Part shown: positions 1 to 64,000 of the stretch, one piece after another
Layout: each line of letters starts with the position of its first letter
How positions within the stretch are numbered: the stretch's first letter is position 1
From: Candidatus Methanoperedens sp.
GTDB lineage: Archaea; Halobacteriota; Methanosarcinia; Methanosarcinales; Methanoperedenaceae
Reading direction: 5' to 3'
Length of the DNA stretch: 64,000 bases
Assembly: GCA_028715885.1 (NCBI GenBank)
Contig: JAQUQX010000001.1
Coordinates: 62,001-126,000, forward strand
Program-made: the position numbers and the translations under genes
Notes under the pieces: generated by a model
What the model was told of the DNA's origin: nothing
Databases searched by the model: none
What the model saw: the letters and a program-made list of their open reading frames with translations, nothing else

Positions 1-174
1 CAGCCGATATCCAGTTCCATATTCCTTAAGATAGTTCTTTATAGTATATATTTGTTTACGGAATGTGGTTACAACACTTAAAATTGATGAATACGACTTG
101 AGTTCAATCCGGTTCAATATTTTCCAATTATAAATACATAACATTTAAATATGCATAAAATCTAAATATAAAAT

Positions 175-414
175 ATGGGAACAATTACCGTAAACGTCAA
201 AAACGATATAGAGAAAGAGTTTAGAAAGGTTGTCAGCGTTATTCACGGAACTAAAAAGGGGTCTCTTGGGGAAGCAATCACCGAAGCGATGCAAAAATGG
301 ATATATGAAAAAAAACAGGAAAAAATTGCGGAAGAAGCTTTAAAGATGCTTGAACACGGCTTCAAATTTGGCAAAAGATTGTATAAGGACAGAAGCGAGC
401 TTTATGAACGATGA
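175..414 (+). CDS. vapB: VapB-like antitoxin of a VapBC pair
   Basis: This 79-residue protein begins with a short beta-strand-like segment (TITVNVKNDIEKEF), followed by helices and a charged C-terminal tail. That is the layout of ribbon-helix-helix antitoxins, which bind their own promoter and neutralise a partner PIN toxin. The strongest evidence is context: its last codons overlap the start of a PIN-domain gene by 11 nt, so the two are translated together. The upstream 170 nt are AT-rich and hold no gene; they probably contain the promoter. The family is inferred from fold pattern and neighbour, because this group is weakly conserved. Confidence 0.72.
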   Translation: MGTITVNVKNDIEKEFRKVVSVIHGTKKGSLGEAITEAMQKWIYEKKQEKIAEEALKMLEHGFKFGKRLYKDRSELYER

Positions 415-844
415 ACTTTCGTTGATAGACACAAATTTGCTGAGCTATGTCTTTGATGAGAGCGAACCTGAAAAGAAAATAATCTGTAAAGACCTGACTG
501 CTGAGTGCTGGAAAGGAAAACAGAAATATGCCGTATCTGTTCAGAACCTGTCTGAGTTTTACGTTGTTGTTACAAAAAAAATACAGCACCCGATACCCGA
601 AAAAGTAGCGAAACGGTTCATTGAACTGATACTGGATTTTCAGGGCTGGCACGTTCTTAGTATCAGCGCCAGTACAATCGCATCTGCAATAGATATTAGT
701 AATAAATATAAGATTCATTACTGGGATGCTTTGCTTGCGGCAACGATGAGAGAAAATAAGGTATTCAGCATCTACACCGAAGATAGCGACTTTGGTAAGA
801 TCCCATGGCTGAAGGCTATTAACCCCTTTGAACTAAAAAAATAA
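404..844 (+). CDS. vapC: VapC-like PIN-domain ribonuclease toxin
   Basis: A PIN-domain protein of about 146 residues. The N-terminal strand ends in LIDTNLLSYVF, where the Asp is the first metal ligand of the family, and the C-terminal half has YWDALLAA followed by TEDSDFG, which supply the later acidic residues. PIN toxins are Mg-dependent ribonucleases that often cut initiator tRNA or rRNA. The reading frame stays open 18 codons further upstream, but the ATG at 404 is chosen because it gives the usual N-terminus directly before the first beta strand and a short overlap with the antitoxin. Confidence 0.8.
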   Translation: MNDELSLIDTNLLSYVFDESEPEKKIICKDLTAECWKGKQKYAVSVQNLSEFYVVVTKKIQHPIPEKVAKRFIELILDFQGWHVLSISASTIASAIDISNKYKIHYWDALLAATMRENKVFSIYTEDSDFGKIPWLKAINPFELKK

Positions 845-854
845 GATAAATATT

Positions 855-2039
855 ATGAAAGTCATTCGCGACCCCATACACGATTACATCGAACTCGATG
901 AACTTGCGCTTGCTTTGATAGATACCCCGCAGGTACAGAGGCTCAGGAGAATAAGACAATTGGGTTTCTCCAATCTGGTTTATCCCGGCGCAAATCATAC
1001 GAGGTTTGAGCACTCACTTGGGGTTTATCACCTCGCCAGACATCTTGCCGGACAGGTGGAGGAGCGGCTGCGAGAGGAGCTACTGACGGCGGCGCTGCTG
1101 CACGACATCGGGCATGGGCCTTTTTCCCATGCGACCGAAGAGTTAATCGAACGGTACACAAGGAAAAGGCATGACGATGTGGAAGAATTATTGAGAAAAG
1201 GAGCAATTTCGGATGTACTCAAGGATTTTTCTTTATCCCCGTCATCCATTGCGGCGCATATCAAAGGCGAGACTTATATCGGTCAGATAATCAACAGCGA
1301 AATCGACGTGGACAGGATGGATTATCTTGTGCGCGACGCCCATTATACGGGCGTGGCTTTCGGTCTTATCGACCACGTCAGGTTAATCCATGAACTCAGG
1401 TTCAATGAAAATAAACTCGTTTTGAATCTCGGCGGCTTGCAGGCTGCCGAGTCTCTCCTTGTTTCAAGGTTCCTGATGCATCCAACGGTTTATTTCCACC
1501 ATGTGAGCAGGATAGCCGAGTCCATGTGCCAGCATGCTGCTGAATACATGATAGGTAACGGGCTTTCACCGAAGATATTGCAAAGGATGGACGATGTCGG
1601 GTTCATGAATGAAATGAAAAATGCAGGCGGCTACGCATCCGGGATTGCGAAAAGGCTTGATGAACGAAAGCTGTTTAAGCGGGCGCTTTACACAAGCTTT
1701 GATTCACTGGGCATGGACGTGACAAAACTCAGGAGCAATGTGAAAAGAGTCGAGAGTGAAATAGCCGAAACGGCAGGCATAGAACCCGGATACGTCCTTG
1801 TGGATATACCTGAAAAGCCAGAGATAGTGGAAATGAAAGCGCAGGTGCTGGTAAATGGCAAAATGACGCCCCTTGACAGAGCCTCAAGCCTTGTGGCTGC
1901 TCTGGAAAAAGCGCAGCTTGACAACTGGCGGCTCGGGGTTTTCACACCGCCTGAGTACAGGGAAAATGTGGGCAGCATTGCGAGGGAATTCTTTGAGGTG
2001 AAAAAGGATACGAAGCAGTTCAAGCTGACCGAGATTTAA
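855..2039 (+). CDS. HD-superfamily phosphohydrolase (dNTPase/SAMHD1-like)
   Basis: A 394-residue metal-dependent phosphohydrolase. The N-terminus (KVIRDPIHDYIEL) and the block QVQRLRRIRQLG are typical of the COG1078 group, which is related to dGTPases and SAMHD1. The metal-binding H...HD...D residues are visible as TRFEHSLGV (H about 55), LLHDIGHGPFSH (HD about 84-85) and the later DRMDYLVRD (Asp about 156). Known members hydrolyse deoxynucleoside triphosphates or other phosphoesters, but the substrate here cannot be read from sequence. It starts 10 nt after the vapC stop codon, so co-transcription is possible although no functional link is evident. Confidence 0.85.
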   Translation: MKVIRDPIHDYIELDELALALIDTPQVQRLRRIRQLGFSNLVYPGANHTRFEHSLGVYHLARHLAGQVEERLREELLTAALLHDIGHGPFSHATEELIERYTRKRHDDVEELLRKGAISDVLKDFSLSPSSIAAHIKGETYIGQIINSEIDVDRMDYLVRDAHYTGVAFGLIDHVRLIHELRFNENKLVLNLGGLQAAESLLVSRFLMHPTVYFHHVSRIAESMCQHAAEYMIGNGLSPKILQRMDDVGFMNEMKNAGGYASGIAKRLDERKLFKRALYTSFDSLGMDVTKLRSNVKRVESEIAETAGIEPGYVLVDIPEKPEIVEMKAQVLVNGKMTPLDRASSLVAALEKAQLDNWRLGVFTPPEYRENVGSIAREFFEVKKDTKQFKLTEI

Positions 2040-2134
2040 TATATTGATGCAGTCATTTTTGAACTATAGCAATAATTTTACTATTTAATAGACCGAAAAC
2101 TATTTGTCATGGAAAATCAATACAAATTTTAGTA

Positions 2135-2148
2135 ATAGTAGATACTAT
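2135..2148. promoter_or_regulatory. Inverted repeat ATAGTA-GA-TACTAT upstream of surface protein
   Basis: A 14-bp perfect inverted repeat with a 2-nt centre lies 42 nt before the ATG of the DUF2341 surface protein. A further AATAGTA copy follows at about 2154-2160, and a related TACTATTTAATAG stretch lies near 2077-2090. The clustering suggests an operator, but in AT-rich DNA short repeats of this kind can arise by chance. Confidence 0.3.
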
Positions 2149-2189
2149 CGCAGAATAGTAGCTATAAAAACGGAGAGGTGGTGCGTAAA

Positions 2190-4190
2190 ATGTCGATTAA
2201 CAAAAATCATATCAGATTTGTAATTCAATTGATTGGTGTACTAATAATCGCAAGTCTTGCGGTTACGGGCGCTGCTATTCCGAGCCTGTCTAACTCAGGC
2301 GGAGGAAGCTGGCAGTATCAAAGAGATATAACAATCAGCAACACTGGCGGTGTTTTGAGCGATTATCAGGTGCTTGTAAGCCTGACGAGTGGCAATTTTC
2401 CTACTAATGCGCAAAATAACGGCACTGATATTAGATTTACTGATGTAAGCGGCGCTGAGTTGAGCTACTGGATTGAAAGCTGGGATTACTCCAGTAGAAC
2501 TGCAAAGATATGGGTAAAGGTTACAAGTATCGCAAGCGGGAGCACGACAATACGCATGTACTATGGGAATCCAAGCGCAACAACTATGAGCAATGGTGAT
2601 GGGACTTTTGTATTTTTCGATGATTTTAGCGGGGCAGTTTTGTCATCAAAATGGACTAATTCTGTTTCTCCTGAAGGTCGTGGCTCTGTTACGGTTTCAA
2701 ATGGAATGCTCAATTTAATTGCCAACCCCACTCCAGGCCCGAGTGGAACATGGAGCGTAGGAGAATTTGCTCAAGTAAAATCTACTGCGAGTTTTCCTTT
2801 ACCTTATAAACTTGTTTTCAAGTACTACACCAACCTTCCTTATCCATTTACATACATCGATACTGGTCTTCCAGGAAAGGCAGAATGCTATCATCTGGGT
2901 GGCATGTCCGATTACCCTGCTACTGCTATTCAACCTGCTACTGATAATGGTGGCGTGTCTAATGGAATTATTCATATATATTCACAGAATGCAGGCAATC
3001 CCAGATTATTAACTATTAGCACATCAACAGCCACAAAAACGAGTTTTGACTTACTACCTAACGTATTCAAAACATTCGAATATCGTGCGGACTCCTCAAG
3101 TGTAAAGTTCATATCAGATGGTACAGTGATTGCGAGCCACTCGACCAATATACCAATAACACCGCTTCCAATCATGTTTGAGGCGAGCCAATCACGTTCT
3201 GGATATTCCAGATGCGGCTACTATGATGTCACCATTCCTTCGGAATATCATGTTGATTATGTATTCCTCGGAAAATATACCTCCTCTGAGCCAACTGTAA
3301 CTCTCGGCACCGAGCAACCTGTATCGACGCCAGTTACTACAGGCACCATAACCGTAAACACCAACCTTGCAGGCGCAACCTTCACGCTCACAGGCGTGTC
3401 TCAATCGTATTCTGGAAGCGGAACATCATGGAGCAATACCAGTGCACCTGCTGGCACTTATACGATAACGTATGGAACCGTAACAGGCTCCAGTGCGCCG
3501 GCATCAGAGACCAAGACGCTCACGGCAGGAGGAAGCATAGCGTTTAGCGGCACATATACTCTAACTCCATCAACACCTACAACAATACCACCCACAACAA
3601 TAGTTACTCCCACTCCACAGATCATAGTGATTACCCAGCCCCCCACTCCGCAAATAACCCAGCCAACAGCAACACCAAAACCTGATAAATTCCGTGTGGG
3701 TCCGTCAGTTACGTTAAGACCGGTAAATGATGTGATAGAAGAAAACCAAGATGGAATTGTGGAATTGTTTATGAATAACCCGTCTTTAAACGATGTTACG
3801 CTGAATGTGGACGCACAGGTCAGTGTACCAGCAGGCTTACATGTTTCCGGTGAAAATTTCGGGCAGGCGGCAGGCGCTGGCGTGGTAGCAGGTACGTTTA
3901 GTGTCCCGTCGGGCAAGTCACGGACTATTTCAATAGCTATAAAAGCAGATAAATCCGCAAGAAAGGGTTCGCATACTCTCCAGTTCACAGGATTGTATTA
4001 TCCGGATGAAAATAAAGACGCTTTTCAGCCAATAAGTCTTACATACTCTGTGACCGTCAAGGCTACATCGATTGATGTAACTCCGACTCCGATACAAACT
4101 GCAACGCCTAAAACGCCTGGATTTAGTGTTATACTTACTATGTTTGCTATAGTGGTATATGTTATTTCAAAGAAAGAATTAAGAAACTAA
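2190..4190 (+). CDS. DUF2341 surface protein with PGF-CTERM-type tail
   Basis: A secreted, wall-anchored protein of about 666 residues. It has a signal peptide (hydrophobic segment ending near SLAVTGAAIPS), then a DUF2341 domain recognisable from YQRDITISNTGG and VSLTSGNFP, followed by a concanavalin-like region. A PEGA-like segment (GTITVNTNLAGATFTLTG) and a Thr/Pro-rich linker come next. A beta-sandwich module of about 125 residues is shared with the protein at 8742. The C-terminus reads TPGFSVIL, then a hydrophobic stretch and a basic end (SKKELRN), the layout of PGF-CTERM sorting signals cut by archaeosortase A. ATG 2190 is preferred over upstream GTG codons because GGAGAGGTG lies 10 nt before it. 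Confidence 0.8.
   Translation: MSINKNHIRFVIQLIGVLIIASLAVTGAAIPSLSNSGGGSWQYQRDITISNTGGVLSDYQVLVSLTSGNFPTNAQNNGTDIRFTDVSGAELSYWIESWDYSSRTAKIWVKVTSIASGSTTIRMYYGNPSATTMSNGDGTFVFFDDFSGAVLSSKWTNSVSPEGRGSVTVSNGMLNLIANPTPGPSGTWSVGEFAQVKSTASFPLPYKLVFKYYTNLPYPFTYIDTGLPGKAECYHLGGMSDYPATAIQPATDNGGVSNGIIHIYSQNAGNPRLLTISTSTATKTSFDLLPNVFKTFEYRADSSSVKFISDGTVIASHSTNIPITPLPIMFEASQSRSGYSRCGYYDVTIPSEYHVDYVFLGKYTSSEPTVTLGTEQPVSTPVTTGTITVNTNLAGATFTLTGVSQSYSGSGTSWSNTSAPAGTYTITYGTVTGSSAPASETKTLTAGGSIAFSGTYTLTPSTPTTIPPTTIVTPTPQIIVITQPPTPQITQPTATPKPDKFRVGPSVTLRPVNDVIEENQDGIVELFMNNPSLNDVTLNVDAQVSVPAGLHVSGENFGQAAGAGVVAGTFSVPSGKSRTISIAIKADKSARKGSHTLQFTGLYYPDENKDAFQPISLTYSVTVKATSIDVTPTPIQTATPKTPGFSVILTMFAIVVYVISKKELRN
3686..4062. 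repeat. 377-bp repeated module, copy 1
   Basis: This stretch aligns without any gap to 8954-9330, inside a different gene in the same orientation. It encodes the beta-sandwich module that begins KFRVGPSVTLRP and ends about YSVTVK. The longest exactly identical run I can trace is about 41 nt (around 3763-3804). Ungapped similarity at DNA level indicates recent duplication or gene conversion between the two surface-protein genes. Confidence 0.85.
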
Positions 4191-4196
4191 TTCTTT

Positions 4197-4961
4197 CTAT
4201 TTTTCATATTTTTTATTAATCAGTACCCTGCGTATTACGTCCTCATCTTCTGGTCTGTATAATTCCTTTATGCCGCAGGATTCGTGATACAGGTTCAAGC
4301 CGTGAATTATCACAATCGGCGTGCCTCCGTTACCTTCCCCCATCAGTATATTTGCAAAACCCGCAATCTCATCCACAACAGCTTCGTTTTTTACTTCAAG
4401 CACTCTCCCGAAAAGGTCTTCAGTTCCTCTCCAGTCCCTTGTGGCTCTTATTCCAGCGATTCCTATAGCTGCGCCTGTCTGACCCATCCTGAAAGCCCTG
4501 CCGTTGGTGTCCGTGATTACAACGCTGACTTTTTTGCCCGTATATTTGAAGATAGAATCCTTGATTTTTAGCGCGCTTGCATCAGGGTCTTCCGGCAGCA
4601 GAAGAATGTTGTCGCTGCCTTCCACATTGGAATGGTCGATACCTGCATTTACGCAGATGCTGCCAGTTTTTGTCCTGACAAGCAGGAAAGGCGATTCGAG
4701 CAATACCTCCTCGCTTTCATCAAGCACAGCCTGCACGAACCGCGGGTCGTTCTTGTTTTTATCTGCGATGGTTTTTGCCATTTCGGTGGATTTTACAGTT
4801 CCAAGCGGAATTATCCTGCCTTCTGATTTGGATACGATGGTGGAAGAAATAACAACAATGTCATGCCGTTTGAGTTCGCTTTTCTCGCACAAAATGCGTG
4901 CAATATCATCGTTTGCTTTTATCAGCGGGATATTTCCGACAGCAAATGCGATTACACTCAA
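4197..4961 (-). CDS. cofE: Coenzyme F420-0:L-glutamate ligase (CofE)
   Basis: A 254-residue enzyme that adds one or two glutamates to F420-0 using GTP, giving the working deazaflavin cofactor F420. The fold is recognisable from VVISSTIVSKSEGR near the N-terminus, the metal/GTP region DHSNVEG, the block VVITDTNGRAFR and the motif GQTGAAIGIAG; length matches the family. The start is a TTG preceded by GAGG 7 nt upstream. It lies convergent with the surface protein at 2190, only 6 nt apart. F420 is the main hydride carrier in methanogens and methanotrophic archaea, which agrees with the assignment of the window. Confidence 0.93.
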   Translation of the reverse strand: MSVIAFAVGNIPLIKANDDIARILCEKSELKRHDIVVISSTIVSKSEGRIIPLGTVKSTEMAKTIADKNKNDPRFVQAVLDESEEVLLESPFLLVRTKTGSICVNAGIDHSNVEGSDNILLLPEDPDASALKIKDSIFKYTGKKVSVVITDTNGRAFRMGQTGAAIGIAGIRATRDWRGTEDLFGRVLEVKNEAVVDEIAGFANILMGEGNGGTPIVIIHGLNLYHESCGIKELYRPEDEDVIRRVLINKKYEK

Positions 4962-5027
4962 TAGGATTCCTCGCCCTCTTAAAATGCTGGTGGAATAATA
5001 ATACTTTCTAAAAAAAAGTTACAACCT

Positions 5028-7085
5028 TCATCCAAGAAGGTTGTATTTCAGGATAAGCGCAGCGAACAGTATCGCCACGATGTTCATCACTTTTATCAGC
5101 GGATTGATGGCAGGACCTGCCGTATCCTTCGTGGGGTCGCCAACCGTATCGCCTACCACAGCGGCAGCATGTGTGGGGTTCTTGCTCCCGTCCGGAAGTC
5201 TCTTCCCGCCCAGGTTGCCCGACTCGATGTATTTCTTGGCATTATCCCATGCCGCGCCTCCCGTTGTCATCATAAGCGCCAGCAATAGACCCGAGATTAT
5301 CACGCCGATGAGCAGTCCGCCCAGCGCCACAGGACCAAAGATAAAGCCCACAACGAGAGGGGAAAGCACCGCAAGAAGTCCGGGTACTACCATTTCTTTC
5401 TGCGCTGCTATGGTAACGATGTCCACGCACCGTCCGTAATCAGGCTTTCCTGTTCCTTCCATGATGCCTTTTATTTCCCTGAACTGCCGCCTTATCTCAG
5501 TGACTATGGTGGTTGCAGCCCTGCCCACGGCTCCCATAAGGAAGCTTGCGAACAGGAAAGGTATCATGCCGCCTATTAGCAAGCCTATTAAGACCATCGG
5601 GTCTGAGAGTTTAAGTATTAATTCCGGCTTTCCCTGTAATGCGAGCAGTTTGTTAATCTCGCTGCTGTATGCCGCATAAAGCGCAAGAGCGCCAAGAGCC
5701 GCCGAGCCAATTGCATAGCCTTTTGTGACAGCTTTTGTGGTATTTCCAACAGCATCGAGCGGGTCTGTGATATCCCTGACTTCCTTGGAAAGCTCAGCCA
5801 TCTCTGCAATACCGCCTGCGTTGTCTGTTATCGGACCGTAGGAGTCTATGGCGATTATAATGCCTGTTACCGACAGCATGGCTGCCGCCGCTATGGCAAT
5901 ACCATATAACCCAAGCGCTCCGCCGCCCATGACCGTATATGAAATCAGGATTCCTGCGCAGATGACTATTACGGGTAAAGCTGTGCTCTGCAAGCCCACT
6001 GCAAGCCCTGTTATGATGTTTGTTCCCGGACCTGTAACCGAAGCGTTGGCAATGGACTTTACGGGAGCATGCGTTGTGGCTGTATAATACTCGGTAATAA
6101 GTATCATAGCCGTTGTAACCCCAAGACCCACAAGCGCGCTGATGAAAAGACCAATGTCGCCGTTCATCAACTTCTGTGTGATTACATAGAATAAAACCAG
6201 AGAGATGAGCCCTGCTACGATTGCGCCTTTATACATCGCTCCCATTATGTCGCCTGACTTCCCCAGCTTTACAAAGAATGTTCCAATTATGGAGGCGATT
6301 ATTGCCGCTGCGCCAAGCATTAAGGGATACAATACAGCATTAGGATATTTATCGATAACAGTAACTCCAATCAGCATCGCGCCAAGTGCTGTAACCGCGT
6401 ATGTCTCGAAAAGGTCTGCCGCCATGCCTGCGCAGTCGCCCACGTTGTCGCCCACGTTGTCGGCTATGACGCCGGGGTTGCGCGGGTCGTCCTCAGGTAT
6501 TCCCGCTTCAACTTTTCCCACAAGGTCTGTGCCCACGTCTGCTGCTTTGGTATATATTCCGCCGCCGATTCTTGCGAAAAGGCTGATTAGGGATGCTCCG
6601 AACCCGAATCCTATGACTTTATCAACAGCGCCGACATTTCCTCCGAATGCGATATATAACCCGCTAACACCGAGAAGCGCAAGGCTCGCGACTGATATAC
6701 CAGTAACTGCGCCGCCTTTAAACGCTACATTGAGCGCTTGCTGCATTCCTTCCTTTGCGGCATTGGCGCAGCGCACGTTGCTGCGAACGGATATGTTCAT
6801 GCCAAGATAACCTGCTGCGGCGGACATAAGCGCGCCGAGAATAAATCCAATAGCAGTAGGCACATTTATCGCCCAGGCGATTATAACGGCAAGTATGACC
6901 GCGATTACTGCCACGGTCTTATACTGCCTGTTCAGGTAAGCCATTGCGCCTTCCTGTATGGCAGATGCGATTGCTTTCATCCTGTCCGTGCCTGCATCCA
7001 GTTTGAGTATGTACAGAACAAGATACACGGCGAACAATAAACCGATTACGCCCGCAAGCGGGGCTGAATACAATAACGAGTCCAT
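5028..7085 (-). CDS. hppA: Membrane-bound proton-pumping pyrophosphatase
   Basis: A 685-residue integral membrane pyrophosphatase with about 16 membrane segments that couples PPi hydrolysis to ion pumping. The substrate site is clear: [11 protein letters not shown] at about 183-193, then the acidic [12 protein letters not shown] near 209-220 and, near the C-terminus, [14 protein letters not shown]. The signature GNTTKA carries Lys at 451; Lys at this position marks the potassium-independent, proton-pumping class, while potassium-dependent enzymes have Ala. The start ATG follows a strong AGGAGG. A 13-bp inverted repeat lies in the leader (separate entry). The gene shares an intergenic region with the divergent radical SAM gene at 7213. 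Confidence 0.95.
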
Positions 7086-7097
7086 AATTTCCTCCTG

Positions 7098-7147
7098 TTT
7101 GATATTGCTACTGTATTATTTTGTTTTGTTTGTTTAGCAATATCAAA
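7098..7147. promoter_or_regulatory. 13-bp inverted repeat in hppA leader
   Basis: TTTGATATTGCTA (7098-7110) and its exact reverse complement TAGCAATATCAAA (7135-7147) flank a 24-nt T/G-rich spacer. The proximal arm touches the hppA Shine-Dalgarno (AGGAGG, complement of 7091-7096). In the transcript it could form a hairpin next to the ribosome site; in DNA it could be an operator shared with the divergent gene. Confidence 0.5.
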
Positions 7148-7212
7148 GATAGTGCCGCCCACTTGGCGTTAAGGATATATATTATTTACCTATCGAGTCC
7201 ATAAACAAAAAT

Positions 7213-8160
7213 ATGAATCCCTATCTGTGCCGCGCTGCAAGCATTATTGACGCGCTGGAAACCGACCACGATACTAAAGCCTCCATGCTCAGGGCTTTCT
7301 CGCGCAGGCTTGAACTTTTCGGCAGCGACATCCTTTTTTTCAGGGAGCCTTTTACCCCGTTATCCCTGACAGGCGTACGCTGCGCACTTTCCTGCAAACA
7401 CTGCGGCTCGTATTACCTGCGCCACATGCTGGACGGCTCGGGAGGCAGGTTGTATGCCGAGGCTGTACGCTTATCGAATAACGGGGCAAAGGGAATTCTT
7501 TTAAGCGGTGGAAGTGCCGCGGATGGAAGCGTTCCTACATATGAAAAGTCGGATGTTATCCAAAAAATCAAACATGATACAAAACTCAAAATCAGCGCGC
7601 ATACAGGCATTGTAAATGGCTCGCAGGCGCAAATACTTTCAGAATACCTTGATATGGCGCTTGTTGACGTTCTTGGCGATGATGAAACCATACACGATAT
7701 ACTTGGAATCGACGCAGGGGTGGTGGATTACGAAGATACTTTAAGGCATCTTTCCTCTGCCGGGATTCCGCTGGCGCCGCATATCATTGTAGGATTGAAT
7801 AACGGCAGATTAAAAGGGGAACTCAAAGCTCTTGAAATTGTCAAAAAATTCAATCCAGTGACAGTGGTGATTGTGGTATTTATTCCCACAAAAGGAACAG
7901 CTCTGGGAGGAACCGCGCCGCCGACGGTCGAAGATGTGGTCAAAGTTATTACAAAGGCGCGCGAGATGTTTGACGTGCCGCTTTCGTTAAGCTGCGTGCG
8001 CCCGGGCGGGAGTTATCGCTCGGAACTTGATAAATATGCAATCCTTGGCGGGATTGACAGGATTGCTGTGCCATCGAAGAATGCCTATACAACAGGCAGG
8101 GAACTCGGGTTAAATATCATTGAAATTCCGAAAATGTGCTGTTCATATACGCCGCGATGA
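7213..8160 (+). CDS. Radical SAM enzyme
   Basis: A 315-residue radical SAM protein. The 4Fe-4S site is GVRCALSCKHCG with Cys 57, 61 and 64 in the CX3CX2C spacing, followed by a glycine-rich SAM segment (GILLSGGSAADGS) and a TIM-barrel-like remainder with HIIVGL and SCVRPGGSYRSELD. The layout resembles biotin-synthase/lipoate-type radical SAM proteins found in archaea; the substrate is not recognisable. There is no Shine-Dalgarno before the ATG, and a TATA-like ATATATATT is centred about 33 nt upstream, so a very short or absent leader is likely. It is divergent from hppA and convergent with the gene at 8173. Confidence 0.85.
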   Translation: MNPYLCRAASIIDALETDHDTKASMLRAFSRRLELFGSDILFFREPFTPLSLTGVRCALSCKHCGSYYLRHMLDGSGGRLYAEAVRLSNNGAKGILLSGGSAADGSVPTYEKSDVIQKIKHDTKLKISAHTGIVNGSQAQILSEYLDMALVDVLGDDETIHDILGIDAGVVDYEDTLRHLSSAGIPLAPHIIVGLNNGRLKGELKALEIVKKFNPVTVVIVVFIPTKGTALGGTAPPTVEDVVKVITKAREMFDVPLSLSCVRPGGSYRSELDKYAILGGIDRIAVPSKNAYTTGRELGLNIIEIPKMCCSYTPR

Positions 8161-8172
8161 AAAAAACAGGTA

Positions 8173-8646
8173 TTAGCTTTCTTTCCTTAGCCTTATCCTC
8201 AAAACATCGGCGGCGCTGCTCAAATCAGTATCGTAAAGGTCTTTTATCTTTGAATTATAAAGAATTGTATATATTTTTCTTATATCTGCCTCAGCCTTTT
8301 CTTTCAGGCTATTATTTTCAGGTAAGAGGACTATACTAAAATCATTCGGGTGCATCAATACATAACGTCTCAGGTCGTCTGCGTTTTTCATTTCAGGCAG
8401 AAGCCTGAGAACCATGATAATCGGCGGTCCCCTGCTTTTTCGCTGTTTCGGACCATCATGAAGGTATAAGCCGAATTGCAAACCCTTTGTTTCTATTACC
8501 GCCGTTAGCGTTAAAGCTCCGGCTCCGCTGCACACTTCCACTTTTTCGCCAAGGATTGAATAACCCATTTCGGACAATTGGTCTTTTGCGAACTGCAGGA
8601 GCGAGAGTTCATATTCCCTGTCCGGAATGCCCCAGTAATCGTTCAT
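8173..8646 (-). CDS. Uncharacterised protein, 157 aa
   Basis: I do not recognise a family. The protein is soluble, with no signal peptide or membrane segment. It has an N-terminal helical part, a central strand-rich region (LTLTAVIETKGLQFGLYLHDGP, read as strands) and a charged helical C-terminus with a YNSKIKDLYD block. It stands alone on the minus strand, convergent with the radical SAM gene 12 nt away and divergent from the surface protein at 8742. Coding is supported by its length, by codon use like its neighbours and by the absence of a longer competing frame. Confidence 0.6.
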   Translation of the reverse strand: MNDYWGIPDREYELSLLQFAKDQLSEMGYSILGEKVEVCSGAGALTLTAVIETKGLQFGLYLHDGPKQRKSRGPPIIMVLRLLPEMKNADDLRRYVLMHPNDFSIVLLPENNSLKEKAEADIRKIYTILYNSKIKDLYDTDLSSAADVLRIRLRKES

Positions 8647-8741
8647 GACAGCAAGCTGGTAAACATGGATATTTATAGGTATCTTTCAAGTGTATCAGAA
8701 AAGTATAATAACAATTATGATAATTTGTGTGCGGAGGTATT

Positions 8742-9485
8742 ATGAAAACTTTGAAACTTCTATTAGTAAATGTGTTGATTTTTGTGATCCTGGCAAGCCC
8801 AGCGCTATCACAAGGTAATGAAACGCCAAACCAAACAGCAGCGCCAACGGTTGTGGCAACTACCGTTGCACCCACAGCCGCAGCAACGCCTGCTGCAACT
8901 ACCGCCGCGTCCACAGTCGTGGCAACGCCCGTTCCAACGGCGGCAGCACCCGGTAAATTCCGCGTTGGTCCGTCAGTTACGCTAAGACCGGTAACCGATG
9001 TTATAGAAACCAATCAGGATGGAATTGCTGAATTGTTTATGAATAACCCGTCTTTAAACGATGTTACGCTTAATGTGGATGTACGCATCAGTGTACCCAG
9101 CGGCATACATGTTTATGGTCAAAGTTTCGGAGAGGCGGCAGGTGCCGGCGTGGTAGCGGGTACGTTCAGCGTTCCGGCGGGCTCGTCAAGGACTATAGCA
9201 GTAGTTATTAAAGCGGATAAATCAGCAAGGATCGGCTCACATACCCTTTCGTTCACAGGATTGTATTGGCCGGGCGATAACAAGGATGCTTTCCAGCCTT
9301 TGAGTCTTACATACCCTGTAACAGTCAAGGAGCCGTCAAAGAATCCGGAGAGTGCAGAACCCTCAAATCCCAAAGCTGTTCCAGCGGGAGCAGAGACGCC
9401 TAAAGTACAGATACCCGGATTCGGCGCTTTACTGGCTATATTTGGCGTATTTGCAATTGCACGTCTGCTCTCAAGGAAAACATAG
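8742..9485 (+). CDS. Small surface protein with PGF-CTERM tail
   Basis: A 247-residue secreted protein. It has a signal peptide (MKTLKLLLVNVLIFVILASPALS), then an Ala/Thr/Pro-rich spacer of about 50 residues, probably glycosylated, and a single beta-sandwich module almost the same as that in the protein at 2190. The C-terminus has IPGFGALLAIFG, a hydrophobic span and the basic end SRKT, a clear PGF-CTERM archaeosortase signal. The ATG at 8742 is used because GGAGG lies 6 nt upstream; a GTG five codons earlier is in frame but has no ribosome site. No catalytic motif is visible, so a structural or surface-coat role is likely. Confidence 0.8.
   Translation: MKTLKLLLVNVLIFVILASPALSQGNETPNQTAAPTVVATTVAPTAAATPAATTAASTVVATPVPTAAAPGKFRVGPSVTLRPVTDVIETNQDGIAELFMNNPSLNDVTLNVDVRISVPSGIHVYGQSFGEAAGAGVVAGTFSVPAGSSRTIAVVIKADKSARIGSHTLSFTGLYWPGDNKDAFQPLSLTYPVTVKEPSKNPESAEPSNPKAVPAGAETPKVQIPGFGALLAIFGVFAIARLLSRKT
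8954..9330. repeat. 377-bp repeated module, copy 2
   Basis: Second copy of the module at 3686-4062, same length with no insertion or deletion. Differences are scattered single substitutions. The flanking linker and tail sequences of the two genes are unrelated, which places the duplication limits at the module edges. Confidence 0.85.
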
Positions 9486-9597
9486 ACATATCGAACCAAA
9501 AACAAATAAGGGCTGAACACGTTATTAGCTTGCTCAATATGGTAGAAAGGAGTCGTGAATAGCTATGAGCGCACGTCTGCTTTCAGGAGAAAAAACA

Positions 9598-11136
9598 ATG
9601 AAGAAAATAATTTTATTTTTTCTTATTTTCATAGTTTTAGTTAATAACGCTTCAGCCTACACATTTACAAATATCGGGGGAGATTTTAAGATAGAATATC
9701 CGACAGGCTGGACTTACATCGAAGAACCAGACGGTTCTGACCAGACTTTCACCAGCCAGACCGGGCGCGCATCCGTGAGAGTTACTGTTACCCCTTCTGA
9801 TGGAAAGGGTCTTGACGAAATTGTGAGTGACAGAATAAAGTATCTCCAGGATAGTTATGGGATTACTCCCTTCAGTGAAAAATCCGTAACAATTGGCAAC
9901 TTGAAAGGCAAAGAACTCATGTTTAATTATTATTATGAGCAGAAGAACTATAAGTACCAACAAATACTCATTGTATCCGGAAACATATATTTCATAATCT
10001 CAGGAGCAGCGCTAACAACAGATTTTCCGTTTTTCTCGGAAGATTTAGAGAAAATTATAAATTCGTTTGCACTACTAAAACCCGCCACAACTCCTAAAGT
10101 CACAGCAGGTTACACAGCCGCTCCCACTCCAACTCCGGTGAAAACCGAGCCGGGAGCGCCGACTATCTCACTTCACTCTGAACGAACCGGCATACTGGTT
10201 GGAGAGGAAGTTCTATTAAAACTATCCATACTCGCTCCGCTTGGAAAACCCAAGATGGAATTTCAGATAATTCTACTCCCGCCATCAGGAATGTCGGTAA
10301 CTTCGCAGGAATTCAGCCAAACCGGAGGGCAATATTCCCAGAAAGGTACGATCGAAACCGGCGATTCCAGATTTGTCGATATCAAATTAAGAGCCAACGA
10401 AGCAGGTGATAAGGATGTAGAAGCTACGGTGAGATACTATTTTGCAAATGATACATCAAACATAAAAGAAGTATTGAAGTCGCAAAAAATAAAAGTAATT
10501 GCTGCTGAAGCCGCCTCTACCACCACAAAGAATGGAGAACCATCCGATGGGGGGTCTGCTATTATAGGAATCATAGCCATCATTGCGATTATTTTTACTG
10601 GGTATATTATTATCACTAAGGTTGTCAAAACCGTTAAAAGTAAAGTAACAAAAGGTATCGCTCCGACAGAAGCCGAAGCTCATGAGCCGGAGCAGGAAGC
10701 CGAAATTTCAGCGTCCCAGGTTATCGAGGAGCCGGCAAGAATTGAGCCGAAGATAAAAAAAGAATCTGCGTTTGAAGCCGAGAAAAGAAAACAGCATAAC
10801 ATTTTGCCTCCTGAAGAACTTGATATCGACACCAGGAACTACCTGAGTTCAGGGATTAATACCGCCATCTCAACGCTGGATGCTGAGATAGCAAACGCTG
10901 AAAATGATGCGCTGGAGTTGCAGGGAGCGATAAAGAAAAATGAGGACGTACTTGCCAAACTCGGAACCAGGCTTGTGAATAATGAGATTTCAGAACAGAC
11001 ATATAATGATTTGAAAAACAAGTATCTGAGAAAGATTTCCGAACTGAAGGGAAAATTCACAGCTCTTGAAAGCGAAGCTTCGAAACTGAAAAAAATCCGT
11101 TCATTCATCAATGAAAAAGGAAAATACTATACATAG
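9598..11136 (+). CDS. Membrane-anchored protein with PsbP-like domain
   Basis: About 512 residues. Signal peptide (KKIILFFLIFIVLVNNASA), then a PsbP/DUF1795-like domain opening with FKIEYPTGWTYIEE, where the GW pair is typical, then a beta-sandwich domain of CARDB type (about 185-300). A membrane span (IIGIIAIIAIIFTGYIIIT) follows, then a charged cytoplasmic linker and a C-terminal helical hairpin containing NNEISEQTYNDLKNKY. The C-terminal hairpin recurs in three other proteins of this window. The frame is open back to 9565, but that extension copies the end of the preceding gene (see findings) and the ATG at 9598 has GGAG and the signal peptide directly after it. Function unknown. Confidence 0.75.
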   Translation: MKKIILFFLIFIVLVNNASAYTFTNIGGDFKIEYPTGWTYIEEPDGSDQTFTSQTGRASVRVTVTPSDGKGLDEIVSDRIKYLQDSYGITPFSEKSVTIGNLKGKELMFNYYYEQKNYKYQQILIVSGNIYFIISGAALTTDFPFFSEDLEKIINSFALLKPATTPKVTAGYTAAPTPTPVKTEPGAPTISLHSERTGILVGEEVLLKLSILAPLGKPKMEFQIILLPPSGMSVTSQEFSQTGGQYSQKGTIETGDSRFVDIKLRANEAGDKDVEATVRYYFANDTSNIKEVLKSQKIKVIAAEAASTTTKNGEPSDGGSAIIGIIAIIAIIFTGYIIITKVVKTVKSKVTKGIAPTEAEAHEPEQEAEISASQVIEEPARIEPKIKKESAFEAEKRKQHNILPPEELDIDTRNYLSSGINTAISTLDAEIANAENDALELQGAIKKNEDVLAKLGTRLVNNEISEQTYNDLKNKYLRKISELKGKFTALESEASKLKKIRSFINEKGKYYT

Positions 11137-11159
11137 ATTATAACTTGAGGGTTTAAATT

Positions 11160-11252
11160 ATGAAAACAGAGTATTCAAAATCACAATCTCTGTTAACAGA
11201 AGGTGGTAATTTAAGCCAGAAATGTATACCACAAAACAGGCTGGTAACATGA
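11160..11252 (+). CDS. Possible 30-aa leader ORF
   Basis: An ATG at 11160, with GAGGG about 9 nt upstream, opens a 30-codon frame whose stop codon overlaps the start codon of the next gene (ATGA at 11249-11252). This would couple translation of the two. The peptide has no recognisable motif and is mostly polar. It could be a leader peptide or chance; only its ribosome site and the exact 4-nt overlap speak for it. Confidence 0.3.
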   Translation: MKTEYSKSQSLLTEGGNLSQKCIPQNRLVT

Positions 11253-12598
11253 ACAATAGGTTAAATGTTATTCTGATTGTTTTTTTTATTTTCTTCGTTA
11301 ACACAGCTATAGCGCCATCCATCCAGCATGATTACGTATCTCTCACCGTATCACCGGGAGATGACCTTAGCAGGATTGCGAGTTTTACGGCATCATCTAA
11401 ACGCTTATTTGCCACGGCTGACGCTTCCGGCACTGCTGCGTCGTGGGTCACGCCAAAACATATAGATTTCGGTGCAATAGCTCCCGGAGATAAAATTGAA
11501 AAGGGATATACCATTAGTGTTCCCCGGTATCAAAACCCCGGATACTATGAGGTGGTCTGGAAATATAACTGCAAATATACGGATGGAACTGCCTGTTCAG
11601 TCACAAGCGACACGGTGCTTCAAATTACTGTAAAGTCAACAGCTACGCAAACATCATCAAAGAAACAGCCTATATACATTTCCGTAACACAGGGAGAAGA
11701 TCTAACTGATTATTTAACTTTCACCTCAACTGGTACTAAATATGGGCTGTATGCCTGGGCTGATGCTTCTGGCAATGCTGCATCATGGGTCACACCAAGA
11801 CGCATAGATTTCGGTTCAATCGCTCCTGGAGATATAAGTAAAAAATACTATACTATAAGTGCTCCCGAGTATCAAAACCCCGGAACCTACGAGCTAAACT
11901 GGAAATGGGGTTGCAAATATACAGATGGAACTGTATGTTATGTAACCGATGATTTCTTATCGATTCAGATTACTGTAAAAGCAAAGTCAGTGTCAACATA
12001 CACCAGACCTGTATATACGCCTGTATATACGCCAACTTCTGACCAGACCACTCCTTTTATCATCGGACTTACTATAATTTTGATACTCTTTATTGTCTGG
12101 ATATATATTGTCACCTGGGTTGCCAGAGATGCCAATAAACGGGGAACAAGCGGAACCCTGTGGGGAATTCTGGCATTTTTCCTGGGTTTACTTGGCTTGG
12201 TGTTATATCTTATAGCCCGACCGAAAGGAAATTTCGTTTTATGTGATTATTGCGGAAAAGAAAAATTAGATACATTAACCCGATGTCCCCACTGCAATAA
12301 AACCACGACACCTGCTTTCGAGCCCGCTCCGGCAAGAGAAAAACCGATTCAGTACGCCCCTGCCATTCCCCAAAAACCCGAAGCGACTGTTGACGATTTG
12401 AAAAAGCTAAAAGAAAAGCTCAATAAAATCAATTCGCTTCTTGAAAAACTGGATGAAAGGCTTGCACAGGGTGAGATGACAGAAGCCAGATACAAGGAGT
12501 TATCCAGACAATACAAAGCCGAAGCTGAGAACCTGAAGAACCTGGTAACAGAAAAAGAACTCATGCAGGAAGTCGGACTCAAAACTGATGAAAAATAG
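11249..12598 (+). CDS. Membrane protein with two secreted repeats and zinc ribbon
   Basis: About 449 residues. Signal peptide (NNRLNVILIVFFIFFVNTAIA), then two tandem repeats of about 105 residues, each with SWVTP, ID FG(A/S)IAPGD, YQNPG and a C.YTDG(T)-type Cys pair, so each repeat could hold one disulphide. Two membrane spans follow near 275-330, then a zinc ribbon (LCDYCGK...CPHCNK) and a helical hairpin with GEMTEARYKELSRQY. The outside repeats thus connect to a metal-binding inside part. ATG 11249 is chosen because it sits right before the signal peptide; an in-frame ATG at 11222 adds nine residues. Function unknown; probably in one unit with the gene at 9598. Confidence 0.75.
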   Translation: MNNRLNVILIVFFIFFVNTAIAPSIQHDYVSLTVSPGDDLSRIASFTASSKRLFATADASGTAASWVTPKHIDFGAIAPGDKIEKGYTISVPRYQNPGYYEVVWKYNCKYTDGTACSVTSDTVLQITVKSTATQTSSKKQPIYISVTQGEDLTDYLTFTSTGTKYGLYAWADASGNAASWVTPRRIDFGSIAPGDISKKYYTISAPEYQNPGTYELNWKWGCKYTDGTVCYVTDDFLSIQITVKAKSVSTYTRPVYTPVYTPTSDQTTPFIIGLTIILILFIVWIYIVTWVARDANKRGTSGTLWGILAFFLGLLGLVLYLIARPKGNFVLCDYCGKEKLDTLTRCPHCNKTTTPAFEPAPAREKPIQYAPAIPQKPEATVDDLKKLKEKLNKINSLLEKLDERLAQGEMTEARYKELSRQYKAEAENLKNLVTEKELMQEVGLKTDEK

Positions 12599-12699
12599 GC
12601 ACCGTTATTATAATTGTGCATCTGGTAGCTCATACCTATTCCTAATCCGTCTGACCCACTTTTTGAGGTATCCCTCAATTTTATACTCATCTAAAAATT

Positions 12700-13025
12700 G
12701 AGTGAGGAGAGTAAGCCCCTTTATGTTTAGCGCAAGGAGCGAGTGCCCCTGTAGCGCTTATGCAGCATTCAGCTATGCGCCGTACTCGGACAGGTCTGGA
12801 CTGCCCTTTTGTCCTATTTCGGCTTGCACCCGCGGGGATTCGCCGTTCCATCCACAAACGCATGATCTCATTCTTTCGAACTCATCGCATTTCTGCGCTG
12901 CGGTATCGTTTCTGTTCCAGAGCCAGGATTCTCACCCTATGCCCTTCACAGGCATCCGCGGTCCAGAAGGTGAGGGGACTTTCCTCAGCGTTTCCGCCGG
13001 CAGCCGCCCTTCCTCTCTCACTCTT
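12700..13025 (-). ncRNA. rnpB: RNase P RNA
   Basis: Read on the minus strand, the RNA begins GAGTGAGAG and contains the universal CR-I block GAGGAAAGTCC (complement of 12976-12986). Further on come ACAGAAACGATACCGC, the archaeal segment GGTGCAAGCCGAAATAGG, and near the 3' end GGGGCTTACTCTCC. The terminal GAGTGAG pairs with CTCACTC to form helix P1, which sets both ends. This is the catalytic RNA that matures tRNA 5' ends. It explains why the region is GC-rich with no credible gene. Ends are uncertain by about 10 nt. Confidence 0.93.
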
Positions 13026-13049
13026 TAATCAGCTTGTTACCCTTTATAT

Positions 13050-13325
13050 TTAACGCCGCAGAAGAAATCCTGAAAACTCCCCTTTATATGGTTCGGGTAT
13101 AACTTCTACACCCAACACTCTGGCGTATTCAGGCCCCTTTCTGCACCACACAACCATTTTTTTGACATTTTCTTTCTCCCCTTCAAAAACAGCCTCGACC
13201 CTTCCATCCGGCAGGTTCCTCACCCAGCCTGTGATACCGAGTTCCTCAGCTTTATCCTTCGTACTTGACCTGAAGAATACTCCTTGGACAATGCCTGAAA
13301 TAAAAACATGAACCCTTGTATTCAT
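13050..13325 (-). CDS. acyP: Acylphosphatase
   Basis: A 91-residue enzyme that hydrolyses carboxyl-phosphate bonds such as in acetyl phosphate or 1,3-bisphosphoglycerate. The catalytic signature is intact: VHVFISGIVQGVFFR carries the phosphate-binding loop and essential Arg, and GITGWVRNLPDGRVEAVFEG carries the catalytic Asn. Length is that of the single-domain family. It lies 24 nt beyond the rnpB 5' end on the same strand and 32 nt after the coiled-coil gene, so it may be transcribed with either. Confidence 0.95.
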   Translation of the reverse strand: MNTRVHVFISGIVQGVFFRSSTKDKAEELGITGWVRNLPDGRVEAVFEGEKENVKKMVVWCRKGPEYARVLGVEVIPEPYKGEFSGFLLRR

Positions 13326-13357
13326 TCTTTCGAAAATAAAAAGAAAAGAGAACCGGA

Positions 13358-14218
13358 CTACAGAAGTCCTGATCTCTGGAGCAGCATCAAATCCTCGGTA
13401 TTCAGTTTCTCGCCGAGCTTGAACTGGTTATAAACCTCTTCAGCTTCCTTCTTAGCCTGTTCCCTGATGGATTCGTCCTTCGTTTCTTTTGTCTTTCTCT
13501 TCAATCCGATTATAACCTTATTGATCTCACGGATTTCTTTCTGGGTCTGTATAAACAACCTGTGCTGCTCATCAGCCGCTTCCTGCGCTTTCACAAATTC
13601 TTTGTGAGCCGCATCCGAGTCTGCTCTTATTGCATCAGCTTCTTTGAAAATAACAATCATCTTATCATGATACTGCTGTGCTGCATCGGCATGCTCTTTA
13701 ACTTTATTATGATGCACTAAAGCCTCATCCCTGAGGGATTGGGCATTTTCAAGCAATGATTTTAATTCAGTGTTGCCTTCAAGCTGATGTTTTTTGCGCT
13801 TCAGCTCTTCGGTCAATGTAGCGATATTCTCCACAAGTCCCCGTTCTTTGGCAGGGGTCAATACCTCTGTCTGCTGCTTAAACTCCAGCGCGTCTATCTC
13901 TCTTTTTAACTCTTTGAGTGACGGTCCATCGCCAAGATTCAGGTTTTTGCGGATTTTGTCGATTTCCGCATATATTTTATTAGCCTGCTCATTTAATTCG
14001 TCGCGTTTGAGCTTGGCTTGCGCAACTTCCTCGTTATTCTCGTCACGCAGCCTTTTGAGTTGTTGCGCTTCGTCGATTAATTCCTTAGTGCGTTTATTTA
14101 AATCGTTTCTCTTACTGGCGCACTTGCTGGCTTCCAAGTTGAATTCATTTCTTTTGTTTTTATACTCTTCTGACTTATCTTTTAAATCTGTTTTTCTGCC
14201 CTGTAATTCATTTAACAA
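13358..14218 (-). CDS. Archaeal coiled-coil protein (COG1340-like)
   Basis: About 286 residues that are almost entirely coiled coil, rich in Glu, Lys, Gln and Arg with heptad patterns from end to end. The opening LNELQGRKTDLKDKSEEYK and the later KRDELNEQANKIY and HKEFVKAQEAADEQH are like the uncharacterised archaeal coiled-coil family COG1340. The frame is open 8 codons further up, but a TTG at 14218 is preferred because AAGGAGG precedes it at proper spacing and homologous proteins as I recall them start at this point. The role is unknown; such proteins may act as scaffolds or in chromosome organisation. Confidence 0.75.
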   Translation of the reverse strand: MLNELQGRKTDLKDKSEEYKNKRNEFNLEASKCASKRNDLNKRTKELIDEAQQLKRLRDENNEEVAQAKLKRDELNEQANKIYAEIDKIRKNLNLGDGPSLKELKREIDALEFKQQTEVLTPAKERGLVENIATLTEELKRKKHQLEGNTELKSLLENAQSLRDEALVHHNKVKEHADAAQQYHDKMIVIFKEADAIRADSDAAHKEFVKAQEAADEQHRLFIQTQKEIREINKVIIGLKRKTKETKDESIREQAKKEAEEVYNQFKLGEKLNTEDLMLLQRSGLL

Positions 14219-14520
14219 CCTATAGTCCTCCTTTTCCAACAATCGTTGGGGTTATGCATCTCATAATGCACTGTACAAGTTCCGGATAACCGGAACAGCC
14301 TGTAAGGCTCATCATTCAATTACGCAATGGTTACGGAAATTCCACAAATTGCCAGAGTCATCTTTTGAATCCTCAAAACAATTTGAAAACCTTATTTTGG
14401 ATGTACTCCGAATCACTACATAACGAGTGAATGATTTCTCCTCATTCTATCACATACCTTTTAACCTTTTCGGACAAAAAAAGAAATTGTGCTGTTCCGA
14501 AAATGAGGGGTCTAAAAAAA
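14219..14520. other. Intergenic leader region with hairpin
   Basis: About 300 nt between htpX and the coiled-coil gene, both on the minus strand. I see no gene. It holds the htpX end with a T-rich stretch on the minus strand (complement of 14514-14520) and a 7-bp hairpin GTTCCGG-ATAA-CCGGAAC at 14279-14296, about 60 nt upstream of the coiled-coil start, possibly in its untranslated leader. Confidence 0.4.
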
Positions 14521-15486
14521 TTAAGACGCGGATATCCCCTGAAGCGAGGATAGCCGCTGGATGCGTTTTAGCATGTTGGGATGGGTGCTAAGCATTTCAA
14601 GTATCTTGTCTGTAGTCTTTACCCTTACGGGTCTTGTCCGCAGCGCCATCAGTTCCCTGGCGTCAATGGTTCCGCTCCCGTCAAGGTCAAGCTGTGACAA
14701 TTCCTTTATTTCACTGCCCGCAAGTGACGGGTCATTGGCGAAAAACGCCTTCATGCCCTCGATTTGTTTCAATGAATCCTTGGGCACCCGCGCGCTGCCG
14801 TAAACGAGTTTGTACAGGGCAGAGGCAAGGTGGTGAGGACTGTTCCCGAGCTTGACTGCGCCCTCGTCAGCATAGTATTCCCGGATTCTTGACACATACA
14901 GAACGAGGAGATTTGTAATTAAATATACAACAAAAGCCGTGATTCCGATAAGGACATTATTCCCGCGTTCCCTGTCGCCTGAAAACATGAAGTTCCATGC
15001 AAGATACCAGCAAATCATGGGGATAACGCTAATCATCGTTATAATCGCCACATCCCTGTGTTTCAGATGGGAAATTTCATGTCCCAGTACAGCCCTGAGT
15101 TCCTGTTCATTAAGAAGGCTCATTATCCCTTCAGTAACGCACACGCGCCCGTCGCTTGCCCACCTGCCGAATGCAAAAGCGTTGGGGATGGGTATCCTGG
15201 CAATGCCCACTCTGGGTTTTGGTATCCTTGCATCCCTTGCAAGCTCCGATACCATCCTGTGAAGGGCAGGATATTCCTGTTCGCTCACATACCGCACGCC
15301 CATAGACCATTCGACCATCTTTGGTCCTATCATGTACTGGATGAACATCATGACCGTAGCAAGAACAGCGTAGAATACAAATCCAGTTCCCTGTAGTCCC
15401 ATATAATTTATTGCAACTGCTATAAGTGCGTAGATTATTGCGAACAGCAATGTCATTACCAGATACAATCTCAATTTAAGCCACAT
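14521..15486 (-). CDS. htpX: HtpX-like M48 membrane metalloprotease with EF-hand insert
   Basis: A 321-residue zinc protease of the inner membrane. It has N-terminal membrane spans, PNAFAFGR, the active site LGHEISHLKHRD (His136, Glu137, His140), two more spans and EYYADEGA with the third zinc ligand. HtpX proteases degrade misfolded membrane proteins. Unusually, residues 267-278 (DLDGSGTIDARE) are a complete canonical EF-hand loop, with Asp, Asp, Ser, Thr, Asp and Glu at positions 1, 3, 5, 7, 9 and 12, located in the C-terminal part between the protease core and the HPNMLKRI segment. Calcium control of the protease is therefore possible. It follows another M48-type protease gene by 36 nt. 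Confidence 0.88.
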   Translation of the reverse strand: MWLKLRLYLVMTLLFAIIYALIAVAINYMGLQGTGFVFYAVLATVMMFIQYMIGPKMVEWSMGVRYVSEQEYPALHRMVSELARDARIPKPRVGIARIPIPNAFAFGRWASDGRVCVTEGIMSLLNEQELRAVLGHEISHLKHRDVAIITMISVIPMICWYLAWNFMFSGDRERGNNVLIGITAFVVYLITNLLVLYVSRIREYYADEGAVKLGNSPHHLASALYKLVYGSARVPKDSLKQIEGMKAFFANDPSLAGSEIKELSQLDLDGSGTIDARELMALRTRPVRVKTTDKILEMLSTHPNMLKRIQRLSSLQGISAS

Positions 15487-15522
15487 ATTTTATCACCTTT
15501 CTTTTCTCTTAGAATCAATCTC

Positions 15523-16203
15523 TTAGATAAATACTTTATCAACTTTGTTGCGCGCTGAAAAAAGCGCATCGTTTCCTGCGATTTCTGCAGCAAAGCGGTC
15601 TGCCCTGTATTCAAGTTCGGATTCTGATGAGGACGAAAATGTCATCAGCGCCAGTTGCTTCAGATACGGCATACCTGAATTATTACGTATATGCCATGCC
15701 TCATGCGCCAGTACAGCCTTAAGCTCATCATTATTCAGAAGCTCAAGAAGCCCGATAGATACAAAAATAGACCTGCCTGAAGCAAAAGCCCTGGGTACCG
15801 CAGAGTCAAAATAATAGACTTTTGCAGAGACAAGCCCGTCCACAAAATCCTGCGCCCATTTCATTACACTGCCAGCGGGCTTTGCATCAAGGCGTGTTAT
15901 CATTATCCTGTCGTAATACCGCAGCACTGCGAATATCAACACGGTGGAAATTACCACATAGGCAAGGTAGAGATAAAGTGTCAGCATATAGCTGCATTTC
16001 ATGATGTAAAATGTCGCAATTATTCCCAGCAAACTTGCAAGCTGTGCGGAAACAAATGTAATGAGCCTTTGTTTTGGTTTCTTGAGCATCAGGCTCGCTG
16101 CCAGTAAGGCAATTGAAATAACAACTAAAAATGCAACAAAGGGAGCATAATCGGATAGCTTCAGGCACAGCCCGAAGCAGTTTATTTCACCGGATATATT
16201 CAT
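15523..16203 (-). CDS. Membrane M48/M56-like metalloprotease
   Basis: A 226-residue protein with an N-terminal membrane region (four hydrophobic spans, about 18-95) and a protease part: VPRAFASGRSIFVS, LKAVLAHEAWHIRNN with the HExxH zinc site at 167-171, and ELEYRADRFAAE with the third ligand. It is shorter than HtpX and ends soon after the third ligand. The start overlaps the stop of a BlaI-like repressor gene by 4 nt (ATGA). A membrane zinc protease coupled to a BlaI repressor is the arrangement of BlaR1/BlaI and MecR1/MecI, so this may be the signal-transducing partner; no sensor domain is visible outside. Confidence 0.83.
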   Translation of the reverse strand: MNISGEINCFGLCLKLSDYAPFVAFLVVISIALLAASLMLKKPKQRLITFVSAQLASLLGIIATFYIMKCSYMLTLYLYLAYVVISTVLIFAVLRYYDRIMITRLDAKPAGSVMKWAQDFVDGLVSAKVYYFDSAVPRAFASGRSIFVSIGLLELLNNDELKAVLAHEAWHIRNNSGMPYLKQLALMTFSSSSESELEYRADRFAAEIAGNDALFSARNKVDKVFI

Positions 16204-16559
16204 TTCTTATCACTGTATTTTGAGAAATTTTCACGCGCAAGAGGTCCGAAAGTGTCCACGAGGCTGTCAAGGATTTTAGTGGTGATTTCGGTTGCAGCTT
16301 CTTCCTCGGAAAAAGCCGGCTCGTACACATATCGCACCCTGCCGTTTATGTTCTCCATTCGCCGCGTTGTATATCCAGCCTTGACCAGTCTGTCAAGGGT
16401 TCCGGCTACGCTTGTTAATGGAATATTAGTCTTTCCGGTCAGCTCCGACGTGGTCATCTCGCCATCGCTCCATAAAGCCCGTAGTATCGAAGCCTCAATA
16501 GGGCTGAAGAACTTGGTCAGACCCTCGTTTGAAATATTAATCTGGTCCAGCTTAACCAT
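16200..16559 (-). CDS. BlaI/MecI-like winged-helix repressor
   Basis: A 119-residue DNA-binding protein. The pattern LTKFFSPIEASILRALWSDGEMTTSELTGK, then TSVAGTLDRLVKAGYTTRR and GRVRYVYEPAFSEEEA, matches the winged helix and wing of BlaI/MecI/CopY repressors, followed by a helical dimerisation part. In bacteria such repressors are cut by a coupled membrane protease; here a membrane M48-type protease follows with a 4-nt overlap. The frame is open to 16679, but the ATG at 16559 avoids overlap with the riboflavin gene and gives the usual N-terminus. Family placement is from pattern and context. Confidence 0.75.
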   Translation of the reverse strand: MVKLDQINISNEGLTKFFSPIEASILRALWSDGEMTTSELTGKTNIPLTSVAGTLDRLVKAGYTTRRMENINGRVRYVYEPAFSEEEAATEITTKILDSLVDTFGPLARENFSKYSDKK

Positions 16560-16600
16560 AAGTTTACAATTGACGTAAAGGCTATTAAAGATTGCGGACG

Positions 16601-17287
16601 TTAAAGAGCGCCGGAGACTTTCCATCTGACAAGTACGCCGTCTTCCAGTCTCTCGCAGGAAATGAGCGAAAGTTTGCAAAAATCGCTTGTGAATCCTTCG
16701 CCGTCCACAAGTGTGGGTGCTGTCTTACCACCGATAATGGTATTCCCGACAAAGGTATAAATCTCATCCACAAGCCCCATCGAAACCAGCCCCCAGTTCA
16801 ATGTCGCGCCTCCTTCCACCATCATCCGGCTGATTCCGCGCGCCCTTAGTTCGGAAAGTAATTTTTCCAAATCCACTTTTGTTTCACCGGAAACGATGAT
16901 TTCAGCATTTTGCGCAAGTTGCTTTACCTTCTCCTTCGGAGCCATTTCAGTTACGGCAATTATCTTTTTTCCCGCGCCTTTCTTGAAAATATCAGCGTCC
17001 GCGGGTGTGCGTGCCATGCTGTCCACCACGATTCGTACAGGATTTTCATCACGACCCTCTGCGCGCCGCTTTTCCCTTCGCATCTGCGATTTTACGGTAA
17101 GGCTGGGATTGTCTGAAAGCACGGTTCCTATCCCAACCATCACGGCATCCGATGATGCTCTCAGTTCATCCATGCGGTCAAAATCAAGGCTTCCAGAAAT
17201 CCTGGTCTGCCTTCGCTCTATGGTGGCGATTTTCCCGTCCGCGCTCATGGCGGCGTTGATGAATACGAAAGGTCTTTTATGCGGCAT
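16601..17287 (-). CDS. Diaminohydroxy-ribosylaminopyrimidine phosphate reductase (RibD-C type)
   Basis: A 228-residue stand-alone reductase of archaeal riboflavin synthesis, which reduces 2,5-diamino-6-ribosylamino-4(3H)-pyrimidinone 5'-phosphate with NADPH. Typical blocks are PFVFINAAMSADGKIA at the N-terminus, SDAVMVGIGTVLSDNPSLTVK, NPVRIVVDS, and the dinucleotide/ribose-site block MMVEGGATLNWGLV; the length matches the archaeal dimeric enzyme without deaminase domain. The pathway also supplies the precursor for F420, FAD and the prenyl-FMN made by UbiX elsewhere in the window. It precedes the BlaI-like gene by 41 nt. Confidence 0.92.
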   Translation of the reverse strand: MPHKRPFVFINAAMSADGKIATIERRQTRISGSLDFDRMDELRASSDAVMVGIGTVLSDNPSLTVKSQMRREKRRAEGRDENPVRIVVDSMARTPADADIFKKGAGKKIIAVTEMAPKEKVKQLAQNAEIIVSGETKVDLEKLLSELRARGISRMMVEGGATLNWGLVSMGLVDEIYTFVGNTIIGGKTAPTLVDGEGFTSDFCKLSLISCERLEDGVLVRWKVSGAL

Positions 17288-17381
17288 GACACTCTCTTTA
17301 ACTTTAGGGCTGAAATATATAAGCTTTAACGAAAAGCTGAAATGCTATTACTCCTATTAAACCGACTTACCGGTGATAACA

Positions 17382-18950
17382 GTGAAAATACTTGTAAGCG
17401 ACCCTATATCCGACCAGGGTGTCGAAATATTAAAAAAAGAATTTGATGTTGATATAGCAACAGGACTTCCGCCTGCTGAATTGATTAAACGCGTAGGGAA
17501 TTACGAAGCCCTTATCGTGCGCAGCGAAACGCAGGTGACAAAGGACGTCATCAATGCGGGCAAGAAATTAAAAATAATAGGTCGCGCCGGCGTGGGCGTG
17601 GATAATATAGACGTAAACTCGGCGACGGAGCGGGGCATCATCGTCGTGAACGCGCCTGAAGGCAATACGATTTCAGCAGCCGAACACACGATAGCAATGA
17701 TGATGGCAATGTCGAGGAATATCCCGCAAGCCAATGCATCGCTCAAGAGCAAGAAATGGGACAGGAAGAAATTCATGGGGGTTGAAGTCAGGGGAAAAGT
17801 GCTGGGCGTTGTTGGGCTGGGGAGGATAGGAACAGAGGTCGCAAAACGGGCGCAGGGGATGGAGATGAACATACTTGCTTATGACCCGTTCATATCGCAG
17901 GAAAGAGCTGGCGAACTCGGCGTTGAACTGACCACGGTCGAGGACATAGTAAAACGCGCAGATTATATTACGGTGCATACTCCTCTCACCAAAGAGACAA
18001 AAGACCTTATCGGCAGCAAGGAATTCGTGATTATGAAGAAGGGGGCGCGCCTCATCAACTGCGCAAGAGGCGGCATTATAAACGAGGAAGCGCTTGCAAA
18101 GGCGGTAAAAGACGGCATAGTAAGCAGCGCAGCCATCGATGTCTTTACCAAGGAACCGCCATTTGAGAACCCGCTCCTTGAACTTGACAGCGTTATCGTG
18201 ACGCCGCACCTTGGCGCATCGACCGAGGAAGCACAGATTAACGTGGCTGTTTCGGTAGCAGAGCAGGTAGTCAATGCCCTAAAAGGTCTTCCTGTCAAGA
18301 ACGCCATTAACATGCCGTATGTCAAACCCGATGTCATGCAAATAATTGAACCGTACCTGCCGCTGGGTGAAAAAATCGGAAAACTGTGCACCCAGTTGAT
18401 GGGCAATTACGAGATGGTTGAGATTTCATACAGCGGTGAAATTGCTGATAAGAACCTGGCGCCGTTAACACTTGCAGTATTGAAGGGGCTGCTTGAACCC
18501 ATGCTCGGGTCAGCCGTGAATTATGTAAATGCGCCCACAATAGCAAAAGAGCGAAAGATAAAGGTCATCGAGAGTAAATCCAAGACAGTAGAGGGCTATC
18601 CGAGCCAGATATCCGTGAAATTAAGCAGGAAGGGCGAAGAAAAACTGGTAAGCGGCTCCATCATAGGGAAAGAACCGCGCATCGTTCAGATAGACGGATA
18701 CCGAATCGACATAGTGCCTTCGGGCTATATGGTAGTGGCAAAGCACAAAGACCATCCCAATATCATAGGACCGTGCTGCATGATTCTTGGAAGTAACAAC
18801 ATCAATATCGCAGGAATGCAGGTTGGCAGGATTAAGATGGGGGGCAATGCGATAATGGTGCTTAACATAGACAGCGAAGTGAGCGACGGGATACTTGATG
18901 ATATCAGGGCGGTTGACGGCATAATCGATGCGAAACTCGTGGTCTTATGA
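17382..18950 (+). CDS. serA: D-3-phosphoglycerate dehydrogenase
   Basis: A 522-residue enzyme for the first step of serine synthesis, oxidising 3-phosphoglycerate with NAD. The catalytic domain carries VGVDNID, the Rossmann motif GVVGLGRIGTEVAKRA, the Arg block INCARGGIINEEAL and the His block TPHLGASTEEAQ. The C-terminal half has the allosteric substrate-binding domain and an ACT domain (DHPNIIGPCCMILG to the end), the long type that is usually feedback-regulated by serine. GTG 17382 is used because it gives KILVSDPIS as in relatives and GGTGAT lies before it; a GTG three codons upstream is also in frame. Confidence 0.96.
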   Translation: MKILVSDPISDQGVEILKKEFDVDIATGLPPAELIKRVGNYEALIVRSETQVTKDVINAGKKLKIIGRAGVGVDNIDVNSATERGIIVVNAPEGNTISAAEHTIAMMMAMSRNIPQANASLKSKKWDRKKFMGVEVRGKVLGVVGLGRIGTEVAKRAQGMEMNILAYDPFISQERAGELGVELTTVEDIVKRADYITVHTPLTKETKDLIGSKEFVIMKKGARLINCARGGIINEEALAKAVKDGIVSSAAIDVFTKEPPFENPLLELDSVIVTPHLGASTEEAQINVAVSVAEQVVNALKGLPVKNAINMPYVKPDVMQIIEPYLPLGEKIGKLCTQLMGNYEMVEISYSGEIADKNLAPLTLAVLKGLLEPMLGSAVNYVNAPTIAKERKIKVIESKSKTVEGYPSQISVKLSRKGEEKLVSGSIIGKEPRIVQIDGYRIDIVPSGYMVVAKHKDHPNIIGPCCMILGSNNINIAGMQVGRIKMGGNAIMVLNIDSEVSDGILDDIRAVDGIIDAKLVVL

Positions 18951-19132
18951 ACAAAAAGTCGCTTGAAGTTCTAATATCGGTTGGTTCTGTAGCTGTATTT
19001 ATTATCCTGATTGCTGCTGCAAAGCTCATGATGCCCGTATCGTCAGGTTTTGGATATGCCGCAACTTTGCTGATTTTTATTGTAATTATGGGCATGTCTG
19101 GATTAAAGCTGGCAGAGATTCCGGATAAATGA
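18947..19132 (+). CDS. Small two-span membrane protein
   Basis: A 61-residue protein with two hydrophobic spans (about 9-28 and 36-52) separated by a short PVSSGFGY turn, N-terminus basic. It overlaps the serA stop by 4 nt (ATGA), so it is probably translated together with serA. I do not recognise a family, and no motif suggests a role. The overlap and the clean two-span pattern are the reasons to accept it. Confidence 0.6.
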   Translation: MNKKSLEVLISVGSVAVFIILIAAAKLMMPVSSGFGYAATLLIFIVIMGMSGLKLAEIPDK

Positions 19133-19258
19133 GAAACTCACCATGATTTATAAGCGAAGCTAAGAAAGGGTTTGCAAGAAATTAGGTAGCAAAGAAAATA
19201 GAGATACTTGTAATAGTCAGGTGAATTATCGTTTTTGCAGTTTAATGGATGTGATATA

Positions 19259-19894
19259 ATGGAGTTGGTAACAATTATTGGTCTTGCGGCAGGTTTGTTC
19301 GGCGCCCTTATGGGCATCGCCGCAATTATTTACGCTCTGGGTTATTTCGAGTATATAGGAGGCAAGAAAAAGTTTACAATCATGCCGATTAGCAAAGAGA
19401 GGCTGAAACAAAAGCTTCTTTTGCTGAACTCTCCTGAGCTGCCTTACCAGATAAAGCCGTCTGAAGAAACGGATTTGTTCGTGGAATGGAAAATCGTAGA
19501 TGCAGCGTGGTATGCAATATTTTCCAAAGAGCGCCTGAGCAAAATGTACCGCGCTTATCTCCTGCTGGATGAGTCCCGAAAAGCTGCGCGCTACTGCGAG
19601 GAGACGGGAAGCGTGCGCTGGTATGCAGGGGCAGACGGCGCACTCAAGCCGGGTGTGGCATTTGAGAAAACTTTTTTCAGGGGCAGGATTCTTTTCCAGA
19701 AGTCATGGGGAGTCCGGTACGGAATAAAAGAAGATATGACGATGGGCAAGATATATGAATACAAATTCGATGTGAACAGGGTGCGCGACCCCATTGTAAA
19801 GGCTATTGAAGAAAGCGGCTGGGAGTTCGTTCCGGTTGTGAGAAAGAAACATGCCACTTATGAGAGTATGAAAGCGTATAGCAAAAATAGATAA
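19259..19894 (+). CDS. Uncharacterised membrane-anchored protein, 211 aa
   Basis: One N-terminal membrane span (ELVTIIGLAAGLFGALMGIA region) followed by a soluble domain of about 170 residues rich in aromatic and charged residues, with SKERLSKMYRAYLLLDESR and VRWYAGADGALKPG. I recognise no family. The ATG at 19259 sits at the edge of the membrane segment; an upstream in-frame TTG at 19235 has no ribosome site. It stands alone on the plus strand between serA and guaA and may be an ordinary archaeal membrane protein of unknown role. Confidence 0.6.
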   Translation: MELVTIIGLAAGLFGALMGIAAIIYALGYFEYIGGKKKFTIMPISKERLKQKLLLLNSPELPYQIKPSEETDLFVEWKIVDAAWYAIFSKERLSKMYRAYLLLDESRKAARYCEETGSVRWYAGADGALKPGVAFEKTFFRGRILFQKSWGVRYGIKEDMTMGKIYEYKFDVNRVRDPIVKAIEESGWEFVPVVRKKHATYESMKAYSKNR

Positions 19895-19934
19895 TCAGTA
19901 TATTTTTTATAACTGAACAACAATTTCAACTAAA

Positions 19935-20510
19935 ATGATAAAGCTCATCGTCATCAACAATTACGGTCAATTCTGCCACCTGATACACCGTGCAGTTCGG
20001 GATTTAGACCAGGAAGTGGAGCTTATGAAAAATACATCCACCATCGAAGAAATCATGTCAAAAGAACCCGACGGTATCATACTCAGCGGCGGTCCCACCC
20101 TTGAGCGCGCGGGCAATTGCAGCCTGTATGTTAAAGAGCTTGACCTGCCAATCCTGGGCATCTGCCTTGGGCATCAGGTGATGGCGCAGGCTTACGGCGG
20201 CGAGGTAAAGACCGGTGCAGCAGGGGGTTATGCCGCAGTCGAGATAGAAGTAATCGAGGAAAACGATATCCTGAAAGGTATAGGTCCAAGAACGAAGGTC
20301 TGGGCGTCCCATGCTGACGAGGTGCGCTCCCTCCCTCCGGATTTCACAAGGCTTGCGCGGTCACGGATTTGCGAAATAGAAGCTATGAAACATAAAACAA
20401 AACCGCTGTACGGCGTGCAGTGGCATCCTGAAGTCTCTCATACCGAGCGGGGAAACGACCTTCTCAGGAACTTTTTTGAGGTTTGCCGGAACTACCGGCA
20501 AGTTGCATGA
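19935..20510 (+). CDS. guaA: GMP synthase glutamine amidotransferase subunit
   Basis: A 191-residue class I glutamine amidotransferase that supplies ammonia for conversion of XMP to GMP. The nucleophile is in [12 protein letters not shown], the catalytic His/Glu in [14 protein letters not shown], and [11 protein letters not shown] forms the oxyanion region. In many archaea the amidotransferase and the ATP-pyrophosphatase are separate polypeptides, as here; the synthetase subunit is not in this window. The 3' end overlaps the convergent MFS gene by 47 nt. Confidence 0.95.
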
Positions 20511-21549
20511 CTGCATAACCCAGTAAAGCAAAAAATGCTCCAGCTGCCATAACTGCCCTGTAACTGTAATATTCAAGGATAATACCGCCCACAAGAGAAC
20601 CTATTATAGTTGCAAATGCGATGGACGAATTGAGCAATCCTGCTGCTGCGCCTTTTTCTTCGTTTGTCTCGATAAGCTCCCGCGTTGAACCCACGTACAG
20701 GCAGGAATAGGAAAAAGCGATGAGTACCATGCCCACAACAGCCTGGTAGTATATCGTCAGCGGTATCAGCGCTATAAAGGCAGCCGCAGAGAGTAAATCT
20801 CCTGCATGGATGAGAGATGTGGTGTTGTACCTGTCAAGTCTCCTCATAATGAAAAATTGCAGTGTGGGATTCAATGTATATATTAGCCCGACCCATAATT
20901 CATTTGCCCCGAGGCTCACAAGGTATAATGGAAAAATCACCCATACGTTATTGGCACCTATCTGGCGCAGGAAAAATCCGAAATACAGGTTCCAGTTCTT
21001 TTTCAGTATATCCCTGGAGAAATAATCGGCTTTCTTTTTTGTACGTACTTGCGTATCAGGCAGTGTTAATGTGATTAAGAAGGATGCTGCGAACAATAAT
21101 GATGAAATTGTAAAAATCTGCCAGTAAACCGCAATCATTCCCGCAAGCATGTTCCCCACAGCCCAGCCCAGAGGCATGAAAGAGCTGAATTTACTGATGC
21201 TGCGTCTTAAGTTATAAACATAAAGCATCAGCACCGCGGGATAAATTCCTATGCTGAAGCCGGTAAGTGCGCGAATTACAGCCAGGCTGAGCGGGTCGTA
21301 AGCAAAGACCTGAAGAAAAAAAGCCACAGCAGCGCTTATGAAACCTGCGTACAACAGCTTTTTTGGGGGATACGAATCCGCCACCCTGCTGAATATATAC
21401 GTTGAAATAAAAAGCGCGGTGCCATAGACAGCTCCTATTATTCCTATCTGCGTACCCGAGGCTCCGAGATTATGTGCCAGTATGGGTATGAAAAGATTGG
21501 ACATCATCACAGCAGAGTTGATAAAAAGCTGGATTGTGTTGAGTCTCAT
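20464..21549 (-). CDS. MFS transporter
   Basis: A membrane protein of about 361 residues with roughly 11-12 spans. The MFS loop motif between spans 2 and 3 is seen as [17 protein letters not shown], and the [14 protein letters not shown] block fits span 4-5. The central loop is basic ([12 protein letters not shown]). Substrate cannot be assigned. The GTG one codon before the chosen ATG is also possible. It is divergent from rfcL across a perfect 20-bp palindrome and overlaps guaA at its 3' end. Confidence 0.85.
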
Positions 21550-21609
21550 CACAAGTCTAATGAAAAGATATGTATTTAAGGGAAACCATTATAAGACCCC
21601 GTATCACGA

Positions 21610-21629
21610 CCCCGTATTTAAATACGGGG
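21610..21629. promoter_or_regulatory. Perfect 20-bp palindrome between MFS gene and rfcL
   Basis: CCCCGTATTTAAATACGGGG reads the same on both strands and its AT centre contains TATTTAAATA, which can serve as a TATA box in either direction. It lies 15 nt before the rfcL ATG and 60 nt from the MFS start. A second half-site-like CCCCGTAT occurs just upstream at about 21597-21604. Likely an operator or a hairpin at the rfcL start. Confidence 0.55.
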
Positions 21630-21644
21630 AATACCGGGACTATC

Positions 21645-23075
21645 ATGAAATCTCTTGACTGGACAGAAAAATACCGCCCGCAGACGCTTTCGCAGGTAGT
21701 GGGTCACAACAAGGCGGTCGAGGAGCTTAAAAACTGGGCACAGGCGTGGACGCACGGTACACCCGAGGCAAGGGCGGTCGTACTCCATGGGAGGGCGGGG
21801 ACGGGAAAAACAACGACAGCCCACGCGCTGGCGCATGACATGGGATGGGAGGTAATCGAGATGAACGCCAGCGACCAGCGGACTGCGGAGATAATCGAAA
21901 AAGTGGCGGGTTCCGCTTCGCAGATGAGCAGGCTTGACGGCGCAGGTAAACGGCTTGTGATAATGGACGAAGCCGATAATATCCACGGCACGGCTGACAG
22001 GGGAGGGGAGAGGGCGATACTTGAACTGATAAAGAAAACAAGCCATCCGATAATCCTGATCGCAAATGAACTATACGATATGTCAGCAGGATTGCGAACC
22101 GCCTGCAAACCCATACAGTTCAATTCGTTGATGTCGCGCTCCATGATTCCCGCGCTTAAAAGAATCGTGGAGACTGAAGGCATAAAGTGCGGGCTGGGCG
22201 TGATTGAGAAGATCGCCGATAACGCTAACGGCGACCTGCGAAGCGCGATAAACGACCTTCAGGCAATTGCGCAGGGGAAAACAGGAATTGAGCTTGCGGA
22301 TATAATCACGGGTGAGCGGGACACCAAAGAGAGTATCTTCAAGGTGCTGGTAAAAGTTTTCAAAGGTGGAAATATTATCGAAGCTCATAGTGCCACCTTT
22401 AATCTTGACGAGAATCCTGAGGATTTCATCCAGTGGGTGGACGAGAACCTGCCCCTCGAATATACGGATACGAAAGACCTTGAGGAAGGTTATCGTTATC
22501 TTTCGAGGGCTTCTGTTTTCCTGGGAAGGGTGGGCAGAAGGCAGAATTATAACATGTGGAGGTATGCGAGTGTGCTGATGACCGCAGGCATGATAGTGGC
22601 GCGCTCACATCGCTACACCGGGTTCGTGAAGTACCAGCCCCCATCGCTGTGGAGGAAGCTGGGAGCCACAAAGGGCATGAGGCATGTGCGGGATTCCACG
22701 GCAAAAAAGATCGGGGCGCACTGTCATGTTTCCATGAGTTTTACCCGCTCACAGTTATTGCCGTTTTTCAGGATGATGCTGGAGGATGAGGAATATGCGC
22801 CTCATGTGGCTGCTTTACTCGAACTTGAACCCGAGGAGATTGCTTTCCTTGTTGAGTTAAAGTCCGTAACAAAAAAAATCCAGAAGATATATGATGAGGC
22901 ACGGGCTCTGAAGGAAGCCGAGGTTGAGCATGATGTGGAATTGTTCGGGGGATTCGGCGCAAAGAGCCGGAAACCTGAATTGAAGGACGAAGCTGAAGAG
23001 GAAAAACCGGAAGTTAAAGCCAAGAAAGAGGAGAAAAAAGAAGTTAAATCACAGAGTTCACTGTTTGATTTTTAA
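21645..23075 (+). CDS. rfcL: Replication factor C large subunit
   Basis: A 476-residue AAA+ ATPase that, with the small RFC subunits, loads the PCNA sliding clamp. It opens with LDWTEKYRPQTLSQVVGH, the RFC signature, followed by Walker A (HGRAGTGKTTTAHALA), Walker B (LVIMDEADNI) and a sensor/DNA region with GDLRSAINDLQ. The C-terminal tail is Lys/Glu-rich and ends SQSSLFDF, a PCNA-interacting PIP motif. No intein is present. The frame is open to 21570, but the ATG at 21645 gives the conserved N-terminus and excludes the palindrome from the coding part. Confidence 0.95.
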   Translation: MKSLDWTEKYRPQTLSQVVGHNKAVEELKNWAQAWTHGTPEARAVVLHGRAGTGKTTTAHALAHDMGWEVIEMNASDQRTAEIIEKVAGSASQMSRLDGAGKRLVIMDEADNIHGTADRGGERAILELIKKTSHPIILIANELYDMSAGLRTACKPIQFNSLMSRSMIPALKRIVETEGIKCGLGVIEKIADNANGDLRSAINDLQAIAQGKTGIELADIITGERDTKESIFKVLVKVFKGGNIIEAHSATFNLDENPEDFIQWVDENLPLEYTDTKDLEEGYRYLSRASVFLGRVGRRQNYNMWRYASVLMTAGMIVARSHRYTGFVKYQPPSLWRKLGATKGMRHVRDSTAKKIGAHCHVSMSFTRSQLLPFFRMMLEDEEYAPHVAALLELEPEEIAFLVELKSVTKKIQKIYDEARALKEAEVEHDVELFGGFGAKSRKPELKDEAEEEKPEVKAKKEEKKEVKSQSSLFDF

Positions 23076-23204
23076 AACGCTTCGGTCTCTTTGATCTCGA
23101 TTATTCCTGAGAATCCTATCTCTCTGGAACAACGTAGAAGTTTTTATAGATAGCTTTTATTCAAGAGTAATAATTATAAGTGTACATGCACATACATGGA
23201 TAAT

Positions 23205-23429
23205 ATGGCAACTAAAACCATAACAATTTCACTGGATGCCTATGAAAGATTACGTGCAAAAAAAACCTCTAATGAAAGCTTCACGGACATCATATTGAAA
23301 CTGACAAGAAAAAAGAATACGCTTGACTATATACGTTCCCTGAAACCCAGCACCGAACTTGGTGACAATATTGAAAAAGCAATGCGCAGAACAAGAAAAG
23401 CAAAGCTGAGGGAAGTTGGTTTCCAGTGA
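23205..23429 (+). CDS. vapB: VapB antitoxin (UPF0330-like)
   Basis: A 74-residue antitoxin. ATKTITISLDAYERLRAKK gives the beta strand and first helix of the ribbon-helix-helix fold, and NESFTDIILKLT is the typical block of the archaeal UPF0330/DUF217 antitoxins. The basic C-terminal tail would wrap the toxin. Its stop overlaps the next gene by 4 nt. An ATG three codons earlier (23196) is in frame and may be used instead. The 130 nt upstream are AT-rich and probably hold an autoregulated promoter. Confidence 0.85.
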   Translation: MATKTITISLDAYERLRAKKTSNESFTDIILKLTRKKNTLDYIRSLKPSTELGDNIEKAMRRTRKAKLREVGFQ

Positions 23430-23821
23430 CGTGCCTTGATACTGATTTCATAATTGACCTGCTGCGCCGGAAACCTGCCGCTGAGAGGAAACTGGAAGAC
23501 CTCATGGTAGAAGGGGATAAATTGACTACAACGCCCCTTAACGCATCCGAACTCTACAAAGGCGCATACAGTTCATCCCGACCGATTGAAGAAGCTAAAA
23601 AAGTCAGGTATCTGCTCGATACGCTTGACATTCTGGAATTTTCAGTTGCATCAAGTGAAACATTTGGAAAGCTTTCGATCGAGCTCCAAAGAAAAGGAAA
23701 TGATATCGGGGATTTTGACCTGCTGATAGCGAGTATTGCCCTTACTCATGGAGAGGCGCTGCTCACCAAGAATGCCAGACACTTTTCTAAAGTTCCTGGG
23801 CTGGCTGTGGAGAGTTATTGA
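23426..23821 (+). CDS. vapC: VapC toxin, PIN-domain ribonuclease
   Basis: A 131-residue PIN toxin that starts with a GTG overlapping the antitoxin stop (GTGA). Acidic metal ligands are visible: CLDTDFIIDLLR (first Asp), ASELYKGAY (Glu), and GDFDLLIASIALTHG followed by LLTKNARHFSKV, where the Asp and Asn/His region are conserved in VapC. Known members cut specific tRNA or rRNA and are held inactive by VapB. The pair is complete with no sign of decay. Confidence 0.9.
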   Translation: MTCLDTDFIIDLLRRKPAAERKLEDLMVEGDKLTTTPLNASELYKGAYSSSRPIEEAKKVRYLLDTLDILEFSVASSETFGKLSIELQRKGNDIGDFDLLIASIALTHGEALLTKNARHFSKVPGLAVESY

Positions 23822-23852
23822 AGGCACAAATCAAGTTGCAGCGACGAAAAAC

Positions 23853-23876
23853 GGAACCGCAGATAAGCCAGATTTA
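23853..23876. repeat. Dispersed intergenic repeat GGAACCGCAGATAA-type, copy 1
   Basis: GGAACCGCAGATAA followed by CAGATTTA, between vapC and the convergent gene at 23914. A near-identical 25-nt unit occurs at 25492-25516. A core like AACCGCAGAT recurs in intergenic DNA of various archaea and bacteria as I recall; its role is unknown. Confidence 0.5.
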
Positions 23877-23913
23877 ATACATAAGCTGTTTATAAATACC
23901 GGAAATCAAATAA

Positions 23914-24321
23914 TCAAAAACTCAAATGTGGAGACAGAAGCATCTCCAATTCCTCCATGTTCCTGTACTGTATTGCCTTAACGCCCTTATTTCCAAGCAC
24001 CATCGCCGATACATTCGTCCCCTCCTTATAGGTACAGAGCACGCGCTTACATTTTGATACCGCATAGCATATCTCATAGCCCACGCCGATGGATGGCACG
24101 GTCACATCTGCCACAACGCAGTCCGACTCGTCTATGAAGCATATATCGCTTTTGAATATCTCTTCCTCGGTAAGCCTAGCTTCAGCCTCCTCAAGCTTCG
24201 GGGAAGCCACATGCTCGCTCACCACATCATGCCCCAGCTTTTTCAGGAGTGCTATTATCTGCCTGTACTCGGACAACATGCTGCGCCCGCCCCTTATTGA
24301 ACCTGCGAAGAAGATTTTCAT
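23914..24321 (-). CDS. Nucleoside 2-deoxyribosyltransferase-like protein
   Basis: A 135-residue Rossmann-like protein. KIFFAGSIRGGRSM is the phosphate/sugar-binding loop of the deoxyribosyltransferase and DNPH1 (deoxynucleoside-phosphate hydrolase) group; CVVADVTVPSIGVGYEICYAV carries the acidic residue and the catalytic Glu of the family. Likely it cleaves or transfers the N-glycosidic bond of a deoxynucleotide. The ATG at 24321 has AGGTG upstream; an in-frame TTG at 24336 would overlap trmI. It follows trmI closely (11 nt) and is probably co-transcribed. Confidence 0.8.
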   Translation of the reverse strand: MKIFFAGSIRGGRSMLSEYRQIIALLKKLGHDVVSEHVASPKLEEAEARLTEEEIFKSDICFIDESDCVVADVTVPSIGVGYEICYAVSKCKRVLCTYKEGTNVSAMVLGNKGVKAIQYRNMEELEMLLSPHLSF

Positions 24322-24332
24322 GATGCACCTGT

Positions 24333-25076
24333 TCAATACCTTGCTATCGTGATAAAACCTGTGTGACCCACTCTCGCAGTCGAGGGGCGTGTCCCGCGTT
24401 CGGAAAATGAAATATCCCTTTCTATGGTCTCGATTGTCCTGACTTCTGTGTATTTTGTTTTCTCAATGGCTTCCCTTATTTCCTTTGTATGCTCAAAAAA
24501 AGGCGAATATACGGCAAGAAAACCGTCGGGGTAAATGACCTGCGGAACAAACGGGACAACCTGCGCTGCGGCGCCGGTATCAAGGGTTACAACGTCGAAT
24601 CTCTCATCAATTTTCCGGATTTCCTGCGCAATATCCCCGTGGCGCAGTTCAATATTGGAAAGACCGCAAAGGGCAATGTTTTTCCGCGCAAGCTCAAGGA
24701 AATCCTCTCTTATTTCGTATGACACCACCTTTTTCGCAATCCCGCCAAGATAAATCGCCAGAATCCCCGAACCAGTGCCTGCATCAAGCACGCAGTCAGT
24801 GGAGCATAAGCCGGTGTTCGAGATAATAACCCCGATATCCTTTGGCATCATGGGCGCTCCGCTGCGTTTTGCATGTGTAAAAAAATCAGGCGCCCTGGGT
24901 TTCTGGATTATGAACTCAACGCCGAGATGGGAGCTTATCGTATCGCCGAAGGTTTTTGTCCCGAGTTCATCGAGCTTTATCACCCCGAGGTCTGTGTGCA
25001 GTTCTTCCCCGGGCATGACAAAATATTCTTTCATCTTTCCCATGTGGAATGTCTTTAGAATTACAGGCGTGTCCAT
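24333..25076 (-). CDS. trmI: tRNA (adenine-N1)-methyltransferase TrmI
   Basis: A 247-residue methyltransferase for m1A in the T-loop of tRNA (positions 57/58 in archaea). The N-terminal small domain precedes KPRAPDFFTHAKRSGAPMMPKDIG, a block peculiar to the TrmI family; the SAM site is CVLDAGTGSGILAIYL, and VSYEIREDFLELARKN gives the acidic ribose-binding residue. The Pro/Arg-rich end ERGTRPSTARVGHTGF is also typical. Length is as expected. Upstream region is divergent with the gene at 25121. Confidence 0.93.
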   Translation of the reverse strand: MDTPVILKTFHMGKMKEYFVMPGEELHTDLGVIKLDELGTKTFGDTISSHLGVEFIIQKPRAPDFFTHAKRSGAPMMPKDIGVIISNTGLCSTDCVLDAGTGSGILAIYLGGIAKKVVSYEIREDFLELARKNIALCGLSNIELRHGDIAQEIRKIDERFDVVTLDTGAAAQVVPFVPQVIYPDGFLAVYSPFFEHTKEIREAIEKTKYTEVRTIETIERDISFSERGTRPSTARVGHTGFITIARY

Positions 25077-25120
25077 TATTTCTCCGCTGGGATAATATAG
25101 GACTTAATAGATAAAGAGTA

Positions 25121-25486
25121 ATGGTCTGTATGGTTAATAACGCAGATAAGAAATATTCATTGAAAACGCTTGGGCTTCTGACCGGTAATAAGGAAGTGGT
25201 TATTGAGGATGTTCCCCAGAATGTTCTCACTATTGCCGAGGTTGTGGATGACCCCGATAAATTGCCCTATCTTATAGAAGGCATCAAGTCAATGGAAATT
25301 GAGGACACGGAGAAGTTCAGGTTCGTGCTGCTGCGGGTTCAGATTGATTCCATGCTCCACATGAATGAGGATATAGAGAGGTACCAGAAACGTCTTTACG
25401 TTGCGCAGGTGATTGAAAAATTGCTTTACGGGGAGATTCTGCTTGCTGAAGGCAAGGAAGAAGAGGAGGAAGAATGTGAGGAGTGA
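25121..25486 (+). CDS. Uncharacterised acidic protein, 121 aa
   Basis: A soluble protein with about equal numbers of strands and helices and a very acidic tail (a run of Glu near the C-terminus). I recognise no family. The body has LPYLIEGIKSMEIEDTEKFRF and HMNEDIERYQKRL; no catalytic motif. Start could also be the ATG three codons further in (25130). It stands alone, divergent from trmI. Confidence 0.6.
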   Translation: MVCMVNNADKKYSLKTLGLLTGNKEVVIEDVPQNVLTIAEVVDDPDKLPYLIEGIKSMEIEDTEKFRFVLLRVQIDSMLHMNEDIERYQKRLYVAQVIEKLLYGEILLAEGKEEEEEECEE

Positions 25487-25491
25487 AAAAT

Positions 25492-25516
25492 GGAACCGCA
25501 GATAAACGTAGATTTA
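25492..25516. repeat. Dispersed intergenic repeat, copy 2
   Basis: GGAACCGCAGATAAACG then TAGATTTA, matching 23853-23876 apart from one inserted base and the middle few bases. It lies right after the stop codon of the gene at 25121. Confidence 0.5.
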
Positions 25517-25597
25517 TAGCCCTGTATCAGCATTAATTGGCTGCATCTGCTATCAGGATAGTTTCCTCAATAAACCATGCGTGCCTGTGCCAAATGG

Positions 25598-27415
25598 CTA
25601 TTTGGCGTTTGGTATGAAAATATTCCTGTACACGCTGAGTTCAGACTCATCCGGCAACGTGAATTTACCGATAAGAGTGTAGCTTGAGTTATGCTGATTA
25701 AAATAATCATACATATCACTCACCAACTTTTTCCGGGAATCACCCGAATTCTCACCTGATTTAAAAATAAGGTAATCAAAGTTCAAAAAATTCTGTTTAA
25801 ATGGTTCAAGAGCTTCAAAATAGGGAACGCTGATGACATTAAACGGAAGCTTCTTCATGTAAGAATAATAACCAAAAGTAAGACCGTTTGTAAAAGCCAT
25901 ATCAGGTACAATGCCAATATAACCAGCTCTGCCGTACATTCTGGGATTTGTTCGTGCATCAGCCATTATGCTATCCAGGGCTTCCTCCACCTTCCAATCC
26001 TGAGTCACTGGTGGACGGGTACCGTATGATCCTGCAGAATATAGATCGACGTTTCCAACAGCGGTCTTAATGCGAAGATCACTTGCTAAGTCAATCCCTT
26101 TCGCAAGAGTGAGTAATTGAAATCCTCCAGCCACAATTATAATCGAGACAATTATTGCTTTTGTTTTCTTACTATTAAGAGAAGCAATCCAGAATGCAGA
26201 TATGATTGCAACGGCTGCAATGGATGCTATGGTATATCTATCGTTCTTATTTCGAAGGAGAGTCATTACGATATAAGGCAGTATTATCCATGAAAGGAGA
26301 AGATAATTTGATTTCAGGCGGGACCTGGGGGCGATTATTAAACCAGCTAAGAATACTATGAAAAGAAGGAAGGAAATTTGTGAGTTAATCAGGGCAATAG
26401 TATAGAATATTATGGATTGGAAAGTAAACACTTCAGGATCTCCTTCTGTAGTTCCCCAGTATTCATTCCCCCACGCAATTGTCTTGTAAACTTCACTTAA
26501 GTGGGGTGCGTACCATATCAGTGAAAGAAGGAGGGCTGCAGCCCCCATCAAAAGAAAATTTATTCCAGGATTTGATCTATTATTAATGTGCTTTTTTTGT
26601 TCCTTTTTCCACAGATTTTTGCAGTTTGATGAGCAAAATAACCCTTTTTCATAAGTGATTTCTTTATTAATGATTTCTTTTCCGCAGTAAGTACATTTGT
26701 TTTTCATTGATTTTTTAAAAAAATATCCGTTTTTAATAAAAGATTCATAAAGTATGAAAGCCAGAGGCCCTATTATGAAAAATACCGCTGTCCATTTTGT
26801 CAAAATGCTGATTGCAAACGCAATTCCAAATCCGATTGAATATTTTCGGTTCTTGAAATGGTCGGATAGCAGGAGCAAATAAACACTTAAGGCTACGGTT
26901 GCCACAAGGGCGATCTCTATCAGATAGAAGCGACGTATTCCAACTATGCCGGGATAAAGAGAAATAAGGACGACAGATATAAGTCCGGTTTCACTGTTAT
27001 AAAGAGATTTGCCTATGCCATATACTGAAAACAATAGAATACCAAAATAAAATATATTTATTGAAATGGCGGCATGCATGGATGTTCCGAACAGGAAGTA
27101 TGTCAGCACGGTCGAGAAATGGTAGAAAGGAGGATAGTAATTATCGACCTGTATGAGATTTGAAATCATATCCGAACCAGGATTCGTTAAAATGTTGTAA
27201 TATTGAAGACTCTTGGTGAGGTGTAGCGCTTCATCCCAGCCAGGCGGTTCGGTCTCTAGTCGCAGCCATATATAATCAGAAAGCGCACTTAAAAGAAATA
27301 ATAGAACTACTCCCAGAATATATTTATTTTTAGTTGCTCTGTCCAATATTACCTGCAAATCTTGTATCTGGGGTTCCGGCATTTTTTTTCCTGTATCAGA
27401 TTTGCCTGAAGTCAT
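25598..27415 (-). CDS. GT39-like membrane glycosyltransferase with zinc-finger loop
   Basis: A 605-residue integral membrane protein of the PMT/ArnT type, which transfers sugar from a polyprenyl-phosphate donor. The first outer loop has PPGWDEALHL with the acidic catalytic pair after span 1, and about 11 spans follow, then a C-terminal soluble part. Between spans, at 241-265, a small zinc-finger unit is inserted: CTYCGKE...LFCSSNC with Cys 241, 244, 261 and 265, flanked by Lys-rich stretches, resembling TRASH/MYM-type fingers and facing the cytoplasm by the positive-inside rule. It starts a sugar-transfer gene group with 29020, 30059 and aglB. Confidence 0.85.
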   Translation of the reverse strand: MTSGKSDTGKKMPEPQIQDLQVILDRATKNKYILGVVLLFLLSALSDYIWLRLETEPPGWDEALHLTKSLQYYNILTNPGSDMISNLIQVDNYYPPFYHFSTVLTYFLFGTSMHAAISINIFYFGILLFSVYGIGKSLYNSETGLISVVLISLYPGIVGIRRFYLIEIALVATVALSVYLLLLSDHFKNRKYSIGFGIAFAISILTKWTAVFFIIGPLAFILYESFIKNGYFFKKSMKNKCTYCGKEIINKEITYEKGLFCSSNCKNLWKKEQKKHINNRSNPGINFLLMGAAALLLSLIWYAPHLSEVYKTIAWGNEYWGTTEGDPEVFTFQSIIFYTIALINSQISFLLFIVFLAGLIIAPRSRLKSNYLLLSWIILPYIVMTLLRNKNDRYTIASIAAVAIISAFWIASLNSKKTKAIIVSIIIVAGGFQLLTLAKGIDLASDLRIKTAVGNVDLYSAGSYGTRPPVTQDWKVEEALDSIMADARTNPRMYGRAGYIGIVPDMAFTNGLTFGYYSYMKKLPFNVISVPYFEALEPFKQNFLNFDYLIFKSGENSGDSRKKLVSDMYDYFNQHNSSYTLIGKFTLPDESELSVYRNIFIPNAK

Positions 27416-27492
27416 CGATACTCTTTTGATTTTGTATTACTTATGCTTTACTTAGGAAAGACCTAATATAATAAAGAACCAAAGAAGGAAAA

Positions 27493-28992
27493 ATGAAGCT
27501 TTGTCTTATCAATCCTCCATGGACTACAATAAAAAGTTATGAAGATAGTATTCGTGTGCCATTTCCACTGGGACTTGCATATATCGCTTCGTATCTGCAA
27601 AAGTATGGGATTGATGTAAAAATTATTGACGCTTTAGCACAGGGTTGGCGTATAAGGCAAGAAAAAAATAATATAATTCGGGTCGGGCTTGCACATGAGG
27701 AGATAAACGATATTGTGTCAGGATTCTCACCCGATGTCGTTGGTATTTCTTGCATGTTCACTTCCCAGTCCAACAATCTCCATGAAACAGCAAATTGGAT
27801 AAAAAATGAATTGCCTGACATACCTGTAATAGCCGGAGGAGCTCATGCTTCAGCAGCACCGGATGTGGTTTTAAGGGATTCGAATATTGACTTCGTGGTA
27901 CAGGGAGAAGGAGAACATACGATGCTTGACCTGATGCACTACCTCGAAGGCAATATGGATATTTCAGAAGCGAAAGGAATCCATTATCGACACGATGGGG
28001 GGATAGCTTTCACAGGACTGCGAAAGCCGCTAATAGATCTTGATTCTTTGCCTATGCCTGCATATTCTCTCCTTCCAATGGATGAGTATTTCAGGAGCGG
28101 AGAAGCAGGGATGGCTCCCAGATCAGCAACACGGAATAAATGGATGTCCGTAATGACCAGCCGGGGGTGCCCATTCAGGTGCAACTTTTGTTCAGTTAAT
28201 TTAGTATCAGGAAGGATATGGCGTGCAAGGTCTCCTGCCAATGTTCTTGATGAACTTGAATACTTAAAAGAAAAGTACGGGGTCGAACATATTTTCTTTG
28301 AAGATGATAACCTTACATTTGACACCTCAAGGGCCGAAGCGATATTCAATGGAATAATTGAAAGGGGTATCAATATTACATGGGAAACGCCCAATGGTAT
28401 CAGGGCGGACAGGCTTACCGAAAATCTTGTTGATGCAATGAAAAAATCAGGATGTTCAGGTCTTACCATAGCAGTGGAATCCGGGGACCAGGATTTTTTA
28501 TATAACACAATTAAAAAAAATATGGACCTGAAAAAGTTGGAATATGCTGTAAAAATTATAAAAGATAAAGGAATTGATTTAAGTGCATTCTTTATAATAG
28601 GAATCCCCGGGGAGACAGAAAAAACGGTAAAAAATACCATAGATTTTTCCAGAAAACTTGCAAGGAAAGGAGTGAGACCATATATCAATATTGCAGTTCC
28701 ACTGCCTGGAACTGAAATGTATCAGGAGGCAAGAGAAAAAAGATATTTGCTAAAAGAAGAACCGGAACCGCTTGATTATCTACTGGCTATGCAGAAGCCA
28801 TTGCTTCATACGCCAGATTATGATCCAGAAAAACTTCTGGCATGGAGAAAAAAAGCAATGCTCCTTGCATCGTTAGAACTCTTAATACATAACCCTTCTT
28901 CGTTATTAGCATCAGAAACTTTCCTCAGGTTGAAAAAAGAACCTCTCTCTATATTAAAAAATGTCAAAATACTTTCCAGAGGTACATGCTGA
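27493..28992 (+). CDS. B12-binding-type radical SAM protein
   Basis: A 499-residue protein with an N-terminal cobalamin-binding-like domain (LCLINPPW, PFPLGLAYIASYL, SPDVVGISCMF, AGGAHASAAPD) and a radical SAM domain with SRGCPFRCNFCS, Cys 226, 230 and 233. The arrangement is that of BchE/HpnP-like enzymes that methylate or rearrange unactivated carbons. The neighbours are glycosyltransferases, so a modified sugar or lipid carrier is a reasonable guess. The start ATG follows AGAAGG 5 nt upstream. It is convergent with the GT4 gene. Confidence 0.88.
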   Translation: MKLCLINPPWTTIKSYEDSIRVPFPLGLAYIASYLQKYGIDVKIIDALAQGWRIRQEKNNIIRVGLAHEEINDIVSGFSPDVVGISCMFTSQSNNLHETANWIKNELPDIPVIAGGAHASAAPDVVLRDSNIDFVVQGEGEHTMLDLMHYLEGNMDISEAKGIHYRHDGGIAFTGLRKPLIDLDSLPMPAYSLLPMDEYFRSGEAGMAPRSATRNKWMSVMTSRGCPFRCNFCSVNLVSGRIWRARSPANVLDELEYLKEKYGVEHIFFEDDNLTFDTSRAEAIFNGIIERGINITWETPNGIRADRLTENLVDAMKKSGCSGLTIAVESGDQDFLYNTIKKNMDLKKLEYAVKIIKDKGIDLSAFFIIGIPGETEKTVKNTIDFSRKLARKGVRPYINIAVPLPGTEMYQEAREKRYLLKEEPEPLDYLLAMQKPLLHTPDYDPEKLLAWRKKAMLLASLELLIHNPSSLLASETFLRLKKEPLSILKNVKILSRGTC

Positions 28993-29019
28993 ATTTTATT
29001 GGGCAGCATAAACTCACCT

Positions 29020-30066
29020 TCAAATGGAATACAACCCAATCAAATCTGAAGTAACATCTTCCCAATCAGGCATTTTTCTTGGAGCACATCTTTTTCTGCT
29101 CTTGATAATATCAGCAAGTGAATTTATATCAACCGGATAATCCATGCCCACGCACCCATCCCCATCGATAAATTCCTCCAGTGCCCCATCCCTTGCCACT
29201 ATACACGGTGTACCGCAAGCAAGTGCCTCTGACACTGTTATCCCGTATGCCTCGAATGTTGAGAGGTTCACAAAAACATCAGCCGATTTAAAGTGGGACA
29301 GAATCTCTTCGTTATCAATATCCTTTAACCAGTCAATTCTGTCACTTACATTCAACCTTTGTGCCAATTCATGCAGTTTTTTCTCGTAATTCCCTTTCCC
29401 TATTACCTTAAGCCTGTAGTCATCAAGCAGAGGCAGCGCTTCAATTATATATTGTATTCCCTTATATGATTCAAGCCTTCCAACATATAGAATAATTTTT
29501 GATTCTTTTTTTAGTTCATTTATATCCTTAAAATCTTCCATATTCAATCCATTGGGAATATGGACGAGCCTGGCTCGAGAAACATGAAAATCGTTTTCAA
29601 TAAGTTTCATTTCGTATTCTGATACGCATATTACCTTCTCTGCTTTTTCAAAGATGAAATATCCAATCAATTTATAGGGTTTTAGGAGAAGGTTTCTAAA
29701 GAAAGAGTGGCTTCCACCATGATAGTGTGGCGTGAAAATGAGTCTTCCTTTTACTGCAGCAGATGCAAACAGGGCGGGGAGCGCATGATAATTTTGTGCG
29801 TGTATTATATCGTAATCATGATTTTTTATATAAAAATACAATTGTGGCGCAAAATAAAAAGCATCTTTTGGCGCCCATGATTTAAAGCGTGTTATTTTGA
29901 CTCCATTATGGTAATCATTTGAAGGGTATTTCCCTGTAGGGTCGGTACATATGACTTCAACATCAAAACCGCGGTGTACAAGCCGTTCACTTATCTCGCG
30001 GACATGTGTTTCTATCCCTCCTAAATCAGGATAATACCTGTGGCATACCATTGCGATACTAGTCAT
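29020..30066 (-). CDS. GT4-family glycosyltransferase
   Basis: A 348-residue GT-B transferase. The N-terminus has HRYYPDLGGIETHVREISERL, the usual acceptor-side opening of GT4 enzymes; the C-terminal half has KIILYVGRLESYKGI, VFVNLSTFEAYGITVSEALACGTPCI, containing the EX7E-like element that binds the nucleotide sugar. Donor and acceptor are not readable. It overlaps the GT2 gene end by 8 nt, so the two are one transcription unit. Confidence 0.92.
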   Translation of the reverse strand: MTSIAMVCHRYYPDLGGIETHVREISERLVHRGFDVEVICTDPTGKYPSNDYHNGVKITRFKSWAPKDAFYFAPQLYFYIKNHDYDIIHAQNYHALPALFASAAVKGRLIFTPHYHGGSHSFFRNLLLKPYKLIGYFIFEKAEKVICVSEYEMKLIENDFHVSRARLVHIPNGLNMEDFKDINELKKESKIILYVGRLESYKGIQYIIEALPLLDDYRLKVIGKGNYEKKLHELAQRLNVSDRIDWLKDIDNEEILSHFKSADVFVNLSTFEAYGITVSEALACGTPCIVARDGALEEFIDGDGCVGMDYPVDINSLADIIKSRKRCAPRKMPDWEDVTSDLIGLYSI

Positions 30067-31201
30067 GTTTCAGGTACGCACCCCTGAGTTCCTGGTCAAC
30101 CTCCCATGTGCCACCTGATTCTTTGCCGAAAACAAGACTCAATCCACCAGCCAGCAAAGATATCTGAGTATCCAGGAAAGAATAGAGGGGTTCCAGAATG
30201 TAAAGCTTATTCGCCTGACCAAGATAAACGAAAATAAGCAATAAAATAAGAGCAGAGGCAGAAATCATTAGATTATACTGGTATAATATGTAGAAACTAA
30301 TTGAAAGCAATAATAATATCAGATACGGGGAGAATATCATCATAAAATAGTTCATCGGAAACACGAGTTTACCGTAATTTCCATATTTTGAATTAAACAA
30401 CACATCTTTATGACGCAGCAACAGCCTGATAAGCCCCCTTCCCCTCCTGTCTTTCTGCATTCTTCGTTTAAAAAAAGCGCTCTGGCTCGCCTCATAAAAT
30501 ACAATCTCGGGGTCGATAATAGTTCTGTATCCCTGCTTGCGGACCTTTATCGCCAGTTCACTGTCGTCTGCAACAGAATCGGAATCGATGGGTTTTATGA
30601 GCTTCTTCCTGAACGCTGATAACGGTCCATGGAAAATTATAGTAGAATCTATCCAGGATTCGGCAATCTGTACCCTTGATTGCAGCGACCTGTAACCCAC
30701 CTCAACTTCAGATTCATTGATTACTACCTGCTTTCCTGTCACGCCGCCTATATCAGGATCTGCAAAATCAGAAGCAACTTTCTGCAATACATCTTTTTCC
30801 AGCATGCTATCGCAGTCAGTTTTGATGACAATCTCATTCTGCGCCGCAGCATAGGCGGCATTCAGGGCGGTTGCCAGACCCTGCCTTTTTTCACTTATTA
30901 GCTTTATGCAACCATATCTTTTTTGATATTCTTTTATTATTTCTGGCGTTCTATCAGTGGAGGAATCGATTATTACAACCTCAATAAGCTCGGCAGGATA
31001 ATCCAGTTTGAAGATATTATCTAGTTTTTTCCTGATGAGTAGTTCTTCATTGTAGGTGGGGATAATCATGGAGATTTTAGGCTTATTTTTATTTTTTTTA
31101 ACAGGGCATCCTTTATTACCGTATTTGAAAATCAATCCGATGTATATGGAATATGGTATAGCTATTAAAATGAATAGTGTTATTGGTACTATGGAGTTCA
31201 T
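30059..31201 (-). CDS. GT2-family membrane glycosyltransferase
   Basis: A 380-residue transferase with one N-terminal span, a GT-A catalytic domain and two to three C-terminal spans. ISMIIPTYNEE is the nucleotide strand, VVIIDSSTDRT and VIKTDCDSML hold the DxD-like metal residues, and DDSELAIKVRKQGYR is the acceptor-side acidic block; the QDRRGRG-type basic loop (KDRRGRGLIR) is typical of processive GT2. It probably builds the glycan transferred by AglB, whose gene begins divergently about 140 nt away. Confidence 0.9.
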   Translation of the reverse strand: MNSIVPITLFILIAIPYSIYIGLIFKYGNKGCPVKKNKNKPKISMIIPTYNEELLIRKKLDNIFKLDYPAELIEVVIIDSSTDRTPEIIKEYQKRYGCIKLISEKRQGLATALNAAYAAAQNEIVIKTDCDSMLEKDVLQKVASDFADPDIGGVTGKQVVINESEVEVGYRSLQSRVQIAESWIDSTIIFHGPLSAFRKKLIKPIDSDSVADDSELAIKVRKQGYRTIIDPEIVFYEASQSAFFKRRMQKDRRGRGLIRLLLRHKDVLFNSKYGNYGKLVFPMNYFMMIFSPYLILLLLSISFYILYQYNLMISASALILLLIFVYLGQANKLYILEPLYSFLDTQISLLAGGLSLVFGKESGGTWEVDQELRGAYLKHD

Positions 31202-31339
31202 TTAAATATGCACCTGTAGGTTTTATTTGCCTAAAAGGTTATCTTTTGGTTTTGTGGACGCAATTCCTGAATGCAGCATTCGTTTCCATAATCTTTATTA
31301 TTCGTGACAGCCACTTATAAGCCAGCCCTGAGGTGTACT

Positions 31340-33889
31340 TTGGCTAAAGTTAAATCCAATAAAAAATATAAGGAAAAAACTGAAAAAAAGAAAGACGATA
31401 CCAGCAAGGGTAAAACCGAAAAATTTTTCACAGTAAAATCTCTTTCATATGTCATTCTTTTCGCAATATTCCTGTTTTCATTCTATATCAGGGGGATAAC
31501 ACCCATAAAAACAGTATTTCAACAGGGAATTGTGGGTTTTGCGACGGACGATTCCGTCTTCCATATGAGACTTGTGGAAAATACAATCCAATTTTTCCCC
31601 CACAGGATATTTTTCGATGCATTTACCTATTACCCAAACGGAACCCCACTGCATTGGGGCCCTTTATTTGACCAGATGATTGCTTTTCTTGCCATAGTCG
31701 CTGGTTTTGTTACATCCGGCGGGATGCCTTCTCAGTCCGTTATTGATACAGTGGGGGCTTTCTTCCCTGCTGTTATTGGCGCTCTGGTAGTATTCCCTGT
31801 ATACATCATCGGTAAAGAATTACTGGACGAGAAGGCTGGATTAATCGGGGCATTTTTAATAGCGATACTGCCGGGGCAATGGCTTTCAAGGTCTGTTCTC
31901 GGGTTCACCGATAACCATGTAGCTGAGGTTTTTTATTTAACAACAATGATGATGTTTTTTGTAATAGCCATTAAAAAAGCGGAAAATATCACATTCGATC
32001 ACTGGTTAAAAGGTGATTGGGAAGCATTAAAGACACCGTTAGAATATTCTCTTTTTGCAGGAATATTTTTCGGAGCATATCTACTTAACTGGACAAACGG
32101 TGTGTTCTTTGCAGTAGTATTCGGTATTTTTGTAGTCATCCAATATATCATAGATCATTTCAGAGGAAAATCTACTGAATATCTGGGAATTGTAGGTATA
32201 ATAGCCTATGCAGTTGCAATGATAATGTTGATACCGTATGTTGATATAAGCATTGGGTTTGCATCAGGATATTATTCTCTTTTACATCTGGCAGTAACAG
32301 GGGGGGGAGCTATGGTTTTTGCTTTTTTAAGTGTAGTTTCCAGAGAAATGAATAAGCGGGAATACAGTGGGTATCACTATTTATTATTTGTATCAGGCAC
32401 TATGCTGATAGGTTTGATAGCTACAAAGATTTTATTACCTAATTTTTATGGAGCTACTGTGGGAGCCTGGAATTTTATATTTAAAGGGAGAGAAGGGGGT
32501 GGACTGACGATAGCAGAAGCTTCGCCCATCACTCCTGAGATGAAAATGGTATGGTTCGGATATAATTATTATCTCGCATATATTGCAATCGTGATACTCT
32601 TTTATTATATTATAAAAAAATCCAATGCAGAATATACATTGGTGGCAGTCTGGAGTTTATTTGTTCTTGCCATAACGCTCGCCCAGAACCGATTTGCATA
32701 TTATTATGCAGTAAATGTTGCAATATTAATAGGCTTCTTAGGTTCCAAAATTCTGGATTTTGGTGACTGGAACCGTTTTGATTCGAATGATATTGTTGAA
32801 TGTATAACAAAAATCAGGATCCAGCATGTTCTTTCTATAATTCTTGTAGTTGCAGTTATCGGATTCCTGCCGGCTGGTGCTTCTCCTTACAGGACTACGA
32901 TGGCTGATGCACAGTGGGGCGCAATCCAGGGGGGGTATTATGAATGGCATGATGCACTTACATGGATGAGGTACAATACACCTGTTCCTGAGCTACCATA
33001 TTATTCAATATACGAAAAACCGCCAGCAGGTCAGAAATATAATTATTCGAAGAATGATTACGGAGTTATGAGTTGGTGGGATTATGGGCATATTATTACA
33101 TACTGGGCGCGCAGGATTCCAGATGCAAACCCATTCCAGCAAGGTATAGGAGGCGGATCATCACATGCCCCCGGTGCCTCTACCTTCCTTATAGCACAGA
33201 CGGAAGCGGATGCAAACGAGGTTCTTGAGAGACTTGGAATCGATGGAAAACCAGGTGCAAGATATGTTGTGAGTAATGCCTACATGGCATATGTTATTCT
33301 TACCATTTTTGCAGATTGGGATCTTACCGATCAGGGATACTACACGAAGATTCAAACATCTCAGGGATTACAAGCCGTTCCCACAATGAAATATTATGAT
33401 ACCATGGAAGCAAAACTCCATATATTTGATACAAATAATCTGCATAATTACAGACTTGTGCATGAATCCGCACCCAACCCGCAAGCGATATACGTGTACG
33501 GCTCTGACGAAAAATGGTTTAAGAATGTTTACAATGTCTTGTATGGTGGTAATTTAATAGTCGAAGATTCGGGATACGCCAAGATATTCGAATATGTGAA
33601 AGGAGCAATAATAACAGGAAAAGCGCCAGCAAATACTACAGTTATAATAACAAACACAATTAAAACGAATATCGGAAGAACCATTCAGTATTCGCAAACA
33701 ACTTCCTCTGACGGTACATACAGCTTTACGGTTCCTTATTCGACGCTAGGCCCAATACCCGGAGAGACGCAGTTTGATACCAGACCTGCCGGCGCTTATA
33801 CAGTGGCTGCGGGCAACGTCTCCAAGACGGTTGATATAGGCGAAAAAGACGTTCTTGAAGGGCGTACTGTGGTACTTAATCTTGTTTAA
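31340..33889 (+). CDS. aglB: Oligosaccharyltransferase AglB (STT3 family)
   Basis: About 849 residues. It transfers a lipid-linked glycan to Asn in N-X-S/T sequons on the outer face of the membrane. A Lys-rich N-terminus is followed by 13 or so spans; the first outer loop has GFATDDSVFHMRL with the acidic metal residues, and the soluble domain begins with SWWDYGH, the WWDYG sequon-binding motif. The last 90 residues form an extra beta domain with repeated Thr-rich strands. TTG 31340 is preferred since GAGGTG lies 4-9 nt before it, but the frame is open to a GTG at 31304. It fits with the three glycosyltransferases next to it and the Thr/Asn-rich surface proteins in this window. Confidence 0.93.
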   Translation: MAKVKSNKKYKEKTEKKKDDTSKGKTEKFFTVKSLSYVILFAIFLFSFYIRGITPIKTVFQQGIVGFATDDSVFHMRLVENTIQFFPHRIFFDAFTYYPNGTPLHWGPLFDQMIAFLAIVAGFVTSGGMPSQSVIDTVGAFFPAVIGALVVFPVYIIGKELLDEKAGLIGAFLIAILPGQWLSRSVLGFTDNHVAEVFYLTTMMMFFVIAIKKAENITFDHWLKGDWEALKTPLEYSLFAGIFFGAYLLNWTNGVFFAVVFGIFVVIQYIIDHFRGKSTEYLGIVGIIAYAVAMIMLIPYVDISIGFASGYYSLLHLAVTGGGAMVFAFLSVVSREMNKREYSGYHYLLFVSGTMLIGLIATKILLPNFYGATVGAWNFIFKGREGGGLTIAEASPITPEMKMVWFGYNYYLAYIAIVILFYYIIKKSNAEYTLVAVWSLFVLAITLAQNRFAYYYAVNVAILIGFLGSKILDFGDWNRFDSNDIVECITKIRIQHVLSIILVVAVIGFLPAGASPYRTTMADAQWGAIQGGYYEWHDALTWMRYNTPVPELPYYSIYEKPPAGQKYNYSKNDYGVMSWWDYGHIITYWARRIPDANPFQQGIGGGSSHAPGASTFLIAQTEADANEVLERLGIDGKPGARYVVSNAYMAYVILTIFADWDLTDQGYYTKIQTSQGLQAVPTMKYYDTMEAKLHIFDTNNLHNYRLVHESAPNPQAIYVYGSDEKWFKNVYNVLYGGNLIVEDSGYAKIFEYVKGAIITGKAPANTTVIITNTIKTNIGRTIQYSQTTSSDGTYSFTVPYSTLGPIPGETQFDTRPAGAYTVAAGNVSKTVDIGEKDVLEGRTVVLNLV

Positions 33890-33965
33890 TCGAAACAAAT
33901 ATTACCTGGTATAATTTTCAACTCTCAACAAAAACTATTCAAACATGGTAAACCAACTATACTCC

Positions 33966-34529
33966 ATGAATAGCGAGATTATTATAGGTATCAGCGGCGC
34001 TTCGGGTGTACAGTACGGGATACGGCTCCTTGAAACCCTGAAATGTATGAAAGGAGTCGAAACGCATCTTGTCATATCAGAATCCGCAAAAGAACTCATT
34101 GGAATCGAAACCGAATACTCCGTTAGAGACGTGGAGCAGCTGGCAGACCATGTGTACGGCGATGATGATTTCACAGCGCCCATAGCGAGTGGTTCACACA
34201 AAACAAAAGGCATGATAGTGGCGCCGTGCAGCATGAAGACGCTGGCATCAATCGCTGTCGGGATGTCGGACATGCTTATTTCAAGAGCTGCCGATGTTTG
34301 CCTGAAAGAGAAGCGACCCCTTGTCCTTATGGTGCGTGAAACCCCACTCAACCTGATACACATTGAGAATATGGAACGGGCGATAAAAGCCGGAGCTTCA
34401 ATACTGCCCGCATGCCCCGCTTTTTATCCAAAACCAAAAACCATTGACGAGATTATTGATTTCATGGCAGGGCGCGCCCTTGACCTTCTTAACATCGAGC
34501 ATAACCTGTACAAACGGTGGCGTGAATGA
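33966..34529 (+). CDS. ubiX: Flavin prenyltransferase UbiX
   Basis: A 187-residue enzyme that links a dimethylallyl unit to FMN, making the prenyl-FMN cofactor of UbiD-type decarboxylases. EIIIGISGASGVQYGIRLLE is the FMN loop, IVAPCSMKTLASIAVG the conserved middle, and PLVLMVRETPLNLIH the phosphate site. It overlaps the UbiD-family gene by 4 nt (ATGA), in line with cofactor supply for that enzyme. An upstream ATG at 33945 is in frame, but the chosen one gives the usual short N-terminus. Confidence 0.95.
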   Translation: MNSEIIIGISGASGVQYGIRLLETLKCMKGVETHLVISESAKELIGIETEYSVRDVEQLADHVYGDDDFTAPIASGSHKTKGMIVAPCSMKTLASIAVGMSDMLISRAADVCLKEKRPLVLMVRETPLNLIHIENMERAIKAGASILPACPAFYPKPKTIDEIIDFMAGRALDLLNIEHNLYKRWRE

Positions 34530-35782
34530 GTTTGCGGGGATTCTTAGAACGGCTCAAGACCGGGGGAAAACTCAGGGAAGTCAAAAAACCACTCTCGCCA
34601 GTGTATGAAGTCTCGGCTACCGCAGGGAAAGAGCCCACCCTTTTTACAAATGTGGGCGGCTCAAGAGTTGCCATGAACATCCTGGGCTCAAGGGAACTGC
34701 TTGCAGAAGCCCTCGGCGTAAAGCCGGATAATATTATAGAATTCCTTTCCTCGCACCCTCCAGACGGAGAGGTAAAGCGAGTTTCGGATTCGCCCGCAAA
34801 AGAAGTTATTGAAAAACCTGACCTTACAAAACTTCCGATCCTGACGCATTTTGAAGGTGACGGCGCGCCGTACATCACCGCAGGCGTGGTCGTATCTGAA
34901 TACGAAGGTGTGATGAACGCCTCAATCCACAGGCTGCGGGTGATTGGAAAGGACAGGCTTGCGGCGCGGCTTGTAGAGTTCCGGCATACTTATAATCTCC
35001 ACAAAAAGGCTGCTGAAATGGGTGAACCGCTTCCGGTTGCAATAGCCATCGGCATCGACCCCGTTACGCTTTTCGCCGTATGCACGCGCGTGCCTGAGGG
35101 TAAGGAATTTAATTATGCTTCGGCGCTAAAAGGTGAACCGATTGAGTTGTTTGAATGCGAGAACGGTATCAAAGTCCCGCATGCTGAAATAGTGCTTGAA
35201 GGATATATCCATCCCACTGAACTTGTGGATGAAGGACCGTTTGTGGATATAAGCGGCACGTATGACCTTGTAAGGAAGCAGCCGGTCATCAGTCTCACAA
35301 GAATGATGCACAGGCGCGACCCGATTTACCATGCCCTTATGCCCGGCGGCAGCGAACATCATATCCTTATGGGCATTCCGTATGAGCCTCTGATATTCAA
35401 TGAAGTGAGAAAAGTGGCGGATGTGAAAAATGTCACGCTCACACCCGGCGGATGCCACTATTTCCATGCCGCGGTGCAGATACGCAAGAACAGCGACGAT
35501 GAACCCAAAAAAGCCATCGAGGCAACGTTTGCCGCCCACAGGAGCTTAAAACACGTCATCGTAGTGGATGAGGATATTGATATTTTCGACACGAACGATA
35601 TCGAGTTTGCGATTGCGACACGTGTTAAGGGCGACGAGGATATTTACGTTTATCCCAATGTGAGGGGCAGCACCCTTGACCCGCGCTCGGAGAACGGCAT
35701 CGGTACGAAGGTGGGGATAGATGCTACGATGGATTTGACCAAAAGATGGAAGTTCGAGAGGGCAAAGCGTCCAGAGGTATAA
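34526..35782 (+). CDS. UbiD-family decarboxylase, likely anhydromevalonate phosphate decarboxylase
   Basis: A 418-residue prenyl-FMN-dependent decarboxylase. Family blocks include [51 protein letters not shown], and the acidic triad region [12 protein letters not shown]...[12 protein letters not shown]. In archaea that have the modified mevalonate pathway, an enzyme of this family decarboxylates trans-anhydromevalonate 5-phosphate to isopentenyl phosphate. Position between ubiX and the aconitase-X gene makes this role much more likely than one in quinone synthesis. Confidence 0.9.
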
Positions 35783-36940
35783 ATGTATCTCACACCTGAA
35801 GAGGAAAAGCTCTTCAACGGGGAGCGCGGCGCCACCTACCAGAAAGCCATCGAGATACTCACAGCCCTCGGCGATATTTACGGCGCAGACAGGCTGATTC
35901 CCATAAAGAGCGCACAGATAGCAGGCGTTTCTTACAAAACCATAGGCGATGCAGGTCTTGAATGGATATCGGATTTAAAAGGGAAAGTGGCAGTGCCCTC
36001 GATATTGAATCCAGCCGGCATGGACAGGGAATGCTGGCGTGAGATGGGGATAAGCGAGGAATTTGCAAGAAAGCAGGAGGAGATTATCAGGGCATATGAG
36101 GCGCTTGGCGTGAGAACAGAATGCTCATGCACGCCATATTATATATTTGACAACCTTGCAGGATACGGAGACCATGTGGCATGGAGCGAATCCTCAGCCA
36201 TCTCATACGCCAACTCTGTCATCGGGGCGCGCACGAACAGGGAAGGAGGACCGGGCGCTCTTGCGGCTGCATTGATAGGCAAAACCGCAAACTACGGCTT
36301 TCATCTGGACGAGAACAGGAAACCTGTTGTTTTAATTGAGGTCGAGGCGAAGCTTCATGATTCTGATTACGGCGCGCTGGGGTATATCGTAGGCGAGATG
36401 GTTGGTGACAGAGTGCCTCTTTTTAAACTTAAATCGAAGCCGTCAAAGGACGAACTCAAATCACTCGGCGCCGCAATGGCAGCATCGGGCGCCGTGGCGC
36501 TGTATCATGTTACAGGTGTCACGCCTGAAGCCGGGAAATATGAAACGCCTGCTGAGAAAATTACAATCGAGGAAAGACAAATCAGAGATGTTTACACAAC
36601 AGGAGAGCCGGATTTAATCGCATTCGGCTGTCCCCACAGCAGCGTCAGCGAGCTTGAAAGACTTGCACAGCTTTTTAACGGGAAAAAGGTGAAAAAGGAG
36701 GTATGGGTATGCACCTCGCGCGCTTTAAAGAATAAGCATCCTGAACTCATACGGCGCATTGAGAAAAGCGGCGCAAAGGTCTTCTGCGACACATGCATGG
36801 TAGTTTCGCCAGCGAGCGAGAGGTTCGCGTGCATGATGGTGAATTCGGGAAAGGCGCATAAGTATGTGCCCAATCTGTGCGGGGGGGTAAGGAGTATTAT
36901 GGCGACCACGGAGGCGTGCGTGGAGGCGGCTGTGAGGTGA
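35783..36940 (+). CDS. Aconitase X large subunit, likely phosphomevalonate dehydratase
   Basis: A 385-residue member of the aconitase X (DUF521) group, which holds a 4Fe-4S cluster. Cys residues that may bind the cluster are in TECSCTPYYIFD, FCDTCMVVSP and NLCGGVRS; SESSAISYANSVIGARTNREGGP is the typical substrate block. The archaeal mevalonate-5-phosphate dehydratase consists of this subunit plus a small DUF126 subunit; the small one is not in this window, so it would be coded elsewhere. The ATG directly follows the stop of the UbiD-family gene, showing tight coupling. Confidence 0.92.
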   Translation: MYLTPEEEKLFNGERGATYQKAIEILTALGDIYGADRLIPIKSAQIAGVSYKTIGDAGLEWISDLKGKVAVPSILNPAGMDRECWREMGISEEFARKQEEIIRAYEALGVRTECSCTPYYIFDNLAGYGDHVAWSESSAISYANSVIGARTNREGGPGALAAALIGKTANYGFHLDENRKPVVLIEVEAKLHDSDYGALGYIVGEMVGDRVPLFKLKSKPSKDELKSLGAAMAASGAVALYHVTGVTPEAGKYETPAEKITIEERQIRDVYTTGEPDLIAFGCPHSSVSELERLAQLFNGKKVKKEVWVCTSRALKNKHPELIRRIEKSGAKVFCDTCMVVSPASERFACMMVNSGKAHKYVPNLCGGVRSIMATTEACVEAAVR

Positions 36941-36944
36941 GAGG

Positions 36945-37619
36945 ATGAAAAATTATGATTATAAAGATACAAAAATAGATAACATTATCGATGGGTGTAT
37001 TATCGAATTATTTGAAGAATTTAAACGAAATCCAGAATCTTTTAAAGAAGAAAAAATTTTGACTTATAAATTCTATGATATTTTTATAACTAAGGATTAT
37101 GAGGATTATAAATTTAGATGGGAATATCCCACTAAAGTGCATTATCGTGGTGACATACCTGATGATATGGCAAGAAAACATAAATCTATAGATTTATGTT
37201 TTATAAAAGAAGATTCTTCAGATTCAGTTCCTTATGCATTGGAATTTAAATTAAAACTCAATAAAGTAGACACAAAAAGCAACGAAGATAATGAATTCAC
37301 TCCAAGCAATTTTAAGGATATAGATCCTGATTTTGATGAATTATGCTATCCAAAAAATAAAATCAATACTGGATATGTCATATTTTTTGCGTTTGGAAGA
37401 ATTATCAATAATCTGCGTCGGGAGAAAGCCCACAATAAAAATAAAATTAAATTCTTTGATAAATATGAAGAGCTTAAGAACAAAATCAGTCCCATTCAAA
37501 GGATTAAAGTAATTTTTGTTTGTGTTGACAATATTAATGGTAAATATACATATTCTATTAAGCATAATATGAACAATGGGTTCCCTGAAGCTTTAAATAA
37601 AGAATACATTATTCTATAA
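36945..37619 (+). CDS. Uncharacterised protein with possible PD-(D/E)XK nuclease motif
   Basis: A 224-residue protein with base composition clearly more AT-rich than its neighbours. A strand-like SIDLCFI (Asp83), then about 17 residues later ALEFKLKL (Glu100, Lys102) gives the D...ExK spacing of PD-(D/E)XK nucleases, preceded by a helix with Glu (IIELFEEF). I recognise no family beyond this pattern. It lies 9 nt upstream of the MntA gene and may belong with that toxin-antitoxin pair as a small defence cassette, or be a passenger. Composition suggests horizontal gain. Confidence 0.6.
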   Translation: MKNYDYKDTKIDNIIDGCIIELFEEFKRNPESFKEEKILTYKFYDIFITKDYEDYKFRWEYPTKVHYRGDIPDDMARKHKSIDLCFIKEDSSDSVPYALEFKLKLNKVDTKSNEDNEFTPSNFKDIDPDFDELCYPKNKINTGYVIFFAFGRIINNLRREKAHNKNKIKFFDKYEELKNKISPIQRIKVIFVCVDNINGKYTYSIKHNMNNGFPEALNKEYIIL

Positions 37620-37628
37620 GGATTGAAA

Positions 37629-37931
37629 ATGCTAACCTATAAAACCATATTAACCAAAATCGAAGAAAATACCGCTACAATAAAAAGATACGGCGTAAAG
37701 CGAATTGGATTATTCGGCTCATATATCAGAAAAGAACAAAAACCCACGAGCGATATCGACATCCTTGTCGAATTCGAAAAAGGCAAAGTAACATTCGACA
37801 ACTACATGGATCTTAAATTCTTTTTAGAAGACATGTTCAAATGTAAGGTCGATCTTGTAATGAAAGAAGTAATTAAACCGGATTTAAAACCATACATCAT
37901 CGGGAGTGTAAAATATGCAGCGGGCGTATGA
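37629..37931 (+). CDS. mntA: MntA-like nucleotidyltransferase antitoxin
   Basis: A 100-residue minimal nucleotidyltransferase. RIGLFGSYIRKEQKPTSDIDILVEF has the GS loop and the DxD catalytic pair of the MNT fold. In HepT/MntA pairs this enzyme adds AMP to the HEPN toxin and silences it. The ATG at 37629 follows AAGGA with a 6-nt gap; a TTG two codons earlier is open. It overlaps the HEPN gene by 17 nt. Confidence 0.9.
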   Translation: MLTYKTILTKIEENTATIKRYGVKRIGLFGSYIRKEQKPTSDIDILVEFEKGKVTFDNYMDLKFFLEDMFKCKVDLVMKEVIKPDLKPYIIGSVKYAAGV

Positions 37932-38268
37932 AGCGTATCTTAAAGACATTCTTGAGTCCATCCGTAAAATTGAAAAATACACCGAAAACATGTCTTATGG
38001 GGATTTCAGGGAAGATGAATTAAGACAGGATGCTGTTGCGAGAAATCTGGAAATTATAGGAGAAGCTGTCAAGAAAATTCCTGATGAGATTAAAAATAGA
38101 AAACCGGAGATTGAGTGGAAAAAGATTGCCGGATTAAGGGATATCCTCACGCACGAATATTTTGGAATAAATCTGGAAATCGTATGGGATGTAACGAAAA
38201 ATAAGCTGCCTGGTTTAAAAAAGAATACTATGGCAATTCTTTCTGAAATGAAAGGTGATTCTAACTGA
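37915..38268 (+). CDS. hepT: HepT-like HEPN ribonuclease toxin
   Basis: A 117-residue all-helical HEPN protein. Its active-site motif is GLRDILTHEYFG, i.e. R-X4-H-X-Y, as in HepT toxins which cut RNA or tRNA. ARNLEIIGEAVKKIP is the other conserved helix. AMP addition to the Tyr of the motif by MntA is the known control in this type. Pair, order and overlap are canonical. Confidence 0.9.
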   Translation: MQRAYEAYLKDILESIRKIEKYTENMSYGDFREDELRQDAVARNLEIIGEAVKKIPDEIKNRKPEIEWKKIAGLRDILTHEYFGINLEIVWDVTKNKLPGLKKNTMAILSEMKGDSN

Positions 38269-38336
38269 GCAACGAAGCTTTAGTTCCATCCGATACCATT
38301 TTTGCCATTGTGCTAATTAAATGAATGGAGAAAGAA

Positions 38337-38546
38337 ATGAATTGCAAAGTCAGCGTTGTTATTGAAAAAGATGAATACGGGTATTACGCTTATTGTCCTG
38401 AACTCGAAGGGTGCCAAACTCAGGGGAACGCTCATGATGAAGTAATGGCAAATATAAAAGAGGCTATTGAACTTTATCTTGAAACCTTATCAGAAGATGA
38501 GAAAACGGCATATTTAAGCAGAGAAATTTTGACAACGCTCGGATAA
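38337..38546 (+). CDS. HicB-like protein without adjacent HicA
   Basis: A 69-residue protein of the HicB fold: VSVVIEKDEYGYYAYCPELEGCQTQG, then a helix with EVMANIKEAIELYLETL. Many HicB proteins are antitoxins for HicA, but neither flank codes for a HicA-like double-stranded-RNA-binding protein, so this is a solitary copy. ATG 38337 has GGAG 6 nt upstream; an ATG at 38325 is also in frame. Confidence 0.8.
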   Translation: MNCKVSVVIEKDEYGYYAYCPELEGCQTQGNAHDEVMANIKEAIELYLETLSEDEKTAYLSREILTTLG

Positions 38547-38573
38547 ATTATTAAAGCTTGCAGATTATCCTGA

Positions 38574-38945
38574 ATGCACATGAACATAAACGATTTAAAA
38601 TTCGAAGACGGATTAATTACAGCCATAGCGCAGGATTATAAAACCGGAGAGGTTCTCATGGTCGCATTCATGGACAAAGAAGCCCTCAAAAAGACCATCG
38701 AGACAAAACGTGGATACTACTGGAGCAGGAGCCGGCGCAAGCTCTGGAAAAAAGGCGAAAGTTCAGGTCATGAACAGTTCGTCCACGATATACTGATAGA
38801 CTGCGACGCCGATGCCGTATTGCTCAAAGTCGAGCAAATAGGCGGCGCCTGCCATACAGGTTACAGGTCGTGTTTCTACAGGACGATCGAAGGCGATGTG
38901 GTGGGCGAGAAATTATTCGAACCAGATGAGGTTTATAAAAAATAA
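38574..38945 (+). CDS. hisI: Phosphoribosyl-AMP cyclohydrolase
   Basis: A 123-residue zinc enzyme for the third step of histidine synthesis. It has [16 protein letters not shown], then [18 protein letters not shown], the ligand block [21 protein letters not shown] and SCFYR. The protein is the cyclohydrolase alone, not fused to HisE, as is common in archaea. Start could be the ATG at 38580. It sits directly after the AT-rich insert with toxin-antitoxin genes. Confidence 0.95.
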
Positions 38946-39045
38946 TTACGCCACCGCAGTCCCGTCACAAAATCGACAACTTTAAATGCTTATAAATACT
39001 TCAACTTATTGGAGAATGCCATCCCCAGAGGATGCATTGATATAA

Positions 39046-39171
39046 ATGAATAAAAAAATATCAGAAATCCACCAAAAACGTTCTGTACTGACGAATGGGG
39101 GAAAAAAAGAACATGAAACAATTGAATCCTGGATGATAGAAGAATACTTCGTTCCATACCAGGCATCGTAA
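39046..39171 (+). CDS. Possible 41-aa ORF
   Basis: A short frame with no family likeness and no good ribosome site (TATAAATG). It has many charged residues and ends YFVPYQAS. It lies in the 240-nt gap between hisI and the zinc-binding miniprotein. Evidence for coding is weak. Confidence 0.2.
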   Translation: MNKKISEIHQKRSVLTNGGKKEHETIESWMIEEYFVPYQAS

Positions 39172-39187
39172 GACTTGAAGGGAGAGC

Positions 39188-39340
39188 ATGGAAGTAATGG
39201 GAGTTTGCAGCGTCTGCGGGCGCCCGGGAAAGCTATCCACATGCATGCTGTGCGGAAGTCTTGTTTGCTCACGATGTATCAGGGACGGCGTCTGCGTCCG
39301 CTGTTCGCAGGGCAGGTCTTATTCCGCTTCGAGAGCATAG
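39188..39340 (+). CDS. Zinc-binding miniprotein with four CxxC pairs
   Basis: A 50-residue protein with Cys in CSVCG, CMLCG, CSRC and CVRC, four CxxC pairs in about 35 residues, enough for two tetrahedral zinc sites, then a short basic/Ser tail. GGAGAG lies just before the ATG, though close. The last 22 nt overlap the 3' end of the convergent DHH-family gene. I know similar tiny zinc-finger proteins in Methanosarcinales but no function. Confidence 0.7.
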   Translation: MEVMGVCSVCGRPGKLSTCMLCGSLVCSRCIRDGVCVRCSQGRSYSASRA

Positions 39341-40323
39341 AAATATCGTGAAGATATAGAATCCGAGATAGATTTCAGGAGCAGGTTTTTCGCTTTTTCA
39401 TCCTCGGCGACAATACCGAATACGCCAAGCGTTATTGATGTGCTGGCATGGAAAGGTCCTCCCGTCACTTCGCCCCAGTCCTCGAATGCTTTCCTGAGGA
39501 CATTTTTCATATTAAGTTCCATGTTCTCTGATTCTGCATATATGTGAATTTTTGTTGCATCCACAGCAAATACAAGAGCAGTCGAAACTCCTTCAATGTC
39601 CAGCATGTATTTGCAGACCTTGGGAATCGTACCCGGGTCTTTAACATAACCCACCGTGGTAAACAGATTCGCCCCTTTTATTATTTTATTTTCAATAGCA
39701 CGGGCTAAATCGGCGAACGTATCGAGCCTTACTGAGGGATGTTCAAGACTGAACAGTAATTCCATATCCACATATTTATGGATAAACCAGTAGGCTTCAA
39801 TGTCCGCAAGCGTGAAATTCGTAATCAGGCTCCTGGTTTTATCCCTTATCGCAAAAAGAAGAAGGGTCGCCAGTTTTTTATCTATTGCCACTCCGAGTTT
39901 CTTTAAATATTCTATCAATATGCTCGAAGTGGTTTCAGTGGTTCTTATATCACGGTAGGCGCAGTGTATTCCTTCCGTATTGCCAAGAGTGTGCCCGATA
40001 ACCATAACAGGCGTGATTTTTTCACCTGTTAACTCTGTTGGCAAAAAATCAACAAAAGCTATGTCGGTCTGGGAAGGAGATACTTCCGGGACTTTAATAA
40101 CCTCATCGCCCAGTACATTAACAAGGGTCTTGTTCTGGACAGCGCCTGTATAGTATATGCCTGCATCCATGTTGTAATGCTCTGCGATTCGCTTCAGCGC
40201 AAGGGAGCTTGCAAGCGAATCCGAATCAGGGTTGTTTCTTGTATATATTGTAAGTCTTCTGCCCGGTTGTGATAGCAGTTTCATAAAAGCCCGCTGTTTC
40301 CAGAAACCAAAACTCTTGAACAT
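39319..40323 (-). CDS. DHH-superfamily phosphoesterase with altered motifs
   Basis: A 334-residue protein of the DHH/DHHA1 group (NrnA-like oligoribonuclease and nucleotide phosphatase relatives). NPDSDSLASSLAL corresponds to motif I but lacks the leading His, and VIGHTLGN stands where DHH is usual, keeping only one His. IAFVDFLP supplies another Asp. The C-terminal DHHA1 domain is intact with GGPFHASTSITLG. Loss of metal ligands suggests altered or lost catalysis, perhaps ligand sensing. An in-frame ATG 13 codons in is an alternative start. Confidence 0.75.
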   Translation of the reverse strand: MFKSFGFWKQRAFMKLLSQPGRRLTIYTRNNPDSDSLASSLALKRIAEHYNMDAGIYYTGAVQNKTLVNVLGDEVIKVPEVSPSQTDIAFVDFLPTELTGEKITPVMVIGHTLGNTEGIHCAYRDIRTTETTSSILIEYLKKLGVAIDKKLATLLLFAIRDKTRSLITNFTLADIEAYWFIHKYVDMELLFSLEHPSVRLDTFADLARAIENKIIKGANLFTTVGYVKDPGTIPKVCKYMLDIEGVSTALVFAVDATKIHIYAESENMELNMKNVLRKAFEDWGEVTGGPFHASTSITLGVFGIVAEDEKAKNLLLKSISDSISSRYFYALEAE

Positions 40324-40498
40324 TTTATCGTTTATATTGATATTCTTCTGGATATATGTTTTGCAGTTGTAAGAAAATAAAATATTTCATCCAAATATAT
40401 CAAACATTGTAGTATCATTCCGATCGATTTTTTAATTCCAGGTTTACAAATTATAAGCAAGTATCCTTTAAATTTGTTTTTTATAAACCACAACCCAC

Positions 40499-40507
40499 TT
40501 ATAAAAG
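40499..40507 (+). promoter_or_regulatory. TATA-like element upstream of ccmE
   Basis: TTATAAAAG about 75 nt before the ccmE ATG in the 257-nt divergent gap, preceded by other AT runs. It would place transcription start near 40530 and leave a leader of some 50 nt with GAGG before the ATG. No other gene is seen in this gap. Confidence 0.35.
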
Positions 40508-40580
40508 CAGATTCTTAATTGATTTAGTTTACACCAATCGTAAAGTTGGAGTTGTATTAAAGTAAATGAGAGGAACCTGA

Positions 40581-40991
40581 ATGAACAAAAAGCTCAAAAA
40601 CATGCTCGGCATCGGGATCGTGGCAGTACTTATACTATATCTCGGAGCGCAGAGCTTCAGCAACGCACTCTCATTTTACTATGAAGTCGGTGAGTTTGTG
40701 CAGAAAGCGGATTCACTGAATGGAAAAGTTGTGAACGTGAATGGCAGCATAGTAAAAGGTTCAACTATATGGGAACCTGAGAAAGCCAGGCTGACGTTCA
40801 AACTTACTGATAATAACGCTTCTATCGTAGTAGTATCGAACGAAGGCATGCCCGGAAATTACAAAGAGGGGATCCCGGCAGTGGTAACGGGCTATTTTAT
40901 AAACGGTACTTTCCAGGCAACCCAGGTAATCACAAAATGCCCCTCAAAATACGGCGGAGACCTTGATCACGGAGACCATAACGAAACGTAA
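40581..40991 (+). CDS. ccmE: Cytochrome c maturation protein CcmE, CXXXY type
   Basis: A 136-residue haem chaperone with one N-terminal membrane anchor (GIGIVAVLILYLGA) and an OB-fold outside domain with VVNVNGSIVKGS. It ends with TQVITKCPSKYGGD: Cys120 and Tyr124 give the CXXXY motif that replaces the HXXXY haem-linking His of E. coli CcmE, as known for archaea and some bacteria. A His-rich tail (DHGDHNET) follows. It opens the ccm run and is 12 nt from ccmF, so haem is handed to the CcmF ligase. Confidence 0.93.
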   Translation: MNKKLKNMLGIGIVAVLILYLGAQSFSNALSFYYEVGEFVQKADSLNGKVVNVNGSIVKGSTIWEPEKARLTFKLTDNNASIVVVSNEGMPGNYKEGIPAVVTGYFINGTFQATQVITKCPSKYGGDLDHGDHNET

Positions 40992-41003
40992 AGGAGAATT
41001 TTA

Positions 41004-43004
41004 ATGGAATTTGGAGAAACAGCACTGACCATCGCATTGATAATGAGCATATACGCGCTTGTGGCTCACATAATCGGGATATGGAAAAAGAAAGATGAAC
41101 TTTTCGACAGCGCAAGGATTGCCGTTATTGGAATCGCAGTGCTTCTCACGGTAGCATCCATCTGGCTCTTTAATCTCTTCATTACCCGCAACTTCCAGTA
41201 TGAATATGTAGCCATATACAGCAGCACGGATTTACCGATGGCTTATACTCTCTCTGCATTCTGGGCAGGCGCCGACGGGTCGCTGCTGCTCTGGGCATGG
41301 CTGATATCCATTTATATTGCGATTATCGCTGTGAAGGGAAAATCATACGATAACCTGATTAAACATGCAATGCCCGTAATCCTTATCACCCTCACCTATT
41401 TCATTTACATGCTGCTCACGGTATCACGTCCATTCAGGATGCTTGATTTCATACCCGCGGACGGGAACGGGCTGAATCCACTGCTTCAGGACCCCGGCAT
41501 GTTCTTCCATCCCCCCACGCTTTTCTGGGGCTATGCCGGCGTGATAATCCCATTCGCCCTGATGATTGCAGGCATTTATCTATCAGATGATACATGGACG
41601 TATCGCGCTCGCCGCTGGGCGCTGTGGGCATGGCTCGGTCTGGCTCTCGGTAACATGTTCGGGAGCTACTGGGCTTATACGGTGCTCAACTGGGGCGGGT
41701 TCTGGGGCTGGGACCCCGTTGAGAACGCCTCGTTCCTTCCCTGGCTCACTTTGACCGCTTTCTACCACAGCACCATGATAACTGAGCGTAAAGGCGGCAT
41801 GAAGTTCTGGAATATCCTGCTCATCCTTTTCACATGGGAACTAACGGTGTACGGGACACTGCTCACGCGGAGCGGAATCATCGCTTCTGTCCATACCTTC
41901 GGGCAGTCTGTCACCGCGCCGTATTATATCAATTATATGATAGTGGTGCTTGCTGTTACGCTTATACTTGTGGCATGGAAATATAACTCGATACAGAGCA
42001 AGAAGGTCTTTGAATCCTTTGTCTCTCGTGAAGCAAGTTTCCTCTACAACAACTGGATATTCATGGCAGCGACCGCTTCTGTGCTATGGGGGACGACATA
42101 TCCATTGCTCTCGGAGGCTTTCCGCGGGTACAAAGTAATGGTGGGTCCCAGTTTCTACAACCAGGTGAACGTGCCGCTTGGCATAGCGCTTCTTTTCCTG
42201 ATGGCGATATGTCCGCTTATTGCGTGGAGGAAAGCTTCGGTTTCTCATCTTAAGAGAAACTTTACAAAGCCTCTCGCAGCAGCAGTAATTGCAATGGTCA
42301 TCGCTTTTGCGCTGGGTATCCGTGATTTCTATGCTCTTTTTGTTGCAGTTGCGGGCACTGTACTTGTCGTATCCACCCACTTTCTGGATATATCCAGGAT
42401 AGTGAACAAGCAGAAAAAGCTCGACGATGCAGGAGCCCTGAAGAATATTTCACGAGCGTTCTGGAATAACCGCCGCACCTTTGGCGGTTACATGTGCCAT
42501 ATCGCAATTCTCATGATAATCGTAGCAGCCGCGGGCGCTGTAGTGTATGAGCAGATGGAGACCTTTAATATGAAGATTGGCGACACGGCTAGCGTAGGAC
42601 ACTATGATTTCAAGCTCATCAAGATAGAACAGTATACTAAAAATAACAGACAGGAAACAGTAGCGTTATTCAACGTTTATAAGAACGGAGAGAAGGTTCT
42701 CGACGATGCCGCAGCAAAAATGTACTATTACGCCAGGCAGGAGAGTACGAATGTCAAGCCAATGGCTTACACCGTGGGCATAGATGACCTGTATTTTTCA
42801 GCTCAGGCTATCACTACTGACCACGTTACTGTGAAACTAAAGGTCATGCCCCTCATGTTCCTGATGTGGATAGGGGGATTCTACGTGCTGATACTTGGAA
42901 TCCTGATATGCATATCAACAGTTGTACCAATAAGGGAAAAGAGAATATCTGATAATATAAATATAAGCAAAAATATTAAAAAAACAACAACGGAGATTGT
43001 ATGA
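41004..43004 (+). CDS. ccmF: Cytochrome c haem lyase subunit CcmF
   Basis: A 666-residue membrane protein with about 15 spans. The WWD haem-handling segment is present as LNWGGFWGWDPVENASFLPW, and His residues in GMFFHPPTLFWGY and VHTFGQ are candidates for haem ligands. CcmF attaches haem to CXXCH of apocytochromes with CcmH. The last codons overlap the following gene by 4 nt. CcmA, B and C are not in this window. Confidence 0.95.
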   Translation: MEFGETALTIALIMSIYALVAHIIGIWKKKDELFDSARIAVIGIAVLLTVASIWLFNLFITRNFQYEYVAIYSSTDLPMAYTLSAFWAGADGSLLLWAWLISIYIAIIAVKGKSYDNLIKHAMPVILITLTYFIYMLLTVSRPFRMLDFIPADGNGLNPLLQDPGMFFHPPTLFWGYAGVIIPFALMIAGIYLSDDTWTYRARRWALWAWLGLALGNMFGSYWAYTVLNWGGFWGWDPVENASFLPWLTLTAFYHSTMITERKGGMKFWNILLILFTWELTVYGTLLTRSGIIASVHTFGQSVTAPYYINYMIVVLAVTLILVAWKYNSIQSKKVFESFVSREASFLYNNWIFMAATASVLWGTTYPLLSEAFRGYKVMVGPSFYNQVNVPLGIALLFLMAICPLIAWRKASVSHLKRNFTKPLAAAVIAMVIAFALGIRDFYALFVAVAGTVLVVSTHFLDISRIVNKQKKLDDAGALKNISRAFWNNRRTFGGYMCHIAILMIIVAAAGAVVYEQMETFNMKIGDTASVGHYDFKLIKIEQYTKNNRQETVALFNVYKNGEKVLDDAAAKMYYYARQESTNVKPMAYTVGIDDLYFSAQAITTDHVTVKLKVMPLMFLMWIGGFYVLILGILICISTVVPIREKRISDNINISKNIKKTTTEIV

Positions 43005-43423
43005 TGAAAAAAATAATTACAGCGTGGTTTTTCCTGCTTGTGCTTGCTGTCCCGGTACTGGCTGTGACAGAGGAAGAAATCACAGCAAACCTGAACTGTC
43101 CCGACCAGGGGGGGTGTACAATGATCGCGATTGATTGCACATGCCCAAGCGCGCTTGAGTTGAAAGATAAAGTCAGGGCAATGCTCGACCAGGGTCTTTC
43201 CGAGAAACAGATTTACAATAAACTTGTGGCAGAGTACGGAAAAGGCGTTCTTGCCACGCCGCCCAAAGAAGGATTTGACTGGATAGTATGGCTTGCTTTG
43301 CCTGCCGGGGTCATCGTGGGCGGAGTTGTTGTATATAAAATCAGCAGGAAAAGAATGGATGAGAACGAGGAATTTGAATTAGAATATGAAAAGTTCTTGC
43401 AGGAGAGAGAAAAACATGAATAA
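43001..43423 (+). CDS. ccmH: CcmH-like thiol protein, copy 1
   Basis: A 140-residue protein with signal peptide, outside domain and one C-terminal span (WIVWLALPAGVIVGGVVVY). The helical part KDKVRAMLDQGLSEKQIYNKLVAEYGKGVLATPP is classic CcmH. The redox Cys differ from the LRCxxC of bacteria: CPDQGGC and, a few residues later, DCTC. It would reduce apocytochrome Cys before haem ligation. Translation is coupled to ccmF (ATGA) and to the next gene (8-nt overlap). Confidence 0.9.
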   Translation: MMKKIITAWFFLLVLAVPVLAVTEEEITANLNCPDQGGCTMIAIDCTCPSALELKDKVRAMLDQGLSEKQIYNKLVAEYGKGVLATPPKEGFDWIVWLALPAGVIVGGVVVYKISRKRMDENEEFELEYEKFLQEREKHE

Positions 43424-45062
43424 ATTATTATCAATTTTTATAGTACTGGTCATTTTCGGCAGCGCCGCTTCCGCGGCTGAGATCAATGGCAATGTTGTAT
43501 CTTTCGGGAAAAAGCTTGCCGACCAGAAAGTTACGCTGAGCGGAGTAAATGCCACGCAGAACGCTGATACAGGTGTTGTTTATAATTTCAAACCACTCTC
43601 GGATACGACAACAGATAAGGATGGAAATTATGCCTTTAAGGATCTCAACGACGGTATGTACCGTGTCAACGTAACATACAATGACATAACTTATGGAGAA
43701 AATATCGGTCTTCGGGGGAAAGCCATAGTGGATTTCAATCTCTCTGAAAAGATCGAAGGATACGTACTGAAAGTGAATAATACTCTTGAAGGGGTAGCTG
43801 TGCGCCTCATGGATGAGACCGGGATCGAGGTAATGAGCATTGTTACTAATAAAACAGGAAAATATTCGTTTAACAAGGTCAATGCCGGGAAGAGTTATAT
43901 GGTGCAGGCGAATTATGCTGATGTACCCTATACAAAACAGGTGAATGCATCAGAAAAAGCTAATTTCACAGTTTACGAATCCACAAAAAATGGGGATGTG
44001 CTCAGCGTAAGTATTGACCATATTGTCCTTTCTAAAGCGACAAATGGGATAAAAGTTGATGAATACGTTGAATTCGTGAATACCGGGGATAAAGCCTTTT
44101 TCAGTAAAGACAGGGCATATGTCGGCATTTCAACACCAGAGGGTATAACAAGGTTCCAGACCGATGCAATGGAATGCTGCCTGCAAAGGGAGAAGGATGC
44201 AGCATGGATAGACCCGATGAATCCGATATTACCTGGCGGCACATACACAGCACAGATATCATATGTTTTTAATCCGGAATCTTCAAAGAACCTGTTTTAC
44301 AAAGGTATGATATACAATACGTCCTACATTACGCTGTTATCTGACAAAAAGAACGGTTTCGGGATTGAAAGTAAATATGCTAAAAAGGAAATAGTCCAGA
44401 ACGAAGGGAAAGAGTTTGAAGTCTTAAGCTTCATGAAGGTTCCAAAAGACCAGAAACTGGATATCCAGATAACAGGGTATGTTCCATCAAATACAGGTAC
44501 CGGAGGAGATTTCGGTTATCTTATTCCTGTAGTGGCGGTAGTGTTAATCGGAGCAGTCGTGTACCCGCTGCTCAAGAATAAAATTGGCAAAAAGCGAGGA
44601 AGACGCTTTGTTAAAACAGTGCCTGCTGCAGATGTTTCGATTGATGAGCCGCAGGAAGCAGATGGAATTATCCAGCAGCCGGATGTTGTTTCGGAAAATA
44701 CCGCCGGAAAAGACATAGGTGAAATGTCATTCGAGGAACTGTTGGCTTGTAAGAACGCTGCATTTGAATCTATCCTTGCTCTTGAAAATAAATTCAATGC
44801 GGGAGAAATTACGGAAAAAGAGTACAAAGAACTCAAGAAAGAATGCAAAGAAAATGCAACGCTTGTCCTGAAACAGTTAAAGGAAGCATCATTAAACCTT
44901 GATCTTAACCAGCCTGTTTTGGAACTTGAAAAAATGATAGCGCATATAGGCGACATAGATATTCTTGAAGAGCTGCTGGAACGGGAAAAAGAGGGAGACA
45001 ACAGGAATGAACTGATGGAGATTATTGAACAGAGAATAGACGATATCGAACGCAATGAGTGA
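43416..45062 (+). CDS. MECC-motif membrane protein, copy 1
   Basis: About 548 residues: signal peptide, two carboxypeptidase-regulatory-like beta domains (about 20-185, with DKDGNYAFKDLNDGMYRV), a further beta domain with the Cys pair in AMECCLQ (Cys254, 255), a membrane span (LIPVVAVVLIGAVVYPLL), then an inside helical tail with GEITEKEYKELKKE. The last three parts are paralogous to the protein at 45520. Location in the ccm run suggests a role with apocytochrome or thiol relay, comparable in position to CcmI, but no sequence likeness to CcmI. ATG 43416 is chosen for its signal peptide. Confidence 0.75.
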   Translation: MNKLLSIFIVLVIFGSAASAAEINGNVVSFGKKLADQKVTLSGVNATQNADTGVVYNFKPLSDTTTDKDGNYAFKDLNDGMYRVNVTYNDITYGENIGLRGKAIVDFNLSEKIEGYVLKVNNTLEGVAVRLMDETGIEVMSIVTNKTGKYSFNKVNAGKSYMVQANYADVPYTKQVNASEKANFTVYESTKNGDVLSVSIDHIVLSKATNGIKVDEYVEFVNTGDKAFFSKDRAYVGISTPEGITRFQTDAMECCLQREKDAAWIDPMNPILPGGTYTAQISYVFNPESSKNLFYKGMIYNTSYITLLSDKKNGFGIESKYAKKEIVQNEGKEFEVLSFMKVPKDQKLDIQITGYVPSNTGTGGDFGYLIPVVAVVLIGAVVYPLLKNKIGKKRGRRFVKTVPAADVSIDEPQEADGIIQQPDVVSENTAGKDIGEMSFEELLACKNAAFESILALENKFNAGEITEKEYKELKKECKENATLVLKQLKEASLNLDLNQPVLELEKMIAHIGDIDILEELLEREKEGDNRNELMEIIEQRIDDIERNE

Positions 45063-45091
45063 ACATGCAGGCGAATGAGGGATAAAAACCA

Positions 45092-45523
45092 GTGTTAAGG
45101 ACAATTGTATTGTTCGTTCTGTTAATACCGCTAACATCAATTAACACCATACATGCGGATGAGGACATGACTTCTATCCTGATATGCCCCTGCGAATGCG
45201 CCATGGTTATCTCAACATGCGATTGTCCTACTGCAATACAGGTTAAAAAAGAGATTACCCAGATGAAGGAAAATGGCTTTTCAGAAAAACAGGTATTTTC
45301 AGCACTCCAGGCAGAGTACGGAAAGGAGATACAGGTACATCCTGAAAAAACAAGTTCAACATCATTATGGATAGGCGGTATATCATTGAGCATTTTATTT
45401 GTGTTTCTTGGATACATTTTTACCAGAAAACCCAGCAAGGATACTATACCTGATATAAAAAAATACGAACAACGGTTTGAAGAAGAATACAAGAAGTTTG
45501 TTCTCGAAATGGAGGAACTGTGA
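45092..45523 (+). CDS. CcmH-like thiol protein, copy 2
   Basis: A 143-residue paralogue of the protein at 43001: signal peptide, Cys-rich site LICPCECAMVISTCDCPTA, helical part with KKEITQMKENGFSEKQVFSALQAEYGKEI, one span and a charged tail. The CPC-x-C...C-x-C site is like that of deltaproteobacterial CcmH proteins as I recall them. GTG start with AATGAGGG upstream at some distance. It overlaps the next gene by 4 nt (GTGA), so the same pair order as copy 1 is kept. Confidence 0.85.
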   Translation: MLRTIVLFVLLIPLTSINTIHADEDMTSILICPCECAMVISTCDCPTAIQVKKEITQMKENGFSEKQVFSALQAEYGKEIQVHPEKTSSTSLWIGGISLSILFVFLGYIFTRKPSKDTIPDIKKYEQRFEEEYKKFVLEMEEL

Positions 45524-46503
45524 AAATCGCTCTGAAGACCTTCATTCCCGTATTCCTGATACTGTTTTACTCAATAAGTATTATTTCAGCGGAAACCAAT
45601 GAGACTATTTCAGATGATGGACATAATCTGAGCAATCAGAGCTACGATATAAGGGTTGTTCTCGACCATATTTTCATTTCAAAGAAAGACAATTCTCTTG
45701 AGGTATCTGAAGTCGTAGTATTCAGGAATGAGGGGCAGGAGATTTATTACAGCAAGGGTAACCATACTTTCTTTGCCATATCAACCCCGCAGGATATAAA
45801 AAACCTGAAAACCCAGGCGATGGAGTGCTGCCTTGTGCAGGAAGAAGGATCGGTGCTTATGGACCCGATGCAGGCTGTTAAGCCGGGTGATAACTTCCAG
45901 ATGCAGGTATCGTATACACTTCTTTCCCGAAGTTCAGAGTATGTATTCAATAAAAGCGCCATATACAATACCACGTCTCTTTCGATATTCGTTGATAGAA
46001 AAGGAGGACTGGATCCCGGAGGAGCGTATGAGACTTTAACACTTGGCGGTGTTGAGTATGACGTTATTCCTTTTAAAGATCTTAAGGCAGGGGAATCTGT
46101 TCGTATTCCGATTAAAATGACTGGTAAGCCGGATTACTTTTATGCAGGAATCGGTATCATGCTGATCTTTTCACTCGGAATGGTTTACCATTTCAGGGGT
46201 AAAATCCTGAGGAAAAGAAAGGAATATACCCTGGATGAACTTGATCTTGAGAAAAGAAAGATTTTCCAGGCAATCCACGGATTTGAAAAACATGCAGGGG
46301 ATCTAAAATCGCAAGAGTACTTGAGATTAATGGATGAATACAGGCAGAAAGCAATCCAGATATTTATTAAAATAGATAAAATAAAAAATAAAGGTCAGCC
46401 AGAACATTTAAAAGGAATGGATGAAACGCAAACAAAGACCACTAAAACTAATCAGGAGGGTTTGGAGTGTCAAGATCAAAAAAGCATAAAGGAAAAATGT
46501 TGA
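45520..46503 (+). CDS. MECC-motif membrane protein, copy 2
   Basis: A 327-residue paralogue of the protein at 43416, without the two N-terminal regulatory-like domains. It has a signal peptide, the beta domain opening YDIRVVLDHIFISKKDNSLEVSE, the Cys pair in AMECCLVQ (Cys103, 104), one span and an inside helical tail with SQEYLRLMDEYRQKA. The conserved Cys pair in both copies may form a vicinal disulphide or metal site. The end overlaps the cupredoxin gene by 37 nt. Confidence 0.75.
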   Translation: MKIALKTFIPVFLILFYSISIISAETNETISDDGHNLSNQSYDIRVVLDHIFISKKDNSLEVSEVVVFRNEGQEIYYSKGNHTFFAISTPQDIKNLKTQAMECCLVQEEGSVLMDPMQAVKPGDNFQMQVSYTLLSRSSEYVFNKSAIYNTTSLSIFVDRKGGLDPGGAYETLTLGGVEYDVIPFKDLKAGESVRIPIKMTGKPDYFYAGIGIMLIFSLGMVYHFRGKILRKRKEYTLDELDLEKRKIFQAIHGFEKHAGDLKSQEYLRLMDEYRQKAIQIFIKIDKIKNKGQPEHLKGMDETQTKTTKTNQEGLECQDQKSIKEKC

Positions 46504-46931
46504 AAGAAAAACAAACGAAAAAATTGCCAATCATGAGCATTTTGTTCATGGTTATCGTTATTGCGATTTTCGGCGCTGCATTATATTTGATCATAAGCAA
46601 ATCAGCAACATTGGAACCTGTGAACAAAGATGCCATTAAAATGACCATCACCATGGCAGGCTTTGAACCAAATACGATCAGAGCAAAAGTCGGGCAGCCT
46701 GTTACCATAAATCTCATAAATCCGGATAATTCGCATCACACAGACGGCGGTGGAATGCATAACTTCATCCTGACATCGGGATTGGCAAACCTGAATATCA
46801 CTGTCCTGCCTGAAAGCCAGGAAGTTTTCACTTTCACGCCAACACAGAAAGGCGAATATCACTGGTACTGTGACATATGCTGTGGAGGCAAGGAGAATCC
46901 CGCCATGCATGGAACACTCATAGTGGCTTGA
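46467..46931 (+). CDS. Membrane-anchored cupredoxin
   Basis: A 154-residue protein with a basic N-terminus, one membrane anchor (IMSILFMVIVIAIFGAALYLII) and a cupredoxin domain: ITMAGFEPNTIRAKVGQPVTI, GMHNFILTS with the first His, and HWYCDICCGGKENPAMHG with Cys and Met/His ligands. The C-x3-C spacing recalls the CuA site of cytochrome oxidase subunit II and nitrous oxide reductase, but the intervening His of CuA is missing. It likely carries copper or electrons outside the membrane. GTG start with GGAGG upstream. Confidence 0.85.
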   Translation: MSRSKKHKGKMLKEKQTKKLPIMSILFMVIVIAIFGAALYLIISKSATLEPVNKDAIKMTITMAGFEPNTIRAKVGQPVTINLINPDNSHHTDGGGMHNFILTSGLANLNITVLPESQEVFTFTPTQKGEYHWYCDICCGGKENPAMHGTLIVA

Positions 46932-46941
46932 AGGAGGTACA

Positions 46942-47637
46942 ATGGCAATCGACCCACAAACGTTAACACTTCCACTTGTAATTACGGCAGGTTTAATTGA
47001 TGGTTTTAACCCCTGCGCTTTTGCAGTCCTGCTGCTTTTTATAACCTTTACAATGGGCATGCTACAGATGCAGGCAAATTACAGGTATGGATTGATGAAA
47101 GTGGGTTCGATATACATTAGCGGAATATTTGTAACCTACGTGTTAATAGGCGTGGGCATCCTGAGCGCCATATCCTTCTTTTCCACAACACACGCCGTGG
47201 GCAAGGCTGCTGCTTTTATTTCTATGATACTCGGAGTAGTAATAATGAAGGATTACTTCATACCGGGCGGGTTCGGGCTGGTAATACCGGAGAGCATGCA
47301 CACTACGATAAACAACTGGATAAGGAGAACCTCAGCGCCCGGTGTCTTCGGAGCCGGAGTCCTTGTCGGTCTTTGCACAGTGCCGTGCAGCGGAGGCATT
47401 TATCTAGCGGTCATAGGTTTGTTGTCACTGCAATCAACGCTGGCTCAGGGCATATTGTACCTTCTGCTCTACAACCTGATGCTTATCGTGCCTCTTGTTG
47501 CAGTTCTTCTTGCCTCATCAAACAGGAAAGTGGTAGATAAAATGGTTGCATGGCAGTCAAGGAATAAAAATGAGGTGAGACTGTTAATGGGCTCATTCAT
47601 GGTAGCGATGGGATTCGTGATACTGTTGATAATATAA
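46942..47637 (+). CDS. ccdA: CcdA/DsbD-type thiol transporter
   Basis: A 231-residue membrane protein with six spans that brings reducing power from inside to outside. The two redox Cys are in GFNPCAFAVLL and LCTVPCSGGIYL, in the expected spans. Such proteins keep CcmH/CcmG-type thiols reduced for cytochrome c assembly and also feed other envelope thiol proteins. It starts 10 nt after the cupredoxin with GGAGG before the ATG. Confidence 0.93.
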   Translation: MAIDPQTLTLPLVITAGLIDGFNPCAFAVLLLFITFTMGMLQMQANYRYGLMKVGSIYISGIFVTYVLIGVGILSAISFFSTTHAVGKAAAFISMILGVVIMKDYFIPGGFGLVIPESMHTTINNWIRRTSAPGVFGAGVLVGLCTVPCSGGIYLAVIGLLSLQSTLAQGILYLLLYNLMLIVPLVAVLLASSNRKVVDKMVAWQSRNKNEVRLLMGSFMVAMGFVILLII

Positions 47638-47650
47638 CAAGAAGGATGAT

Positions 47651-48130
47651 ATGAAATCAAAATTTATTTTCAGTGCAATTGCAATTGCAGCGTTCTTAAT
47701 AATCGCCTACTTTATGTCCGGTGACGCACAAACATTAAACAAAACGCCTGGCGAAAAACCAGCAAGCTGGGATAATAGTAAACCGAAAATTGAACTTCCG
47801 GAATTCGCCCAAAAAACCGGGCGTGTGGCTGAAGCTTACATCTATGCAGTGCAGAATCAGGACAAGCTCATGTACCTTGCCTGTTACTGTGGATGTGCAG
47901 GCATGCAGCACTCAGACAAACTCCTTTCACATAAGAGCCTGAAGGAGTGTTACATCAAACCGAATGGAGAATATGAGCCTCATGCATCGGAATGCAAGCT
48001 GTGCAACGACATAACACTGGAAGCAAGGGATCTATTAATGAAAGGATATTCACTGAAAGAGGTCAGGGAAAAAATTGATAATGAGTATTCAGGCAGGGGT
48101 GTAGGAACAAATACATCATTGCCGCCATAG
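47651..48130 (+). CDS. PCYCGC-like envelope protein
   Basis: A 159-residue protein with N-terminal membrane anchor or signal segment and a domain with YLACYCGCAGMQH, then KECYIK and ECKLCNDI; this is the layout of PCYCGC-motif proteins, which have no defined biochemical role and often sit in copper- or stress-related clusters. The final helices ARDLLMKGYSLKEVREKIDNEY look like the helical part of CcmH. It follows ccdA by 13 nt and may receive electrons from it. Confidence 0.8.
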   Translation: MKSKFIFSAIAIAAFLIIAYFMSGDAQTLNKTPGEKPASWDNSKPKIELPEFAQKTGRVAEAYIYAVQNQDKLMYLACYCGCAGMQHSDKLLSHKSLKECYIKPNGEYEPHASECKLCNDITLEARDLLMKGYSLKEVREKIDNEYSGRGVGTNTSLPP

Positions 48131-48186
48131 GATACTGACTTTACACTAAACGTAAAATAAATATATAAATAAAATAATAAGGAGAA

Positions 48187-48387
48187 ATGAAAAATATGCA
48201 AATAGACCCAATATGTGGAATGCAGGTAGATGAGAATACAGCGCAGTATAAGACAGAATATAAAGGCAAAACCTATTATTTCTGCGCACCCGGATGCAAG
48301 AAAGCATTTGATTCAGAGCCAGAAAAATACCTGAAAAGCAAACCTGTGGGTATGGGCGAGAAAAAACCCTGGTGGAAGATCTGGTAA
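48187..48387 (+). CDS. YHS-domain metal-binding protein, 66 aa
   Basis: A YHS domain alone: IDPICGMQV, KGKTYYFCAPGCKKAFDSEP, with Cys as metal ligands, and a tail ending PWWKIW. YHS/TRASH domains bind copper or other soft metals in sensors, P-type ATPases and small chaperones. The protein at 54807 ends in almost the same Trp-rich tail. GGAG lies before the ATG. It begins 56 nt after the PCYCGC gene. Confidence 0.9.
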   Translation: MKNMQIDPICGMQVDENTAQYKTEYKGKTYYFCAPGCKKAFDSEPEKYLKSKPVGMGEKKPWWKIW

Positions 48388-48415
48388 TTTTTTTGCAGAA
48401 ATTAGAGGTGCATTA

Positions 48416-48676
48416 ATGGACAATACGAAGAACCAAAGTATGAATGAAGGATTTTTCAGCAGGCACAGGCATACATTAATGATGGTGCTCGGCTGCATAA
48501 TCCCGCTTGTGCTCCTGGGGATTTTATGGATTGCAGGAGTCTCGCAGAACATACTATCATTTGGGATACTGCTGCTTTGCCCTATAATGCATCTTGTAAT
48601 GATGAAAAATATGAAGCATGGTACGCAGAACCCTGAAAGCCAGATTGATGAAAACAAAAAAGAGGAACTTACATGA
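48416..48676 (+). CDS. Small membrane protein (DUF2933-like)
   Basis: An 86-residue protein with a soluble N-terminus, FFSRHRHTLMMVLGCIIPL, two spans and CPIMHLVMMKNMKHG. The Cys-Pro-x-Met-His and Met/His-rich end is typical of DUF2933 proteins that co-occur with copper-resistance genes. Its end overlaps the lipoprotein gene by 4 nt (ATGA). Confidence 0.7.
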   Translation: MDNTKNQSMNEGFFSRHRHTLMMVLGCIIPLVLLGILWIAGVSQNILSFGILLLCPIMHLVMMKNMKHGTQNPESQIDENKKEELT

Positions 48677-49068
48677 GAATATCAGGAATAATAATAACTT
48701 TATTCGTATTGATGGCAGTAGCTATCAGTGGCTGCTTATCAGGAGACGAGAAGCCTCCCGCTGATTTATTGGAGCCGAGGGAGAATTCGGAAGCAGATGT
48801 TAAAATATCAGTCACTTATTTGCCTGATATTACCGATGCCACTGCTTTTGAAATTAAAGTCACCGCCCATAAGAACTATAACGATGATTTCAAGAATAAC
48901 TCCTACCTGCGGGATTCCAGTGGCAAAATATATCAACCTCTGTCTTATGAGGGCGAAGGCGGGCATCATGCAAGCGGTACACTTCGATTTCCTAAGATTG
49001 AAAGCAAGAGATTTGAACTTGTGATTAAGGATATTGCAGGAGTAAATGAGAGGGTCTTTAAGTGGTAA
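48673..49068 (+). CDS. Lipoprotein-like secreted protein
   Basis: A 131-residue protein with signal peptide and lipobox VAISGC (Cys about 23), then an Ig-like beta domain of about 100 residues ending FELVIKDIAGVNERVFKW. I recognise no family for the domain. It contains a His-His-x-x-G stretch (GGHHASG) which might bind metal. Coupled by overlap to the genes on both sides. Confidence 0.7.
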   Translation: MRISGIIITLFVLMAVAISGCLSGDEKPPADLLEPRENSEADVKISVTYLPDITDATAFEIKVTAHKNYNDDFKNNSYLRDSSGKIYQPLSYEGEGGHHASGTLRFPKIESKRFELVIKDIAGVNERVFKW

Positions 49069-49561
49069 GCATATGCCGGGAATCAGTATCAAAAGCCTTT
49101 TAAAAAATCCGTTTGTTTTCGGAGCAAGTATAGGGATACTTGTAATACTTTTCAACATCTCTATCGCTTCCTTAGCAGAAGGTTCACTTGAGAAAGGATA
49201 TCAGGTTTTCCTTACTAATGGAATATTCGTGTACCTGATTCCCGTAGCAGTAGGCGTTCAGATGGGGCTTTTCAGATACCACAGGAATATTACTACTGGA
49301 AATATAGGCAGTTCAGAAAAAATGGGCATGGCAGGTTCAGCCACTTCATCGCTGACAATGGTGGCATGCTGCCTGCATCATGTGAGCGACCTGCTGCCCG
49401 CGGTAGGTTTTATCCTCGCAGCATCTTCTTTTCTTATCCGGTATAAGGATGCCATAATCACAATTGGATTGCTGGTAAACGTGATTGGGAGCGTTTATAT
49501 TGCAAAGGCAATCCTCAAAGACAGGACAATTATTGCAGAAGCGAAAAGATCCACGGTCTAA
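49046..49561 (+). CDS. Four-span membrane protein with CCxHH motif
   Basis: A protein of up to 171 residues with four spans. The third opens with SLTMVACCLHHVSDLLPAVGF, where adjacent Cys-Cys and His-His suggest a metal site in or near the membrane. Proteins with similar (M/V)ACCxHH blocks occur in bacterial metal-resistance clusters, as I recall, without known activity. Start is uncertain: ATG 49046 has GGAG at good spacing but overlaps the lipoprotein gene by 23 nt; ATG 49073 would avoid this. Confidence 0.72.
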   Translation: MRGSLSGKHMPGISIKSLLKNPFVFGASIGILVILFNISIASLAEGSLEKGYQVFLTNGIFVYLIPVAVGVQMGLFRYHRNITTGNIGSSEKMGMAGSATSSLTMVACCLHHVSDLLPAVGFILAASSFLIRYKDAIITIGLLVNVIGSVYIAKAILKDRTIIAEAKRSTV

Positions 49562-49572
49562 CAGGTGAAATT

Positions 49573-50169
49573 ATGAAAAAAGTTTATATTATAATTATTG
49601 TGGCTGCTGTGCTTGCAGTATTTTTTTTATACTCATCGGATGCAAAGAAAAGCATCTTCACAGAGAAAGTGGGTGACATGACTCTGACCAGATACGAAAC
49701 TGGCGAGACGGCAGCACAGCAGGTATCGAACATGTACGGTTTGAAAGCCATACCCATTTCGAAAGCTTATTCAGCAGTGTATAAGAGCAGAAAAGGCACC
49801 ATGCGTATCTGGGCAGTAGAAGCTCCGGATCATAATGCTGCAAATGATGCATTTAATGCCATGAACTCGATGCTTGGAGGTTCAACAGGGCACGAAGGAC
49901 ATGAATACTCGGGTGATGTGGAACAGACAGACTCCCATAAAGGGCACGGCGATGCAGGTATTATGAATGAAAACTTCACTAAACCCGTAAAATTGGAAAT
50001 CATGGAGTTTGTAAAGCCCGAAGTATATACGATGTACGCAAATAATGCAGTCAATTATTATTATTTTAAAATGAATTACAATATGGGGAGAGTTTACTGG
50101 ATAATTTTTGATTCACCGGATATGGACTATCAGGTTTCAATTGTGAAACAGGCGGTAATGGATATATAG
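49573..50169 (+). CDS. LGDM-family envelope protein 1, with His insert
   Basis: A 198-residue protein with N-terminal anchor (YIIIIVAAVLAVFFLY) and an outside domain opening EKVGDMTLTRYETGETA. It is the first of three tandem paralogues. Only this one has a His-rich insert at about 107-125 (His 107, 110, 122, 125), a likely metal-binding loop, before the common C-terminal part with VYWIIFDSPDMDYQ. Family unknown to me. Confidence 0.72.
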   Translation: MKKVYIIIIVAAVLAVFFLYSSDAKKSIFTEKVGDMTLTRYETGETAAQQVSNMYGLKAIPISKAYSAVYKSRKGTMRIWAVEAPDHNAANDAFNAMNSMLGGSTGHEGHEYSGDVEQTDSHKGHGDAGIMNENFTKPVKLEIMEFVKPEVYTMYANNAVNYYYFKMNYNMGRVYWIIFDSPDMDYQVSIVKQAVMDI

Positions 50170-50177
50170 GTGAGACC

Positions 50178-50708
50178 ATGAAGAAAAATATATCTGAAAT
50201 ATACCTTGCAATATTCATAATCGCAGTAATAGCTATTACCGTATTCCTGTATCAGGAGACACAGGAGAAGAATGCCTTCGGCATTTTCCCTGAAAAACTG
50301 GGCGATATGACCATCGCACTCTACAGGGACGGAGATGCGGCTATGGCAGATGTGAAAGGGCTGCATGGCAATAATCCTGATGTAAAAATCGAGAATGCCT
50401 ATATAGCAAACTACAGGAGTACACCTGCCAGCAAAGCCAAATTCTGGGTATCGGAGTCGAAAACAAAAGGCGAAGCCGTATCCCTTCTTGAGTCGATGAA
50501 CAGCAGGGTGGGAAAAACAGGGATGTTCAGTGATTCCACACCATTGAACATAGAAGGAATTACTGTTTATTTTGTGAGCGGGAAACCGGAAGTGGGTCTG
50601 TACCATTACTTCTATGCCAGAGATAAAAGGGTGTTCTGGATACAGATAGACAACCCGGATGAAGCTTACAGACTCAACTTCGTGAAAGAATCTATAAAAC
50701 GGATTTAG
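50178..50708 (+). CDS. LGDM-family envelope protein 2
   Basis: A 176-residue paralogue: anchor, PEKLGDMTIALYRDGDAA, ANYRSTPASKAKFWVSES, SMNSRVGKTGMF, and the end RVFWIQIDNPDEAYRLNFVKES. It keeps the same order of blocks as its neighbours without the His insert. It starts 8 nt after protein 1. Confidence 0.72.
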   Translation: MKKNISEIYLAIFIIAVIAITVFLYQETQEKNAFGIFPEKLGDMTIALYRDGDAAMADVKGLHGNNPDVKIENAYIANYRSTPASKAKFWVSESKTKGEAVSLLESMNSRVGKTGMFSDSTPLNIEGITVYFVSGKPEVGLYHYFYARDKRVFWIQIDNPDEAYRLNFVKESIKRI

Positions 50709-50712
50709 CGCA

Positions 50713-51222
50713 ATGAAACGCAGAAGAAATGGTTTTTATCTGATTGCATTTTCAGTCATAATAATTATTGTTTTGGCATTGCTGTTATACCAGAGTGAGA
50801 CGGCGCTTTTCCCGGATAAGCTCGGCGACATGGAACTTAAACTTCACAGGGAGGGGGACATAGCGATTCGCGAGATTAAAGGCTCCCATGAAGCGAAGGA
50901 TAATGTCAATCCCGGAGAAGCCCATGTGGCGCGCTACAGGAACAGCGCGGGCAGCAGGGCGACGGTATCTTTAACAGTGGCAGAGACAAACCAGAGGGCA
51001 GTGGAAACAGTGGAGAACATGAATCGCGGGATGGGCGGGATGTTCAGCAAACCTGAAACACTTGAAATAAACGGTTCAAAAATATATTACACTGAAGGCG
51101 GCGGCGAATATCACTATTATTATCCGAAGGGCAGCTTTGTTGTCTGGATAGCCATCAGCAATCCCGACAGGGCATACCAATCAGCGCTTATGGATGAATC
51201 AGTCAAAAGCATAGGTGGATGA
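50713..51222 (+). CDS. LGDM-family envelope protein 3
   Basis: A 169-residue paralogue with PDKLGDMELKLHREGDIA, ARYRNSAGSRATVSL, NMNRGMGGMF and VVWIAISNPDRAYQSALMDES. It starts 4 nt after protein 2 and its stop overlaps the methyltransferase gene by 4 nt, so all three and the enzyme form one unit. Confidence 0.72.
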   Translation: MKRRRNGFYLIAFSVIIIIVLALLLYQSETALFPDKLGDMELKLHREGDIAIREIKGSHEAKDNVNPGEAHVARYRNSAGSRATVSLTVAETNQRAVETVENMNRGMGGMFSKPETLEINGSKIYYTEGGGEYHYYYPKGSFVVWIAISNPDRAYQSALMDESVKSIGG

Positions 51223-51986
51223 CCATGAGAAAATTTTTTAGCGACCTGATTGCGATTGGATTTATTGTGCTCATGGCTTTAACTTTCCTTTCAGGTATAT
51301 CCGTGCTTCTTGGCTATGAAAAACCTGAAAATATCGAAGGCTTGGGGCATCACGACCTCACAGAATATGCCTATAGCAACTGGGGAGCGACACTTCTTAG
51401 CGTTGGGATTTTTTCTTTCTTCGTGCTCAGCTTCCTTACCCCGCTGAAGAAGCAGAACTGGCGGACACTGGGAATATACGAGGCGTTCATAATAGCGCTG
51501 TTCTCGGAGATGTACGGCTTCCCGCTTACGATATATGTTCTCTCTTCGCTTTTCGGACTGAATCTCTCTTTAGGGCATGCAGAGGGACACCTGCTCGGGG
51601 TGCTGCTTTCAAAAGCAGGTGTAATGAGCATGGAAAGTGCATGGGCGCTGGTGATGGTGACAAGCAGTGCCGTTATATTCTTTGGTCTATTCCTGATGTC
51701 AAAAGGCTGGAGCATGATACATTCGTCTCACGGAGAACTTGTGACTGATGGCGTTTACAGATATGTAAGGCATCCCCAGTATCTCGGTCTTATTATACTG
51801 ACAGTGGGTTTGCTCATCCAGTGGCCTACGATAATTACCCTTGCGATGTGGCCCGTTCTTATTCTGATGTATTACAGGCTCGCTAAAAAAGAAGAAAGGG
51901 AAGCGACAGATGCATTCGGCGAGAGATACGAAGAGTATAGACGGCAGACTCCGATGTTTTTCCCGTCAATTAGACCTCTCTTTTAA
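51219..51986 (+). CDS. Isoprenylcysteine methyltransferase-like membrane enzyme
   Basis: A 255-residue membrane protein with about six spans. The C-terminal half shows DGVYRYVRHPQYLGLIIL, then KKEEREATDAFGERYEEYRR, the SAM-binding block of the ICMT/PEMT/NnrU-like group. Such enzymes methylate a carboxyl, amine or thiol at the membrane face; homologues often lie in copper clusters. The substrate is unknown. Its 3' end overlaps the convergent gene at 51970 by 17 nt. Confidence 0.82.
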   Translation: MTMRKFFSDLIAIGFIVLMALTFLSGISVLLGYEKPENIEGLGHHDLTEYAYSNWGATLLSVGIFSFFVLSFLTPLKKQNWRTLGIYEAFIIALFSEMYGFPLTIYVLSSLFGLNLSLGHAEGHLLGVLLSKAGVMSMESAWALVMVTSSAVIFFGLFLMSKGWSMIHSSHGELVTDGVYRYVRHPQYLGLIILTVGLLIQWPTIITLAMWPVLILMYYRLAKKEEREATDAFGERYEEYRRQTPMFFPSIRPLF

Positions 51987-52218
51987 ACCTGAATCTCTTC
52001 AGTTTTCCTCCCGCAAACTGTCCAGCGATGTCGGAGAGCATAAGAAGCGGTATAACCTTCCAGCCGAAACCTGAGAGTATTCTCAATAGGAATATGAAAG
52101 GCACAGGGATATGCACAGCCATCATCCACTGCTTTGAGAATCTGGCGGATTTGCTCCTCAGATAGCCGAAGGGCAAATTTATCAGGAAAACAATAAGCAT
52201 TAATTCAGTCACAGACAT
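51970..52218 (-). CDS. Small membrane protein, 82 aa
   Basis: Two to three hydrophobic spans (ELMLIVFLINLPFGYL, MAVHIPVPFIFLLRILSG, VIPLLMLSDIAGQFAGG) and a basic end. I recognise it as the kind of short conserved membrane protein seen in archaea, but no function. Convergent with the methyltransferase gene. Confidence 0.65.
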   Translation of the reverse strand: MSVTELMLIVFLINLPFGYLRSKSARFSKQWMMAVHIPVPFIFLLRILSGFGWKVIPLLMLSDIAGQFAGGKLKRFRFKREV

Positions 52219-52288
52219 TGTTAAATATCCATTTTTAATCTCTTTATTTAACTCATTTGTGCTTTAAAAAAGATAAAAACTCATAAAA

Positions 52289-52336
52289 TTTTATTTGTAA
52301 AGCGAAAATCATATAAAGAACCACTTACAAATAAAA
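52289..52336. promoter_or_regulatory. 12-bp inverted repeat around TATA box of YHS gene
   Basis: TTTTATTTGTAA (52289-52300) and exact reverse complement TTACAAATAAAA (52325-52336), spacer 24 nt. The spacer contains CATATAAAG centred about 27 nt before the ATG at 52341, which has no Shine-Dalgarno. So the mRNA is probably leaderless and the repeat flanks the core promoter: a repressor bound here would block the promoter. Confidence 0.6.
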
Positions 52337-52340
52337 AATC

Positions 52341-52508
52341 ATGCCAATAGATCCTGTGTGCTGGATGCACGTTGAGAGAAACTCCGAATACACAGCCGAA
52401 TACAACGGGCAGAAGTACTACTTTTGCTCGCTCAAGTGCAAAAAAAAAATTGAAAAAGCCCCTCAAAAGTACCTTGGCGTGAAAAGCCCGATGAAGATGC
52501 CGGAATGA
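52341..52508 (+). CDS. YHS-domain protein, 55 aa
   Basis: A stand-alone YHS domain: IDPVCWMHV, NGQKYYFCSLKCKKKIEKAP, then a short tail KMPE. Trp replaces the usual Gly after the first Cys. Cys residues of the C...C-x3-C pattern would bind a soft metal. It stands alone with its own promoter (see the inverted repeat) and is too short to be found by length filters. Confidence 0.85.
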   Translation: MPIDPVCWMHVERNSEYTAEYNGQKYYFCSLKCKKKIEKAPQKYLGVKSPMKMPE

Positions 52509-52559
52509 GAAAATATGAACAGGTGTCGTCAGTCTTTTTGGGCAAAACATTCTGATTTT

Positions 52560-54395
52560 TTAGTATATATCCAGCATCTTTTCCCCGCCAATCAGGCACG
52601 GTGCGGTTTCATCGTTAACATTGCAGCATTTCCTTAGAACCACGACTGTCGCAAGTCCACCTGCAAAACTGGCAATGCTTGACCTGCCGCATTTATGGAA
52701 CGGGCGTTCTTTTGGAGTGAGGAAACGTAACTCGAATTTCTCCTTCAGCATTCGCTCTGTGAGATATGAGTAGAACTTCCCTGTCATATCTGTTGGTAAA
52801 CTGTGAAAAACATAGATTACATAACCGTCCTTGTTTATCACGCGCAGGAATTCTGTCACCGCCTTCTTTGGCTCCTTCAAAGTTTCCAGCGCCCACGTGC
52901 AGGTAACTACGTCAAATGAATTATCAGGGTATGGAAGAGCTGTAATATCCTGAATCTCAAAGCTCACCCCTTTTACTTTAATTTTCTCTCTTGCTATTTT
53001 CAGCATCCCTTTTGAGATATCGATGCCAATAACTTCTGAAGGGTTAGAGTTTTTAAGTATAGCTTTAATTGTTTCTCCTGTCCCGGTGCCGGCATCAAGC
53101 ACTCTCGCTCCATCTTTTATATTTTTATGTAATAACCCCTCAAAATACTTCCATACTCCTTTTCCCATAGTATTTTTCCAGAGGGATACATAAGAATCGT
53201 ACTGGCATGCTATCGAATCATACGTCTCCCGAACATCCAGGGGTCTGGTTTTAAGAAGTCCGAGATATGCTAAAATTTCGATGCCTGCTTTGCTTTTCAT
53301 TTTACTCCATAGTTGTTCATAGCTTACCTCTCCCTTCACGACTCCAAAAATTTGTTCATAGAATTCCGGGTGATGTTTCAGCAGTTCATATCCGAATTTC
53401 GGGAAGGTGTAAAAGACCATGCCGATTTTTCGCGCATACTGAAATTCGGGGTATATTTCCTGGGCTATGCGCTCCTGATACATTGCAGTTGTTGTATTCC
53501 CCGTCAGTATACCTTGAGCCGCCTCTGCCGCAATCTGCCCGCTGCGTATCGCATAATAGATTCCTTCGCCAAGGAAAGGATCAACGAGAGCGGCAGCATC
53601 GCCGGTCAGCATAGTTCGAAAGGTCGTGATTTCAGACTCACCATCAAAAAAAGGAACGGTATACCCAAACTTACGTTCGCTCTCAATGTCATCCAGCAAA
53701 TACTGGTCTGATAGAAATTGTGAGTAGTAAGGTTTGGGAGTTTTTATCATTTCCTTCAACCCACCCACTCCGAGCGAGAGGTGGTCAGCCTTGGGGAAAA
53801 TCCAGCCGTAACCGTATGGGACTGAGCCAAAATCGAACAGAATTTCATCGCATACCTTGTTGAATGCTTTCTCTTTGACCTCAACCTCGCCCTCAATAAG
53901 TACGGCAATCTTTTTTTTGGGTTTGAGTCCGAGTGACCGTGCGATTATACCGTTAACCCCATCAGCGCCAATAAGAAGCTTGGAAGAGTACATATCTTTT
54001 TCAGTCATTACAATCACACTGTCCTTTCCCTCTTCCACATGAGTGACTTTCTCCTGCTCGTGTATTTCGGCTCCGGCAGCTTTTGCCTTCTCCACGAGGA
54101 AGCTATCGAAGACGTTCCTCATGACCATATACACTATGGGTTGGTCGGATACTACTCTTATATCTCCAGTTCCCTTGAATGTAAAGTTCACTTTAGATAT
54201 GGTTCTCTCAACTACGCTTTTGAAATCCGGTTCAAGTATCTTCTCTATCTTGGCAGTAAGTCCTCCACCGCAGGGCTTGTATCTTGGATGCTTTTGCTTG
54301 TCGAGTGCCAGCACTTTGAAACCCTTTTTGCTCAGCTCATAGGTAGCGGTTGCTCCAGCCGGGCCCAGACCTGCCACTATGACGTCGTATTTCAT
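52560..54395 (-). CDS. Geranylgeranyl reductase-family flavoprotein fused to methyltransferase
   Basis: A 611-residue two-domain protein. Residues 1 to about 370 are a flavoprotein of the geranylgeranyl reductase group: VIVAGLGPAGATATYEL (FAD), RYKPCGGGLTAKIE, GDAAALVDPFLGEGI. Residues about 390-560 are a class I methyltransferase with VLDAGTGTGETIKAIL and FDVVTCTWALETL, ending with a Cys-containing tail (LRKCCNV). Reductases of this group saturate archaeal lipid chains or menaquinones; the methyltransferase part resembles UbiE. A joint role in quinone or lipid modification is likely. I see no frame break at the junction. Confidence 0.88.
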   Translation of the reverse strand: MKYDVIVAGLGPAGATATYELSKKGFKVLALDKQKHPRYKPCGGGLTAKIEKILEPDFKSVVERTISKVNFTFKGTGDIRVVSDQPIVYMVMRNVFDSFLVEKAKAAGAEIHEQEKVTHVEEGKDSVIVMTEKDMYSSKLLIGADGVNGIIARSLGLKPKKKIAVLIEGEVEVKEKAFNKVCDEILFDFGSVPYGYGWIFPKADHLSLGVGGLKEMIKTPKPYYSQFLSDQYLLDDIESERKFGYTVPFFDGESEITTFRTMLTGDAAALVDPFLGEGIYYAIRSGQIAAEAAQGILTGNTTTAMYQERIAQEIYPEFQYARKIGMVFYTFPKFGYELLKHHPEFYEQIFGVVKGEVSYEQLWSKMKSKAGIEILAYLGLLKTRPLDVRETYDSIACQYDSYVSLWKNTMGKGVWKYFEGLLHKNIKDGARVLDAGTGTGETIKAILKNSNPSEVIGIDISKGMLKIAREKIKVKGVSFEIQDITALPYPDNSFDVVTCTWALETLKEPKKAVTEFLRVINKDGYVIYVFHSLPTDMTGKFYSYLTERMLKEKFELRFLTPKERPFHKCGRSSIASFAGGLATVVVLRKCCNVNDETAPCLIGGEKMLDIY

Positions 54396-54431
54396 TTCTT
54401 TCTTAAAAAAATGCTTCTTTCATTAATTAGG

Positions 54432-54610
54432 TTTTGGTTTAAATTTGACAACCAACTTGTAGCGTTTATCGAAGGGTATGAATCGGATATAACAAAGGGT
54501 TTTTATTCACCACCACGCAAACTCCCGTATTTGTTAAAGCGGTTTTTGGTTTAAACTTGAAAATAATTGTAAAAAAAACATCACTAAGACTTTACAAACT
54601 TAAACCAAAA
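54432..54610. repeat. Three copies of TTTTGGTTTAA in divergent gap
   Basis: TTTTGGTTTAAA at 54432-54443 and 54544-54555 (direct), and the inverted TTAAACCAAAA at 54600-54610. The last two form an imperfect hairpin or operator pair. The gap (54396-54654) lies between the reductase-methyltransferase fusion gene and the Cys micropeptide; no other gene is seen in it. Confidence 0.55.
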
Positions 54611-54654
54611 GCCAATTAAGGAATTAAGCTAATTCATTTAAAGGAGGTGAATTT

Positions 54655-54720
54655 GTGAAGATTAGAAAAGTTAAGAAAACCGCAAGAGGAACATGCAAAT
54701 GCCATTCTTCGTGCGCTTAG
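54655..54720 (+). CDS. Cys-rich micropeptide, 21 aa
   Basis: A GTG preceded by AAGGAGGTGA, a full match to the 16S anti-Shine-Dalgarno, 4 nt away, opens a 21-residue frame. The peptide is basic in its first half (KIRKVKKTARG) and ends CKCHSSCA, i.e. three Cys and one His, suited to bind a metal. It lies between a repeat cluster and the YHS gene at 54807. The ribosome site is among the strongest in the window, which argues for real translation. Confidence 0.5.
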   Translation: MKIRKVKKTARGTCKCHSSCA

Positions 54721-54806
54721 ATGGTGTATGACAAGATGACCTTATTAATTTTTTAAACAATAATCTTATAAAGAATTCATACGTATCAAATTATGGTGGT
54801 ATTATC

Positions 54807-54974
54807 ATGGCTATAGACCCAGTATGTAAAATGGATGTCGAAGAAGGAGGCGCGCAGCACAGGCTGGAATATCAGGGAAAAACCTACTATTTCTGCAGCG
54901 CAGCCTGCAGGAATGCCTTTGAGAAGAGCCCGGGGAAATACTTGAAGGAGAAGCCGTGGTGGAAGTTCTGGTAA
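54807..54974 (+). CDS. YHS-domain protein, 55 aa
   Basis: A YHS domain with IDPVCKMDV and QGKTYYFCSAACRNAFEKSP, and a tail ending PWWKFW as in the protein at 48187. GGTGGT precedes the ATG, and CTTATAAAG at 54765 could be the TATA box. It is followed 8 nt later by the surface protein gene of the ABC cluster, so the metal protein may be transcribed with that transporter. Confidence 0.88.
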   Translation: MAIDPVCKMDVEEGGAQHRLEYQGKTYYFCSAACRNAFEKSPGKYLKEKPWWKFW

Positions 54975-54981
54975 TTTTGAC

Positions 54982-55818
54982 ATGATTAAACACATCGTTC
55001 TTATCTTAATCTTACTGACCGCATCCTCCACTTACGCTTCGGATAACGAGACCATATTCAACGAAAGCGAGGTGGGGTTTTCAAAACTCTACGTGGATGG
55101 GTTCGGCGTGAATTCCAACGGTTTTACGCTTATCCTGAGGACATACGAAAGGCTTCAAGGCACCCGTTTTAAACCGTTTCTTGTCGATGTCGAATACTCG
55201 CTGACAACGCAGGGGAATGTCATCTATTCTAAAAGAGTCGAGCAGATTACGTTGCCCGATGAAAACGAGGGCATAAGCAAGCTAACACATTTTCCGCGCG
55301 TTGCTCTTGAAGAAGGAAAAAATTACACAGGCACGGCGAGGGTTTACCTTTACAGGCAGGGCGTTCCTGAATACTACCTGACCGCAAGTTCGAGTTTCAC
55401 TGCCAGGAACGATGCAGAGATAACAGAGGTCTTCGGGGACGGCATAGGCGCCAGTGCTACCATTAAAAGCAAATCCATGGTGCCCCTCAATGCAAGAATT
55501 ATTTTCACACTTAAACAGGGTGAGAAGATTATAGAGACTAAGGAAGCTGCAGCGCCTGTTATTATGTCAAACGAAAAGGAAAAAACCGTTAACGTTCTCT
55601 GGACCAACAGTCTAAATGAAGGGACGTACATGGTTTCAGCAATTTTAGAGGGAAAAAATGTTATTGACAGGCATGATAAGACCTTCACAGTTGAGAAAAG
55701 AACGCTCGTCCCGGCAAATGCAACCCGGCAGGCAGCTAAAACCGCTCCGGGTTTAACTTCTTTTTTAGCAGTTTTGGCAATTCTTATTCCGGTGTTAAGG
55801 AGAAAAAATGCCCCATGA
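54982..55818 (+). CDS. Secreted protein with PGL-type C-terminal tail
   Basis: A 278-residue protein with signal peptide (IVLILILLTASSTYAS), two Ig-like beta domains and a C-terminus of APGLTSFLAVLAIL with basic end RRKNAP. PGL in place of PGF still fits the sorting-signal layout for archaeosortase. It is joined by an 11-nt overlap to two FtsX-like permeases and the ATPase at 58139, so it may be a substrate-binding or exported part of that transporter. Confidence 0.75.
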   Translation: MIKHIVLILILLTASSTYASDNETIFNESEVGFSKLYVDGFGVNSNGFTLILRTYERLQGTRFKPFLVDVEYSLTTQGNVIYSKRVEQITLPDENEGISKLTHFPRVALEEGKNYTGTARVYLYRQGVPEYYLTASSSFTARNDAEITEVFGDGIGASATIKSKSMVPLNARIIFTLKQGEKIIETKEAAAPVIMSNEKEKTVNVLWTNSLNEGTYMVSAILEGKNVIDRHDKTFTVEKRTLVPANATRQAAKTAPGLTSFLAVLAILIPVLRRKNAP

Positions 55819-56980
55819 AGTTCACTCAGTGCTTTTTTATTCAAAAAAGGATATATTCAAAAACAGGAAGATTTTCATATTCATAACCTTAGCTATAATT
55901 TTTGCAACCGCCAACATCATTTTTGTTAACGGGCTCATGGATGGGATGGTATCCTATGATGTTGATAACACAGTTGAGTCTTCCATAGGTCACCTGAATA
56001 TTTACCCGAAGGAGGATGAAAGGTTCATTGACGGTCTCGGGATAAAGGAGCAGAGGCTGAAGGAGATGAAAGAAGTGGATGCATATTCTCCGAGGCTTTC
56101 AGTGAGCGGGGTCCTGTCCAATAAAGAATTATCCTTTCCTGTGGTGATTCTGGGTTTAGACCCCGATAAAGAAGGCAGGGTGACAAGGCTTCTTGAGAAG
56201 CTGGATAGCGGTACCGCCATAAATTCCAACGATAATGCAATACTTGTTTCTTCCAGGCTTGCCGAGGACCTGAAATTAAGCGCAGGAGATGAAGCAACCC
56301 TCGCCTTCGAGACAGGAAATACAAGGGAGTATAAAGTAAAAGGAATAGTCCGAACAGGAAACCTGGATTTCGACAGTACCACCATTATCATGCCCCTGAA
56401 TGAGGCAAACAGGCAGCTTGGCATTGATAATAAAGCTTCAGTTATTCTAATCAAGCTTCAGGATAAGGAAGCTGCGGATGCGTACAAGCCCTTGCTGATG
56501 CAGGAACTGGAGGTAAGCAACGTAAAAACGTGGAAGGAGGAGATTGAGTTTCTGCTTCGATTTTCAGAAGCATGGAGAAGTTTTGCCAGGGTAATATCCG
56601 CAGTGGGTTTAATTGCGGCGGCGGTTTCGGTCGGGATTATAATCTATATAAACGTAATCCATAAAACCAGGCAGATCGGAATAATGAAAGCCCTGGGAGC
56701 AAAAGACTCCTTTGTTTTTAAAATATTCATAATGGAGGCTGCGCTTTTTGGTGTTATAGGCGTTAGCATAGGGGATGTTCTCGGATACCTTGCTATAAAA
56801 TACACGGAAGCATATCCTTTTTATGATGCCGTCATGCAGGCATGGATAAGCGCGAGGTTCGATTATTATCTTCTTTATAACGCAACCCTTGTTTCTTTTG
56901 CCGTAACCATACTTTCAGGAGTTTACCCTGCAATAAAAGCAAGCAGGGTGGACATTATCAAGGCAATATGGGGAGAGTAA
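55808..56980 (+). CDS. MacB/FtsX-type ABC permease 1
   Basis: A 390-residue permease with an N-terminal span, a large outside MacB-like periplasmic domain (about 45-260, GLGIKEQRLKEM, SPRLSVSG) and three C-terminal FtsX spans with RQIGIMKALGAKDSFVFKIF, the coupling segment to the ATPase. These transporters push lipoproteins or peptides out or transmit force rather than importing. The next gene is a paralogue. Confidence 0.88.
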   Translation: MPHEVHSVLFYSKKDIFKNRKIFIFITLAIIFATANIIFVNGLMDGMVSYDVDNTVESSIGHLNIYPKEDERFIDGLGIKEQRLKEMKEVDAYSPRLSVSGVLSNKELSFPVVILGLDPDKEGRVTRLLEKLDSGTAINSNDNAILVSSRLAEDLKLSAGDEATLAFETGNTREYKVKGIVRTGNLDFDSTTIIMPLNEANRQLGIDNKASVILIKLQDKEAADAYKPLLMQELEVSNVKTWKEEIEFLLRFSEAWRSFARVISAVGLIAAAVSVGIIIYINVIHKTRQIGIMKALGAKDSFVFKIFIMEAALFGVIGVSIGDVLGYLAIKYTEAYPFYDAVMQAWISARFDYYLLYNATLVSFAVTILSGVYPAIKASRVDIIKAIWGE

Positions 56981-58138
56981 ATGTCTGTGGTAGTCTTTTA
57001 TGCGATGAAGGATGTCAAGAAAAACAGGAAGGCATTTATTTTTATTACAATAGCTATTGCTCTCTCGACAGCGAATATCATCATCTTAAACGGCATGGTG
57101 TACGGGATGACCGACGATTTAGTTGAGAGAACAATAGAAACTTCGGTAGCTCACATCATCATATACCCAAATGAGAAGGACAAGTACATAGAAGGGCTGG
57201 GCATAAAGGAGCAGAAACTTGAGGGTATGGAAGGAGTAATAGCTTATTCTCCAAGACTCTCTTCAGGCGGTGCTTTATCTTACAGGGAAAAATCCAAAAC
57301 TATAAAATTATTGGCTTTAGAACCCACAAAAGAAAACAGGGTCACAACACTTTTGGGCAAAATCGATTCCGGCGAAACCCTTGAAGCCAACGACAGGAGC
57401 GGTATTCTGATTTCGTATCGCATAGCTGAGGATTTGAAGGCAAAAATCGGGGAAGATGCTACTCTTGTATTTGAAAACGGCAATGCTAAAGTTTACAGGA
57501 TAAAAGGCATACTGCGAACAGGCACTGCAATGGATATGAATACGGTTGTGATAACTTTTGATGAAGCGGCGGAGCAGCTTGCTCTGAACAATAAAGCCTC
57601 GACCATTCTTGTCAGGCTTTCAGACATATCCCTTTCAGGGCATTATAAAAATAAAATAATTCAGGAACTTGGGGTGCAGAAAGTGAAGGAATGGAAACAG
57701 GAGGTCGAATCAATCCTGAGCACAGCCGAGACATTCGGGAGGATAAGCTCTGTTATAAATGCCGTTGGTCTTTTTGCATCAGCAGTAAGTGTGGGCGTGA
57801 TACTGTACATAAACATCCTGCATAAGAGAAGGCAGATAGGAGTAATGAAAGCCATTGGAATGAGGGATTCCCAGATACTGTCTGTGTATATTTTCGAGGC
57901 TGTGCTTATTGGAATAATAGGCATTATCATTGGAAATGCGCTTGGGTATGCAGGCACTAAATATCTGGAAGCCCATCCGTTTACCGACCCGATTACAGGC
58001 GACATGGCGCCGAGATTTTACACATATCTGCTTTACGATGCGTCACTGGTTACAATGCTGACCGTGCTCTTTGCTTCCTTGTATCCTGCGCTTATAGCAG
58101 GCAGGATGAACATAATAAAAGCAATCTGGGGGACTTAG
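56981..58138 (+). CDS. MacB/FtsX-type ABC permease 2
   Basis: A 385-residue paralogue of the preceding permease with the same block order (GLGIKEQKLEGM, SPRLSSGG, RQIGVMKAIGMRDSQIL). The ATG directly follows the stop of permease 1. The two probably form a heterodimer with the shared ATPase. Confidence 0.88.
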   Translation: MSVVVFYAMKDVKKNRKAFIFITIAIALSTANIIILNGMVYGMTDDLVERTIETSVAHIIIYPNEKDKYIEGLGIKEQKLEGMEGVIAYSPRLSSGGALSYREKSKTIKLLALEPTKENRVTTLLGKIDSGETLEANDRSGILISYRIAEDLKAKIGEDATLVFENGNAKVYRIKGILRTGTAMDMNTVVITFDEAAEQLALNNKASTILVRLSDISLSGHYKNKIIQELGVQKVKEWKQEVESILSTAETFGRISSVINAVGLFASAVSVGVILYINILHKRRQIGVMKAIGMRDSQILSVYIFEAVLIGIIGIIIGNALGYAGTKYLEAHPFTDPITGDMAPRFYTYLLYDASLVTMLTVLFASLYPALIAGRMNIIKAIWGT

Positions 58139-58807
58139 ATGAAGATAATAGAAACAAAGGAACTGAAGAAAATATACCGCTTGGGAAAGATAGAGGTGAA
58201 TGCGCTCAACGGCGTTGATGTTTCAGTAGAAAGCGGCGAATTCGTTGCTATCATGGGACCCTCTGGCTCCGGCAAGTCGACTTTTCTCAATATGGTAGGT
58301 ATGCTCGATACCCCGACTTCGGGAGAAATACATATAAATGGTTATGATGTGACAAAAATTAGCAGCAGCATGAGGGCGGAGTACAGGCTGAAGCACATAG
58401 GCTTTGTGTTCCAGTTTTTTAATTTATTCATGGAGCTGACTGCCCTCGAAAACGTGATGTTTCCCATGATGCTATCGAATCATCCTTTTTACGAAGAGAG
58501 GGCAGAAGAACTGCTTGATATGGTCGGGCTGAAAGCGAGGATAAACCACCTGCCCTCCGAGCTTTCAGGAGGGGAACAGCAGCGTGTGACCATCGCGAGG
58601 GCGCTGGCAAATAAGCCAAAGCTATTGCTTACAGACGAACCAACGGCAAACCTTGATACTAAAACCACAAAAGAGATAATGGAACTGTTTTTAAGGCTCA
58701 ATAAAGAGCAGCGTCAGACCATAATCATGGTTACGCATAACCCTGAACTCGGCGCTATGGCGGACAGGATAATTCATTTCAGGGATGGTGTGGTGGTGGA
58801 GGAATAA
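58139..58807 (+). CDS. MacB/LolD-type ABC ATPase
   Basis: A 222-residue ATPase with Walker [11 protein letters not shown]-loop FVFQFFNLF, signature LSGGEQQR, Walker [13 protein letters not shown] and switch VTHNPE. It is of the LolD/MacB group that pairs with FtsX-type permeases. ATG right after the stop of permease 2, so the four genes from 54982 are one unit. Confidence 0.95.
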
Positions 58808-58812
58808 AGAGC

Positions 58813-58875
58813 ATGGAAATATGCATGTATTGCGGAATGGAAATTGAAGGAAAAGGAATTGGCAGAGAAGATTAA
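58813..58875 (+). CDS. Possible 20-aa CxxC micropeptide
   Basis: Five nt after the ATPase stop an ATG opens a 20-codon frame with ICMYCGMEI, a CxxC pair with a Met on either side. It looks like the first knuckle of a zinc ribbon or a copper site. No own ribosome site; it could be a degraded remnant. It overlaps no other gene. Confidence 0.3.
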   Translation: MEICMYCGMEIEGKGIGRED

Positions 58876-58881
58876 AGGGAA

Positions 58882-59544
58882 CTAACGCTTCCTTATCTCC
58901 TCTTCGCTTTTTATAAAGCCTATATACATCACGGCAATTCCCAATAACTCAAGTATGTAAAGTGCCCACTCTATGCCAAATCTGGACAAACTGCCACCCG
59001 ATGCCACCAGAAGCGCTCCGGTTGCGATTAATAAATTGTAGTTTCTTCTCGTTAAATACCATGAATAAAGCGCGCCTCCGATCAGTGCGATGGAGCCGGG
59101 GATTGTAAGAAAAAGAGATATTATTCTAACATCAGCAGGCATGGCGCTTCCCCCAACCGTTCTCTCCTGCAACTTTTGAGTATCGATATCGGCATCCAGG
59201 GTTGCGATGATTAAAGCAGCTATAATCGCCGTAAAATAGAGAGTTAAATATCTCCCAGCACGTTGGTTGAAAAGATAGATTGTTCCGAGACCTAAAATTG
59301 CAACCAGGGTGGCAATTGATATGTAGTAAGCGCGGTACATGGGCATATTCCATCCAATGATTTCAGAAATAGATTCAAACAGAGCGGTAGTAGAAAAAAC
59401 AAGAAGTCCAGTTCCCCAGATAAACTGATGTATTTTTTTCCTTCTTGAATACTGACGAAAGACGGAGGCGGTGAAAAACAGGCTTACTATAGCGGTTACC
59501 CATGGGGTAAAAGATCGTATCACAGCGTCTAAATTAAGTATCAT
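58882..59544 (-). CDS. Seven-span membrane protein of unknown function
   Basis: A 220-residue protein with about seven spans, for instance VTAIVSLFFTASVF, IWGTGLLVFSTTALF and WALYILELLGIAVMYIGF, and a charged C-terminus (EEEIRKR). No motif points to transport or catalysis; the topology is somewhat like small sensor or cytochrome-b-type membrane modules, but without conserved His pairs. Convergent with the ABC unit. Confidence 0.65.
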   Translation of the reverse strand: MILNLDAVIRSFTPWVTAIVSLFFTASVFRQYSRRKKIHQFIWGTGLLVFSTTALFESISEIIGWNMPMYRAYYISIATLVAILGLGTIYLFNQRAGRYLTLYFTAIIAALIIATLDADIDTQKLQERTVGGSAMPADVRIISLFLTIPGSIALIGGALYSWYLTRRNYNLLIATGALLVASGGSLSRFGIEWALYILELLGIAVMYIGFIKSEEEIRKR

Positions 59545-59713
59545 TTCTACATAGCTTCTACGTTGTAATGGTATAATACGTTGAGGTTAAAACGTGGATT
59601 ATAATCAATGCTCATTTGACAGGGAACTCAGAATTTCTCTGGCATGAATTGAGAGTTTAAAAAATATCAGGCAAAAATTTCCAAATTTAAAGCAAAACCT
59701 ACTTAACGTATCT

Positions 59714-59728
59714 TTACATGTAATGTAA
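59714..59728. promoter_or_regulatory. Inverted repeat TTACAT-GTA-ATGTAA
   Basis: A perfect 6-bp inverted repeat with 3-nt centre, 23 nt before the ATG of the Cys/His-rich protein and directly upstream of its AAGGATGTG ribosome site. It fits an operator for a dimeric repressor, for example a metal sensor. Confidence 0.5.
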
Positions 59729-59750
59729 AACATATAAGGATGTGAAACAA

Positions 59751-59933
59751 ATGGATTGTTGCGGTTCAAAAAAAGATGATAATAAAAAAGATGAGACAAC
59801 AATAAAAAATGCAAAACAGGAAACTGCGCCGGAAGAACATTCTCACGGCGGATGCTGCGGCGGGAACCCGTGGACTATGGTCGTTATGATTATTTTCATG
59901 GCAATCATCCTGTATCTCACTTACAAGAGGTAG
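59751..59933 (+). CDS. Cys/His-rich small membrane protein
   Basis: A 60-residue protein: DCCGSKKDD at the N-terminus, a Lys/Glu-rich middle, HSHGGCCGG, then one C-terminal span (WTMVVMIIFMAIILYLTY). Two Cys-Cys pairs and two His may bind copper or a similar metal. ATG 59751 is preferred to a GTG three codons earlier because AAGGATGTG is at usable distance. Its stop is 1 nt before the next gene. Confidence 0.72.
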   Translation: MDCCGSKKDDNKKDETTIKNAKQETAPEEHSHGGCCGGNPWTMVVMIIFMAIILYLTYKR

Positions 59934-59934
59934 C

Positions 59935-60300
59935 ATGGAACGAAAAACACTGTTCATAATCGGGGCTGTTCTGTTATTCGGGGCAGTTCTTGCAGCAGTG
60001 GCGTTGGCGCAAAATACCGACAGCCAAAATGCTGCTGATAATCATGAATGCACTCCTGAAATGATGAAGAATATGTCATCAAACAATGCTTCAGAAATGG
60101 CAAAGAATTGCACTCCTGAAATGATAAAATCGGGAAACTGTAAAAATATGCCTGATGGCGCAATGGCAGGATGCGGGTCAATGATGGCTAACACTAATAA
60201 TGTTACTGGAAATCATATGGCTGACCCGAGCCATTGCAGCAATATGAATTCAAGCATGGATTCGATGATGGGGACTGGAAAGCAAAAAACCATGGCGTAA
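59935..60300 (+). CDS. Met/Cys/His-rich secreted protein
   Basis: A 121-residue protein with signal segment (LFIIGAVLLFGAVLAAVALAQ) and an outside part rich in Met, Asn, Ser and Cys: CTPEMMKNM and CTPEMIKSG form a short repeat, later GCGSMM and CSNMNSSMDSMM. Methionine clusters with Cys and His are typical of copper-binding envelope proteins. Family unknown to me. It is 6 nt before the archaeosortase gene. Confidence 0.72.
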   Translation: MERKTLFIIGAVLLFGAVLAAVALAQNTDSQNAADNHECTPEMMKNMSSNNASEMAKNCTPEMIKSGNCKNMPDGAMAGCGSMMANTNNVTGNHMADPSHCSNMNSSMDSMMGTGKQKTMA

Positions 60301-60306
60301 TACTTA

Positions 60307-61107
60307 ATGGCTGCACTCTGGATCGCTCTCGGACTTCTGGCTATAGCATCAATTCTTCCGAGAGCCTATAATTCAAGGTTCGTATTTGGAGGATTTGGCT
60401 GGGTATTCCTCTCAATCTACTGGTTTTTGCAGCCGCCATTATATATTGAGATACAGGATTATGTTAATGGCTTTCTGGTAGTCGCCGCCGCAGTAGTATC
60501 CCTTTTCATAGCATATATCATCTTTCAGGCAAGAGACAAGGAAGAAGGCGGATACGAGGTATTTATTTCATTATCAAGGGCTGCATCTGTTGGCGGCTTG
60601 ATTTATTTCCTGTTTGCTGAAGTAGGCTTTTTAAATACATGGATAATTTCAACGGTAACTGACCAGGCAATCTGGGTCACCGGGAAATTCGGAGTTCCCG
60701 TTGTACAGGTAGCATGGAACCAGCTTGCTGTCAACGGCATGGCTGTTGAAATAATACTTGCATGCACGGCGATTGAGAGTATAGCATTGTTTTCAGGCAT
60801 AATATCATCGGCAGAAGATGCGTCTGCTTCAAGGAAACTCAGGGCGTTTATGATTTCAGTGCCCGTCATCTATATCCTTAATCTGCAAAGGTTGGCTTTC
60901 ACCGCCTCAGCCTATGGATTTGGCTGGTTTGGCACGCCTGATGAGAGCTTCCATATTTCAGAGCATATAATCACCAAAGCAGGCTCTTTACTGGCGCTGT
61001 TTCTTATTTCATACATGGTTCTTAAAACCCTGCCCGAGGTTCTGGATATGATAGACGGCGTCCTGAAGATTATGAGAATAGAATTCCACAGGTTAACGGC
61101 GGGGTAA
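60307..61107 (+). CDS. artA: Archaeosortase (ArtA-like)
   Basis: A 266-residue membrane enzyme with about eight spans. Catalytic residues of the exosortase/archaeosortase group are seen: Cys in LACTAIESIALFSG, Arg in LNLQRLAFTA, and His in FHISEHIITKAG. It cuts PGF-CTERM tails and links the proteins to a membrane lipid. Three proteins with such tails are coded in this window (2190, 8742, 54982). It is followed by a ubiquitin-like gene 2 nt away. Confidence 0.88.
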   Translation: MAALWIALGLLAIASILPRAYNSRFVFGGFGWVFLSIYWFLQPPLYIEIQDYVNGFLVVAAAVVSLFIAYIIFQARDKEEGGYEVFISLSRAASVGGLIYFLFAEVGFLNTWIISTVTDQAIWVTGKFGVPVVQVAWNQLAVNGMAVEIILACTAIESIALFSGIISSAEDASASRKLRAFMISVPVIYILNLQRLAFTASAYGFGWFGTPDESFHISEHIITKAGSLLALFLISYMVLKTLPEVLDMIDGVLKIMRIEFHRLTAG

Positions 61108-61109
61108 CC

Positions 61110-61403
61110 GTGAAAATAAAAGTGAATTATGATTTTACCCAGCAGGAACTGGTTGGCGGAACAGATGTTTTCGAAATTGCAGACGGAGCTAAACTTGGAG
61201 AGCTGTTGCAGATAATTGACGCCAGGATTATCAAAGCTGGAAAAAATAAGGGTATAGATACGGCTTATAAAACCACGCTTATCAATGACCGGTTGAATGG
61301 ATGTGTGGTCTTTATTAATGGTTCTGCGCCGGAAAATATGCTGGAACAATCGCTGCATGATGGGGATAACATTGAATTTGTCTATGGGTTCTGCGGAGGA
61401 TAA
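61110..61403 (+). CDS. Ubiquitin-like MoaD/ThiS-family protein
   Basis: A 97-residue beta-grasp protein ending FVYGFCGG with the C-terminal Gly-Gly that is activated by an E1-like enzyme. It may carry sulphur for molybdopterin or tRNA thiolation or act as a small archaeal modifier (SAMP). KIKVNYDFTQ and VVFINGSAPENML fit the fold. A Cys precedes the Gly pair. GTG start; its stop shares one base with the next start (TAATG). Confidence 0.82.
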   Translation: MKIKVNYDFTQQELVGGTDVFEIADGAKLGELLQIIDARIIKAGKNKGIDTAYKTTLINDRLNGCVVFINGSAPENMLEQSLHDGDNIEFVYGFCGG

Positions 61404-62245
61404 TGATGAGCGGATTGACTGATTTTATAAACAGGAATTATATTGAAGGTATCATCAACGATACCAGTTATAATCATTTTGACATGATTACATATGTCAT
61501 TATCTTATTCGTGGGTGTTTATGCAATTCTAAAACTATTGAACAAATTGAGAATAAAGGTCGATGAGGAGTTTGTCATCGCTACGATTCCTTATATTTTC
61601 ATGGGCTCAGTATTTCGGGTAGTGGAGGATGCAAATCTCCTGAAGCCGCCCGTTAAATATTTTTTCATAACACCGCTTATTTTCTTTGTGGTCTTTGCAA
61701 TATGTTTCGGAATTCTTCTATTCACAAGATATCTTGAGAAGCTCCACAAAATAAGGAACTATATCCCCATATACGCATCTGCCGGAGTCGTTTTATCGCT
61801 GGCAGGAGTTGCTATCATTGTTTATTATAACCCCTCAAACTGGAATTTCGATATTCTGATATACAGTCTTGTGCCCGCCGTCATATTGACCGACATCGTA
61901 AAAAAAGTCTCACCGGCGATAGGTATGACCTGTATTCGAAGCAGGATGTATTCGTTTGCTCTCTTTTCGTTTATGCTAGATTCGCTTACAACATATATCG
62001 GCGTTGACCTGATGGGCTATACAAACAAGCATCCTTTCAGTTCGTTCCTTACTACCATTTTTGGAACAGGGGCTATTTTGGTTCCTCTATCCCTGATTTT
62101 AGTCATGATAATAATTTTTTTGCTTGAAAGAGATTCCATGGAGGATAAAGATAAAGGCGAGAAGTATATGCTGGCACTGACGCTAATCGTTCTTGGTTTC
62201 TCGATGGGAGCAAGGAACTTGCTGACAATGGTTTTTGGGGTTTAA
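61403..62245 (+). CDS. DUF63 membrane protein
   Basis: A 280-residue protein with about seven spans; ITYVIILFVGVYAILKLL, IPYIFMGSVFRVVEDANLL and GVDLMGYTNKHPF match the DUF63 family of archaeal membrane proteins, whose function is not known. The conserved acidic VVEDAN and the His of NKHPF lie near membrane ends. It is translationally coupled to the ubiquitin-like protein and archaeosortase. Confidence 0.8.
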   Translation: MMSGLTDFINRNYIEGIINDTSYNHFDMITYVIILFVGVYAILKLLNKLRIKVDEEFVIATIPYIFMGSVFRVVEDANLLKPPVKYFFITPLIFFVVFAICFGILLFTRYLEKLHKIRNYIPIYASAGVVLSLAGVAIIVYYNPSNWNFDILIYSLVPAVILTDIVKKVSPAIGMTCIRSRMYSFALFSFMLDSLTTYIGVDLMGYTNKHPFSSFLTTIFGTGAILVPLSLILVMIIIFLLERDSMEDKDKGEKYMLALTLIVLGFSMGARNLLTMVFGV

Positions 62246-62284
62246 TATTCACATATACATTGCAAGAGATTAAGGTGTTATCAT

Positions 62285-62914
62285 TCAGGATTTTCTTGCC
62301 CTGTAGAGTGATAGCGTACCAAAAAGCGTCGTATATCTGTCTGTCTCTTCGACCAGGTCAAAACCAGCTTTCCTGAACATCTCAGGCAGCAAACCCCTTA
62401 TGTTATCCCCAGCTTCCTCAAGATGCCGGAATATCAGGGATATAAAATACATCAGTGCATTATGAGGTTTCCCGAAATCAGCGACATGCAATTCTCCCCC
62501 ATGCCGCAGAACCCTGAATATTTCTTTAAATGTGCGAGCCTTGTCCTCCCGGGTCAGATGGTGAAAAACCAGGCTTGAAACTACACGGTCAAAAGAACCA
62601 TCCGGATACGGCAATTCAAATGCCATCCCGGTATCAAGAGAAATGTCAAGACCTGCCCTTGCGACTTTTGTTCGGGCTATCTCAAGAATTTTCGGGTCTC
62701 CGTCAAGCCCTGTCACTTCGGCGCCGGGATAAGTTTTCTTTATGAGAATGGTCAGCGTTGCAGTACCGCAGCCGATATCGACCACCCGATAATCGTTTTT
62801 GATATTTGCCTGTTCAACCAGACTTCGCTTGAAGGTGGATTCGCGCATGAACAGCATCACAGGGTCGTATAGAGGGGTAAGCCATTCAAAGCTGAGCGCG
62901 GGGATGTATTTCAT
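62285..62914 (-). CDS. Class I SAM-dependent methyltransferase
   Basis: A 209-residue enzyme with VVDIGCGTATLTILIKK (SAM site), EVTGLDGDPKILEIAR, and VSSLVFHHLTREDKART, a UbiE/COQ5-like order. The last part has a helical insert, HLEEAGDNIRGLLPEMFRKAG. The substrate is not readable; a small lipophilic acceptor is likely. Convergent with the DUF63 gene. Confidence 0.88.
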   Translation of the reverse strand: MKYIPALSFEWLTPLYDPVMLFMRESTFKRSLVEQANIKNDYRVVDIGCGTATLTILIKKTYPGAEVTGLDGDPKILEIARTKVARAGLDISLDTGMAFELPYPDGSFDRVVSSLVFHHLTREDKARTFKEIFRVLRHGGELHVADFGKPHNALMYFISLIFRHLEEAGDNIRGLLPEMFRKAGFDLVEETDRYTTLFGTLSLYRARKS

Positions 62915-62969
62915 GTAATTAACATCTTGAAATCGAGATTGTCTAATAAAAGTATGTATGTCATATTTT

Positions 62970-63548
62970 TCATCGTGGCCACCATGATATCGATTTGACT
63001 TTTATAGGTAAAGATGCAAAGTCAGGTCCGGTGAAGCTATTAGTATCCAAATAAAAATTAAATCCATGTGCTTCTGCGGGGACCTTGTATACCGCTCTTC
63101 CTCTCTTGGTCTGGTTTGGATATGAATCATTTAACAATCCAATACCATCATAGCCAGCATAGAGTATAGGATTATATTTAAATCCAGCATTATCCCTCAG
63201 GGCAAACGGAGTATTCGTAAACCTTATTGTTTTATTGCCAGTGTTCTTAATCCAAAAATCTGCTACGATCAAAACCTTTCCTTCACCTGCTACCTCAGCA
63301 ATGTTTTGTCCTCCTGAACTGTAGGAGACGCGGTCAGTTTTATGAGCCTCCATAACTGTAGCTTCCATTCCTGGTAATTTAGCTATTTCTCCTATTTCTA
63401 GATTTAATTTTGTTTGCGTTAAAGGGGTTGGTGCTGATGCAGGTGTTTTATTTTGTATCGGCACTGATGGTTCTGGACTCGCACAACCGGATAATATGAC
63501 CAAAGATAAAATAGTAAGCAGAAAAGCTATTCTTATCCTCGTTTTCAT
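62970..63548 (-). CDS. DUF4352-like lipoprotein
   Basis: A 192-residue lipoprotein with signal peptide and lipobox VILSGC (Cys about 22), a Pro/Thr linker and an Ig-like DUF4352-type domain with VLIVADFWIKNTGNKTIRF and LRDNAGFKYNP. It is anchored outside; such domains are often linked to telomere-repeat-like or immunogenic fold proteins of unknown role. Single gene. Confidence 0.75.
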   Translation of the reverse strand: MKTRIRIAFLLTILSLVILSGCASPEPSVPIQNKTPASAPTPLTQTKLNLEIGEIAKLPGMEATVMEAHKTDRVSYSSGGQNIAEVAGEGKVLIVADFWIKNTGNKTIRFTNTPFALRDNAGFKYNPILYAGYDGIGLLNDSYPNQTKRGRAVYKVPAEAHGFNFYLDTNSFTGPDFASLPIKVKSISWWPR

Positions 63549-63588
63549 ATTTTCAATATCACTTCATTCATTCCTTAACAATTATCAC

Positions 63589-64000
63589 TCATTGAGCATT
63601 TGCGAGCAGTTTAGTGTATTTCTTTTCAAACTCGCCCTGGCATGTGGTGCAGCAAAAGAAATAGTCCCTATCATCTATTTTTTTCCTTACCGCCTCCCCT
63701 GCCACTTTCCTGTCGCAATAAGCGCAGGTTAAGGTGATACCGGTAGATGCAAGCGGGATAGTTGAGTCTTTTCGGAATGCATTTTTTACTGATAAGACGC
63801 GGATATTGTTCACATCTGTGAGGTTTATCCTGTCCTGTATCGAAAGAATGCGCTGCATGTTTCCTGCAACTCTTGATACTATGGCTGCGTCAGAATCTGC
63901 TGTTACATACAGCTCCTTAACTTCTTCCAGCATCCGGAGTTCTTCAGTTATCCTGCTGACAGCGCCAGGCTTCGCATTCACAATGAGTATCGCCTCGGTT
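63589..64000 (-). CDS. Lrp-type effector domain with TRASH domain, 5' end missing
   Basis: The frame is open through the window edge (upstream residues TEAILIVNAKPG), so the start lies outside. What is seen is a ligand-binding RAM-type domain (EAILIVNAKPGAVSRI, VKELYVTADSDAAI) followed by a TRASH domain: LTCAYCDRKV and DRDYFFCCTTCQGEFEKKY. Archaeal regulators with Lrp-like parts and TRASH domains sense copper (CopT type). It probably has a helix-turn-helix at the missing end and may control the metal genes around it. Confidence 0.8.
   Translation of the reverse strand, partial: TEAILIVNAKPGAVSRITEELRMLEEVKELYVTADSDAAIVSRVAGNMQRILSIQDRINLTDVNNIRVLSVKNAFRKDSTIPLASTGITLTCAYCDRKVAGEAVRKKIDDRDYFFCCTTCQGEFEKKYTKLLANAQ

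Follow-up and report, generated by a model that had tools for sequence, protein, structure and literature searches.

The stretch of DNA analysed here (the window) comprises 64,000 nt of 'Candidatus Methanoperedens' assembly GCA_028715885.1 (contig JAQUQX010000001.1, positions 62,001-126,000, forward strand), a genome labelled G000, with other G numbers given to the relatives compared with it. Gene calls on the window place 17 genes between positions 40581 and 51986, all on the plus strand, in the order CcmE, CcmF, CcmH1, MECC1, CcmH2, MECC2, cupredoxin, CcdA, PCYCGC, YHS, DUF2933, lipoprotein, CCxHH, LGDM1, LGDM2, LGDM3 and ICMT (Table 1). A preliminary description had correctly placed the run on one strand but counted 16 genes; all those it named are present, and Pfam backs most of them, no family being matched by the lipoprotein, CCxHH and LGDM proteins. 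The close packing it described, with most gaps below 60 nt and many 4-nt overlaps, is borne out by a longest intergenic gap of 56 nt and by overlaps of 4 nt at four junctions and, in mechanical calls, of 23-38 nt at three others. The gene order, on whose conservation in other genomes that description had let its reading depend, is kept across the genus Methanoperedens and partly in sister genera, and because it recurs across the genus the run is not a product of chance. In it an accessory set of System I genes adjoins a metal/thiol module of the envelope.

Table 1. Positions in the window of the genes of the run, of further predicted regulon members and of the palindromic operators.
Feature	Position	Strand	Basis
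BlaI/CopY-like regulator (16200 to ~16556) and two M48-type membrane proteases	14521..16556	-	domain search; predicted regulon member
Operator just before BlaI/CopY-like gene	16563..16579		palindrome scan
Operator TTTACACCAATCGTAAA before ccmE	40528..40544		palindrome scan
CcmE, archaeal CXXXY type (CPSKY)	40581..40991	+	PF03100 3.8e-20; motif
CcmF with WWD motif (WGGFWGWDP), accessory copy	41004..43004	+	PF16327 6.8e-50, PF01578
CcmH1	43001..43423	+	PF03918 5.8e-17; profile finds solved CcmH 2kw0, 2hl7
MECC1	43386..45062	+	Pfam, alignment
CcmH2 (CPCEC...CDC)	45092..45523	+	PF03918 1.5e-11; alignment
MECC2	45520..46503	+	alignment; AlphaFold2 model pLDDT 75.6
Membrane-anchored cupredoxin, CuA-derived	46467..46931	+	PF13473 1e-12; alignment
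CcdA-like thiol electron carrier	46942..47637	+	DsbD_TM, PF02683 3.1e-7
PCYCGC-family anchored Cys-rich protein	47651..48130	+	PF13798 6e-15
Operator TTTACACTAAACGTAAA before yhs, then TATA-like box	48140..48156		palindrome scan
YHS-domain metal-binding protein	48187..48387	+	PF04945 1.3e-20
DUF2933-like membrane protein	48416..48676	+	PF11666 1.4e-6
Lipoprotein, without family	48673..49068	+	conserved beside CCxHH
CCxHH membrane protein, without family	49046..49561	+	conserved order
LGDM1 with His-rich loop	49573..50169	+	alignment
LGDM2	50178..50708	+	alignment
LGDM3	50713..51222	+	alignment
ICMT/PEMT-like methyltransferase	51219..51986	+	PF04140 2.5e-9
Operator ~205 nt before Met/Cys-rich protein gene	59713..59729		palindrome scan
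Secreted Met/Cys-rich protein (CTPEMMKNM...)	59935..60300	+	related to protein encoded before ccmE in relatives
AsnC-type HTH and TRASH regulator, C-terminal part	63589..64000, on to ~64206	-	PF13404 1e-11, PF24273 1.2e-12, PF08394 5.4e-7

The traits of System I are present, namely the haem-binding motif of CcmE (CXXXY), the WWD motif of CcmF and, within a three-helix domain, the conserved cysteine pair of CcmH, with a cysteine spacing in CcmH1 (C-x5-C) and CcmH2 (CPCEC) that departs from the classical CXXC. CcmABC are not encoded in the run, CcmB being a single copy on another contig, and the genome holds a second CcmE (at C6) and another CcmF (at C12, 36% identical to that of the run). With CcmB encoded outside the run and with these further copies of CcmE and CcmF, the Ccm set of the run is accessory, which changes the reading given to it in the preliminary description. 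The streamlined System I of Methanosarcina acetivorans, CcmABCEF (PMC9084895), is alike in its CXXXY CcmE, its WWD CcmF and the location of CcmABC elsewhere, and the present set differs from it in the accessory second CcmE and CcmF, the two CcmH, the MECC partners and the metal-type operator. Homologues of CcmH in ANME-2d and in Ferroglobus/Geoglobus have been described before (PMC9012536, PMC4429474), in passages that mention neither MECC partners nor a metal module or operator. The first of these reports proposes that one CcmF paralogue is reserved for ANME MHC-B, and this, together with weak matches of CcmH1 and CcmH2 to NrfF, would suit a haem lyase of the NrfEFG kind that serves one particular cytochrome, for instance NrfA, the metal genes being passengers. 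Such a reading is very unlikely: full-length NrfA is found only in G002, G014, G017 and G024 and not in G000, and no ORF with CXXCH lies in the window.

MECC1 is composed of two carboxypeptidase-regulatory-type Ig domains, the MECC domain, a transmembrane segment and a cytoplasmic helical tail, and MECC2 of a beta-sandwich with an invariant ECC, a transmembrane segment and a helical hairpin. An identification of MECC with CcmI, whose topology is alike (extracytoplasmic domain, one transmembrane segment, cytoplasmic helical tail), is at most a lead, as neither MECC1 nor MECC2 matched a CcmI or TPR profile; the likeness consists of topology and a SHOCT-like tail alone, and comparable short tails are found on two window proteins unrelated to MECC (9565-11136 and 11222-12598). 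A structure search with MECC2 returned generic beta-sandwich matches alone (ribophorin I, M1 aminopeptidases), at TM-scores below 0.4.

The cupredoxin that opens the metal/thiol module carries the invariant motifs HxDGGGxH and YC(D/N)xCCGG...PxMxG in alignment, and its nearest PDB relatives are the CuA domains of NosZ and COX2. Its CXXXC and first His align with theirs, whereas the second His is lost and an extra Cys and the HxDGGG loop are present; the full CuA ligand set (CXXXC, two His and Met) is not found in it. This kinship speaks for a module that builds a copper enzyme, either a CuA oxidase or NosZ, together with its cytochrome partners; the preliminary description had envisaged copper delivery to envelope enzymes. 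Neither COX2, the CuA oxidase subunit II, nor NosZ was found in G000, however; COX2 occurs in 6 of the 24 genus genomes searched, one of these without the cupredoxin, so that CuA oxidases do not track it, and NosZ exceeded the cut-off in 0 of 40 genomes searched. Assembly of a copper enzyme is accordingly highly improbable, and the idea of copper delivery is not upheld. The pair formed by cupredoxin and CcdA occurs in many bacteria, in 18 of 52 loci near a CPC/CPH P-type ATPase; a search for the cupredoxin on plasmids gave no match. PCYCGC was considered as a third CcmH fold and rejected on a weak profile match (36% probability), no PDB sequence match and no CcmH among its structure matches. 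In Alteromonas, cupredoxin, DUF2933 and ICMT form a CopA-linked, copper-induced set, and the gammaproteobacterial merR-copA-cupredoxin-DUF2933-ICMT clusters (PMC8478169) are similar to the present run in holding these three together, but differ in that here the run contains no CopA and ccm genes are followed by cupredoxin, CcdA and PCYCGC. The nearest gene for a CopA-type ATPase is not adjacent, lying about 15.5 kb downstream of ICMT. In appearance the metal module is closer to a system for handling or resisting copper, one with a regulon in common with cytochrome c maturation.

What connects the two parts of the run is a new palindrome, TTTACR-N5-YGTAAA, copies of which stand upstream of both ccmE and yhs, in the window as in most relatives. 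The window holds four palindromes against 0.05 expected (0/100 shuffles), and 566 kb of relatives' loci hold 108 against 1.4 in a mononucleotide shuffle, all but 5 of them assigned upstream of regulon-type gene starts. In these loci the operator precedes ccmE in 19 of 20 cases, yhs in 20 of 24, ccmH2 where that gene heads the run, and copA in both cases (2/2, in G011 and G001); tandem copies flank a TATA-like box. The 31 genus genomes contain the palindrome 370 times versus 69 for the reversed control, while in most other families of the order it is not in excess. Genome-wide in G000 a stricter form is found 9 times versus 1 for the reversed control, and the loose form 10 times versus 6, which alone is no excess, and the argument for the operator in this genome rests on position. 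The second ccmF locus of G000 (CcmF-Trx-polyferredoxin-CcdA-PCYCGC plus a separate CcdA) has an operator before both operons. In the regions scanned, copA of G000 has no operator at up to one mismatch. The ccmABC locus has none either, and therefore control would extend to no more than a part of haem export and ligation. With an operator and TATA-like box inside the run, upstream of yhs, two or more promoters are suggested, and the run is probably two co-controlled units and not one transcript; of the joint control in a single unit put forward in the preliminary description, the shared control is supported by the palindromes before ccmE and yhs, and the single transcript is not.

The regulator most plausibly associated with this operator is the AsnC-TRASH protein encoded at the end of the window, whose gene has a copy of the palindrome 6 nt before its start. 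Its presence in the genus genomes matches that of CcmH/MECC (22/23 versus 2/8, counts that are not independent, the genomes being related and partly incomplete), and among the other families of the order either one is found in G034 only, a genome outside the family whose regulator homologue has no operator at its own promoter. Operator, AsnC-TRASH regulator and CcmH/MECC thus largely share one distribution. The motif of CopR from Pyrococcus furiosus is TTNNCAWWWTGNNAA (PMC7830388), and its cop regulon is alike in the Lrp/AsnC plus TRASH plan of the regulator, in half-sites TTNNCA/TGNNAA, in an operator beside a TATA-like box, in a putative site for auto-control and, for the relatives G011 and G001 though not for G000 in the region scanned, in a predicted copA target. 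It is unlike in having a spacer of 3 where Methanoperedens has 5, and the predicted Methanoperedens regulon extends to operons for maturing cytochrome c and to a thiol branch. A different assignment would make the BlaI/CopY-like repressor, with its M48-type proteases, the protein that binds the palindrome and senses thiol-reactive envelope damage, AsnC-TRASH being a mere target. The three-gene set lies, whole or in part, between pcycgc and yhs in G005 and G022, and the BlaI-like gene of the window is immediately preceded by the operator, which in the loci of three relatives stands 7 nt upstream of that gene. CopY/BlaI boxes resemble TACA/TGTA half-sites, but the operator spacing is unlike TACANNTGTA. 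AsnC-TRASH is favoured by the match to the CopR motif and by its own gene, of which 25 of 29 copies have the operator 5-9 nt upstream of the ATG, and control by the BlaI-like protein is quite unlikely.

It could also be argued that a copper-resistance island landed behind the ccm genes, has a metal-regulated promoter system in common with them and has no role in haem ligation, ccm belonging to the regulon merely for replacement of cytochromes under stress. The likeness of the metal module to bacterial copper clusters is in keeping with this, as are G001, G003 and G020, where ccmH2-mecc2 and yhs-lipo-ccxhh-lgdm1 occur without a ccmE/F of the present type. The junction from ccmH2/mecc2 to the metal genes nevertheless persists across 29 loci, although the gene that comes next is of four different kinds, operators stand on ccmE itself, on run-heading ccmH2 and on the second ccmF locus, and Rokubacteria have independently combined DUF2933, ccmF, ccmH, cupredoxin, CcdA and an LGDM-like gene, all of which argues against such an island and makes it unlikely.

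The locus is best explained, as far as sequence can tell, as one branch of a regulon by which the Methanoperedenaceae respond to metal, and with moderate confidence we propose that a copper-type sensor controls a branch of cytochrome c maturation together with copper and thiol handling, probably keeping haem attachment working under metal stress. The AsnC-TRASH regulator, a CopR relative, would bind the palindrome, sense intracellular copper or a similar thiophilic metal, repress its own gene and activate its targets. Copper as the effector is suggested by the protein families; TRASH and YHS proteins can respond to Hg, Ag or other metals too. Copper in the envelope would attack the thiols required for haem ligation (apo-cytochrome CXXCH, CcmH cysteines), and the response would be additional haem lyase, consisting of CcmF and two CcmH/MECC adaptors, and a thiol branch fed by CcdA. 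In that branch the CuA-derived cupredoxin, rich in Cys, would occupy the place expected for a CcmG thioredoxin, while copper-binding proteins would lower the free metal so that the many multihaem cytochromes could still be matured. A more specific version, in which AsnC-TRASH under copper directly switches the cytochrome c synthase to a CcmH/MECC-assisted form and the CcdA-fed CxxCC cupredoxin replaces CcmG thioredoxin, is possible but doubtful. The proposed logic has an analogue in Rubrivivax, where CopI, a periplasmic blue copper protein, spares cytochrome c assembly (PMC6247083), an envelope copper protein in both cases perhaps sparing haem ligation; Rubrivivax, however, uses a MerR-type regulator.

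These considerations bear on how archaea finish multihaem cytochromes and on why ANME-2d keeps CcmH. Methanoperedens is a methane oxidiser depending on very many multihaem cytochromes, and to our knowledge ANME-2d alone among ANME has kept CcmH. With an operator and a regulator named, control of haem ligation by a copper-type metal becomes testable. In bacteria copper poisoning hits cytochrome c assembly, and an archaeal circuit tying copper to cytochrome c assembly would, if true, be a direct counterpart, with possible relevance to how sensitive methane removal in freshwater is to copper.

The run of cytochrome c maturation and metal/thiol genes proposed in the preliminary description is borne out, and Pfam searches, which leave the lipoprotein, CCxHH and LGDM proteins without a known family, back the family assignments of its genes. 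The same gene order, to be sought in other archaeal genomes according to that description, does recur across the genus, as seen when the 17 genes were mapped onto 40 regions from 26 related genomes; near-complete copies are present genus-wide, for example in G021 and G005 (two copies each), G009, G030 and G012. Within the haem half (the CcmE/CcmF/CcmH/MECC genes) ccmH2 and mecc2 are adjacent 29 times, and ccmF-ccmH1 and ccmH1-mecc1 22 times each; recurring pairs of the metal half, from cupredoxin to ICMT, are lipoprotein-ccxhh and ccxhh-lgdm1 (22 each), cupredoxin-ccdA and ccdA-pcycgc (20 each) and pcycgc-yhs (14). The junction of the two halves is variable in its partner yet persistent among relatives: the gene after mecc2 is that for the cupredoxin in 17 cases, yhs in 6, and pcycgc or the lipoprotein gene in 3 each. 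Some loci, those of G001, G003 and G020, consist of no more than ccmH2-mecc2 plus the yhs half, and a distant-type CcmF is the only CcmF of these genomes; ccmH2/mecc2 thus travels with the metal genes. In G009, MECC2 and cupredoxin lie in a single open frame, through gene fusion or loss of a stop codon. CcmH in ANME-2d has been reported before (PMC9012536), and CcmDHI have been described as universally absent from archaea (PMC9084895). Identity of MECC with CcmI was considered and no CcmI profile matched; profile and structure comparisons likewise did not establish a CcmH fold for the PCYCGC protein.

Coordinates of the run and of associated features (window positions unless a locus is named)
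Feature	Position	Strand	Observation
Cytochrome c maturation and metal/thiol run	40581-51986	+	17 genes; maximum gap 56 nt; 4-nt overlap at four junctions
BlaI/CopY-like regulator and two M48-type membrane proteases	14521-16556		operator immediately before regulator gene
Additional small YHS ORF, first	52341-52508		
Additional small YHS ORF, second	about 54807-54971		
Secreted protein and FtsX/MacB-type ABC transporter	54982-58807		follow second additional YHS ORF
Geranylgeranyl-reductase-like protein	52560-54395		methyltransferase domain fused on
Geranylgeranyl-reductase-like paralogue	L162:2501-4327		
Putative archaeosortase-like membrane protein and DUF63 protein	60307-62245		former without Pfam match
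AsnC-HTH/TRASH regulator	63589-64206	-	extends past window; operator overlaps start region
MECC2-cupredoxin frame (G009)	L129:6075-7316		413 aa

The earlier suggestion of joint control over the haem and metal genes gains support, and more specifically than first put, through a common operator. A conserved palindrome was first seen in the pcycgc-yhs gap of relatives. The window has four copies of the form TTTAC-N7-GTAAA where 0.05 would be expected (0 of 100 shuffles); they lie 5' of ccmE, yhs, the BlaI/CopY-like gene and a gene for a Met/Cys-rich secreted protein. The relatives' loci hold 108 palindromes in 566 kb versus 1.4 in a mononucleotide shuffle, and the next inner positions are R and Y at 106 of the 107 distinct sites, which defines the operator as TTTACR-N5-YGTAAA. 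With five exceptions the 108 were assigned to regions upstream of genes that could be identified, mostly at 6-70 nt from the estimated start, including ccmE (19 of 20 loci), yhs (20 of 24), copA (2 of 2) and also ccmH2 where it heads the run. Across the genus the strict pattern numbers 370 versus 69 for a reversed control; most of the order's other families show no excess of it. A control set of eleven short loci, 38 kb in total and for the most part from Methanoperedens, had no operator. Tandem operators 29 bp apart, with a TATA-like box between them, precede ccmE, and a single operator directly followed by a TATA-like box precedes yhs; because yhs has its own operator and box, the single transcript earlier proposed is improbable for the run. 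No published account of the locus or operator was found in a literature search with little reach into subscription journals.

The regulator gene at the end of the window encodes a protein that combines an AsnC-type HTH with a TRASH domain at its C-terminus, and the operator lies 5-9 nt ahead of the ATG in 25 of the 29 copies with a readable start. Its domain plan is that of Pyrococcus furiosus CopR, whose motif TTNNCAWWWTGNNAA has half-sites identical to those of the operator but a spacer of 3 nt (PMC7830388). Within the genus 22 of the 23 MECC-bearing genomes have the regulator, as do 2 of the 8 that lack MECC (Fisher p = 0.0002, a rough guide since the genomes are related and some of them incomplete). 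Outside the family a single genome, G034, has MECC and an excess of operators together with a homologue of the regulator, whose own gene carries no operator.

The genome itself, of a 'Ca. Methanoperedens' (2.09 Mb, 78 contigs, 95% complete), carries ccmB on a contig other than that of the run, a second CcmE on contig C6, and on C12 a second CcmF with 36% identity to the window protein; the maturation genes of the run are accordingly an accessory set. This second ccmF locus encodes CcmF, a thioredoxin-like protein, a NosR/NapH-like polyferredoxin, CcdA and a PCYCGC protein, with a separate CcdA adjoining, so two loci unite CcmF, CcdA and PCYCGC; the window cupredoxin occupies the place held there by thioredoxin. 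The operator precedes both transcription directions at this locus, and 7 of 10 loose sites in the genome, those before the two operons of this locus included, precede regulon-type genes. In a related genus one short contig (L120) holds a PCYCGC gene, the second-type CcmF and a window-type ccmE-ccmF-ccmH1.

Several neighbouring genes were also noted. Both additional YHS ORFs, concealed by a 60-aa cut-off, have 48-52% identity to the YHS protein at 48187. In two relatives (L038/L131 and L134) the pcycgc and yhs genes are separated by homologues of the BlaI/CopY-M48 genes. A MoaD-like gene separates the archaeosortase-like and DUF63 homologues of relatives, the trio directly following ICMT in most, and the geranylgeranyl-reductase-like paralogues stand on either side of the metal genes.

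The cupredoxin signature, HxDGGGxH with YC-x-x-CCGG...PxMxG, is invariant in an alignment spanning Methanoperedens, Chloroflexi, Rokubacteria and Bacillus, and its profile matches the CuA domains of NosZ and COX2. Since C135 and C139 align with the CuA CXXXC and H98 with the first CuA His, and the second His is lacking, the protein is CuA-derived but no CuA protein. Copper delivery to envelope enzymes, the role earlier suggested, is not backed. Searches of the genome for a CuA oxidase, NosZ and NrfA found none of them. A CopA-type ATPase is encoded about 15.5 kb further downstream than ICMT, and in several relatives such an ATPase shares a contig with the locus. Of 52 bacterial loci with the cupredoxin-CcdA pair, many of which are short, 18 have a CPC/CPH P-type ATPase nearby, and in Alteromonas and others cupredoxin, DUF2933 and ICMT form a copper-induced, CopA-linked set (PMC8478169). 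Rokubacteria (L052 and L080) are a second lineage with the haem-copper association, bringing together ccmF, a CcmG-like thioredoxin, a CcmH-CcmI fusion, cupredoxin, CcdA and an LGDM-like ORF; the two clusters differ in having DUF2933 (L052) or YHS (L080).

Gene content and order, operator positions, regulator domains and co-occurrence make up the observed part of the model, in which the AsnC-TRASH protein would bind the palindrome and the signal may be copper or a similar metal. In one enrichment the abundance of Methanoperedens drops under higher copper loads (PMC11596795). A set switched on by metal and supplying haem lyase, CcmH adaptors, a CcdA thiol branch and metal-binding proteins would be in keeping with this, and the targets of the regulon may protect cytochrome c maturation.

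Follow-up and report, generated by a model that had tools for sequence, protein, structure and literature searches.

A Tiny Conserved Gene of Methanoperedens Encodes a Probable Precursor of a Radical SAM-Modified Peptide

Is a reading frame of only 21 codons a gene, and what would its product, which ends in a cluster of cysteines, do in an archaeon that oxidizes methane? Gene callers tend to overlook peptides of such size, and the one considered here, VKIRKVKKTARGTCKCHSSCA, lies in a 64-kb stretch of a Candidatus Methanoperedens genome, the whole of which we refer to as the window (table 1). The initial annotation had described a 21-residue frame behind a full Shine–Dalgarno sequence, 4 nt from a GTG, between a cluster of repeats and a YHS gene; the coordinates of the frame and the positions of both flanking features are confirmed. 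It had also noted a basic head and a CKCHSSC tail, and both recur in aligned homologs, such that residues 1–12 form a basic, leader-like head and residues 14–20 the CKCHSSC core. When both strands are scanned, GGAGGTGA has a single occurrence in the window, and a mean of 0.24 cases of a Shine–Dalgarno sequence followed by a tiny reading frame is expected by chance (random first-order windows).

Table 1. Features of the window discussed in the text.
Feature	Coordinates	Strand	Remark
Small lipoprotein (..FELVIKDIAGVNERVFKW)	48673..49068	+	Homologs beside peptide copies in L339 and L249
ICMT-like membrane methyltransferase	51219..51986	+	44–47% identical homologs beside Nitrospirota copies L318 and L336
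FAD-dependent reductase (geranylgeranyl-reductase-like) fused to class I methyltransferase	52560..54395	-	Divergent from peptide
Third element copy CAAATTTAAACCAAAA	54432..54447	-	Start 52 nt before ATG of divergent FAD/methyltransferase gene
Second element copy	54544..54559	-	Faces divergent FAD/methyltransferase gene
Element copy CAAACTTAAACCAAAA	54595..54610	+	Starts 60 nt before peptide GTG; AATTAA (TATA-like) stretch follows
Shine–Dalgarno sequence AAGGAGGTGA	54641..54650	+	4-nt gap to GTG at 54655
Putative precursor peptide VKIRKVKKTARGTCKCHSSCA, 21 aa	54655..54720	+	GTG start, TAG stop 54718–54720
YHS-domain metal-binding protein, 55 aa	54807..54974	+	Downstream of peptide
Fourth element copy CAAATTTAAAGCAAAA, one mismatch	59682..59697	+	60 nt before GTG 59742, 69 nt before ATG 59751
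Cys/His-rich small membrane protein MDCCGS...HSHGGCCGG-TM	59742..59933	+	Start GTG 59742 or ATG 59751

Several lines of evidence indicate that the frame is a gene. Homologs were recovered in 30 of 60 relatives by a six-frame search (E ≤ 1e-3); each of these genomes has between one and four copies, often two to four that are dispersed, and the aligned copies follow the pattern M[KTR]I[RVK]K[IV]KK..RGTCKCHSSC[AT]. Among 41 aligned copies from Methanoperedens and near relatives, which start with ATG, GTG, or TTG, pairwise differences within codons 14–20 number 80, 40, and 2821 at codon positions 1, 2, and 3, respectively; therefore, the changes in the core are nearly all synonymous. A purine-rich ribosome site is retained in 38 of 40 copies and is strong in 33 of the 40. 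Thus, relatives keep both the frame and the ribosome site, the loss of which the initial annotation had named as the observation that would count against its proposal. Given this conservation, and core changes that are near-exclusively synonymous, we conclude that 54655–54720 is, judged from its sequence, a real and strongly conserved gene. Apparently decaying copies are also seen (a frameshifted CKCFLLL, a CKCHSSY, and an element that no peptide follows, in L071, L075, and L286), which suggests gene turnover.

Across phyla, the family carries the signature M-x-I-x-K-...-C-[KE]-C-x-x-S-C at a length of 20–21 residues, in which C14, C16, S19, and C20 are invariant and K5 and K15 almost invariant. 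Within the phylum of the window the peptide occurs in 20 of 394 genomes, mainly in one family that we infer to be Archaeoglobi-like and that has a full three-gene cassette plus additional dispersed peptide copies. It is also present in about 29% of sampled Nitrospirota as well as in Desulfobacterota and Actinomycetota. A direct hmmscan against Pfam and NCBIfam returned no curated family at E ≤ 10 and no match to a metallothionein or other named small metal-binding family, a search that has weak power for 21 residues. The viral contigs searched held no match to a core pattern that requires TCN serines and the histidine, and in the open-licence literature nothing relevant was found on the core motif or on a radical SAM RiPP of Methanoperedens.

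The genes that accompany the peptide bear on its function. In about 11 Methanoperedens-type loci it adjoins two conserved genes, encoding a 54-aa protein with a CxxC...LEC pattern (the partner) and a radical SAM/SPASM protein of about 395 aa, which we call the maturase; the end of the partner gene and the start of the maturase gene overlap or are at most a few bases apart. Peptide and maturase, where adjacent, are separated by about 55 nt. Profile A1 of the maturase has matches in 28 of 30 peptide-bearing relatives and in none of 30 peptide-free ones. With genomes counted as independent and shared ancestry ignored, the resulting table (both, peptide only, maturase only, neither) of 28/2/0/30 gives P = 8e-15 and its within-genus part of 25/1/0/5 gives P = 4e-5. 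The two peptide-bearing relatives without a maturase match are draft assemblies, 84% and 91% complete. The same association is found among 246 genomes of Nitrospirota, the phylum of L118, with a table of 69/2/11/164 (Fisher P = 2e-46, shared ancestry again ignored), and there 51 peptide copies lie 27–200 nt from the maturase and 34 elsewhere. Maturase homologs with 38–44% identity are encoded in Nitrospirae, an Actinomycetes MAG, Desulfarculus, Desulfobacterales, and the archaeon Candidatus Mnemosynella; they are adjoined by a 20-aa peptide that ends in CKCxxSC or CECKGSC, and all 12 genomes of this cross-phylum set have at least one peptide. The archaeal maturases group together, apart from the bacterial sequences, in a single clade (100/98), from which we conclude that the link between peptide and maturase is long-held. 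Each genome has a single maturase gene. In the genome of the window it lies with the partner gene at G000:C16 and the two peptide genes lie on other contigs (C1, which contains the window, and C11); modification would therefore occur in trans.

Some further features of these loci were observed. The bacterial CxxC partners carry their motif twice (L118 4508–4846, L125 4509–4853, and L127 4665–4988), and in L118 and L125 the partner and the maturase are divergently oriented, and genes for a ferredoxin and for rubrerythrin-like proteins are close by. In six Archaeoglobi-like loci (L248, L253, L254, L256, L264, and L269) the cassette begins about 100 nt after the same gene, whose product starts MPV[VI]TLYWDELE.MVG... 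and which we take to be of the phenylalanyl-tRNA synthetase beta type.

The sequence and modeled structure of the maturase are consistent with a peptide-modifying enzyme. Its CX3CX2C motif (C105/C109/C112) is invariant. The SPASM pattern is C-x10-G-x4-C ... CX2CX5CX3C ... C, and the corresponding residues (C303, G314, C319; C353/C356/C362/C366; C384), including seven SPASM cysteines, are invariant as well. The model of the maturase from the window's own genome (pLDDT 91.7) has as its best fold matches SkfB, SuiB with bound precursor, and CteB (5why/5wgg), those to SuiB and CteB extending over the whole length, and SkfB is also the top solved relative of the maturase profile by sequence. The N-terminal 80 or so residues are modeled as three strands followed by three helices, a form expected of a RiPP recognition element (RRE), which weakly suggests an RRE-like domain; Pfam PqqD matches this region weakly and in one relative only (E = 0.022). 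The maturase reaches the cut-off of no NCBIfam equivalog, its top scores being near 110 bits against cut-offs of 265–850, and the partner has no family match and a weak structure model (pLDDT 73). Traits expected of a RiPP system are present, namely a short encoded precursor with a conserved head and a modifiable core, a tie between precursor and maturase through adjacency and co-occurrence, and the CX3CX2C and SPASM cysteines of the maturase. The initial annotation had listed the precursor of a modified peptide among its options, and the co-occurrence and adjacency, across phyla, with a radical SAM/SPASM protein that resembles RiPP maturases strongly support it.

The repeat cluster upstream of the peptide proved to be three copies of one element, CAAANTTAAACCAAAA. 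Many other peptide copies of Methanoperedens have the same element in front of them, at -59 to -61, and when as many as two mismatches are allowed its core lies upstream of 24 of 40 copies. The exact element is rare, 31 genomes containing it 15 times in all. Peptide copies or a decayed copy follow it in seven or eight of these cases, and in the others it precedes MDCCG...CCGG-type membrane proteins, a FAD reductase locus, or short hydrophobic ORFs. It is absent from the maturase locus of the window's genome. The element looks like a regulator site or an extended promoter for a small regulon. The FAD reductase gene at 52560–54395 has the element in common with the peptide, and its relatives recur beside other peptide copies. 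In L276 and L282, the exact element is followed by proteins similar to the product of the gene at 59742. We note that the gene at 52560–54395, in which a FAD domain of the geranylgeranyl-reductase-like kind is fused to a class I methyltransferase, is an unusual one, and that in L278 and L288 a further micropeptide, the hydrophobic MKDKEMILVIFFMLIFVAILGLAAILLM of 28 aa, begins 64 nt downstream of where the same element starts and stands before a FAD reductase gene.

A link to copper emerges from the neighborhoods of peptide copies, and this association is clear only in Nitrospirota. There, a P-type ATPase is encoded within 4 kb of 12 of 14 CKCH-type copies versus 4 of 26 copies of other types (P = 2e-5), and all eight ATPases scanned from these islands score above the curated cut-off for the copper-translocating subfamily. 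The top domains next to CKCH copies are YHS (13 proteins), with which HAD hydrolase ties, and E1-E2 ATPase (11), whereas the contrast set has TPR and GHMP kinase proteins as neighbors. As a separate observation, six Nitrospirota CKCK copies (L316, L325, L334, L340, L341, and L342) repeatedly stand before a TPR-type protein and an ispE-like GHMP kinase. The Archaeoglobi-like group gives 4 of 10 versus 0 of 10 copies with a P-type ATPase, which is not significant (P = 0.09). In Methanoperedens, a P-type ATPase is encoded within 4 kb of just 3 of the 39 CKCH copies, and we therefore scaled back the idea of copper as a theme for all copies of this genus. Furthermore, the CKCH form there also adjoins the maturase, and thus the histidine is not a marker of a copper subtype in Methanoperedens.

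The window does not itself hold an operon of this kind, as we could find no P-type ATPase motif in it. Four of its genes nevertheless have homologs in the Nitrospirota islands, encoding the ICMT-like, YHS, lipoprotein, and PCYCGC proteins; the lipoprotein encoded at 48673 is 43% identical to its island homolog over 60 residues, and the YHS domain recurs in proteins next to bacterial peptide copies. Other neighbors recur beside archaeal copies. Shortly upstream of the peptide region, 40581–48130 forms an island for cytochrome c biogenesis and redox functions, with genes for CcmE, CcmF, and two CcmH proteins as well as for DsbD-like, cupredoxin, and PCYCGC proteins. At 49573–51222 there are three tandem small membrane-anchored paralogs (..FPDKLGDM.L..YR.G..A..), the first without a Pfam match, and relatives of two of them adjoin the archaeal peptide copy in L257. 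The metal-binding option of the initial annotation thus gains indirect support from the copper-ATPase/YHS islands around CKCH copies and from the element shared with genes for Cys-rich proteins.

Taken together, these findings lead us to favor the hypothesis that VKIRKVKKTARGTCKCHSSCA is probably the precursor of a radical SAM-modified RiPP, with a maturase that acts in trans and a role in copper or thiol handling. A putative RRE-like domain at the N-terminus of the maturase would read the basic head (about residues 1–12), the co-encoded small CxxC...C protein may assist, and the SPASM radical SAM enzyme would then alter CKCHSSC at the C-terminus, with the linking of a Cys sulfur to a neighboring residue as the most probable reaction. 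By analogy with SkfB and CteB, we tentatively name a thioether as the likeliest modification. The dispersed peptide genes would answer to local regulators, and the CKCH subtype, including the copy in the window, may bind or buffer copper or a similar thiophilic metal or serve in thiol redox chemistry, a role that we regard as evenly balanced between true and false when this subtype is taken by itself.

The same genes might instead supply a small redox cofactor or signal that is cut out of the peptide, as in PQQ and mycofactocin, with the metal genes nearby serving the same stress rather than pointing to a product that binds metal. The invariance of the core over phyla, the single maturase per genome, and the small conserved size fit such a product, as do the genes for cytochrome c biogenesis, DsbD-like, cupredoxin, and thioredoxin-type proteins in the vicinity. 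However, the CxxC partner alone travels with the cassette, no conserved peptidase or oxidase being seen with it, and many dispersed copies would be unusual for a cofactor precursor, such that we consider a cofactor or signal unlikely. It seems more doubtful still that the peptide is left unmodified as a mini-metallothionein or chaperone, with the radical SAM protein using the metal-loaded peptide or acting on another target. Although CxCHxxC is plausible as a soft-metal site and copper ATPases are encoded near some copies, the near-perfect co-occurrence and adjacency with an enzyme resembling RiPP maturases hold also for the CKCK and CKCS forms, which lack the histidine. Since the YHS gene follows it directly in the window, the frame could finally be a regulatory leader (attenuator) of that gene or of genes downstream, yet other copies precede unrelated genes on either strand, and conservation acts at the level of amino acids rather than RNA. 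Based on the differing downstream genes and the amino-acid-level conservation we reject this idea, to which we assign almost no probability.

We therefore return to the modified precursor. It is possible, if slightly short of an even prospect, that the peptides form an as yet unnamed RiPP family of archaea and several bacterial phyla, in which many unlinked precursors served by one trans-acting maturase yield a housekeeping copper or thiol peptide that is recruited to copper islands and, in methane-oxidizing archaea, governed by a regulatory element of its own. No curated model that we searched describes the peptide, though it is found in about three of ten sampled Nitrospirota and in most Methanoperedens, and the maturase and peptide profiles offer a route to annotation for hundreds of genomes. 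Should the mature peptide indeed handle copper or thiols, it would represent a rare case of a radical SAM RiPP that serves a conserved function in the cell instead of acting as a weapon, and one that occurs in archaea that oxidize methane with c-type cytochromes.

Several known systems resemble the present one in part. CbpA/CbpB (TIGR04164/TIGR04163, "cobopep") similarly pair a tiny precursor, modeled over 25 positions, with a radical SAM protein. We rejected CbpA (cut-off 35 bits), which gives chance-level matches in the window's genome and none at the ORF, and CbpB (cut-off 375 bits), for which scores fall below the cut-off and the best matches are another radical SAM family. The latter (MAFHVMLIPTLGCPSNCSYCWSS; L023–L032, e.g., L030) is itself weakly scored, and no peptide of the CKCHSSC family lies beside it in these loci. 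The best NCBIfam score of the G034 maturase is to the GeoRSP radical SAM/SPASM model (TIGR04303), at 108 bits against a cut-off of 400. PQQ and mycofactocin combine a precursor of PqqA size, a SPASM enzyme, and recognition by PqqD, and the present system is alike in its conserved PqqA-sized precursor, its SPASM enzyme, and a putative PqqD-like recognition domain; it differs in its cysteine core and its dispersed, multi-copy precursors, and no further pathway genes were seen. The sactipeptide maturases SkfB, AlbA, and StsB share the fold and the order of domains, with SkfB ranking first by both structure and sequence, but the sactipeptide models score far below their NCBIfam cut-offs here (StsB, 88–92 vs. 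625; AlbA, 84 vs. 850). The precursors of SkfB, AlbA, and StsB are toxins or antibiotics. The SCIFF/ranthipeptide system (CteA–CteB) is similar in having a Cys-rich precursor across a wide clade and a radical SAM/SPASM maturase with an RRE-like head, here a putative one, and CteB, which aligns from position 21 of profile A2, is among the top fold matches. SCIFF precursors have six cysteines in about 45 residues compared with three in 20–21 residues here, the SCIFF maturase model is not among the best 25 NCBIfam matches of the maturase, and, unlike SCIFF, the precursors described here are dispersed, with some copies linked to copper. SCIFFs are widespread, which reviewers read as evidence against an antimicrobial role (PMC8326336). 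In the family described here the core is unchanged across phyla, and for this reason we consider its product likelier to be a housekeeping peptide than an antibiotic.
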